DNA of 35,627 nucleotides from a virus, in IMG/VR virus record IMGVR_UViG_3300030060_000818, positions 1-35,627 of that record. One strand, 5' to 3'. How positions within the stretch are numbered: position 1 is the stretch's first letter; the number at the start of each line of letters is the position of its first letter. Shown here piece by piece: positions 1 to 35,627 of the stretch. The notes under the pieces were generated by a model that was not told the origin of the DNA, did no database searches, and saw only the letters and a list, made by a program, of their open reading frames with translations. The position numbers were made by a program, and so were the translations under genes.

Positions 1-2
1 CA

Positions 3-272
3 GACAAAGTAACCAACAACATGGACGAAGCTGCATTGCAAGCAGAGATCATGAAAAAATTTCAACAGCCCCCTGAAGCACCAACACCTCCTGCAGGAGC
101 AGACGCACAAGACCCAACAGGAGCAGGTGGTGCAACTATAGGTACAGGACAAGTGCCTTTACCACAAGAACAAGGATTTTCAGGAAATGAACAACAACAA
201 CCCACACGACAAGCTACTCAGCCGACTCAAGCCCCTAGTGAACAACAAGGACCAATGGGACAGCTTCAGTGA
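3..272 (+). CDS. Probable portal protein, C-terminal fragment
   Basis: The frame is open to the left edge, so only the last 89 or so residues are present and the true start lies outside. The visible part is a hydrophilic, proline- and glutamine-rich tail, including the stretch GTGQVPLPQEQGFSGN, and has no globular features. Its position just ahead of the virion genes and the style of this tail fit the C-terminus of a podovirus portal protein, the dodecameric ring through which DNA enters the head. That identification is inference from position and composition; no portal core domain can be seen. The last 86 nt are also read in another frame by the next gene. A methionine at 21 is internal to the open frame and is not the natural start. 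Confidence 0.5.
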   Translation, partial: DKVTNNMDEAALQAEIMKKFQQPPEAPTPPAGADAQDPTGAGGATIGTGQVPLPQEQGFSGNEQQQPTRQATQPTQAPSEQQGPMGQLQ

Positions 273-420
273 TTATATAAATTATCTTATAGCACAGAAT
301 CATGCAGTTATGGAGCAAACAAGTGATCTTGTAATGCTTCACAGATCACAAGGTGCTATTATGATGCTCAAGAGACTACGTAAATTAAGGGATGACGTAA
401 ACAATGGGAATATTAAGTAA
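187..420 (+). CDS. Small helical protein between portal and large structural gene
   Basis: This is a 77-residue, mostly helical, charged protein whose C-terminal half (RLRKLRDDVNNG) looks like a short amphipathic helix. It starts inside the portal-like gene in another frame, with AAGGA about ten bases upstream of the ATG. Its end overlaps the start of the next gene by 17 nt. Small genes of this kind often sit just after the portal gene in marine podoviruses, where they are usually left as hypothetical. I do not recognise a family. It could be a small head or connector component, but nothing in the sequence proves that. The reading frame is convincing because the whole length has normal protein composition. 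Confidence 0.6.
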   Translation: MNNNNPHDKLLSRLKPLVNNKDQWDSFSDYINYLIAQNHAVMEQTSDLVMLHRSQGAIMMLKRLRKLRDDVNNGNIK

Positions 421-3400
421 AGGTTTAACTAAACTTTTAAAGCCTGATCCAGACGACTTTATTAGAAAAAGAGAAGAGGAAAAACTTCCTTTTTCTAGAA
501 GAAAAGACGTTGGTCCTTTAGGTGGTCCTTCTAAAAAAGTTACAAACCCTATTGTAAAACCTAGAGTTGATACAACTAAAACTATAACTAGGGATATTGA
601 TTTTGATATAGAAGAACGTTCATCTATTGACAAAGTGTATGGAGATGCAGGTGGTTATAAAGATACTAAAGGCAAAGATTATGTTGTTCCTAAAAAAATA
701 GGAGAGTTTTATAGTCCTGTAAAAGATACGATAGAACAAATGCCTATAGCTAAAGAAGGATCTACAGGACAAACTATTGAAGCATTTTTAAATAAACGAT
801 CACCTAGTGTAACTAAATCTGAATTAGAAAATGCTAGAATAAAATTAGACCCAAATAAAAAGTATCTTAGAGAAGAAATATTAGCACTTGAAAATATACC
901 TGATGCTTATGATATAAGAGTTAGGAGTATGAAGGATGGCAATGTTCTTTTTGATAGGGATCAGAGACAACCAGTATTAGATAGACCAGACGATTACTTT
1001 GAAGTAACAATACATACACCAAAAATAGACCCAGATGTCGAGCAGGTAACTTCAGGGCATTTTCCCACTGGAACTGTAGCTCATATTAGAGCTTCTCGTA
1101 GAAAAGGTGAAGATGGTGAAGATTATATTTTAATAGAAGAAGTACAAAGTGATGCTGCCAGAGCGGCAGGACAAAAATATGAGGACACTGATTACGCAAG
1201 CCCACCAGAATCTGCTGAATTTGAGGAAGCTTTTGGTCCAAGTATATCTACAGACTTCATCTTTGACTTAGATGAAGTGGAGGATATAGGAAAACAAGCT
1301 AAAATAGAGTGGATGAATGATGATTACGAAAAAGCTATTAGTGAAACGATAGATGATTATAACACTGATTTTGGGCTTGGAAATCCTTTTCTTTTCACAG
1401 GAGGATCTTTTGCAGGTGTAAGAGGTTTTTATAGACAGATACACCAAAGATTAAACGATCCTAATTTGTATGATGTTGAGATGGAAAAACCAGAAGATGT
1501 AGCATACTTAAAGGCACAAGATGAAGCATTACGTTTAGACATACAAGGTGAAGACATTCCTGCAGCTTATAATCAGCCTTATAGAGAACTGGGAGAGGGT
1601 CTTATTTCTAGTTATAAAATAAACTTCCCTTCATTAAAAAATGATCCTAAGTTTAACATTTATAATTTTCAAGATAGGAGTGACCCTGATAATGTAAAAT
1701 TAATTCCAGATGGTATTAGAAAAATTCATGCATATGCTATAAAAAAAGATGGACAAGATTTTATAAATAACAGATTATCAAAACGAGCAGGAGAAATGTT
1801 AGATGAAGATCTTTCAGGTAATCTGGATTTAGATGGTGATGACCTTACAGAATTACTAAAAGACGGAACTGTTCAAAAGTATCTTTTAGAAGATAGTCCT
1901 GACCCATTTTTAAAATCTGAATCTATTGAAAAAATAATAAAAAATGTAGAAGATTCTTTGGATACTAAAATACTGCCAGAAGATCGACTGGGCAAAAGTG
2001 AAATATTTGCAAAAGAACAAGTACCCATTACAACAAAAACAGAAACTATGTTGAAAGGCTTACAAGCTAGTATAGTACTAGCTAAAAAGCAAGGGTTAAA
2101 TAAAATAATTATTCCTAGTTATAGGCAATTTGATAAGACAAGAGGGTATGGTGAGCCTTCTGCCGATGAATCTGTATTTAAAGATATGTATGATCAAGCC
2201 TTTAAAAAAGCTTTTAACATTTTAAAAACAGATTCTAAAGGAACTTTAAAATTAGGCAGTAAAAAAATAAAAATTGCAAAAGATGATTATGAGCCTAGCT
2301 CATATGTTAATGATATGCCACATTACGGTGGGGCAGATTTTTATGAAGACTTTGCATATGAGATAGACATATCAAACTTTGAGTTTGATCCAGATAAACA
2401 AGCATTCAGATTTAGTAAGGGAGGAACACTGATGGACGATCAAATGGAACTTTTTAATGAAGGGGGATTACGTGATGAGGGTGGACAAGTAGAACCTGAA
2501 TCAGGTAACAAAGTGCCATCAGGTTCACTAAAAGAAGAAGTAGCTGACGATATACCTGTAATGATGAGTGAGGGTGAGTTTGTCTTTCCTGCTGATGTGG
2601 TACGATTTATTGGTCTTAATACCTTAATGAAGATGCGACAGGATGCAAAGCAAGGTCTAAAGACGATGGAGGAGATGGGACAAATGGGTAACTCAGAAGA
2701 AGCTACCATACCTGATGACGTACCATTTGAAATGGCAGACCTTATTGTAGTATCTGGTGATTCACCAAAGAAGATGCAAAGTGGTGGATTGTTAGATGAC
2801 CCACGTTTTAAAAGACCTACAGGTGGTGACACACCTACCATAACAGATGAAGATAAAAAAGAAATGGAAGATGCATTACTAAGAACTGGTTATGGTAATG
2901 TTGTTATGAAAAGATATGTAAATGCTGATGGTGATGTATTGTATATACCATTTGTTGATGGTGAACCTCAGATGGCTATACCAGAGGGCTATGTTTTAGA
3001 CGAGTCTGCACCAAAACAACAAAGCAGTGTAGGTGGTGGATATACAGATAGTGGTGGAGACAGTGGTGGACCTGCTTCACTTGTACCTACTATTGGTGAT
3101 GGAATGACATTTGAAAAGCCTAAACTAATGGTAGATGGTGTGGAGTATGAAAGCATTGAAAAAATGGATGCTGAAACATTAGTAAAATACTATGAGCAGT
3201 TTAACAGTCCTATATATAGATATGCAGCCACAGGTGCTGCTTTATTCTTTAGCCCCATAGTTGGATTGGCAATAAGTTTAGGACAGTCATATAGTAATAA
3301 AAACTCACCAAATGGTTTAAATGCTGTGCAACAAAGATTAATGACCATGAACCTTACTAAAGAACAAAGAGCTAAAGTAAACAAGGTATATAATGATATT

Positions 3401-4567
3401 AAAAAACGAGGAGCAGGAGGTATATCTAGTTTTGGTAAAACAATTTTTAATGCACTAGGACTAACAAGTGATAAAGAAAAGGGTGAAAAAGAAACTGCAT
3501 TTGAAAAGTTCTTACGAACTGGTAATGTTAAAGGTGCTATAGGAGCAGGTGCAAGTGTAATAGGTGCTAATTCAAAAAATAAAAAGATGTATGATGATGC
3601 TGTTAAACAAGCATTTCCTAGAGAATTATTAGAACAAGAATTTGGATTTGGGTCACAACCAATACCTGATGCTTCAGAAGCAGATTTAGAAAATATGCTA
3701 GGTGTGTCTCAAGATCAAGCTCCAGTGATACCTGATGCTTCAAAGGCAGATTTAGAAAATATGCTAGGTGTGACTACACCTAAACAGGAACTTTATGATA
3801 GAGGATTTGAGCCTAAAGATATGGGAATAGATACTGCTGATGAATCTCTTTATGGTAAAAGATTTAAACCTGAACAGATAGGTGAAGACCCAAGGGCTGA
3901 AGTAATACGAAAAAATAGGCTTAAAGCTATGTCTTTAGTGCCACCAGTGCCTGAAAAGAAAAAGGATGAAGTTGACTTGTATGCACCTGCAATAAAGTCA
4001 CCTGAGTCTATAATACCACCTGTTGATGAAGATTATACAGAGGAGTCTATACGTAGACTTGACAAATCATCAGAAGGTGTACAAGATCTTCTAAGTATTC
4101 AAAAAGATTTAAAAGCCTTAGAAGCAAAAAATAAAAGAGAAGCTGATACTCTGAAAAAGAAGTTGGCTAGTATGGGTACAGATTATGGTAAACAAAGAGT
4201 GCAACAAGATATACAACAGGATGATGATAGAGATGATGGTGGTGCATCTTCAGCTATAGATGATTTTTTTGGTGGAGACTTTGGTCAACCATCTCAGCCA
4301 ACATATGTATCGCAAACAGCAAAAGCTGCAGGATCTGCTAAAACAGGTTTAGGTGCATCAGCTAGTAGACCACAAACATTTGGAGTATCAAGACAAAATG
4401 TACAAGCACCTACATATGACTATGATCAAGCAGGACCATTTTACGTAGGTGGTGTGGCTACTAAACCTATGAAGCCACAGAGATTAAAAAAGGGTGGTTT
4501 AGCTAAATCTAAAGTTAAACCTAAACGAATGAAGAAGGGTGGATTGGCTTCATCACGTAAAAAATAA
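404..4567 (+). CDS. Large 1387-residue probable structural or ejected protein with polyvalent-like modules
   Basis: This is a very large, acidic and lysine-rich protein between the portal and scaffold genes. Around residues 235-256 a strand followed by EEVQSD, and around 549-590 a segment with the pattern of a helix, then KKQGLNKIIIPSYRQFDK, resemble paired motifs of phage large polyvalent-protein associated domains. A second region near residues 700-760 contains MSEGEFVFPADVVRFIGL (721-738) followed by GQMGNSEEA; I recall this block from marine phage structural proteins. Residues about 938-965 form a hydrophobic segment that could cross or enter a membrane. Residues 1087-1101 and 1109-1123 are near-identical tandem repeats. 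The C-terminus carries two KKGGLA units in a basic tail. The start overlaps the preceding gene. The function is unknown; a virion protein that travels with the DNA is my inference. Confidence 0.65.
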   Translation: MGILSKGLTKLLKPDPDDFIRKREEEKLPFSRRKDVGPLGGPSKKVTNPIVKPRVDTTKTITRDIDFDIEERSSIDKVYGDAGGYKDTKGKDYVVPKKIGEFYSPVKDTIEQMPIAKEGSTGQTIEAFLNKRSPSVTKSELENARIKLDPNKKYLREEILALENIPDAYDIRVRSMKDGNVLFDRDQRQPVLDRPDDYFEVTIHTPKIDPDVEQVTSGHFPTGTVAHIRASRRKGEDGEDYILIEEVQSDAARAAGQKYEDTDYASPPESAEFEEAFGPSISTDFIFDLDEVEDIGKQAKIEWMNDDYEKAISETIDDYNTDFGLGNPFLFTGGSFAGVRGFYRQIHQRLNDPNLYDVEMEKPEDVAYLKAQDEALRLDIQGEDIPAAYNQPYRELGEGLISSYKINFPSLKNDPKFNIYNFQDRSDPDNVKLIPDGIRKIHAYAIKKDGQDFINNRLSKRAGEMLDEDLSGNLDLDGDDLTELLKDGTVQKYLLEDSPDPFLKSESIEKIIKNVEDSLDTKILPEDRLGKSEIFAKEQVPITTKTETMLKGLQASIVLAKKQGLNKIIIPSYRQFDKTRGYGEPSADESVFKDMYDQAFKKAFNILKTDSKGTLKLGSKKIKIAKDDYEPSSYVNDMPHYGGADFYEDFAYEIDISNFEFDPDKQAFRFSKGGTLMDDQMELFNEGGLRDEGGQVEPESGNKVPSGSLKEEVADDIPVMMSEGEFVFPADVVRFIGLNTLMKMRQDAKQGLKTMEEMGQMGNSEEATIPDDVPFEMADLIVVSGDSPKKMQSGGLLDDPRFKRPTGGDTPTITDEDKKEMEDALLRTGYGNVVMKRYVNADGDVLYIPFVDGEPQMAIPEGYVLDESAPKQQSSVGGGYTDSGGDSGGPASLVPTIGDGMTFEKPKLMVDGVEYESIEKMDAETLVKYYEQFNSPIYRYAATGAALFFSPIVGLAISLGQSYSNKNSPNGLNAVQQRLMTMNLTKEQRAKVNKVYNDIKKRGAGGISSFGKTIFNALGLTSDKEKGEKETAFEKFLRTGNVKGAIGAGASVIGANSKNKKMYDDAVKQAFPRELLEQEFGFGSQPIPDASEADLENMLGVSQDQAPVIPDASKADLENMLGVTTPKQELYDRGFEPKDMGIDTADESLYGKRFKPEQIGEDPRAEVIRKNRLKAMSLVPPVPEKKKDEVDLYAPAIKSPESIIPPVDEDYTEESIRRLDKSSEGVQDLLSIQKDLKALEAKNKREADTLKKKLASMGTDYGKQRVQQDIQQDDDRDDGGASSAIDDFFGGDFGQPSQPTYVSQTAKAAGSAKTGLGASASRPQTFGVSRQNVQAPTYDYDQAGPFYVGGVATKPMKPQRLKKGGLAKSKVKPKRMKKGGLASSRKK
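3662..3772 (+). repeat. Tandem 45-nt repeat inside the large structural gene
   Basis: Two copies of a 45-nt unit occur at 3662-3706 and 3728-3772, so the period is 66 bp. They differ at only a few bases and encode IPDASEADLENMLGV and IPDASKADLENMLGV. The repeat keeps the reading frame. It looks like a recent in-frame duplication of a short acidic helix, perhaps a binding motif present twice. Confidence 0.85.
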
Positions 4568-4640
4568 ATCCACACTATGTTGGCTACCTAACTCCCCATC
4601 TAACATGGCATACAGTTAGCCCTAACGAAAGGTAAAGTAA

Positions 4641-5516
4641 ATGGCAGAAGCACAAGAAAATGTAATGGTAAAAGATGCAACACCTAAAAAGGTAATGGCA
4701 TTAGCATCTCGTAAGTACTCAAGAGATGAGAAGATTAAAAAAGACGAAGAAGAATTAGAACAACTCATTGCAGAAAATAAAGGTGAGGTAAAGGCAGAAG
4801 CTGAAGAGCAAGAGCCAGAGCCAACTACTGCAGAAGAGAAAACTTTTAAGAAGCGTTATGGTGATCTTAGAAGACACGCACAACAAAAAGAAGCTGATCT
4901 GCAGGAGCAGATAAATCAATTAAGAGATCAACTTGATAGTGCTACTAAAAAACAAATAGAGCTACCAAAGTCGGATGAAGATATTGAAGCGTGGACAAAA
5001 AAGTATCCTGACGTAGCAGGTATAGTAGAAACTATAGCTATTAAAAAATCCAAAGAGCAAGCACAAGAACTTGAATCTAGGATTCAAAAAATAAATGAGA
5101 TGCAGGAATCAGCTACAAAGGAGAAAGCTGAAGTAGAATTATTAAAACTACATCCTGATTTTGTGGACATTCGTGAGGATGATGACTTTCATAACTGGGC
5201 TGAAGAGCAACCACAATGGGTGCAGAAAGCATTATATGAAAATGACAATGATGCACTGTCTGCAGCCAGAGCTATTGATCTTTACAAAGCTGATAAAAAC
5301 ATTGGCAAGAAAAAGACAAGCTCAAAGGATGCAGCATTAGCTACAAATACAAAGTCAACACGCACTAAACCTCAAACTAATGAGGAGTCTACATATCTAA
5401 AGGAATCTCAAGTACAAAAAATGTCATCACAAGAGTATGAGAGAAGAGCCGATGAAGTCATGGAAGCTATACGAAGTGGTAAGTTTGTCTATGATGTGTC
5501 AGGATCAGCAAGATGA
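4641..5516 (+). CDS. Capsid scaffolding protein
   Basis: This is a 291-residue, highly charged, strongly helical protein. Residues about 25-60 are acidic, residues 65-175 are a predicted coiled coil rich in E, K and Q, and the C-terminus is hydrophilic and basic. It lies shortly upstream of the major capsid gene, where scaffold genes sit in T7-like and many other tailed phages. Scaffolds guide assembly of the capsid shell and are lost before DNA packaging. The block LLKLHPDFVDIREDDDF (about 167-183) is reminiscent of marine podovirus scaffolds. The start has AAAGG ten bases upstream. The stop overlaps the next start as ATGA, so the oxygenase downstream is probably translationally coupled. No protease domain is visible, so any processing of the scaffold would need another enzyme. 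Confidence 0.75.
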   Translation: MAEAQENVMVKDATPKKVMALASRKYSRDEKIKKDEEELEQLIAENKGEVKAEAEEQEPEPTTAEEKTFKKRYGDLRRHAQQKEADLQEQINQLRDQLDSATKKQIELPKSDEDIEAWTKKYPDVAGIVETIAIKKSKEQAQELESRIQKINEMQESATKEKAEVELLKLHPDFVDIREDDDFHNWAEEQPQWVQKALYENDNDALSAARAIDLYKADKNIGKKKTSSKDAALATNTKSTRTKPQTNEESTYLKESQVQKMSSQEYERRADEVMEAIRSGKFVYDVSGSAR

Positions 5517-6172
5517 GTATAATATATAAACCACAAAAAGAAATGGAGTTGTTTGCTCCGTTTGGACCTACTATGGGATATTTTCGTATGCCATATGAGT
5601 TGGTTGAAAAGTTAAATAGTAAAATGTCTGATAAGTTAAAATCTTATGCAGATAATCTGGTGGGTAAAGTATCTGAAGAGTTGGCTTTTGATGAAGAGAT
5701 ACTTGCAATAGCACAAAAGGGATTGGGACAATTTGTAGGGCAATATCAAGCTTATACAGATTTTCGTAATTCTATGGGTGTCAAAAAACTTGATACAGAT
5801 AAATTTGACTATGGACTACAAATAGTATCTGGTTGGTTTGTACGTCAATTTGAAAATGAGTACAACCCATTACATATTCACACAGGTTCTCGACTATCTT
5901 GTGTAGGATATTTAAAACTACCAGAGGGAATAGAAGAGGAGTGGGAAGAAGACTATAAAGATCATCATCCTGCAAATGGGCATATACAGTTTGCACATGG
6001 AACATCAGCAGGATATACAGCCACTAACTTTGTTGTAAAGCCAAGAGTGGGTGATTTTTATGTATTTCCATCACATCTTTTTCATTGCGTATATCCTTTT
6101 TACACAAAAGGTGAACGTAGGTCTTTTAGTATGAATATGAACTTTATTGAAGTAGCAAAGAAAATAAGTTGA
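5513..6172 (+). CDS. 2-oxoglutarate/Fe(II)-dependent oxygenase
   Basis: This 219-residue protein has the layout of the putative 2OG-Fe(II) oxygenase family (PF13759-like). The double-stranded beta-helix core lies in the C-terminal half. The likely iron ligands are H121 and H123 in NPLHIHTGSRLS and the distal H191 in VFPSHLFHCVYPF. R202 in GERRSFSMN fits the arginine that binds the 2-oxoglutarate carboxylate. Such enzymes use O2 and 2-oxoglutarate to hydroxylate protein, nucleic acid or small-molecule substrates; the substrate here is unknown. The gene overlaps the scaffold stop by ATGA and lies directly upstream of the capsid leader, an odd place for a metabolic gene. It could modify a virion protein, or it could be an auxiliary metabolic gene carried in the late operon. 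Family assignment is firm; role is not. Confidence 0.8.
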   Translation: MSIIYKPQKEMELFAPFGPTMGYFRMPYELVEKLNSKMSDKLKSYADNLVGKVSEELAFDEEILAIAQKGLGQFVGQYQAYTDFRNSMGVKKLDTDKFDYGLQIVSGWFVRQFENEYNPLHIHTGSRLSCVGYLKLPEGIEEEWEEDYKDHHPANGHIQFAHGTSAGYTATNFVVKPRVGDFYVFPSHLFHCVYPFYTKGERRSFSMNMNFIEVAKKIS

Positions 6173-6206
6173 CATTCAAATATTTATACATATAACTATG
6201 TATAAT
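6169..6206 (+). promoter_or_regulatory. Putative sigma70-type promoter for the capsid gene
   Basis: A perfect TTGACA lies at 6169-6174, overlapping the oxygenase stop codon. TATAAC follows 16 bp later at 6191-6196, and a perfect TATAAT at 6201-6206. Only the first pairing has a normal spacer; TATAAT would have a 26-bp spacer and may be a separate or coincidental match in an AT-rich stretch. The site sits about 190-220 bp upstream of the major capsid start, which would leave a long leader. It would let the host RNA polymerase make extra capsid mRNA. Confidence 0.5.
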
Positions 6207-6394
6207 ACTTAAAGTGTATATATATAGCCCCTTTATGGATTACCTTTGTATATACAACATCACAAACGACAATATGGTGAGACTTACCTAATTTAACAAG
6301 CCCAGTATGTACAACTGCACCTTGATCTAAGTTAGCCCCTAATCAGTAATTGTAATTTGTATCTGTAACCCTGAAAAAGTGAGGAGGATTAACT
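6207..6394 (+). other. Long untranslated leader upstream of the capsid gene
   Basis: This is about 190 bp without a convincing reading frame, the longest non-coding stretch in the window. It contains GTTAGCCC at 6331-6338, also found in the leader of the scaffold gene, and ends in a strong ribosome binding site, GAGGAGG, just before the capsid start. I see no tRNA-like fold and no obvious strong hairpin. It is probably the 5' leader of the capsid mRNA, perhaps with a role in stability or translation. Confidence 0.5.
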
Positions 6395-7462
6395 ATGGCT
6401 TTTTCATCCGCTGCAGGACATGGAAATTTACCTAACGGTAATTTTAGTCCTGTCATATATTCCAAACAGGTACAGCTTGCTTTCCGTAAGTCATCTGTTG
6501 TGGAGGGTATCACAAATTCTGACTATTTTGGTGAGATTGCTCAGATGGGTGATACTGTTAAAATTATCAAAGAGCCTGAGATTACTGTAAAATCTTATGC
6601 TCGTGGAACTACAATCACACCTCAGGACTTGGACGATGAGGATTTTTCTCTAGTTGTTGACAAAGCAAACTACTTTGCATTTAAAGTTGATGACATTGAG
6701 GAAGCTCATTCACATGTCAACTTCCAATCTTTAGCAACTGACAGGGCTGCTTACAGACTTTCAGATCAATACGATCAGGAAGTACTAGGCTACCTATCAG
6801 GTTACAAGCAGTCTGCATTACATGCTAGACCTGACACAGTGAATACATCTGTATCAGGTTCTAAAGCTGTATCAACTGCTGCTTCAAACGAACTGCTTGC
6901 ATCTATGCAGGTAGACGCTGAAGACTTCAACGGTGGTTCTTCAGGCAACTCTATTGTTATTCAGCCAAGAGGAATGGGCGATGGTGTTAATACCACTGCT
7001 GCACATGCTACACCTCTAGCTGTTATCAACAGAATGGGGCGAAAGCTTGACCAACAGCACGTTGATAAAGAGGGAAGATGGCTTGTAATCGACCCAGTCT
7101 TTGCTGAATTGCTAAAGGATGAAGACTCCAGAATTATGAATGGTGACTTTGTATCTTCAAAGGACGAACTCAAAAATGGAATGATCTTCAGCAACTTGCA
7201 TGGCTTCAAAGTGTTCATGTCAAACAACCTACCTGAAATTGGTAATGGTCCTACAGGAGCTACTTCTACAGGATCAAGCCACTTTGGTGTAATCGTTGCA
7301 GGACATAGTTCAGCAGTAGCCACTGCAGAGCAAATCAACAAAACAGAGACATATCGTGACCCTGACAGCTTTGCTGACATCGTCAGAGGTATGCATCTCT
7401 ATGGACGTAAGGTATTACGACCTGAAGCACTTACTCGTGCTATATATGTATCAAAATTCTAA
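6395..7462 (+). CDS. Major capsid protein
   Basis: This 355-residue protein has the composition of a podovirus coat protein: balanced charge, many Ala, Ser and Asp residues, and no cysteine. It begins after a very strong ribosome binding site (GAGGAGG), as expected for the most abundant virion protein. The segment near residues 47-85 (IAQMGDTVKIIKEPEITVKS) matches a pattern common in HK97-fold coat proteins of T7-like and marine podoviruses, in which an N-terminal arm is followed by a beta hairpin. The C-terminal part ends in VLRPEALTRAIYVSKF, a beta-rich tail. Its place between the scaffold and the head-to-tail genes supports the call. The terminator after the next gene suggests that capsid and decoration proteins are made from a dedicated transcript. 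Confidence 0.85.
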   Translation: MAFSSAAGHGNLPNGNFSPVIYSKQVQLAFRKSSVVEGITNSDYFGEIAQMGDTVKIIKEPEITVKSYARGTTITPQDLDDEDFSLVVDKANYFAFKVDDIEEAHSHVNFQSLATDRAAYRLSDQYDQEVLGYLSGYKQSALHARPDTVNTSVSGSKAVSTAASNELLASMQVDAEDFNGGSSGNSIVIQPRGMGDGVNTTAAHATPLAVINRMGRKLDQQHVDKEGRWLVIDPVFAELLKDEDSRIMNGDFVSSKDELKNGMIFSNLHGFKVFMSNNLPEIGNGPTGATSTGSSHFGVIVAGHSSAVATAEQINKTETYRDPDSFADIVRGMHLYGRKVLRPEALTRAIYVSKF

Positions 7463-7474
7463 GGGAGGTAAATC

Positions 7475-7969
7475 ATGGCATTAGGTGATAATACAACCTC
7501 TGTAGCTAGAGGTAGTATGGCTAGGGGAAGACAGCCATACATGATTCAAGCTGACTTGAATTTTGCAACAGCTGCAAGTGATAAGGGTACTGCCCTTGCT
7601 GCAAATGATGTGATTCCCGGTCTAACTATTCCTGCTAACACACTCATTATCGCTGCAGGTTTTGAAGTAACAACTGCTCACGCAGGTACTTCAACCGACA
7701 CTGATTTTGACTTTGGTGTTACTGGAGGTGACTTGGACAACTTTGTTGATGGCTTTGACTTTGACGGAGCTTCTGTTGGAGACTACGCTTTTAAGGCAGG
7801 ACAAACTCCTGTTCTTATTGGTGGAACTTCTGACACTATTGACATTGAAATCCAAGCAATGACAGGTACAACAACAGGTGGTGTAATCCGAATGTTTGCT
7901 GTATGCATGGATGTTGACGATCAAGGTGCGTTGAATGCTGACGAAGTTGGCAGAGATCAACTAGCCTAA
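7475..7969 (+). CDS. Probable capsid decoration or head-associated protein
   Basis: This 164-residue acidic protein is rich in Gly, Thr, Ala and Asp and is predicted to be almost all beta strand. The N-terminus (SVARGSMARGRQPYM) is basic, and the rest is acidic and cysteine-poor with only one Cys. It starts 12 nt after the capsid stop with an excellent GGGAGG ribosome binding site and is followed at once by an intrinsic terminator, so it shares the capsid transcript and is probably made in large amounts. That setting fits a head decoration or cement protein. I do not recognise a specific family, and a role elsewhere in the virion is possible. Confidence 0.6.
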   Translation: MALGDNTTSVARGSMARGRQPYMIQADLNFATAASDKGTALAANDVIPGLTIPANTLIIAAGFEVTTAHAGTSTDTDFDFGVTGGDLDNFVDGFDFDGASVGDYAFKAGQTPVLIGGTSDTIDIEIQAMTGTTTGGVIRMFAVCMDVDDQGALNADEVGRDQLA

Positions 7970-7979
7970 ATTAAAACTT

Positions 7980-8018
7980 AGGGGGCAGGTGTAACAGGAT
8001 TGACCTGCCCTCTATTTT
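7980..8018 (+). terminator. Rho-independent terminator after the capsid unit
   Basis: An 11-bp stem pairs 7980-7990 (AGGGGGCAGGT) with 8003-8013 (ACCTGCCCTCT), with one G-U pair. It has a 12-nt loop and is followed by ATTTT. It is the best hairpin in the rightward arm. It lies between the decoration-like gene and the next structural gene, so it would limit read-through from the capsid unit into the tail genes. Confidence 0.85.
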
Positions 8019-8035
8019 AACATAAAGGAATAACA

Positions 8036-8434
8036 ATGGCAGATACAGTCACAAGTCAAACAATATTAGATACACCTTACAGGTTAGTTATGAAGTTTAC
8101 CAATGTAAGTGACGGCACAGGAGAGAGTGCCGTTCAAAAAGTAGATGTAAGTGCATTTACTGCAGGTGAAAAAGGTGCTACATGCACAGGTGTAACAATA
8201 GATAGAATACATTTTGTAAATGATGGAATGAAAGTACAGATACTTTGGGACGCATCTTCAGATGTGGAAGCATACAAACTATTAGATACCGAAGGATACT
8301 ATGATTTCTCACATTTTGGTGGATTACAAAACAATGCAGGTTCAGGTAAAACAGGTGACATCATGTTTACAACCGTTGGAGCTGCAAACACAGAAACATA
8401 TAACATCATACTAGATATGACAAAACAATCCTAA
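8036..8434 (+). CDS. Small structural protein, head-tail region
   Basis: This 132-residue, beta-rich protein has segments such as RLVMKFTNVSDGTGES and MKVQILWDASSDVEAYKLLD. I have seen closely similar small proteins at this place in marine podovirus genomes, always as hypothetical or structural. It has a good AAAGGA ribosome binding site after the terminator and a 15-bp gap to the adaptor gene. A head-completion or decoration role is likely from position. No catalytic motif, signal peptide or membrane segment is visible. Confidence 0.6.
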   Translation: MADTVTSQTILDTPYRLVMKFTNVSDGTGESAVQKVDVSAFTAGEKGATCTGVTIDRIHFVNDGMKVQILWDASSDVEAYKLLDTEGYYDFSHFGGLQNNAGSGKTGDIMFTTVGAANTETYNIILDMTKQS

Positions 8435-8449
8435 AGAAGGATATATTGA

Positions 8450-9169
8450 ATGGCTTATAATTTTCTTGGCTTAGTAAATGCAATGAACAGAAGATTGAAT
8501 GAGGTAGAACTTACCTCATCTAATTTTGCTTCAGCTATAGGTTTTTACTCACAAGCTAAAGATGCAGTTAATGCTTCTATTAGATACATAAATCAGTCAG
8601 AATACTTTTGGTCTTTCAATCATACTACAAAAGAACAAACATTAACTGCTAACACAAGCCGTTATGCTTTTCCCACAGATGCCAAAATAATTAACTTTAA
8701 TTCATTCCGTATTAAAGAGAATACTACATTAGGCAATTCCACCACACGTCTTACAGAAATTGTATATGAAGATTATCTAGATAGATATGTACAACAAGAG
8801 TATAGTTCATCTACTGGTCAAGGTATACCTAAACAGGTAGCACAAGCACCTGACTTAAAATATATTATGACACCAGAACCAGACAAAGCATATGAACTGG
8901 TGTATGAATATTATACTTTTCCATCAGATTTATCTGCAGCAACAGATGCCCCAACAATTCCAGAAAGATTTCAACACGTTATTGTAGATGGTGCAATGCA
9001 CTACGGTTATCTATTTAGAGGTAACACACAAGATGCAATGGTAATGAAACAAAAATTTGACGAAGGTATTAAGTATATGCGTTCACAACTTATAAATAGA
9101 ACGCCATATGTAAGGTCATATATGGTTACTAGTGGTACAGGTGGAGTAAGTACTGGTTTTAATATTTAA
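8450..9169 (+). CDS. Head-to-tail adaptor, tail tubular protein A-like (gp11-like)
   Basis: This 239-residue protein begins NFLGLVNAMNRRLNEVELTS, the start pattern of T7 gp11-like adaptor proteins. A helical N-terminal half (residues 1-55) is followed by a beta-rich region around residues 60-160 and a C-terminal helix bundle near 165-220. Adaptors of this type bind the portal ring and link it to the tail nozzle. The gene lies immediately upstream of the nozzle-like gene, the same order as gp11-gp12 in T7. The ribosome binding site (AAGGA) is good. Identification rests on the N-terminal pattern, size and order. Confidence 0.65.
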   Translation: MAYNFLGLVNAMNRRLNEVELTSSNFASAIGFYSQAKDAVNASIRYINQSEYFWSFNHTTKEQTLTANTSRYAFPTDAKIINFNSFRIKENTTLGNSTTRLTEIVYEDYLDRYVQQEYSSSTGQGIPKQVAQAPDLKYIMTPEPDKAYELVYEYYTFPSDLSAATDAPTIPERFQHVIVDGAMHYGYLFRGNTQDAMVMKQKFDEGIKYMRSQLINRTPYVRSYMVTSGTGGVSTGFNI

Positions 9170-9180
9170 AGGCTAACACA

Positions 9181-11157
9181 ATGGATGCATGGCAAACCTA
9201 TCCAGTTGAGTTTCGTGGTGGTCTTATAACAAATCTTTCCCCTCTGCAACAAGGTACAAATGCTCCGGGAAGTGCAAGAATACTACGTAACTTTGAACCA
9301 TCTGTTGAGGGTGGTTATAGACGGATTGAGGGATTTGATAAGTATGACAGTAATATCATTCCTCCATATGGCTCACCTGTAGTACATGGGGCTAGTCAAT
9401 CTGGAACAACATTAATAATAGCTGCAATACACACTACACCAGTTGTAGGTGATACTTTAGAAATAGCAGGAGTTAGTGGCACTTATACAATTGCATCTGG
9501 GGGTGTTAGTTTTGATGCTACAAACAATAGAGCTACATTAACTCTTTCAACCTCGTTAGCAAGTAGCCCTGCAAATGCAGCAGCTGTAACTTTTAAAACA
9601 ACAACATCTAGTTATTTGACTATAGGTGTTGCATCATGGGAAGACAGTGCAATTGTTTGCAAAAATGCTGACATATTTAAAACTGGTGGCAGTGGCTTTA
9701 CAAAGATTAATGTACCAGACTACGGCACTCCACTTGTAAATGCAGGTAGTCAAACTGGTAGCAGTCTAGCGATTGATGGTTTAGATTCTGCACCACAAGC
9801 AGGTGACGTATTTAAAGTTGCAGGTATAGACAAAGTATACACAGTTCTATCAAATGCCACAGTTTCATCAGGTGAAGCTACACTGTCAATTAATCCTGCA
9901 CTTGCAAGTAGTCCTGCTGATAACGCAGCAATTACTTTCTTATCAACAAGCAGAGAAGGTGCTAATAAAACTAGATTTGCTAAGTATAACTTTAATGGTA
10001 CAGAAAAAATTGCAATTGTTGATGGTTTGAATGAACCTGCACTTTATGACAACGCTACATTTACAGTTTTATTAGATGCACCTACAGACGTAATTGGTTC
10101 AACTTTTACAGCAGAATTTAAAAACCATTTATTCTTTGCTAAAGGTTCGACAGTAACATTTACTGCACCATATACAGATACAGACTTTTCAGCAGCAAAT
10201 GGTTCAGGAAGTATAAATGTTGGTGGTACAGTCACTGCACTAGCAGTATTTAGACAACAGCTAATTATCTTTACAGAGACTAGCATTCACCAGTTAGTAG
10301 GTAGTACCGTTGCAGACTTTAACCTACAGCCAATTACAAAAGACATTGGATGTATTGATTCAGACACTGTACAAGAAATAGGTGGTGACATAATGTTTCT
10401 TGGTCCTGATGGGTTAAGACTCGTTAGTGGAACAGACAGAATAGGAGACTTTGGACTAGCCGTAGTATCTAAAACAATTCAAGATACAATGACAAGTTTG
10501 GTTTCTGCTAATACGTCATTTACAAGTTGTGTAATTCGTGAAAAGTCACAGTATAGAATACTTGGTTATAACAATAATATTACACAAGAAAATGCTCAAG
10601 GTATATTGGCAACACAGTTTGCTCCTCAAGGTGGTGAGGGCATGGCTTGGGCAGAGACACGAGGTATAAGAGCTTACGTAGCAGACAGTAATTATAATCA
10701 GAATACAGAGGTAGTGCTGTTCTCAAACAACGATGGTTACTTATATCAAATGGAAAGTGGCAACTCATTTGATGGTTCAAATATTAAAACTACATTTGCT
10801 ACACCACATATAGCTATAGATGACCCACGTAGAAGAAAAACATTTTACAAAGTATTTTTGTACACTGACCCCCAAGGTAGTGTTGCATTTAATGTAAGTC
10901 TAAAACTAGACTTTGACGGTTCAGGTACTATTCAACCTGAACCACTTAGTATCTTAAATAATCAGGGAGTTGTTGGGTTTTTTGGTAGTGGCGTATTTGG
11001 TAGTACAAAATTTGGTGAAAAGTTACTTAAACTGTTTGAAGCACAAGTTGTAGGTTCAGGATTTACAGTATCATTTCAGTTTGATTCAGATAACACAAAC
11101 CCACCCTACTCAATAGATGCATTAACAGTTGAATATGGACTAAACGATAGAAAGTAA
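9181..11157 (+). CDS. Tail nozzle protein, tail tubular protein B-like (gp12-like), with duplicated inserted domain
   Basis: This 658-residue protein begins with a pattern typical of podovirus nozzle proteins: FRGGLITNLSP, then a conserved RNFEPSVEGGYRRIEGF (36-52). The rest is mostly beta strand, as expected for the beta-propeller that forms the tail tube end. Residues about 63-141 and 181-256 are two related copies of a beta domain. Each begins with GSPVV or GTPLV and holds a GDTLEIAGVSGTYT-like strand and an ASSPA(N/D) segment. They look like an inserted and duplicated surface domain. The gene follows the adaptor after 11 bp. Nozzle proteins carry the tail fibres, which are encoded next. 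Confidence 0.7.
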   Translation: MDAWQTYPVEFRGGLITNLSPLQQGTNAPGSARILRNFEPSVEGGYRRIEGFDKYDSNIIPPYGSPVVHGASQSGTTLIIAAIHTTPVVGDTLEIAGVSGTYTIASGGVSFDATNNRATLTLSTSLASSPANAAAVTFKTTTSSYLTIGVASWEDSAIVCKNADIFKTGGSGFTKINVPDYGTPLVNAGSQTGSSLAIDGLDSAPQAGDVFKVAGIDKVYTVLSNATVSSGEATLSINPALASSPADNAAITFLSTSREGANKTRFAKYNFNGTEKIAIVDGLNEPALYDNATFTVLLDAPTDVIGSTFTAEFKNHLFFAKGSTVTFTAPYTDTDFSAANGSGSINVGGTVTALAVFRQQLIIFTETSIHQLVGSTVADFNLQPITKDIGCIDSDTVQEIGGDIMFLGPDGLRLVSGTDRIGDFGLAVVSKTIQDTMTSLVSANTSFTSCVIREKSQYRILGYNNNITQENAQGILATQFAPQGGEGMAWAETRGIRAYVADSNYNQNTEVVLFSNNDGYLYQMESGNSFDGSNIKTTFATPHIAIDDPRRRKTFYKVFLYTDPQGSVAFNVSLKLDFDGSGTIQPEPLSILNNQGVVGFFGSGVFGSTKFGEKLLKLFEAQVVGSGFTVSFQFDSDNTNPPYSIDALTVEYGLNDRK

Positions 11158-11162
11158 AAATT

Positions 11163-13148
11163 ATGGGAACAGGCTACAGTAGAACCGATACCAGTAATAA
11201 TATTGCTGATGGTAACATTATAAACGCTTCTGACTTTGATGGTGAATATGATGCCATTGAAGCTGCCTTTAACAGTAGTTCAGGACACACACATGATGGC
11301 ACATCAGCCGAAGGTGGTCCTGTCACTGTGCTTGGACCTGCTCAAGATTTTGTAGCAAGCACTTCAGAGATAAAACCTAAATCAAATAACACACTAGATA
11401 TTGGTACAACATCGTTAAAGTTTAAAGATATGTTCCTAGCAGGTACAGCTAATCTTGTAAACGTAACTACTACAGGTGATGTTACTTTAACAGGTGCAGC
11501 AAACAATATTGTGTTTGATGCCAGTGACAATGCACTAGAGTTTGCAGATAGTGCTAAAGCTACTTTTGGTGCAGATGCAGATTTACAAATTTTTCACGAT
11601 GCATCAAATAGTATTATCAGAGATTCAGGCACAGGTAAACTAGCATTAGACGGTAGCACAGTTGAAGTCAGAAAGAATGATGGCTCAGAGGTTATGGCAC
11701 AATTCGTAGAGGATGGTGCTGTAAGTTTATATCATGACAATTCTGTTAAACTAGCAACAACAGCAACAGGTGTTACTGTTACTGGTAGTATTGCTATGGA
11801 CGGTTTAAGTTTAGGAGACAATGAAAAAGTTCAACTTGGTGCAGGAACAGACCTTGAATTATACCACGATGGCACAGACAGTATTATAGAAAACAATACA
11901 GGTGAGTTATTTATTCAAGGTAATAATATAACTCTACGTAGTGATACAAGCACTGAAACTTTTATTGCTATGGATAAAGATGGTGCAGTAGAACTTTATC
12001 ACGATAATAGTAAAAAACTTGATACTGATTCTGCAGGTATTAATGTTACTGGTCAAATTGATGTTAGTACAAATGTTAATATCACAGGTGATTTAGATGT
12101 AGGTGATGATGTAAGTCTATCATCAGATGCCGCAATAATTAATCTTGGAGCAGATAGTGAAGTAAATATAACACATGTAGCAGATACAGGTGTCACTCTT
12201 AACGTAGAAAACAGCACTACAAATGCTGTCACTGACCTACTCAAACTGCAAGTACAAAGCAGTGGCACACCTGCCGTGGGCATTGGTACTGGTATTGAGT
12301 TTTCTACTGAGACTGCAGCAGGTACACTTGAGACAGGTGGTGTCATTGAGTCTGTAACAACTGGTATTACACCTACCTCTGAAGAGTTTGACATGGTATT
12401 TAAAACTATGTCAAGTGGTGCTACTGCAGCAGAAAGACTAAAGTTAAACGGTAGTGGTGCTACTATTGGTAACATCAATCTTAATGCTAACGCTATTATT
12501 AGCACTAACACTAATGGTAATCTTGCTCTCACTCCAAATGGCACTGGTGATGTTCAGCTTGATGCTGACACAGTGCGTGTTGGTGACAATAATGCTAATG
12601 CAACAATTACCACAAATGGTACAGGTGACTTAACATTAAGTACTAATGCAGGTACAAATTCTGGGGTAATTACGATTGCTGATGGTGCTGATGGCAATAT
12701 TGCACTCACACCTAATGGCACTGGTGAAGTTGACATCACTAAAGTAGACATTGATAGTGGGGCTATTGATGGTGTAACACTAGGTACTAACTCTGCTATC
12801 ACTCAGGCTGTTATTGATAATATTAATATTAATGGTGCAACTATTGGTCACACAGATGATACAGACCTAATAACATTAGCAGATGGTGTAGTCACCGTAG
12901 CAGGTGAAGTCTCTATGACAACACTTGACATTGGTGGCACTAATGTATCTGCAGACGCAGGTGAACTAAATTTACTAGATGGAGGTACATCTGTTGGTGG
13001 TTCTATAACCGTAGCTGATAGTGATGGTATAATTATCAATGATGGTGGAACGATGAAGACTATTCCTGCGTCTGATATTAAAACATATGCTGCATCTGCA
13101 TCTGCAACAACAGATGATGCAACGGCTCTTGCTATAGCGTTAGGATAA
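11163..13148 (+). CDS. Major tail fibre protein with repeated beta segments
   Basis: This 661-residue fibre protein has an N-terminal segment near residues 15-45 (ADGNIINASDFDGEYDAIEA) followed by GHTHDG, a common start for fibre proteins that attach to the tail. The body is built from degenerate repeats: DLQIFHDASNSIIRD and DLELYHDGTDSIIEN, VSLYHDNSVKLAT and VELYHDNSKKLDT, and NGNLALTPNGTGDV with NIALTPNGTGEV. This is typical of trimeric beta-helical or beta-prism fibres. The C-terminus lacks an S74 chaperone, which is present four genes later in a separate protein. Upstream of the ATG there is little ribosome binding site, so translation may depend on the nozzle gene stop 6 bp before it. 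Receptor binding is inferred. Confidence 0.75.
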   Translation: MGTGYSRTDTSNNIADGNIINASDFDGEYDAIEAAFNSSSGHTHDGTSAEGGPVTVLGPAQDFVASTSEIKPKSNNTLDIGTTSLKFKDMFLAGTANLVNVTTTGDVTLTGAANNIVFDASDNALEFADSAKATFGADADLQIFHDASNSIIRDSGTGKLALDGSTVEVRKNDGSEVMAQFVEDGAVSLYHDNSVKLATTATGVTVTGSIAMDGLSLGDNEKVQLGAGTDLELYHDGTDSIIENNTGELFIQGNNITLRSDTSTETFIAMDKDGAVELYHDNSKKLDTDSAGINVTGQIDVSTNVNITGDLDVGDDVSLSSDAAIINLGADSEVNITHVADTGVTLNVENSTTNAVTDLLKLQVQSSGTPAVGIGTGIEFSTETAAGTLETGGVIESVTTGITPTSEEFDMVFKTMSSGATAAERLKLNGSGATIGNINLNANAIISTNTNGNLALTPNGTGDVQLDADTVRVGDNNANATITTNGTGDLTLSTNAGTNSGVITIADGADGNIALTPNGTGEVDITKVDIDSGAIDGVTLGTNSAITQAVIDNININGATIGHTDDTDLITLADGVVTVAGEVSMTTLDIGGTNVSADAGELNLLDGGTSVGGSITVADSDGIIINDGGTMKTIPASDIKTYAASASATTDDATALAIALG

Positions 13149-13160
13149 AGGAGAAATAAT

Positions 13161-13520
13161 ATGGCAAATACATTTAAGGTAGTAAGTCACGATGTCATGC
13201 CTGCATCTGCTAGTACGCCAGAAGACTTATATACTGTACCCGGAAGTACAACGACTGTGGTTATTGGTTTGATGCTAGCCAATATTCATACTGCACAAGT
13301 AACAGCATCAGTAAAATTAGTATCAACAACATCTGGTGGTGGTCGAACAGAAACTAATACAACAACATTTTTGGCTAAGAATGTTCCTATTGCTGTAGGA
13401 GAAAGTATAAATGTGTTAGCAGGTGGAAAAGTTGTTTTAGAAACTGGCGATAAAATTCAGATAGATTGTTCCGTTTCAGATAAAGTATCGGTCACTATGA
13501 GCATAATGGAGATAACCTAA
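13161..13520 (+). CDS. Small fibre-associated protein
   Basis: This is a 119-residue beta-rich protein (ATG with AAGGAG upstream). Its pattern, a strand ending in VVIGLMLANIHTAQVTASV and a C-terminal NVLAGGKVVLETGDKI, recurs in small tail-associated proteins of marine cyanophages and podoviruses. It is probably a tail-fibre accessory or a fibre-cap component. The stop overlaps the next start as TAATG, which suggests coupling. Confidence 0.55.
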   Translation: MANTFKVVSHDVMPASASTPEDLYTVPGSTTTVVIGLMLANIHTAQVTASVKLVSTTSGGGRTETNTTTFLAKNVPIAVGESINVLAGGKVVLETGDKIQIDCSVSDKVSVTMSIMEIT

Positions 13521-13705
13521 TGTCAGAGCATAGCATAGGAAAAAAAGGCGATGACACAAGCTATGAGCCAGTTATTCGCCAAACAGAAAACACAATTAGT
13601 AATTCATTGACCATAGACGCAACTAATAATGCTGTTGCTGCAGGTCCAATAACAATAGGTAGCAGTGCAACCGTGACTGTATCTGGGGTATTGGTGATAG
13701 TATGA
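13520..13705 (+). CDS. Short tail-fibre-like protein
   Basis: This 61-residue frame starts at a TAATG overlap and ends overlapping the next gene by ATGA. The second half (GPITIGSSATVTVSGVLVIV) is a beta segment of the kind that ends tail-fibre repeats in marine phages. It could be a separate small fibre piece, or the detached N-terminus of what is elsewhere one longer fibre with the following genes. No frameshift signal is obvious. The overlaps on both sides support translation. Confidence 0.5.
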   Translation: MSEHSIGKKGDDTSYEPVIRQTENTISNSLTIDATNNAVAAGPITIGSSATVTVSGVLVIV

Positions 13706-14223
13706 GTACATTGCAAGTCAATACAGTACAAGTCGATACACTACAAGGTAAGACTACAGCAGGAACTGTGGCTATGCCAGCAGGTCATGTTATTCAAACA
13801 CACTTTCATACTTTTACGGATATAACAACAGAAACAAATAGTTCTTATGTTGATGTGGGTGGTTCTTCATTTACATTTACACCAAAACTTGCATCAAGTC
13901 TTTTACATATCAGTTACTCTGTTCATGCTTATATTTTTAGAAGTAGTGATGATAATGGTGGCTCTGTAGATATTAATGTTGATGGTTCTAATATTTCAGC
14001 ATCTGGAGATGCTAGAGAAATGATGATTACCATTGGTGGTGCATCATCAATAGCTGTTTTTAATAGATTACATAAAGAAGTTACTGTAAGTGCAACAAAC
14101 ACAAACGCAAAAACAATAAAACTACAAATGCAAAATTTTGCGAGTTTTCATAGTGGGGGATTTAGAATTAATGATGGTAATAACTACACAAGTTCAATTA
14201 AAGTACAGGAGATAGCTCAATGA
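13702..14223 (+). CDS. Tail-fibre protein (distal, C1q-like beta domain)
   Basis: This 173-residue protein begins with STLQVNTVQVDTLQG and then TAGTVAMPAGHVIQ, a short repeat-rich N-terminus seen in marine phage fibres. It is followed by a beta-rich domain of about 130 residues containing SYVDVGGSSFTFTPK. That domain layout resembles a jelly-roll receptor-binding tip, but no fold can be proved here. The gene overlaps both neighbours by ATGA, so it is coupled to them. It is probably a host-recognition component. Confidence 0.55.
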   Translation: MSTLQVNTVQVDTLQGKTTAGTVAMPAGHVIQTHFHTFTDITTETNSSYVDVGGSSFTFTPKLASSLLHISYSVHAYIFRSSDDNGGSVDINVDGSNISASGDAREMMITIGGASSIAVFNRLHKEVTVSATNTNAKTIKLQMQNFASFHSGGFRINDGNNYTSSIKVQEIAQ

Positions 14224-14636
14224 AAATAGATATATCAGCTGCACTATTTGCATTAGGTATTAAAGAGTGGGTTCTACGAGGAGAGCCTACAACAGAAGAT
14301 GAGTTTAACCAAATGTTTCGCAAAATTACAGGAGCAGATAAAAATAATTCAGCCATTGAAAGTGCAGACCCAAAGGACTTTGGAACGACATGGAAAGCAG
14401 TAAGCGATAAAAAGAAAGCGTTGGAAGATGCAGAGCCAATGCGATTGCTTAGAGTGAAACGTAATGGGTTGCTTGCCGAAACAGATTGGATGGCAAATTC
14501 TGATGTAACTCTTGCAGATAACTGGAAGACCTATCGACAACAGCTTAGAGATTTACCAGATGGTGCATCACCAAAGCTATCAAGTAATGGATCGCTTGAT
14601 ATGTCCTCAGTAACCTTCCCAACAAAACCGAGTTAG
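14220..14636 (+). CDS. Tail assembly chaperone-like protein (Phage_tail_APC type)
   Basis: This 138-residue protein has a C-terminal block (about 74-115) with RVKRNGLLAETDW, then NWKTYRQQLRDLP. This is the characteristic pattern of the phage tail assembly chaperone domain (PF16778) and related fibre assembly proteins. Such proteins help fold or join fibre subunits. The N-terminal half (residues 1-70) is helical and I do not recognise it. It lies between fibre genes and overlaps the upstream fibre gene by ATGA, which fits an assembly helper. The domain call is good. Whether it ends up in the virion is unknown. Confidence 0.65.
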   Translation: MKIDISAALFALGIKEWVLRGEPTTEDEFNQMFRKITGADKNNSAIESADPKDFGTTWKAVSDKKKALEDAEPMRLLRVKRNGLLAETDWMANSDVTLADNWKTYRQQLRDLPDGASPKLSSNGSLDMSSVTFPTKPS

Positions 14637-14645
14637 GAGTAAAAC

Positions 14646-15542
14646 ATGGTTAGCAAAATAGAAGTCGATACAGTAGTCAATCAGAGTGGCGACCAAGATA
14701 GTGGGTTAGATTTATCTACAAATGATGTAGTCGCTGTAAAAACAGCTAACACAGAACGTATGAGAGTTGATGCAAATGGGCGAGTTGGTATTGGTACAAC
14801 GGATATTGATGCACCTTTAGATATAGTCAATGCAAGCACTAAATACATTAGAATTTCTGATACTGTAAGCGATAGCACAAATAAATCTGGTGGTCTTGCT
14901 ATTAGACACAAAACTAATTCAGAGGAAGACTTTAATATTATAAACGGCATATGTGGTGGTAGTAGTAATATTGTAAATATTGGTGGTTCTGATTTTATTG
15001 GAAACTTAAATTGTGCTACCGACATAGCATTTTTTACAGGAGCTAACCAAACTACCCTTAACGGTACATCTCGTATGTCAATCAACAGTAGTGGTGCTGT
15101 TGCTGTAGCAGGTGCATTATCAAAAGGTTCTGGTTCTTTTAAGATTGACCATCCTCTTGAGTCTAAAAAAGACACACATTATCTAGTACACTCATTTATA
15201 GAAGGACCACAAGCAGACTTAATCTATAGAGGTAAAGCAACCTTATCATCAGGAACAGCTACTGTAAATATAGATACAGTAAGTGGAATGACCAGTGGAA
15301 CTTTTGTAGCGTTAAACACAAATGTGCAATGTTTTACAAATAATGAAAGTGGTTGGACAGCAGTTAAAGGTTCAGTAAGTGGTAACACTTTAACAATTAC
15401 AGCACAAGATAACTCTTGCACAGATACAATATCATGGATGGTTATTGGTGAAAGACAAGACCCACACATCAAAGATAGTAACACGGATTGGACTGACAGT
15501 GATGGTAAAGTTATTGTTGAACCAAAGAAAGAGAGTGAGTAA
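14646..15542 (+). CDS. Tail-fibre protein, paralogue A
   Basis: This 298-residue fibre protein starts with KIEVDTVVNQSGDQDSGLDL and continues LSTNDVVAVKTANTERMRVD, followed by GRVGIGTT, a beta-repeat N-terminus shared with the next gene. The middle is beta-rich. The C-terminal part (about 170-290) contains a compact domain with ESKKDTHYLVHSFIEGPQAD, which looks like a globular tip. The ribosome binding site is GGAG nine bases before the ATG, and the end overlaps the next start as TAATG. It probably forms part of the fibre tip or an alternative fibre. Confidence 0.6.
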   Translation: MVSKIEVDTVVNQSGDQDSGLDLSTNDVVAVKTANTERMRVDANGRVGIGTTDIDAPLDIVNASTKYIRISDTVSDSTNKSGGLAIRHKTNSEEDFNIINGICGGSSNIVNIGGSDFIGNLNCATDIAFFTGANQTTLNGTSRMSINSSGAVAVAGALSKGSGSFKIDHPLESKKDTHYLVHSFIEGPQADLIYRGKATLSSGTATVNIDTVSGMTSGTFVALNTNVQCFTNNESGWTAVKGSVSGNTLTITAQDNSCTDTISWMVIGERQDPHIKDSNTDWTDSDGKVIVEPKKESE

Positions 15543-16249
15543 TGACATCAACATTAAGAGTAGATACAATCGTCAATGAAGGGGGAGATAATGACTCAGG
15601 TATTGACCTAAGTACAAATGACAAAGTAGCCATAAAAATAGCAGACAGTGAAGTAGCTACTGTAGACACATCAGGTGTGGTTTTTAATGATGGCTCTGTT
15701 GATAGAGACTTTCGTGTAGAATCTAACGGCAATGCAAACATGATTTTTGTAGACGGTGGTAATGATACTGCATATGTGGGAGGTTCTACAGATTATAATG
15801 GCACACTAAACGTAGCAGGAGATGGTGTGGGTGTTGGAAACTCTGACTCATCTTATAGAAGAATGTATTGGAATGTAAGTAATACAGATATGCGTTTTTG
15901 GAACGGAACTAATGAAGCTATTATAAATGACTCAGGTGCATTCACAGATGCTTCAGATGAAAAACTTAAAAAAGACATTGCTGATATTACCTATGGCATT
16001 GACGTAATAAAAGCATTAAAGCCTAGAAAATATAAAATGAAAGATACAGATAAAGAGCAGGTGGGTTTTATAGCACAAGAAGTAGAAGCACACGTACCAG
16101 AGGTTATTACAACAGGCACAAATCCAAATGGTATAGAACAAAAAGGTTTATCATATGGACAACTTACATCTGTTCTTACAAAAGCATTACAAGAAGCAGT
16201 GGCTAAAATAGAAACACTTGAAGCTGAAGTAGCGAAGCTTAAAGGATAA
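15542..16249 (+). CDS. Tail-fibre protein with C-terminal S74 auto-processing chaperone
   Basis: This 235-residue protein has two parts. Residues 1-130 are beta-repeat fibre sequence that begins like the preceding gene (RVDTIVNEGGDNDSGIDL). Residues about 136-235 form an intramolecular chaperone (Peptidase_S74). The catalytic pair is probably S138 and K143 in DASDEKLKKDI, matching the Ser-Lys spacing known in endosialidase fibres, with cleavage just before the serine. EQVGFIAQEVE is the next conserved block, and the C-terminal helix (about 208-235) is a trimeric coiled coil. The chaperone drives trimer folding and then cuts itself off, leaving a mature fibre of roughly 137 residues. The stop overlaps the next start. 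Confidence 0.8.
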   Translation: MTSTLRVDTIVNEGGDNDSGIDLSTNDKVAIKIADSEVATVDTSGVVFNDGSVDRDFRVESNGNANMIFVDGGNDTAYVGGSTDYNGTLNVAGDGVGVGNSDSSYRRMYWNVSNTDMRFWNGTNEAIINDSGAFTDASDEKLKKDIADITYGIDVIKALKPRKYKMKDTDKEQVGFIAQEVEAHVPEVITTGTNPNGIEQKGLSYGQLTSVLTKALQEAVAKIETLEAEVAKLKG

Positions 16250-16743
16250 TGTTCGACCCAATCACCATTTCTGCTGCCGTAGCTACAGCAAGCACAGCCT
16301 TTAATGGAATTAAAAGGGCATTTGCAGCAGGACGAGACTTGGAAGCAATGTCACAAGACTTGTCACGGTGGATGGGAGCAGTCAGTGATGTAGACAACGC
16401 ACATAAGTCAGCCAAGAATCCATCAATGCTACGTAAGGTCTTTGGTGGTGGTAGTATAGAACAAGAAGCCATCGAAGCATTTACTGCTAAGAAAAAGTTA
16501 GAAGAACAACGCTATGAGCTAAAACAGTTTTTGATGTTTACCCACGGAAGTAAGTCATGGGACGATTTACTAGCAATGGAAGGGCAGATACGCAAGAGAA
16601 GACAGAAAGAAGTATATGACAAACAAGTGTTCAGAGAGAAAGTTATAACATATGTCGTATTGGCAGTGGTTCTTGTTATTGGTACTGGTGTTTTGGGTGG
16701 GTTTGTATACGGTCTTATGGGGTTTGACAGAGGGTGGTGGTAA
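16249..16743 (+). CDS. Membrane protein with C-terminal transmembrane helix, possible lysis role
   Basis: This is a 164-residue protein. Residues 1-125 are helical and charged with a predicted coiled coil around 70-125, and residues about 133-156 (VITYVVLAVVLVIGTGVLGG) form one transmembrane helix. A short tail (FDRGWW) follows. I do not recognise a named family, although very similar proteins are common in marine phage sequences. It lies between the fibres and the ejection proteins and directly before two more small membrane proteins, a usual place for lysis genes. The last 92 nt also encode the membrane segment of the next gene in another frame. It could be a holin or spanin-like protein, or a virion membrane protein; none of these is proved. 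Confidence 0.6.
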   Translation: MFDPITISAAVATASTAFNGIKRAFAAGRDLEAMSQDLSRWMGAVSDVDNAHKSAKNPSMLRKVFGGGSIEQEAIEAFTAKKKLEEQRYELKQFLMFTHGSKSWDDLLAMEGQIRKRRQKEVYDKQVFREKVITYVVLAVVLVIGTGVLGGFVYGLMGFDRGWW

Positions 16744-17146
16744 CGGTGGGTATCACACAAGAGATAAATGTGTACGTAAACAAGGTGGACAAGAGACTTT
16801 TGAATGGATTTGTGTAAACAAACATGGTATAATACAGGTAGCACAATCCGATAATATTAAAAACTGTTACACCTGTTTTCTCAAGAAGTTCAGTGATTGG
16901 ACTTGGGAGCAAGAAAAAAGACTAGGCAAACGTGAAGACCCAAAGTATATCACATGCCGTAGATACAAAAGAAAGACAGCCAAGAACGGACAGCAAGTGT
17001 GCTTGTACAAGGGGGCAAATAATACATATACGCTAGTGGTTGAAGGTCAGTGTCCAACAGAGTATCGTTGCAAATATGACCCACATGGATCTGAACCCAA
17101 TATAGATAGTGTAGTAGATTCACTGAATGATAGTTTTAAGAAATAA
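16652..17146 (+). CDS. Cysteine-rich, membrane-anchored protein
   Basis: This 164-residue protein has an N-terminal hydrophobic helix (about 5-25, FLLLVLVFWVGLYTVLWG) and then a soluble domain with eight cysteines at 40, 54, 72, 75, 102, 117, 134 and 140. That number suggests disulfides in the periplasm. The helix is probably an uncleaved anchor, since no small-residue cleavage site is obvious. The first 92 nt overlap the end of the preceding gene in the +1 frame, and the upstream AGAGAG is only a weak ribosome binding site, so an internal start downstream is possible. The frame over the non-overlapped part is convincing. The function is unknown; the neighbours suggest a role in lysis or in the envelope. 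Confidence 0.6.
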   Translation: MSYWQWFLLLVLVFWVGLYTVLWGLTEGGGNGGYHTRDKCVRKQGGQETFEWICVNKHGIIQVAQSDNIKNCYTCFLKKFSDWTWEQEKRLGKREDPKYITCRRYKRKTAKNGQQVCLYKGANNTYTLVVEGQCPTEYRCKYDPHGSEPNIDSVVDSLNDSFKK

Positions 17147-17148
17147 AT

Positions 17149-17385
17149 ATGGAAATAGACCCAGTAATATTTTGGAACGTAGTGTTAACACTTATCATAG
17201 CTCCTGCTGTATGGGCTTTTCGTAACATGATGGCTGAAATAAAACGTATAGATATACTGCTCAACAGAACACGAGAAGACTATGCATCACGAGCAGAAGT
17301 AAAAGATGAGATGCAACATGTAATGGAAGCACTACACAGACTAGAAGATAAACTAGATAGAGTATTAAGTAGAGAGAGCAGATGA
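17149..17385 (+). CDS. Small membrane-anchored coiled-coil protein
   Basis: This 78-residue protein has one transmembrane helix at about residues 5-25 (PVIFWNVVLTLIIAPAVWAF) and a charged coiled coil at 27-75 with heptads in EALHRLEDKLDRVL. It follows the cysteine-rich gene by 2 bp, and its stop overlaps the next gene by ATGA. A single helix with a coiled coil fits an inner-membrane spanin or a class III-like holin, but it would equally fit a scaffold for virion assembly. I do not recognise a specific family. Confidence 0.6.
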   Translation: MEIDPVIFWNVVLTLIIAPAVWAFRNMMAEIKRIDILLNRTREDYASRAEVKDEMQHVMEALHRLEDKLDRVLSRESR

Positions 17386-19277
17386 ATACATTTCAAGGAT
17401 TTAAACCGTCAGGTATGGAAAAGATAGCCAACGCTATGGGCTTTCAAGGTAATATAAACGACTTTCAAAAGTTTTTAAATGATAACCCAGATCGTCAAGC
17501 TGAGATGATGCGTTATCAAACTATGGCACGTAAGATGGTAGAAGGTGGTTATGTAAAGAAGATGCAAGAGGGTGGAGACACTACACCTGAAAAACCAAAG
17601 AAAACTACTATTACAGACGTAACAGCTACACGAGTTACAGAACCTAAGTTACCCACAGGTGCTGTGGTAAATCCATATGGTGTACCTACAGATGATACTC
17701 AATTTATAGACCCAGATAAATCTGCACTAGGCACTACACCTACAGGCACTGCTATGGGTGCAGGAACAGAAGATGCAGTAGCACCTCAAAAAACAGATGT
17801 CACTAAAATTGAAGCTACTAAAAAGTTAGATGAAGTAGATGCAGTTAATAAATCAATAGAGACAGCACAATCAGACCCTAATGATCCAAGAGCAAAGGTA
17901 ACAGCACAAGCATCAACTAAATCTATGGTGGGAGATTTAACAGCTGCCGAAGGTGTTGCTCACGTAATAGACAGCCCTGCAAAGAGAGAGTTAGATAAAA
18001 ACGAGATAATAGAGCCAGTAGCTAATGCACAAAAAGCAGCTAAGTTTACAGAAGAAGTACAGGCAGCCACTGCTACACCATCAGAGAAAGCTACTGTAGC
18101 AGGACAGATGAAGACCCTTACAGAGGGTTTTGATGCTACCAATCCACCACCTTGGGCTGCAGGAGCTTTACGAGGTGTTATGGCTCAAATGCAAGCCAGA
18201 GGTATGGGAGCATCTAGCATAGCAGGACAAGCTATGGTACAGGCAGCCTTAGAATCTGCACTGCCTATTGCATCAGCCGATGCAAAAACACAAGCATCCT
18301 TTGAAGCACAAAATTTATCCAACAGACAGCAACGTGCTATGCTTGCTGCTCAACAACGTGCTACATTTATAGGTCAGGAGTTTGATCAGGCATTTCAAGC
18401 CAAGGTTATGAATGCTGCAAAAGTTAGTGACATAGCCAACATGAACTTTAATGCAGAGCAACAGATTATATTAGAGAATAGTAGGGCTGTAAATACTATG
18501 AACCTAGCTAATCTTAGCAACAGACAAGCTCTAGTAATGGCAGAAGCAAGTGCATTAGCTAACTTAGATATAGCTAATTTAAATAATAGACAACAAGCAC
18601 AGGTCATGAATGCACAAAGCTTTTTGCAGTTAGAAATGGCTAATCTATCTAATAAACAACAAACAGAATTGTTCAAGGCTCAGTCAATGCAGACTGCTCT
18701 GTTCAATGACCAAGCTGCAGAAAATGCAGCAAAACAATTTAACGCAACTAGTCAGAATCAGTTAGATCAATTCTTTGCAAATCTTAAAACACAAGTATCA
18801 CAGTTTAATGCTGCCCAACAAAATGCTCACAATCAATTTAATGCAGGTGAAGCAAATTCAATGGAAAAGTTTAACCAAGAAATGCAGAACCAACGTGACC
18901 AGTTTAACTCAAAGAATAGACTTATTATAGATCAGAATAATGCACAGTGGAGAAGAGAAATAGCTACTGCTGATACTACAGCTATTAACAGAGCTAATGA
19001 ACTCAATGCTACTGCATTACTCAACATGTCAAACAGTGCATACAATAACTTGTGGAACTATTACAATGACGTTATGGAAATGTCATGGGAAAGTTCTGAG
19101 AACGAAAGACAAAGAATTGTGCAGATGGCAATAGCACAGCTACAATCTGAAACATCTAAGGAGTTAACAGAGATGAAAGCAGATTATGATAGTGCTGTAG
19201 GTTTTGGTAGTCTAATAGGTACATTCCTGACTGCAGGATCTGACAGTATATTAGGAAAGATGTTTAAATTTTCATGA
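17382..19277 (+). CDS. Putative internal virion protein with helical repeats
   Basis: This 631-residue protein begins FKPSGMEKIANAMGFQG, a start I recall from marine podovirus virion proteins. Residues 60-240 are low-complexity and rich in Thr, Ala and Lys. From about 305 to 430 there are helical repeats around NLSNRQQ, NLSNRQ, NLNNRQQ and NLSNKQQ, and from about 450 to 510 repeats of QFNA. These suggest a long helical rod. The C-terminus has a glycine-rich hydrophobic stretch near 605-625. It is the first of five coupled genes that probably encode the inner core and ejection proteins. No enzymatic motif is seen. Confidence 0.6.
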   Translation: MNTFQGFKPSGMEKIANAMGFQGNINDFQKFLNDNPDRQAEMMRYQTMARKMVEGGYVKKMQEGGDTTPEKPKKTTITDVTATRVTEPKLPTGAVVNPYGVPTDDTQFIDPDKSALGTTPTGTAMGAGTEDAVAPQKTDVTKIEATKKLDEVDAVNKSIETAQSDPNDPRAKVTAQASTKSMVGDLTAAEGVAHVIDSPAKRELDKNEIIEPVANAQKAAKFTEEVQAATATPSEKATVAGQMKTLTEGFDATNPPPWAAGALRGVMAQMQARGMGASSIAGQAMVQAALESALPIASADAKTQASFEAQNLSNRQQRAMLAAQQRATFIGQEFDQAFQAKVMNAAKVSDIANMNFNAEQQIILENSRAVNTMNLANLSNRQALVMAEASALANLDIANLNNRQQAQVMNAQSFLQLEMANLSNKQQTELFKAQSMQTALFNDQAAENAAKQFNATSQNQLDQFFANLKTQVSQFNAAQQNAHNQFNAGEANSMEKFNQEMQNQRDQFNSKNRLIIDQNNAQWRREIATADTTAINRANELNATALLNMSNSAYNNLWNYYNDVMEMSWESSENERQRIVQMAIAQLQSETSKELTEMKADYDSAVGFGSLIGTFLTAGSDSILGKMFKFS

Positions 19278-19498
19278 GCAGATATAGTCCAACAAACCCT
19301 GCCGTAGATGCTTGCTTAAACTTGGAAGCAATAATCAATAGGCAAAAACCTATGGAGCTAGAGTCAAAAGCTACCAGAGGATTAGTTAGTAAACAAACAC
19401 CAACAGTACCTGAAGCAAAACAGGACGTGATGGACAAAGTTGCGTCTTATGTACAGGCTATTAGAAGAATAAGAGAGAAGTATAAACAAGATGGCTGA
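19274..19498 (+). CDS. Small helical protein in the core gene cluster
   Basis: This 74-residue basic protein with a C-terminal amphipathic helix (VASYVQAIRRIREKY) is coupled to both neighbours: ATGA at its start and an 8-nt overlap at its end. No family is recognised. Its place among internal virion genes suggests that it is a minor core component or an assembly factor. Confidence 0.55.
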   Translation: MSRYSPTNPAVDACLNLEAIINRQKPMELESKATRGLVSKQTPTVPEAKQDVMDKVASYVQAIRRIREKYKQDG

Positions 19499-20003
19499 TG
19501 ATAGACAAATACAAATGGAAGCTCCTATTCCGGGAATGGGAATGACTGCACCTTTAGGTGGTAGACCTTGGCAACAACCACCACAAATGGGTACAGTAGA
19601 AGAAGCTATGGAGTACTACATTAAAAAGTTAGAAGATCCAGACTTTGTGCCAGAGTTATTAACTGTTATAGAATTAGGTGTACCATTAACAACACTTGCC
19701 AACACCATGCAACTAGCATCTGTTATGGAAGGTAAGCACAGTATTGACGTGGGTATGCTTGTAATACCTATACTGGTAGAACTTATGTCCAACATGGCTG
19801 AAGCTAATCAAGTGCCGTTCAAGAGTGGTATGGAGAGAGAAGAAACTGGAGAGATTAGCCCTGCAACCATAGCACTAGCTAGAAAACAAGGTAAGCTAAG
19901 ATCACCTAAGGGAGCAGAAGAACCTTCTCCACCTCCACAACCACAGCCAGAGCAACCACCAGAACAGCCACCAATGGGTTTGATGACAAGAAGGGAACAG
20001 TAA
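19491..20003 (+). CDS. Putative internal virion protein with proline-rich tail
   Basis: This is a 170-residue protein. The first 30 residues are rich in Met, Gly and Pro. Residues about 35-115 hold two or three helices, including a hydrophobic one (HSIDVGMLVIPILVELMSNM), and the C-terminus (about 145-165) is a Pro-Gln tract. I do not recognise a family. The overlap with the previous gene and the one-base gap to the next place it in the core protein operon. The hydrophobic helix could contact membrane during DNA ejection, but this is only inferred. Confidence 0.55.
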   Translation: MADDRQIQMEAPIPGMGMTAPLGGRPWQQPPQMGTVEEAMEYYIKKLEDPDFVPELLTVIELGVPLTTLANTMQLASVMEGKHSIDVGMLVIPILVELMSNMAEANQVPFKSGMEREETGEISPATIALARKQGKLRSPKGAEEPSPPPQPQPEQPPEQPPMGLMTRREQ

Positions 20004-20004
20004 G

Positions 20005-21240
20005 ATGAGTCTACCAAGATTTTTAGGATTAGGTGCAAAAGGAATGGCTGCCAGTTTTCAAGAAGCTTTGGACAGAGAGGATAAAGAGAAAGATAGAGAA
20101 GCCAGATCTGCAGAAGCTGCAGCAGGTAGGCAACATACAACAGATCTATTATATAAAAGAAGAAGATTTGACCAGATGGATAAACTTGTAGAGGTGCAAG
20201 AAGCTTTATTTGCTCTGGGTCTAGATGAAAATCAGGTAGCCGCAAACATGTCAGGTGGCATGGCTAATGTAGAAAGACTACAAAATCTAAAAACAATTTC
20301 TGCTGATAACAATATAGACTTTCCCTCTGCATTAAATGTTACCTTTGGAGAAAACTTTAACGCAGAAGATATAGAGGGTGGTGCTGTAAACTTTGTTCAG
20401 AGTAACTTATTAGACGCAAGACTAGAGGGCAAGGTATATAAGAATCCATACAGAACAGAAATATCTGACCAACTTAAAGCATTAGAATCTATAGGTGATC
20501 CTGTAGGATTTAAAAAGCAAATAGAAAATCAATATAACTCAATATACCGTCTTGAACAACTGATAGATAAAGGTACAAACGTAGAACAAAATCAGAAGTT
20601 AGTAAATCAGAAAAGAGATTTGATTACAGAGCTAACAAAGAAGTATGTTGAGATGGAACAGACAACAGGTAATACAGGCTTGTTGACATCAGGATACATG
20701 TCTCTAGCACTACGTAAAGTAAAAGATGCTAAGAAAGGTGCATTTGGAGAGCTTATAGTTACTGATAATATAGGTAGAGTCCAGAAAAAATTTACAGGTA
20801 ACTATGGCAGAGCATTTGAAGCTTATCTAACAAGTATAGATGGAATAAAAAATGAGATACAAGCATACAGTCCTGATAACCCAAATGCAATTAGTGGTGG
20901 TAGTGCCGCTTTCATGAATGAACTTACTTTGAATGCTAATACACAGCTAATAAACGAATATAATTTAGAATATCTTCAAAGGATAAGACTAGGTGCAGAA
21001 AGAGATCGTACCCTTACAACACAAGATAGTCGAAAACCAATGGAAATAAGTCTATTAAATCCACTGTCTGATACGCAAAAAAACAAACTAAAGGCAGGGG
21101 ATGTTGTAAAGCACATAGTTAATAATCAACCAGTGTATGAAATATTTAGAGGTTTTGCAGAGCCTAATCAATCAAACCCTACAGGCATACAATTCTTTAG
21201 AAAACTAGATACGCTTGAAATATATAATCCACAACAATGA
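20005..21240 (+). CDS. Putative internal virion (ejection) protein
   Basis: This 411-residue protein is mostly helical and charged at the N-terminus (about 15-70, ALDREDKEKDREARSAEAAA) and mixed afterwards. Its C-terminal third has short beta segments (about 345-405). The start is one base after the previous stop and its end overlaps the next gene as ATGA. Proteins of this size ahead of a giant final virion protein resemble T7 gp14-gp15 in arrangement, although no homology can be shown by eye. It most likely belongs to the ejected inner core. Confidence 0.55.
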   Translation: MSLPRFLGLGAKGMAASFQEALDREDKEKDREARSAEAAAGRQHTTDLLYKRRRFDQMDKLVEVQEALFALGLDENQVAANMSGGMANVERLQNLKTISADNNIDFPSALNVTFGENFNAEDIEGGAVNFVQSNLLDARLEGKVYKNPYRTEISDQLKALESIGDPVGFKKQIENQYNSIYRLEQLIDKGTNVEQNQKLVNQKRDLITELTKKYVEMEQTTGNTGLLTSGYMSLALRKVKDAKKGAFGELIVTDNIGRVQKKFTGNYGRAFEAYLTSIDGIKNEIQAYSPDNPNAISGGSAAFMNELTLNANTQLINEYNLEYLQRIRLGAERDRTLTTQDSRKPMEISLLNPLSDTQKNKLKAGDVVKHIVNNQPVYEIFRGFAEPNQSNPTGIQFFRKLDTLEIYNPQQ

Positions 21241-24200
21241 ACCAACAACAGCAAAAACAAAATGATGACTACATAGCGAGTATTCTAAGTGGTGATGTTT
21301 CTCAGCAACAGGACTCAGAGCCACGGCTATCATTGCCTGTAGAATCACAGTTCACAAGAGGGCAGAGTAATGACGAATATATAGCTAGTATAATAGAAGG
21401 AGAGTCTACTGGGAATGAACTCAACGATATGGGTGTAACTCCACAAGACACTATGGGTGATCATGCCCAAATAGATCCCACAAAAACTACAACAGAACAG
21501 AAGACAGAGTTTGCTCCTGAAGGTGAGAAGTGGGGCTATGGTGACTATGTAGAAGATATAACAAAGGGTTTAATAAGAGGTGTGCCTAGTGCCATAGCTG
21601 AATTGACTCAGACTGTTGCCGACATAGATGAATGGAGAAAAAACTATACAGGCACATTGGTTATGCAAGACAAAGGTAAAAAAGGTTTTCAAATTTCTGA
21701 TCTATTTCAAATACCAGACTATGTGTCTGGTGAGGAGTATGTAAAATTAAAGGAACAATATGGTGATGAAATTAAAAATTCAAGCTTATTATATATGACA
21801 TCAAATAAAATTGATGAGCTTACAGATGATGCTATTACAGGAATAGGATCTCTATCAGAAGACCTAGGTATAAAGTTAGACAGGTTTGAAACACCTGATA
21901 CTGAGTCAGTTATTGGTGGAATTACAGAGGGTGGAATACAGTTTGCAACAGGATTTGGAATTACAGGCAAACTAACAAAGCTAGGTGGCTATGGGTATAA
22001 AAATTTATTTCTAAAAGAAGCTATAGTTGGTGCAACATTCTTTGATCCAGAAGAAGCACTGCTGACAGATGCTATTGCTTATAGCATAGATAATCTTGGT
22101 GATGCTAGTGGATATTATACTTCAAATCTAGCAGAATATATAGCGAGACAAGAAGATGACAGCTTACTTGTAAAAAGATTAAAAGGTGCAGGAGAAGGTG
22201 TATTATTTGGAGTCCCATTAACATATGCAGGGGACAAGATAGGCAAAGTATTTGCAGGAATTAAAAATAAAAAGATAGCCATAGAAGATGCTAAACTAGA
22301 GCAGAAGAAGACAGGCAAAGTATCTAACGAAACTATGGAACGTATAGATGCAAATGGCAAAATCATAGAAGAGGATGCAGCAGAAGTTGAAGAGATAATA
22401 GCTAACGCAAAGCCTGACAAAAAAACTATAAAGAAAGCAAAGAAGATTAGTGAGAATGTACAGAAAATAAAGGCAAAGCAGACAGAGGTAAAGCAAAAGA
22501 AAGTAAATGCAAACAAAAAGGTTGTGAAGTCAGAAGTAAAAATACACAACGAACTGGTAGAGGAGTTTGAAGATAATCTAGGCATAAACAAAGACTTTAT
22601 CAGGGGAGATAGTGGGTATATAACAATAACCACGGTCAAGGGTGGCAAGAGAATACTAGACCCAACAAAGTTAGAAGCTGCCAAGAATTTATCTGTACAA
22701 AAGATAGATGAAGTTGACACTGCAAACAGTAAGTTAGCAACCAGACAAGACCCAAAGATGCCCCAAAGTATATATATAGAAAAAGGGGTAGAGGACAAGT
22801 ATGATATAAGCGAATTGTTTGATAGAGTTTTAAAGGTTGAAAACATTGAAGCTCTCACAGTTGTAGCTAAAGAACTAAGAGATGCCAATCCTAGTATGTG
22901 GAAAGACAAAAAGAAGATAACTATCAGAGATCAGAAAACTGGTAAGAAGAGAAGAGTTACAGTAAAGAAGTCAGTTATGGAAAATATATTTGACTCTGTG
23001 ACCAGAGGAGACTTGACACTGCGTGGGGATCATCCTCTGTTTGATGCACTAGACAAGGCAGGTATGTCCTTTGAAGACTTCACTCTTATGCATCTAGGCT
23101 CTGCAAGTCAGGCAGGTAAGATACTAAATAAGTATTCACAGTTAGCCAAGAGAGTAAAGCCAAAGAGTCAGAAGCAACAAGATGAGTTAGATGAAATGTT
23201 AAGGAATCAGAACAGAACTGCTCAGTGGTTTAGAAGAGTAGAGAATGTAAGACGTGGTCTTCTTGTGTCTCAGATAGCAACTGCTGCCAGAAACTTAGAG
23301 TCAGGTCTACTCCGTACTCCTGTAGAAGCATTAAATAACATAGTAGAAACAGCCACTATGGATATAGCCAATGGTAATTTTTTTAGTGGTAAGAATAGAC
23401 TAATAAAGAAAACTACATGGACTGATAGCTTTGCAGGTATGCGATACATATACTCTGACAGAAAGACAGCAAAAGAATTTACAGATATTTTATTAGGTGA
23501 TCCTGATAATCCAGATCTGGTAGCCCACCCAAAGCTACAAGATTTTTCTGATAGAATGTTTAACACAATCAACGAGATACAACTAGCAACAGGCAGAGGT
23601 AGTGATACTACATTTGATAAGCTTATATCAAAGGCAGAAGACTTTACACAGTTACTTAACAGACCAAATCGTTGGCAAGACTTTATGCTAAGACGTGGTA
23701 TATTTATGGGTGAAGCACAACGTCTGTTCAGAGATAAGTGGGATATAGATCTAATAGAGGTGCTAAACGGTGGCAGACTAGATGATCTGATGAATGATGC
23801 TAGAGATCTTAATCCTACTTTCAAGGTGGTAGATGGCAAAGATCAATTAGGTATAACAGCAACAGAGATATTTGCAGAAGCTACTGAAAGAGCCTTAGAC
23901 TTAACTTATGCTAACCCACCTGAGTCACCATTTGGTAAAGCTTTTGCTAACTTCATAACAAAAAACAATCTTACAGTAATCATACCGTTCCCTAGATTTA
24001 TGGCAAAGAGTATGGAACTTATGGCTGAGAACTCTGTAGGTGCTTTCCTGCCTTGGACAAGAAGAATATATGGTCTTACAGGATATGGAGCAAAGAGATT
24101 TGGAGATAAGTTCACTCCAAGAGAGCATCGCATGATAGCACGTAATGCAACAGGTGCATTGGGTGTTATGGCTGCATCAATGATGTTACAAGAGACTGAC

Positions 24201-25400
24201 CAACAAGGAGAGGACTATAAACTTGTGCCTGTAGGTGACGGTACAGTCCTAGATGTGACACCACTATTTCCTCTTAGACAGTTCTTCTTCTTGGGCAAAA
24301 TATTAAATGAATACTATAGAGCTTCTGAGCAGACTGATTGGCTATCAGGTGGTAAAGAAGCATTCTTTCAGACATTTGATAGAAGAGAGTGGGCTGAGAC
24401 ATTCCTAGGAACTAGCTTCAGAACTGGTGTGGCAGGTAATCTGGTAGATGAAGCTGCATCTTTGTTCAATGAGCAGGACTTAACCAACGATGAATGGTGG
24501 GGAAGAAACTCAGGACAGATATTAGGAGATTACTTATCTACATTTGCCGTGCCTTTGAATCAGGTGCTAGATACACAAAGAGCATTAGGCATGAGAGGGG
24601 TTGCATACAAAGAGACAGCCAAAGATCCTGAGATTGTGAGTGGCACAGATGCATTCATAGAGGGCTTTGTTAAGCCATTTAGAAAGTATGATCCTTTTGG
24701 AGCAGTGGTAGACGAGAGTGCATTGCCTAAAAAAGAAGATCCTTTTCAAGAGGAAAGAAGACGTGTTGCACCACTAGCCAAGGTTGCATTAGGTCTTAAC
24801 ATGTACACTGCTGATAGTGAAGAGGGTAAAAAATTAAAGTCTTTGGGATTTGATAAGTGGGATGTGAGCAGTAGATCTAGAATACCAACCGTAAGAAACT
24901 TTGAGAACAAGTCAATTAGAGAGAACTTACCATCCATAGTAGAGGAAGCCACTGAACTAGAAGCATTATGGGGTAACATGTATGATGCTAATCAAAGAGA
25001 GCTATCTCAGATAGGTGGTGGTAGAATACTTGGGCTGATAGATACAGGTATCAGCAAAGAAAAATACATAAAAGATAATGTGAAGAAATATATTAAAGAT
25101 CAGATAGATCTTTTTAGAAATCCAACTGATAGTCTCGTGGCACTAGATGATCCACAAAAGATATTAGAGTATCAGTCTATGACTGACTACAGAAGACTAT
25201 CAAAGAATCAGAGGTCAAAGGGATGGTTTAGATTTGTGGAAGAAGAGGAAAGATCTCCCTTTGATTTTTCAAGTGAATATCTAGAGAGACAGTTTCCTGA
25301 TCTTGAGAATTTTAGTGAAGATGATAGACAGCAAGCTTTGAAGAATCTAAAGCTACAAGACCTACAATTACTTTTTCTCTATGGGAAAGAGTCTCCGTAG
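21237..25400 (+). CDS. Large ejection protein (gp16-like in position)
   Basis: This 1387-residue protein is the last gene of the rightward arm, as is usual for the largest internal virion protein of T7-like phages. Its N-terminus has two copies of a short motif, NDDYIASILSG (9-19) and NDEYIASIIEG (45-55). Residues about 340-440 form a lysine-rich coiled coil. The rest is helical with glycine-containing hydrophobic stretches, for example near 970-985 (NATGALGVMAASMMLQE). I see no lysozyme or transglycosylase signature in it, unlike T7 gp16. It probably forms part of the channel that carries DNA across the cell envelope. The 3' end overlaps a leftward gene by 33 bp. Confidence 0.65.
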   Translation: MNQQQQKQNDDYIASILSGDVSQQQDSEPRLSLPVESQFTRGQSNDEYIASIIEGESTGNELNDMGVTPQDTMGDHAQIDPTKTTTEQKTEFAPEGEKWGYGDYVEDITKGLIRGVPSAIAELTQTVADIDEWRKNYTGTLVMQDKGKKGFQISDLFQIPDYVSGEEYVKLKEQYGDEIKNSSLLYMTSNKIDELTDDAITGIGSLSEDLGIKLDRFETPDTESVIGGITEGGIQFATGFGITGKLTKLGGYGYKNLFLKEAIVGATFFDPEEALLTDAIAYSIDNLGDASGYYTSNLAEYIARQEDDSLLVKRLKGAGEGVLFGVPLTYAGDKIGKVFAGIKNKKIAIEDAKLEQKKTGKVSNETMERIDANGKIIEEDAAEVEEIIANAKPDKKTIKKAKKISENVQKIKAKQTEVKQKKVNANKKVVKSEVKIHNELVEEFEDNLGINKDFIRGDSGYITITTVKGGKRILDPTKLEAAKNLSVQKIDEVDTANSKLATRQDPKMPQSIYIEKGVEDKYDISELFDRVLKVENIEALTVVAKELRDANPSMWKDKKKITIRDQKTGKKRRVTVKKSVMENIFDSVTRGDLTLRGDHPLFDALDKAGMSFEDFTLMHLGSASQAGKILNKYSQLAKRVKPKSQKQQDELDEMLRNQNRTAQWFRRVENVRRGLLVSQIATAARNLESGLLRTPVEALNNIVETATMDIANGNFFSGKNRLIKKTTWTDSFAGMRYIYSDRKTAKEFTDILLGDPDNPDLVAHPKLQDFSDRMFNTINEIQLATGRGSDTTFDKLISKAEDFTQLLNRPNRWQDFMLRRGIFMGEAQRLFRDKWDIDLIEVLNGGRLDDLMNDARDLNPTFKVVDGKDQLGITATEIFAEATERALDLTYANPPESPFGKAFANFITKNNLTVIIPFPRFMAKSMELMAENSVGAFLPWTRRIYGLTGYGAKRFGDKFTPREHRMIARNATGALGVMAASMMLQETDQQGEDYKLVPVGDGTVLDVTPLFPLRQFFFLGKILNEYYRASEQTDWLSGGKEAFFQTFDRREWAETFLGTSFRTGVAGNLVDEAASLFNEQDLTNDEWWGRNSGQILGDYLSTFAVPLNQVLDTQRALGMRGVAYKETAKDPEIVSGTDAFIEGFVKPFRKYDPFGAVVDESALPKKEDPFQEERRRVAPLAKVALGLNMYTADSEEGKKLKSLGFDKWDVSSRSRIPTVRNFENKSIRENLPSIVEEATELEALWGNMYDANQRELSQIGGGRILGLIDTGISKEKYIKDNVKKYIKDQIDLFRNPTDSLVALDDPQKILEYQSMTDYRRLSKNQRSKGWFRFVEEEERSPFDFSSEYLERQFPDLENFSEDDRQQALKNLKLQDLQLLFLYGKESP

Positions 25401-25544
25401 TTTTTTTAGAGACTCACTGATATCTTTTAAGCTGTTCTCACACTCTCTTAGTCTGTAGTTCATATCTGTGAGAAGTTCGAACATTGTCCTTGGCTCTCTG
25501 CTTCGTTTGTCCATGAAAGCTTTTGCTTCTTTTTCTAATTCCAT
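25368..25544 (-). CDS. Small coiled-coil protein at the end of the leftward operon
   Basis: I place the start at 25544, giving 58 residues that begin MELEKEAKAFMDKRSREP, because AGAGGA lies a few bases upstream. Starts at 25568 or 25658 would add residues that look less natural. The protein is charged and helical, with a leucine-spaced coiled coil in NYRLRECENSLKDISESLKK. It overlaps the RMF-like gene in another frame by about 107 nt and runs 33 bp into the end of the opposite-strand ejection gene. No family is recognised. Confidence 0.5.
   Translation of the reverse strand: MELEKEAKAFMDKRSREPRTMFELLTDMNYRLRECENSLKDISESLKKLRRLFPIEKK
25389..25415. terminator. Possible hairpin at the convergence of the two arms
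   Basis: A perfect 7-bp inverted repeat pairs 25389-25395 (GAGTCTC) with 25409-25415 (GAGACTC), around a 13-nt loop that holds seven T residues. The stem is short and the T-run is in the loop, so it is a weak candidate. Its place at the end of the rightward gene, where the two transcripts meet, makes a role in ending transcription plausible. Confidence 0.3.
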
Positions 25545-25737
25545 CTCGTCCTCTATGTATGTTATCATAATAGGCTGTGTTAAAGCCACGTTCCCACTCT
25601 CTGTATAGCATAGTGTCGGAACTATAGGGGTTGCGAATCTTTCCATAAACAAATGCATCGTAACCTTTCATCCACTGTATCTTCAGTGGTGCATCATGTT
25701 TACCTAATCCTCTTTCCTTTCTAGATAAGTGTCTCAT
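25438..25737 (-). CDS. Small RMF/CrpP-like protein
   Basis: This 99-residue basic protein starts 1 base after the reductase stop, with AGGAG seven bases upstream of the ATG. The middle (about 23-57) has a G-x-x-A-x(3)-G start, then RNPYSSD and WERGFNTAYYDN. This spacing of Gly, Pro-Tyr and Trp-x-x-Gly-Phe resembles the ribosome modulation factor and CrpP-like small protein family often found in phages; the similarity is moderate. The C-terminal 35 residues are basic and low in order, and the same DNA encodes the next gene in another frame. Some or all of that tail may not matter. Confidence 0.5.
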   Translation of the reverse strand: MRHLSRKERGLGKHDAPLKIQWMKGYDAFVYGKIRNPYSSDTMLYREWERGFNTAYYDNIHRGRDGIRKRSKSFHGQTKQRAKDNVRTSHRYELQTKRV

Positions 25738-25738
25738 A

Positions 25739-27625
25739 CTACGCTCCTATGTCCACTATCTCACAACTGTCACCTGAACAGGCAAGTGTTTGTGAGGAAT
25801 GAGTATTATCTTCTTCTTCATAACTTTGAAACTTATCCCAATCAATATGAGTGAACTTACTGCTAAAATCATTGTATACAGCTTCTGTACAGTCCTGATA
25901 TGGTGCTTGTTGATAAGTATGATCGGAGTGTGGTAAGAAAGAAACACCTGACATCTCGTCAAAGTGTTTAAACACAAATGCTCCCACTTCCATCCATTCA
26001 TCATCACGTACTGATATAGTAACAGAAGGTTTATGCTCACACCAATGTCTCTGGTAGAGAAGCCACATCTCTAGCTGTTCGATAGCTGTCATGTCATTTC
26101 TAACTACTGACTTCTTTGGTGACTTCATTGGAAAGCTGAACACCATGTTTGTATCAGGCTTCATAACATCAGGCTCACTAGGTATGCCACTGTCAATCAT
26201 GAAGTTAGTAAGAGGATCTTTATTATCCCCCCTAACAGTGCGAATATAATAACTGCTATGACGAGGGTGGATACCAGAACTTGAGTCCACGAGTTGTGAT
26301 ACTGTTCCACTTGGTTTGACACATGTGATAGCAGTGCTTTGGGGTATTCCAAAGATTGCTGACCACTCTTTGTTTGTTTCAACTGCGATCTCTCTGAGTG
26401 CTGAGAGGGTTTTTTCAAGCCCATGTTTTCTCCCATTTGTTAATTCATTATCCATAATACCTGTAAGGCTCACACCAAGAAGTCTTTCTTCTTCAGTATT
26501 ACTCTGCCATATCTTTCGTAGGTATGGAAACTTAGTGAGTGTAGCCTGTGCTGTGCCAAGTATAGTGGCAAGCATAACCTTTCGCTTCAGATCTTCAAAC
26601 TTATCCTTCTCTCGTATAACAACCTCTGTAAGATTGCAGAACTGATAAGGTCTAAGGATGATTTCACTGCAAGGGTTACAGCCAAACTCATGATTGGCAT
26701 CTCTTCTGCCAAACTTCTTTGCTTGTTCCTTTGCTGATATTCTATTAAATATACCACGTTCACCTGACTTAGATTCCACAAGAGATGTCCACTCACGTAG
26801 GAATGTTTCCCCATCAGGCTTATCTGTATACACAACAGAGTTATTTGATAGTGCCATCTGTGGTGCAGTCTCCCACCACTTGCCTGACTTGGCATGTCTC
26901 ATTCGTTGGTCTGAGAGGTTAGACAAACTGATCATGGCAGATCTACGTACACCACCAGAGACTACAACTTCCCCAACCTTACACATTAGATTATGGCAGT
27001 CATAGCTAGACAGCTTCTTGCCTTCATTCTGTCTGAATAAAGCTACAGTAAAATTAAATAGATCAATGAGAGGAGCAGGACCACTTGCTCTACCACCAAA
27101 CACTTTGAGTCTAGCACCTGCAGGTCTTACCTTTGACATGTCCCATACAGGAACTTCACCCATATACAGGTGTCCTATCAGCTTACGTAAGGCTCTTGCC
27201 CAACCTTCTTTGCTGTCCTGTACCTGTATGCATGTGTCCACATGATCTAGCTTTTGTGGTATCTCTGGTAGCTGTAGCACGTACTGTCTTTCTACAGAGA
27301 AGCCAACACCAGTGCCACACAAAAGAATATACATAGCTTCATCAAAAGCTTTTGGATCATCAACAGGAAGATAGCTACAGTTGTATCCTGCTGTATTGTC
27401 TCTCTCAAGGGCAGGACCTGCTGTCATCAAGGCTCTCATAGAGGGCATAACCTCTAGGTTCTTTATAGCTTCAAAGATCTGTTGCTTCGGCAAATGACCT
27501 TTCACTTTCTCAGTGATATAGTCCACATATCTCTGCACAGTTTCATCCCATGTTTCTCTTCTGTTCTCTTCGTCAATCCATCTAGCATATCTAGATATTG
27601 CAATAAATTTTTGATAGTCGTTCAT
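25739..27625 (-). CDS. nrdJ: Ribonucleotide reductase, class II (adenosylcobalamin-dependent), monomeric type
   Basis: This enzyme reduces ribonucleotides to deoxyribonucleotides using coenzyme B12, needs no oxygen and no second subunit, and supplies dNTPs for phage replication. The 628 residues match the Lactobacillus leichmannii-type enzyme, which acts on triphosphates and is about 110 residues longer. The redox cysteines are C83 (YNCSYLP) and C330 (QFCNLTE). The thiyl-radical cysteine is C319 in GCNPCSEI, with N317 and E321 beside it. The C-terminal shuttle pair is C616 and C621. The spacings C319-C330 and C616-C621 equal those of the known enzyme. The gene follows a 53-residue gene, which ends one base before its ATG, and is the last large gene of the leftward operon. 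The host must make or import cobalamin. Confidence 0.9.
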   Translation of the reverse strand: MNDYQKFIAISRYARWIDEENRRETWDETVQRYVDYITEKVKGHLPKQQIFEAIKNLEVMPSMRALMTAGPALERDNTAGYNCSYLPVDDPKAFDEAMYILLCGTGVGFSVERQYVLQLPEIPQKLDHVDTCIQVQDSKEGWARALRKLIGHLYMGEVPVWDMSKVRPAGARLKVFGGRASGPAPLIDLFNFTVALFRQNEGKKLSSYDCHNLMCKVGEVVVSGGVRRSAMISLSNLSDQRMRHAKSGKWWETAPQMALSNNSVVYTDKPDGETFLREWTSLVESKSGERGIFNRISAKEQAKKFGRRDANHEFGCNPCSEIILRPYQFCNLTEVVIREKDKFEDLKRKVMLATILGTAQATLTKFPYLRKIWQSNTEEERLLGVSLTGIMDNELTNGRKHGLEKTLSALREIAVETNKEWSAIFGIPQSTAITCVKPSGTVSQLVDSSSGIHPRHSSYYIRTVRGDNKDPLTNFMIDSGIPSEPDVMKPDTNMVFSFPMKSPKKSVVRNDMTAIEQLEMWLLYQRHWCEHKPSVTISVRDDEWMEVGAFVFKHFDEMSGVSFLPHSDHTYQQAPYQDCTEAVYNDFSSKFTHIDWDKFQSYEEEDNTHSSQTLACSGDSCEIVDIGA

Positions 27626-27626
27626 G

Positions 27627-27788
27627 TTAATCCTCCAATGTTATTCTAATATGTTTTACTTTTAGCCCATCAATATCATAGATAAACTCTTCTAATGCTT
27701 GTTGTATCTCTTCACTAGGATCACCGTCTGCAGGGACAGGGTACTCATCCTTGTCTAGGTTGAGAGTAAGGTATACTTTAACAACCAT
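27627..27788 (-). CDS. 53-residue acidic protein upstream of ribonucleotide reductase
   Basis: A short frame starting MVVKVYLTLNLDKDEYPVPA and ending IRITLED fills the gap between the DUF3310 gene and the reductase. Its ATG overlaps the end of the upstream gene by 11 nt, and its stop lies one base before the reductase ATG. It carries the GGAGG that serves the reductase inside its last codons. The alternating strand and helix pattern is protein-like. No family is recognised. Confidence 0.65.
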   Translation of the reverse strand: MVVKVYLTLNLDKDEYPVPADGDPSEEIQQALEEFIYDIDGLKVKHIRITLED

Positions 27789-28077
27789 CACTAAGATCAC
27801 TCAGTCCTTCAAGCAGATCAAGTTGCCCAGTATCTGCTTTATTCTTTATCTCAATAAGTCTGTTGAGATACCACTGTGCTTTCTCTAAGTCCTGCACACC
27901 GTTCTTGTATCTGTATCTCCAAAGATACTTGATAATATTACCCTGCAAATAATATTCGTATCCTTCACCTGTAGCTGACTGAATAGCTTCGATGCACTCA
28001 ACACCATACTTGTTGTAGTGTGGTGGACTGTTGACCATATCTTTATTCTTACAATTATTTATTTCCCATTTTGCCAT
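27778..28077 (-). CDS. DUF3310 protein
   Basis: This 99-residue protein has the DUF3310 (PF11753) signature: VNSPPHYNKYGVECIEAI near the N-terminus, then LQGNIIKYLWRYRYKNG and DLEKAQWYLNRLIE. Such genes are common in T7-like phage replication regions and are sometimes labelled nucleotide kinase without proof; I make no enzymatic claim. I chose the ATG at 28077 because GGGAG lies 8 bases upstream and the upstream gene stops one base before it. An ATG at 28092 lacks a ribosome binding site. The end overlaps the 53-residue gene by 11 nt. Confidence 0.8.
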   Translation of the reverse strand: MAKWEINNCKNKDMVNSPPHYNKYGVECIEAIQSATGEGYEYYLQGNIIKYLWRYRYKNGVQDLEKAQWYLNRLIEIKNKADTGQLDLLEGLSDLSDGC

Positions 28078-28078
28078 A

Positions 28079-28447
28079 TCATGCACTCCCATTTAGTTTA
28101 TTTTTCATTGCTCTGAAGTCTACCTTAATTACATTACCTTGTCTACCAGTAATTGCAACTGGTGGCTTTTCTTTTGGTTCTTCCATCTCTGATCTAACAA
28201 TCTCATATACTTTCCTAGCATGATCCTCATCCGATCTAAGTAAGTCAATACTTACGAGTGTCATACGAGCAAAGAACATAATCTCACTAAAGTCCCTATC
28301 GGACAGAGGGTTTGCTACTGAATCTATAACTTGTAAGTTAACATCCCCTGTCCAGTTATTCTGGTGATCTAATATGGGTTGCATTCTTATTAGAATATCT
28401 TGGTCATCTAATTTAAAATGTAAATCTTTAAATCCGTCTTGTGTCAT
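28079..28447 (-). CDS. Hypothetical replication-cluster protein
   Basis: This 122-residue protein has a strong AAGGAG ribosome binding site seven bases before the ATG and an ATGA overlap with the endonuclease gene. The N-terminal half is beta-rich (DLHFKLDDQDILIRM). A central helical part (about 55-90) follows, then a basic C-terminal tail with GRQGNVIKVDFRAM. I do not recognise a family. It is co-translated with genes of recombination and nucleotide supply, which suggests a helper role. Confidence 0.65.
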   Translation of the reverse strand: MTQDGFKDLHFKLDDQDILIRMQPILDHQNNWTGDVNLQVIDSVANPLSDRDFSEIMFFARMTLVSIDLLRSDEDHARKVYEIVRSEMEEPKEKPPVAITGRQGNVIKVDFRAMKNKLNGSA

Positions 28448-28908
28448 TTAAAACTCCTTATAATCTTTTTCCTTGGAAACTCTATGAGTTCAGGGAGTGG
28501 TTTCTTTTTACGTTCTTTAAGCCAAGGTTCTGGTATGACTCTGTCATGGTACAAGAACTTGTTCTTCTCACACCAATCTCCATAGCTAGTCTTAGAACCT
28601 TTCTTAATCTTTCTTTTACTACTTGTAAACACAAAACGTATGTCTAACTTGGGGTGCTGTTTCTTAATACATATGTGCTTTCTTCTGTCCTCTACAGTGA
28701 AGAGTCCTTTGGTTTCTATTATGATACCATTAGGTAGCACAAAGTCAGGTGTGTAATGTCTATAAGCCAAGTCTTCCCACTCTATCTTGATGCCCTCGTA
28801 AATATATTTTACTTTTAGTTCATCAAGAAACTCTGAGAGCTTTACTTCTAGCCCACTACGATAGCCTAACTTACGTGCTACCTTATACTGTTTAGAAGTG
28901 TATAACAC
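28444..28908 (-). CDS. Endonuclease I, Holliday junction resolvase (T7 gp3-like)
   Basis: This 154-residue protein closely matches T7 endonuclease I (Phage_endo_I) in length and motifs. It resolves branched DNA such as Holliday junctions and helps break down host DNA. The catalytic residues expected from T7 (E20, D55, E65, K67) are E21, D55, E65 and K67 here, within SGLEVKL, TPDFVLPNG and IIIETKG. The blocks DRRKHICIKKQHPKLDIRFV and TSYGDWCEK are also conserved. It starts at a GTG directly after the stop of the preceding gene. The weak start and lack of a clear ribosome binding site suggest low expression coupled to the upstream gene. Confidence 0.92.
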   Translation of the reverse strand: MLYTSKQYKVARKLGYRSGLEVKLSEFLDELKVKYIYEGIKIEWEDLAYRHYTPDFVLPNGIIIETKGLFTVEDRRKHICIKKQHPKLDIRFVFTSSKRKIKKGSKTSYGDWCEKNKFLYHDRVIPEPWLKERKKKPLPELIEFPRKKIIRSFK

Positions 28909-29112
28909 CTACCACCAAACAGAGTATGTCCTCGACAGAGGAACATGCCTGTCTCCGTAGAGAGCTTTAGCTTCTGCTAGGTATGCTTCTTTTGCAAAAT
29001 TGTAGGCAGCATACTTTTTATCAGTATATGCTTTCTTCATTTCTGAAAGCTGTGTTTCTAAATCGGAGATCTGTTCAGCCATCTCCTCTAATGTAGGTTC
29101 TTTTTTTGTCAT
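28909..29112 (-). CDS. Small coiled-coil protein between nuclease genes
   Basis: This 67-residue protein is a single long helix in its first 55 residues (AEQISDLETQLSEMKKAY) and ends in RTYSVWW. It has a good AAGGAG ribosome binding site and overlaps the exonuclease gene by ATGA. Its stop abuts the endonuclease start. It may act as a partner of one of the flanking nucleases, but this rests only on position. Confidence 0.6.
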   Translation of the reverse strand: MTKKEPTLEEMAEQISDLETQLSEMKKAYTDKKYAAYNFAKEAYLAEAKALYGDRHVPLSRTYSVWW

Positions 29113-29972
29113 AGTAATTTCTCCTTTCCTATTTCAACATATGAAACAATCTTTGGTTCTTTTGCCTGAGATACCAGAGAAGGTAGCTCCTGCAAGTCAG
29201 TCCAACAGGAGTGCTTAAATCTACAGAATGAGCATGTCGTTCCTAAGATTTTATTTCCTGTAGGCTTACCTCTGAATGTTTCTTCAACTGCATCAAAACA
29301 TCTGCTAAACTTGTTACTCTGTACTACGCTTATATTATCAGATAGTTTATCCACTTCTTTTGTCAAGTCTAAACCAGTGGCAGGTACATATTTAAAACTA
29401 CCATTAGCTTTATTTATGACCCACCAACCACCTGCTTTCTTATTCAAAGCCTGTGCATATCCTGCCAACTGTCCTACATAACCAAATGGATCTTCTTTGG
29501 CAAGAGTATCAAATGATTCAAACTTATTTCTATATGACCAATCAGATGCTGACTTGATATCATCAACGGCATCATCCATAATTATGTCATATGTTCCTTC
29601 TATTTTGGAATCTATAGTTAATTCCATAGATACCTTCTTAGAATCTTCGTAGGCTACACCTGCCTGTCTAAGCAGACCTTTGAATACAGACTCTACAATA
29701 TCTCCTAACATCATGTTCATAACAAAGTTATTAGGAAATGGCAGAGCTTTCTCAGGCTCGTGCTTCTCATACCAAAGCTGACAGGTAGGCTTGCCTATGT
29801 TAGACATCCTAAGTCTGAACTCTTTCCTAGTATTTTTAGAGCCAAACTGACGGTGTAAGGCATCTTTGATGTCATCACAAATCTTATCAATGTTTGCATC
29901 AGACAACACCTTCTTACCGTCAGTGGCTTGGTCTAGGAATCGGTGCAGTTTAAGTTCTGCCTTGTGATTCAT
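29109..29972 (-). CDS. PD-(D/E)XK exonuclease, Cas4/RecB-like, with likely iron-sulfur cluster
   Basis: This 287-residue protein carries the core motifs of Cas4/RecB-family nucleases: D129 in EGTYDI, D138 and K140 in DDIKS, and Q168 and Y172 in GQLAGYAQAL. Four cysteines (C64 in KPTCQL and C247, C250, C256 in TTCSFCRFKHSCW) have the spacing of the 4Fe-4S cluster that closes this fold in Cas4 and AddB. It would degrade one strand from DNA ends, the task done in T7 by the gp6 exonuclease, and so process ends for recombination and recycle host DNA. It starts 2 bases after the stop of the 302-residue gene upstream. Polarity and cluster content cannot be read from sequence. Confidence 0.85.
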   Translation of the reverse strand: MNHKAELKLHRFLDQATDGKKVLSDANIDKICDDIKDALHRQFGSKNTRKEFRLRMSNIGKPTCQLWYEKHEPEKALPFPNNFVMNMMLGDIVESVFKGLLRQAGVAYEDSKKVSMELTIDSKIEGTYDIIMDDAVDDIKSASDWSYRNKFESFDTLAKEDPFGYVGQLAGYAQALNKKAGGWWVINKANGSFKYVPATGLDLTKEVDKLSDNISVVQSNKFSRCFDAVEETFRGKPTGNKILGTTCSFCRFKHSCWTDLQELPSLVSQAKEPKIVSYVEIGKEKLL

Positions 29973-29974
29973 GA

Positions 29975-30883
29975 CTACTGAACTTTCTCTTCATTAGTAA
30001 TGTCGATGAAAGTTTCTACAACAGCAGGATCAATGTCCTCTTTGGAATGAACATTCTCATCCCACTGATTCATGATGTACTGGTTGTAGTTAGTAACCCA
30101 AGACAGAAGATCACCAAAGAGTTCCTGATCTTTATCAGATGTCTCTACCTTAGAGGTAAGATCTAGCCTTGTGCTAGGCACGTAGTAGCTGTTACCATTC
30201 GGTAGTTTTCTCTCTTCAGATGAAGCGTACACAGTGTGATTAACTGGTAGTCTCTTCATCTTAGAAAGCTTTACAAAGACATCACCAACAGTTTTAAATG
30301 CTTCACGATTATCTACTTCCCATATGAAAGGAACATAACCTAGATCAGCTTCGCTGTTGTAGTCACCTTCAACTTTAAGAGCTTTATCAAACTTAGCAAG
30401 TCCTAATATAACTCTGACTCGTTTGATCTGTCTGATCAGTTCTTTCTGCTTGTCAGGCAGAGAAGCAAAGTCCTGTATATATCCTGCAGGTTTGCCACAG
30501 TTGAAGCCACCATCGTTATCCTTTAGATCAACGTTAAGATTATCAGACATGACTGTCTTGACATAACGATTGGGTGTACTGTCATTGCCCTTGATAAACC
30601 TTTTATACATATAGCGTTGCATGAAAGGTCTGATCTCAATGTCAGTCTGAAAGTACTGACCATCATCAGGTACTTCTAGTTTAAAAGAACCAGAGGGTAT
30701 GGTTTCAACATTCACTGTCTTACCATTGATCTCTGTTGTACCCATGATAGGTGTGTGACTAAGCTTTAGTCTAGCCAAAGAACTAGCAGACTTCTTAGAG
30801 ATCTCAGTACCCACAGGTTCTGACATGCCCATAGCTTTAGCCATATCGTCAAAGTTTCCGTTTATTGTTACTACTTCATTCAT
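29975..30883 (-). CDS. Unrecognised 302-residue replication protein, possible ssDNA-binding role
   Basis: This protein lies between polymerase and exonuclease genes, the place of T7 gp2.5 (single-strand DNA-binding protein), and has a strong AAGGAG site. The body is beta-rich and mixed-charge. It holds an SGSFKLEVPDDGQYF strand pair (about 69-83), an aromatic MQRYMYKRFI (88-97), and a KRVRVILGLAKFD segment (153-165) that could be a nucleic-acid surface. No known OB-fold signature is clear, and the C-terminus (ITNEEKVQ) is not the acidic tail typical of single-strand binding proteins. Single-strand binding or recombination help is only a hypothesis from position. Confidence 0.55.
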   Translation of the reverse strand: MNEVVTINGNFDDMAKAMGMSEPVGTEISKKSASSLARLKLSHTPIMGTTEINGKTVNVETIPSGSFKLEVPDDGQYFQTDIEIRPFMQRYMYKRFIKGNDSTPNRYVKTVMSDNLNVDLKDNDGGFNCGKPAGYIQDFASLPDKQKELIRQIKRVRVILGLAKFDKALKVEGDYNSEADLGYVPFIWEVDNREAFKTVGDVFVKLSKMKRLPVNHTVYASSEERKLPNGNSYYVPSTRLDLTSKVETSDKDQELFGDLLSWVTNYNQYIMNQWDENVHSKEDIDPAVVETFIDITNEEKVQ

Positions 30884-30926
30884 ATATATTCTCCTTATAA
30901 TTTAAAAAAGTGTTATAGTTATATCA
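30884..30926 (-). promoter_or_regulatory. AT-rich gap between polymerase and the 302-residue gene
   Basis: This 43-bp gap is the only real gap in the leftward operon upstream of the reductase. It holds a 6-bp inverted repeat (TATAGT-gatata-type loop-ACTATA), a run of six T residues four bases later, and AAGGAG before the next start. It could be a weak terminator, a processing site or a promoter region with a TATAAT-like hexamer. None of these is well supported. Confidence 0.25.
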
Positions 30927-32960
30927 CTATACATCTTTAGTGTCAAGCCAGTTGTTACCTATTTTTGCATCTAATTTCAAAGGTACATTAAAGTCTATGT
31001 TCCAACGTGTATCAATGATCTTCTTCATGTTACTATTTATACTCGTAACTATTTCTAAAACCTGATCAATCTCATCAGGGTGAACATCAATGACTATTGA
31101 ATCATGCACCGTGTTTACAATACAACTCTGTAGTGTAAGCAACATGTTATCAAAAGTCATAAGAATTAGTGGCACTATATCTGCAGTAGCAAATGCTTGC
31201 ACAGGATAGTTCTTTATTTGTGTAAAGTATGTTACAGTGCCGTTGCCTTTACGTACTACATCAGGAAAAGAGAAGGAACGTCCTGAAGGAATATTAACAC
31301 GTCCTGTGTTTATAGCTTCGTTTCCTAACTTCTTGTGCCATGCCGACACACCCTTGTACTTATCACCAAACTGCTCGTAGTACATAGCTTCTGCTTCAGA
31401 TCTGCCAAACCCTGTAGCTCCATACAGAGGAGCAAAGGTATGTGCTTTGGCTTCTTGTCTAGATGTAGGCTGTCCTGCATCTGTGATAACCTGTGCAGTA
31501 TAACTATGCACATCAAAGCCATCAGCTATCTCTTGCATTGCAACTTTGTCCTGTGACAAATATGCTGCAGTTCGAAACTCTAGCTGTGCAAAGTCAGCTT
31601 CAAGTATCTTGCCACCTTCCCAACGTGACACAAAGATCTTCTTCACAGGGAACGTACCACCTCTAGGCATGTTCTGCATGTTAGGATCTGCACCACTGAA
31701 CCGTCCTGTGGATGTACGATGCTGTAATAATCTAACATGTAGCTTACCATCAGGCTTGGTGTATGTAGATATACCCTCAACAAAACTAGATAGGTATGTA
31801 TCTAGGGCAGATAGTCTGCGAACATTCTTTAGAAACAACTCTGCCTTTGTATTACCTGTACGTTTGGCATAGTGTTCAAGTATCTCAAGGTTGAGTTTGT
31901 TTGTGCTAAACCCATTGGCACTCACCCACTTGGCAGAAGGTGCAGTAAACCTAAGACCTGCTATCTGTTGTCGTGGTGTATATATCCAACCAGACTCTTC
32001 ACACCTGACACACTTGTTTGGCTTCTTAAATGGTGTACCATCCTTCTTAACCTTTGTAATCTTGCCACGTCCTCTGCATACAGGGCAGGTACTAGCTGTA
32101 ACCTTGTACATAATATCTGTATGATCATTGACAGCATCAGTGAATGCATCCTTTCTCATGTAAGGCTCAAAGTAATTAGCCCACATAGACTTGTCCTTTG
32201 GTTTACGACTATAGATTACCCATGATAACTGCTCTGGACTATTGAGATTGATAGGTCTGTCTCCCATGAGATCACGAACCTGTTGGCTAAGATCATTCCA
32301 GATACCTACCTTCTCTTTCTCAAACTCCTTACGTACTTCATCAAGCTTATCTAAGTCTACATTAAACCCACGCTGATATATCTTACACAAGCAGACAGCC
32401 ACCATGTTGGTATGTGTAACTGTGTCCATAAGATCTGCATCACCATTACTAAGCCTGTGATGTATCTTATCAGCCAGATCATATGTGGCACGTAAGTCAT
32501 GCACTAGATACTCTGACAACTCAGCGTGTGGTATCTCAGCTACAGATACACCTCTCTTAAAATAATCTTTCATCGTGTCCTGCTTCTTGTTGGATAACAT
32601 GTAGCGTTCTGCACACTGCTCTAACGACAGAGGTTGTTTCTGCCCACGCTGTAGCACATACTCACCAAGCATGGTATCAAACACAATGCCTTCATACTTG
32701 AAGCCAGACTCCCACAACCATATAAGGTCATGTGACACATTGTGACACACAAGCACAGTAGTATTATCTAGTGCCTGTTGCACAATACCATGACCATTGG
32801 GTGTGGGTGATTCATCAGCATGATCAAACGTGACCACTCTTTCCCAGTTGTCTGTCTTCATACCAACCATAACAAGACTATTAGTTTCCTCAAAAGGATC
32901 TAAGTGCAACTTATCATTACGTTTTGTTACAGTATTCTCTACGTCTAATATTAATCTCAT
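30927..32960 (-). CDS. DNA polymerase, family A, with internal zinc-ribbon insertion
   Basis: This 677-residue enzyme replicates the phage genome. The 3'-5' exonuclease domain (about 1-170) has D6 and E8 in LDVENT, D78 in HNVSHDL, and Y151 and D155 in YLVHDL. Residues 292-320 hold a CxxC-x21-CxxC zinc ribbon, like part of the DnaJ central domain, between exonuclease and polymerase parts. The polymerase domain shows motif A (D456, EADFAQLEFR), motif B (R501, K505, F509, Y513 in RQEAKAHTFAPLYG) and motif C (H619, D620 in VNTVHDS). F509 is the position of E. coli Phe762. A DnaJ-type insert was reported in phage HMO-2011, so this gene is the best taxonomic marker here. It overlaps the upstream gene by ATGA. 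Confidence 0.93.
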   Translation of the reverse strand: MRLILDVENTVTKRNDKLHLDPFEETNSLVMVGMKTDNWERVVTFDHADESPTPNGHGIVQQALDNTTVLVCHNVSHDLIWLWESGFKYEGIVFDTMLGEYVLQRGQKQPLSLEQCAERYMLSNKKQDTMKDYFKRGVSVAEIPHAELSEYLVHDLRATYDLADKIHHRLSNGDADLMDTVTHTNMVAVCLCKIYQRGFNVDLDKLDEVRKEFEKEKVGIWNDLSQQVRDLMGDRPINLNSPEQLSWVIYSRKPKDKSMWANYFEPYMRKDAFTDAVNDHTDIMYKVTASTCPVCRGRGKITKVKKDGTPFKKPNKCVRCEESGWIYTPRQQIAGLRFTAPSAKWVSANGFSTNKLNLEILEHYAKRTGNTKAELFLKNVRRLSALDTYLSSFVEGISTYTKPDGKLHVRLLQHRTSTGRFSGADPNMQNMPRGGTFPVKKIFVSRWEGGKILEADFAQLEFRTAAYLSQDKVAMQEIADGFDVHSYTAQVITDAGQPTSRQEAKAHTFAPLYGATGFGRSEAEAMYYEQFGDKYKGVSAWHKKLGNEAINTGRVNIPSGRSFSFPDVVRKGNGTVTYFTQIKNYPVQAFATADIVPLILMTFDNMLLTLQSCIVNTVHDSIVIDVHPDEIDQVLEIVTSINSNMKKIIDTRWNIDFNVPLKLDAKIGNNWLDTKDV

Positions 32961-33445
32961 TTGTCTTCCTTTAGTTGAACCAGTTCAGCTTCCTGATAGG
33001 GTATGTGAAAGAAGTATTCATACCTTCTTGCATTAGATAAGTATATCTCTTGCACAGTTTCAGGTGTAAACTGATAATCTTTTATTCTCCATGCACACTG
33101 CATGTCACCTCTTATAACATAAAAATTAAAGAATGCATCTTTTTTATTCATCTCTTTAAACTTATTTAATAATTTAAATTTACGATAGGGAATCCTAATC
33201 TCTTTCCAAGATGGTAGCCAATCCCCAAACCATTGTCTCTTCATCTCAACCTCTGAGTAGTATGTGTTACCATTCTTCTCACTCTTGATATCAAAAGAAT
33301 AATCTTCTTCAGTAGATAAGATAGTGTGTCCGTTGTTAACTAAGTAACCTGACACTGCATCTTTAGCTACACCATCATTCTTGGCATACGAGTAGGGTCT
33401 AAACTTCCTAGTGTATGCACCTTTAATAGGCTTAAATGTATTCAT
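32957..33445 (-). CDS. Putative PD-(D/E)XK nuclease-like protein
   Basis: This 162-residue protein has D52 in YSFDI, then E67 and K69 in YSEVEMKRQW. The D...ExK spacing across two strands is that of the PD-(D/E)XK nuclease fold, and an N-terminal helix (about 25-38) precedes it as in many members. The rest (FFNFYVIRGDMQCAWRI) is beta-rich. It overlaps the helicase gene and the polymerase gene by ATGA on each side. It could be a small repair or branch nuclease. The family call rests only on these residues and predicted strands, so it is moderate. Confidence 0.5.
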   Translation of the reverse strand: MNTFKPIKGAYTRKFRPYSYAKNDGVAKDAVSGYLVNNGHTILSTEEDYSFDIKSEKNGNTYYSEVEMKRQWFGDWLPSWKEIRIPYRKFKLLNKFKEMNKKDAFFNFYVIRGDMQCAWRIKDYQFTPETVQEIYLSNARRYEYFFHIPYQEAELVQLKEDK

Positions 33446-34665
33446 GCTGTGTACCTCGCTGTCTTGTAGTCTAGTTCACAGACAATCTTGCCATGCCAAC
33501 CAGATAGTTTGTTCTTTACAACGTTGATATGTCTCTGAGGACTTTGCTCCTCTTCACCTTCAACGTCAGGGTTCTTGGCAAGTAGTAGCATAAGGTCAGC
33601 TTCTGCTGCCTTACCAGTTCTACTACCTTCCATCATGGCTTGGTTAAGTATAACCTTGCCCTCTGCTTCTGCAGATAGCTGTGACATATAGAATATAGCA
33701 CAACCATACTGCTTGGCAATCATTCTTGCATGGACTGCATTTGCTTTGAGTGCTTCATCTTGCCTAGCAAATCCTGCCGTCTTGGCAAACTTATCACCCA
33801 TGTCTAACACAACGACATCAGGCTTAAAAGATTTAGCAATGCTCTCAACCCAAGACATATCACGTCCTGTAGAGTCATACAATTTTATATTCTCCTTAAC
33901 TGCACCATACTTCTCATGGGCAAGCTTGGGATTATCTTTGATCTCGTATTGATTCATGTTAGAACTGGCAGTCAGGTATCGCATGCCCACTCTATGCACT
34001 GACTCTTCGTTACATAGAACAACACACTTAGCACCTTGTCTGGCAAAGCCATTGTCACCTGCAATCATAGATGCATGAAAAGATGTTTTACCTGTGTTGG
34101 GTCTAGCTCCAACTTCGATCAAGTGTCCTTCATTTACACCTTCTATCTTGCGTGTGAGACTAGGTATGTTGAATGCCCAACGTGCTTCCATGTCATTCCT
34201 TGCAAGAAGGTTCTCAATAGAGATGTCAGCCCACTCTATATTCATAGTAGGTATGAAGTCATCACCGTACTGCTCTAGCATATTACGGAGTGGCTCAAGG
34301 CTAGTCTGTGAACCATTTACATAATCAAATCCAAGATTTGCTATCTCTTCCCCAACTACCTGTTGGAATAATTTGGATAACACTTCTTGTGCTATGTCAT
34401 TACCAAGAGGGGACTCCTTCTTGATACGTGAGAACAGATCACCATAGGCTTGCTTCTGTGCTGTTGTAAGAGTAGGATTGTTTGACATAAACAATACCTC
34501 TACCTCATCAGGTGTTACTGTTCTGTTGTACGTCTTCATAGCATAGTCAACAGAGTTTTTTATCTTTCGCATATCCTTACTAAATAATTTGTCAGGACAA
34601 CGAATACCTCTATGATCATCATAGAAGTCTTTAGTCATAAGACTACGTATTAATGCTTGTTCCAT
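33442..34665 (-). CDS. Replicative helicase, DnaB/gp4-like RecA-fold ATPase
   Basis: This 407-residue protein is a hexameric-type 5'-3' helicase that unwinds DNA ahead of the polymerase. Walker A is GARPNTGKTS (186-195) with K193 and T194. The catalytic glutamate is probably E220 in LCNEES. Walker B is VVVLD with D288, and Q329 in YMSQLS is the sensor glutamine. GSRTGKAAEADLMLLL (347-362) fits the arginine-finger region. The N-terminal 150 residues are helical, like DnaB N-terminal parts. In T7 helicase and primase are one protein; here they are two genes that overlap by 23 nt. A good GGAGAAG ribosome binding site precedes the ATG. Confidence 0.88.
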   Translation of the reverse strand: MEQALIRSLMTKDFYDDHRGIRCPDKLFSKDMRKIKNSVDYAMKTYNRTVTPDEVEVLFMSNNPTLTTAQKQAYGDLFSRIKKESPLGNDIAQEVLSKLFQQVVGEEIANLGFDYVNGSQTSLEPLRNMLEQYGDDFIPTMNIEWADISIENLLARNDMEARWAFNIPSLTRKIEGVNEGHLIEVGARPNTGKTSFHASMIAGDNGFARQGAKCVVLCNEESVHRVGMRYLTASSNMNQYEIKDNPKLAHEKYGAVKENIKLYDSTGRDMSWVESIAKSFKPDVVVLDMGDKFAKTAGFARQDEALKANAVHARMIAKQYGCAIFYMSQLSAEAEGKVILNQAMMEGSRTGKAAEADLMLLLAKNPDVEGEEEQSPQRHINVVKNKLSGWHGKIVCELDYKTARYTA

Positions 34666-35434
34666 TTAATTCTTCTCCTATTGCTGTTAGTTTTTCAATG
34701 TCGTTAGGATGCTTGTATTTCAAATCATCGGTTAATTTAAGTACCTTTACTGTATCTACCACACTCCTGAGATCTTTACACATCTGTGTCGCTTTGGGCA
34801 GTGCATCAGGATCAAGAGCCACTATTGCTGAAGAGAACTGTGACAAGTACCTCTTGTGTGTGTCTGACAGGGACGTGCCTAACACAGCAACCCCAACATA
34901 CACGTCACTGCCTTTAGCTACAACTACGGCACTGACACAGTCCTCAACAACTACAGCGATCTTACCATAACCATAAGTGTATGGCAACCCACTATTCCCA
35001 TATCTTTTCCATTTTGGTAAACTATTTTTTAAACTTCTACCAATAGCATCTACTACATAGCCACCATGAATGACAGGAAACACTGCTCTGTTATCTTTTA
35101 CGTCATACTCCATGTCATTTACTGATATGCCATATCTCTCTGCAAATCTATATAGATCACCCTGTCCACTGTAAGGCACAACAAACTCAGGCATACCAAA
35201 GTCTTCAGCTTTCTTTTCTTCTTTTTGGATAGTTCTCTTGATATCCTCTACAGATAAATGTACAGGCTTAGACCCACTAATACTACATGAAGCCTTGTAA
35301 CAATTCCACAAAAGTCTGCCCATGTTGTTTGATACAGTAAAGGTCTTGTACCCACCACACTCAGGACAATTCATTCTTTTTGTTTCATTATTTAATATAT
35401 CTATATCACTTATAATGTCATATATATTATGCAT
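34643..35434 (-). CDS. DNA primase with zinc-binding and TOPRIM domains (T7 gp4A-like)
   Basis: This 263-residue protein makes RNA primers for lagging-strand synthesis. The N-terminal zinc module has C23, C26, C45 and C50 (MNCPECGG and NCYKASC). A DNA-binding linker follows, and the TOPRIM catalytic part carries E164 in AVVVEDCVS and D208 and D210 in VALDPDA. I chose the ATG at 35434 because AAGGAG lies eight bases before it. A GTG at 35470 would add 12 residues inside the integrase gene and has no such site. The start overlaps the integrase stop by 8 nt and its end overlaps the helicase. It matches the primase half of T7 gp4. Confidence 0.88.
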   Translation of the reverse strand: MHNIYDIISDIDILNNETKRMNCPECGGYKTFTVSNNMGRLLWNCYKASCSISGSKPVHLSVEDIKRTIQKEEKKAEDFGMPEFVVPYSGQGDLYRFAERYGISVNDMEYDVKDNRAVFPVIHGGYVVDAIGRSLKNSLPKWKRYGNSGLPYTYGYGKIAVVVEDCVSAVVVAKGSDVYVGVAVLGTSLSDTHKRYLSQFSSAIVALDPDALPKATQMCKDLRSVVDTVKVLKLTDDLKYKHPNDIEKLTAIGEELNGTSINT

Positions 35435-35627
35435 TGTATTTACTCCTTGTGTTGAGAGCATTCTTAGCACTCTCGTAAGTATGTTTCATGTACGGCTTGA
35501 CAGATTGTACATTTGTATGACCTGTCACTGACATAAGTTGCCCCATTGGGACTCCACTGTCAATCATTTCTGTAACTCCTGTCCTTCTGAGATCCATAAG
35601 TCGGAGTTCATCAGGCAGGTTTAAATG
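35427..35627 (-). CDS. Tyrosine recombinase (integrase), C-terminal fragment
   Basis: The frame is open to the right edge, so only the last 66 residues are seen. They contain DLRRTGVTEMIDSGVPM, then VTGHTNVQSVKPYMKHT. This has the arginine of the usual H-x-x-R motif (here M-D-L-R, counting from the fragment's residue 11), the GH motif, and the nucleophilic tyrosine Y46 in PYMKHT. The family joins phage and host DNA at attachment sites and would allow lysogeny. Replacement of the usual histidine by methionine or a similar residue is seen in some integrases. Its stop overlaps the primase start by 8 nt, so it is the upstream partner in the replication operon. No attachment site is visible within the window. 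Confidence 0.85.
   Translation of the reverse strand, partial: HLNLPDELRLMDLRRTGVTEMIDSGVPMGQLMSVTGHTNVQSVKPYMKHTYESAKNALNTRSKYNA

What the first reader, a model, noticed from the sequence alone, without database searches (positions are those of the whole stretch)
404..4567. Giant protein that seems to join polyvalent-protein modules to a virion block
The N-terminal half has EEVQSD and a later helix-strand block typical of phage polyvalent-protein associated domains, normally found in very large proteins injected with DNA. The C-terminal half has the MSEGEFV block, a hydrophobic segment and basic KKGGLA repeats. It sits between portal and scaffold, an unusual place for an effector. It may be a capsid-packaged protein that acts in the host early after DNA entry.
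Basis: partly seen in the sequence, partly recalled or inferred. Interest (0 to 1): 0.6.

Follow-up and report, generated by a model that had tools for sequence, protein, structure and literature searches.

The report
Phage protein with swappable effector domain
In an abundant type of ocean phage, one gene next to the portal gene joins a fixed, tape-measure-like segment to a front domain that differs between relatives (wall-cutting enzymes, methyltransferases, toxin-like domains, or here an acetyltransferase-like fold), which looks like a swappable cargo slot probably carried in the virus particle and sent into the host with the DNA.

Summary
The ORF at 404-4567 (1387 aa) is real and lies between the portal end and a scaffold-like gene of an HMO-2011-type podovirus fragment. 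Two AlphaFold2 models point to a GNAT-like fold with a large insert but no conserved acetyl-CoA loop motif. Only the MSEGEFV block (about 100 aa, dN/dS 0.08-0.11) is conserved in all relatives; it resembles a segment of tail tape-measure proteins. The N-terminal part is a swap slot: absent in close relatives (portal 92-95% identical), or replaced by SleB or lysozyme hydrolases, LPD23, ART, methyltransferase or other domains. The EEVQSD module also occurs as a separate gene in the same place. In cultured pelagiphage HTVC028P a family member sits inside the internal-virion-protein cassette. Best reading: a polyvalent-type, probably virion-packaged and ejected protein. Packaging, ejection and enzymatic activity are inferred; I found no proteomics.

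The parts
404..4567 (+). Whole gene: N-terminal EEVQSD module fused to the SEGEFV core (1387 aa)
   Evidence: 98% identical gene in L005, 90% in L018
404..685 (+). Residues 1-94, N-terminal stretch starting MGILSK; poorly conserved between relatives apart from the first residues
   Evidence: A5 alignment, dN/dS 0.5-1.4
686..2440 (+). Residues 95-679, EE(I/V)QSD-family module, predicted GNAT-like fold
   Evidence: hhalign 97.7% E 1.6e-12, 94.1% when masked; models and PDB comparison
1136..1153 (+). EEVQSD motif, residues 245-250, on the strand matching GNAT beta-4
   Evidence: E, E, Q and D invariant in A7; model strand at residues 240-248
1184..1993 (+). Variable, mostly helical insert, residues about 261-530, absent in the compact relatives L235-L239 and L241
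   Evidence: low pLDDT in part; dN/dS 0.51-0.75
2024..2116 (+). Helix-strand block, residues 541-571 (PITTKTETMLKGLQASIVLAKKQGLNKIIIP), matching GNAT alpha-3/beta-5
2189..2191 (+). Tyr 596, invariant in both families, on predicted alpha-4
   Evidence: (Y502 of the first row)
2408..2431 (+). Module joint RFSKGGTL, residues 669-676
   Evidence: GG in 47 of 53 module/core joints against 0.225 background per 22 aa
2432..2773 (+). SEGEFV core block, residues 677-790, the only part shared by all relatives; tape-measure-like
3224..3280 (+). Hydrophobic segment, residues 941-959
   Evidence: Kyte-Doolittle mean 1.8
4487..4549 (+). C-terminal basic tail with two KKGGLA repeats
   Evidence: 53 of 74 complete relatives have GG(L/M/I/A/V) in their last 25 aa
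3..272 (+). C-terminus of the portal protein (gene cut by the window start)
   Evidence: complete in L005 3003-5162
187..420 (+). Small ORF (77 aa) between portal and this gene, conserved in nearly all loci
4641..5516 (+). Scaffold-like gene downstream
   Evidence: phrog_13678 E 2e-66; position before the P22-type coat

Best explanation
The gene encodes a phage polyvalent-type protein with two jobs. The SEGEFV core, always encoded between portal and scaffold and resembling a tape-measure segment, puts the protein in the virion, probably inside the head near the portal, and lets it leave with the DNA (inferred). The N-terminal module is cargo in a swappable slot. Here it is an EE(I/V)QSD-family domain with a predicted GNAT-like fold, which most likely modifies or binds a host component just after entry (inferred). 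Shown here: the modular anatomy, module swapping with conserved flanks, fusion and fission of the module, homology of the module to polyvalent-protein domains, the predicted fold, purifying selection. Inferred: packaging, ejection, catalytic activity, target.
For: Same place in 14 phage records and 80+ contigs. Slot swapping: L019/L020 portals 94.5/91.6% identical without a module; L219 flanks 94-97% identical with a module only 50.9% identical. Slot contents: SleB, lysozymes, LPD23, ART-PolyVal, methyltransferases. Module homologous to the EEIQSDWHQ family, masked and shuffled controls passed, whose members carry ART-PolyVal, LPD38, LPD39. Module fused or as a separate gene in the same place. 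GNAT-like fold in two models. Core block hits tape-measure PHROGs, reversed controls do not. Family member in the internal-virion-protein cassette of HTVC028P. Purifying selection.
Against: No proteomic or ejection data. Tape-measure similarity covers only about 50 aa and is weak for single sequences (E 1e-5 at best; 0.02 for the window's own block). No named polyvalent Pfam domain in the window protein itself. Acetyl-CoA loop motif not conserved. The slot is empty in many relatives, so the module is dispensable. Foldseek alone finds no significant PDB match.
Confidence: 0.62

Rival explanations
1. The protein is a virion-assembly or structural factor (head, neck or DNA-retention protein) that stays in the particle or acts only at the envelope; the variable front parts are accessory domains, not cytoplasmic effectors.
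For: Conserved core between portal and scaffold; tape-measure-like block; peptidoglycan hydrolases in the slot of some relatives act at the envelope.
Against: Methyltransferase, ART and LPD23 domains in the same slot make little sense at the envelope; the module's relatives travel with ART domains.
Confidence: 0.2
2. The protein is a non-virion enzyme made late in infection; its gene sits in the virion block only because late genes are a tolerant place for insertions.
For: Other non-structural genes sit in the same late block, such as the 2OG-Fe(II) oxygenase at 5513-6172 and methyltransferases in CRP-345 and CRP-13.
Against: The core block itself is never lost, is under the strongest purifying selection of the protein and resembles tape-measure and 'virion structural' families; wall hydrolases are fused to it.
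Confidence: 0.13
3. The module has a GNAT-like fold but is not an enzyme: it serves as a binding or DNA-contact domain, or is a remnant.
For: No conserved acetyl-CoA loop motif; the insert evolves nearly freely, dN/dS 0.51-0.75.
Against: Two Glu, Gln, Asp, two His, Arg and Tyr are invariant across both families; the conserved parts are under purifying selection, 0.26-0.48. This rival concerns the module only and is compatible with the delivery part of the best explanation.
Confidence: 0.3

Closest known systems
Phage polyvalent proteins (Iyer et al. 2017, PMC5512222)
   Same: Large multi-domain protein encoded among virion genes of a portal-terminase phage; its module belongs to a family fused elsewhere to ART-PolyVal, LPD38, LPD39; slot relatives carry LPD23 and ART-PolyVal.
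   Different: The fixed part is the SEGEFV tape-measure-like block, not MuF or portal; the window module has no Pfam model; the whole gene works as one slot with exchangeable contents within a single phage group.
Head proteins with exchangeable C-terminal effectors (MuF proteins) and injected enzymes such as T4 Alt (as described in PMC5512222)
   Same: Fixed virion part plus variable enzymatic part.
   Different: No MuF similarity found; the variable part is N-terminal; virion presence not shown here.
T7-type ejection proteins gp14, gp15, gp16 (PMC8954989)
   Same: HTVC028P gp34, a family member, lies in the internal-virion-protein cassette; hydrolase domains are reported to swap between ejection proteins.
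   Different: No sequence similarity to gp14, gp15 or gp16 was shown; in the window the gene lies between portal and scaffold.
Tail tape-measure proteins (phrog_3547, 5448, 6090)
   Same: Share a segment of about 50 aa around DDIPxxLSEGE(F/Y)V.
   Different: Found here in a podovirus with no long tail; the rest of the protein is unrelated.
GNAT acyltransferases
   Same: Predicted fold, Glu on beta-4 and Tyr on alpha-4.
   Different: Large insert after beta-4; no conserved (Q/R)xxGx(G/A) loop; no Pfam GNAT hit; activity untested.

Membership tests
Phage polyvalent protein | Several unrelated domains in one large polypeptide | tested here: met
   EEVQSD module plus SEGEFV core plus hydrophobic and basic C-terminal parts; modules occur apart in relatives
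Phage polyvalent protein | A domain linked by fusion to the polyvalent repertoire (ART, LPDs) | tested here: met
   By homology: EEIQSDWHQ relatives fused to ART-PolyVal, LPD38, LPD39
Phage polyvalent protein | A named polyvalent Pfam domain (LPD, ART-PolyVal) in the window protein itself | tested here: inconclusive
   No Pfam hit at E<=1 except SiaC 0.11; not all LPDs have Pfam models, and the published class is not defined by Pfam alone
Phage polyvalent protein | Encoded among virion genes of a portal-terminase phage | tested here: met
   Between portal and scaffold/coat in all loci where flanks are present
Phage polyvalent protein | Packaged in the virion and transferred to the host | not testable with these tools
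   No proteomics found
EE(I/V)QSD domain family (unnamed, no Pfam model) | Profile similarity beyond the motif | tested here: met
   97.7% E 1.6e-12; 94.1% E 1.2e-7 with motif masked; shuffles 0.1-0.2%
GNAT superfamily | GNAT fold | tested here: met
   Predicted only: nearly all VIA-align rows for two models are GNAT entries, best Z 8.1 and 10.1; Foldseek E-values not significant
GNAT superfamily | Acetyl-CoA loop motif (Q/R)xxGx(G/A) after beta-4 | tested here: not met
   No such conserved columns in A5; hence filed as GNAT-like fold, not as an acetyltransferase
T7-type ejection protein | Homology to, or operon with, gp14/gp15/gp16 | tested here: inconclusive
   A family member lies in that cassette in HTVC028P; the window gene does not, and no direct similarity was tested
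Tape-measure protein | Long coiled protein that sets the length of a long tail | tested here: not met
   Only a segment of about 50 aa is shared; HMO-2011-type phages are podoviruses

The most novel reading that the evidence does not exclude
HMO-2011-type ocean phages carry a polymorphic effector-delivery slot: a tape-measure-like SEGEFV core with GG-punctuated joints carries interchangeable front domains into the host, and one of these, the EE(I/V)QSD domain, is a widespread, previously unrecognised GNAT-like host-modifying family with a non-standard cofactor site.
Probability: 0.35. Interest if true: 0.8.

Novelty: new variant of a known kind. Interest (0 to 1): 0.6.

Why it matters
HMO-2011-type phages are a dominant and broadly distributed marine virus group (PMC9038755), and their annotated genomes call this gene only 'hypothetical protein'. 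If the reading is right, it names the cargo slot of these phages, gives a marker block (SEGEFV) for finding their likely injected proteins, and gives a predicted fold to a domain family found in many phage polyvalent proteins but missing from Pfam. Cultured relatives exist, so it can be tested directly.

Tried and rejected
Pfam and PHROG scans of the window protein gave nothing usable (SiaC E 0.11 and phrog_777 E 0.11 taken as chance). tblastn of residues 173-689 against cultured phages found nothing at E 10, nor did the L097 module; iteration through IMG/VR loci was needed. 'LPD domain in the window protein itself' was dropped for lack of a Pfam hit. 'Chance motif match' was rejected by masking and shuffling. 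'Tape-measure hits reflect only length or composition' was rejected because reversed blocks give none. The HMO-2011 and CRP papers searched gave no proteomics of this gene. Fusion of a SEGEFV block with the EEIQSDWHQ gene outside HMO-type phages: none among 120 loci; only L103 and L213 have a GEFV-type gene next to it. Foldseek alone gave no PDB match at E<=0.001 for either model. No model coordinates were available, so I could not check that the invariant residues cluster in space.

Full report
WHAT IS THERE. The window is a 35.6-kb IMG/VR virus record. The ORF at 404-4567 encodes 1387 aa. Upstream is the C-terminus of the portal protein, complete in the near-identical contig L005. Downstream are a scaffold-like gene (phrog_13678), a 2OG-Fe(II) oxygenase and a P22-type coat gene. 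Relatives in cultured phages are HMO-2011 and the Roseobacter CRP phages, in the same place and annotated 'hypothetical protein'.

ONE CONSERVED BLOCK, ONE VARIABLE SLOT. In the known phages essentially only the SEGEFV block and its near surroundings align. In HMO-2011, CRP-1 and L007 the gene starts at this block. A search with the block (A1) returned 80 further loci. Of 82 genes measured, 53 carry an N-terminal extension of more than 30 aa, up to 1,115 aa, and 29 carry none. The extensions fall into many different kinds. Pfam recognises LPD23 (4 members, best E 5.8e-7), Hydrolase_2/SleB (2, 4.9e-16), Phage_lysozyme2 (2, 1.1e-18), Phage_lysozyme (1, 3.8e-5), Methyltransf_23 (3, 1.6e-7), ART-PolyVal (2, 3.4e-4), DUF7178 (2) and Phage_L5_gp82 (6). 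The flanks stay put while the slot changes. L019 and L020 have portals 94.5% and 91.6% identical to that of the window lineage but no module and no separate gene. L219 has portal 95.7%, core block 94.1%, scaffold 96.6% and coat 96.6% identity, but its module is only 50.9% identical. The core block is the most constrained part of the protein (dN/dS 0.083 and 0.109 against L018 and L219), the conserved parts of the N-module come next (0.26-0.48), and the insert and C-terminus are the loosest.

WHAT THE N-TERMINAL MODULE IS. Iterating from L018, L097 and L026 gave 26 loci with the module and alignment A5 of 17. In some loci the module is fused to the core (window, L005, L018, L219-L222, L229-L231). 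In the others it is a separate gene directly after the portal and before the core (L223-L228, L232-L241), for example L224, where the module gene ends at 4956 and the core gene starts at 4953. Fusion and fission of the same pair support a shared function. A compact 395-413 aa form (L235-L239, L241) lacks the large insert. The motif resembles EEIQSDWHQ, which I remembered as common in phage polyvalent proteins; a pattern scan gave 120 loci and alignment A6 of 47. Profile-profile comparison of A5 and A6 gave 97.7%, E 1.6e-12 over residues 102-256. With the motif columns masked it still gave 94.1%, E 1.2e-7, from the YSP...TREE region alone, and five column shuffles gave 0.1-0.2%. The joint alignment A7 is colinear to the end of the domain, with E200, H219, H227, R229, E245, E246, Q248, D250, P541, Y596 and G673 (window numbering) invariant in all 32 sequences. 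The masked test supports homology only for the N-terminal part; the C-terminal colinearity rests on the alignment. Of ten long EEIQSDWHQ proteins scanned, six carry ART-PolyVal at E<=1.5e-6 and one more weakly, one carries LPD38, and others LPD39 or DUF7178. PHROGs file 42 of 47 under phrog_7348, named 'endolysin', a name that probably comes from another domain of those long proteins. Pfam has no model for the domain.

FOLD. AlphaFold2 on A7 gave a window model with mean pLDDT 65 but about 80-93 in the core elements. On A9 it gave a model of the relative L107 with mean pLDDT 87.5 and pTM 0.83. Foldseek alone had no PDB match at E<=0.001. VIA-align of Foldseek's candidates gave lists made almost wholly of GNAT-fold entries for both models (ICL2 C-terminal domain, HAT1, NatD, AAC(2'), Eco2, phage Mu Mom and others), best Z 8.1 for the window model (rmsd 3.7, 145 aligned) and 10.1 for L107 (rmsd 3.2, 135 aligned). 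Single Z values under 8 can be common arrangements, but the uniformity of both lists and the order of the elements argue for a GNAT-like core. The two models are not fully independent, as A7 contains members of the A6 family. EEVQSD lies on the strand corresponding to beta-4, where several GNATs carry a catalytic Glu, and the invariant Tyr lies on alpha-4, where many carry a catalytic Tyr (established knowledge; positions from the model). The acetyl-CoA loop motif is not conserved, so acetyltransferase activity is not claimed. The closest viral models are large uncultured-phage proteins, some named 'ART-PolyVal-like' or 'Large polyvalent protein associated domain-containing'.

THE CORE BLOCK AND DELIVERY. 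Nine of ten block sequences hit tape-measure PHROGs, best 1e-5 for phrog_3547, and eight hit phrog_8003, 'virion structural protein'. Five reversed blocks hit none of these. The window's own block is weak (best 0.024). tblastn of one block lists many annotated tape-measure genes in unrelated phages, each weak (E 0.01-10). Tape-measure proteins occupy the tail lumen and leave it during DNA entry (established knowledge), so a shared segment fits a protein on the DNA exit path. Two further placements of the module family agree. In the cultured pelagiphage HTVC028P, gp34 (family member, 100%, E 2.7e-43) lies between 'putative internal protein A' and 'putative internal virion protein', a cassette like that of the T7-type ejection proteins (PMC8954989). 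In the uncultured myovirus ct7L0027 the family member follows a head-to-tail connecting protein gene and an M15 peptidase gene. Peptidoglycan hydrolases in the HMO slot also fit particle-borne proteins.

HOW IT MOST LIKELY WORKS. Made late, held in the particle through the SEGEFV core (inferred), ejected with or before the DNA (inferred), the protein delivers whatever its N-terminal slot carries: wall hydrolases for envelope passage in some phages, host-modifying enzymes in others. In the window the cargo is the GNAT-like EEVQSD module. Its target is unknown; a host protein or nucleic acid modified early in infection is the leading guess because the same domain family travels with ART domains.

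KNOWN OR NEW. Phage polyvalent proteins near virion genes, with some domains fused to MuF or portal, are known (PMC5512222), and that paper reports GNATs next to ARTs; whether those GNATs include the EE(I/V)QSD family could not be checked. New here, as far as the tools show: the SEGEFV-anchored slot in HMO-2011-type phages, the resemblance of its core to tape-measure proteins, and the GNAT-like prediction for the EE(I/V)QSD family. I rate it a new variant of a known kind.

Noticed in passing
window 2408-2431 and 4487-4549; loci L019-L098: Module joints and C-termini are punctuated by a GG motif: 47 of 53 module/core joints have GG (typically F(N/S)(K/E)GGxxM), most core proteins end K(K/R)GGLA(S)xK, standalone modules end RFNRGGLVA. 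Cleavage site, packaging tag or recombination joint is unknown.
   Followed up: partly
window 187-420: A small ORF of about 70 aa (MDKxxLxKLKxLVxNxxQW...) is conserved between portal and the core gene in nearly all loci.
   Followed up: no
L061, L080, L091, L094, L095, L017 between portal and core gene: Separate genes of 518-1217 aa replace the fused module here; several end in KGGLI or KGGMI. They look like further unidentified cargo genes.
   Followed up: partly
window 21237-25400: A second 1387-aa protein with no Pfam or PHROG match; by size and position after the tail genes it may be the large internal virion protein of this phage.
   Followed up: no
window 5513-6172: A 2OG-Fe(II) oxygenase gene (phrog_81, 1.1e-26) lies between scaffold-like and coat genes; relatives have methyltransferase or HNH-type genes near here, so this may be a second insertion spot.
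   Followed up: no
L213 3-473 (and L103 13176-13916): In a different phage lineage a gene ending in DDGYAALQDGEFVIK(R/K)DAVKRYG, like the SEGEFV block, overlaps the start of an EEIQSDWHQ gene by a few bases.
   Followed up: partly
window 35427-35627, minus strand: The open frame at the window end (TGHTNVQSVKPYMKHTY) reads like the C-terminus of a tyrosine integrase; HMO-2011-type subgroups are reported to carry one. Not tested by profile.
   Followed up: no
window 25739-27625, 28444-28908, 33442-34665, minus strand: Class II ribonucleotide reductase, T7-type endonuclease I and DnaB-type helicase genes on the opposite strand, as expected for this phage group.
   Followed up: no
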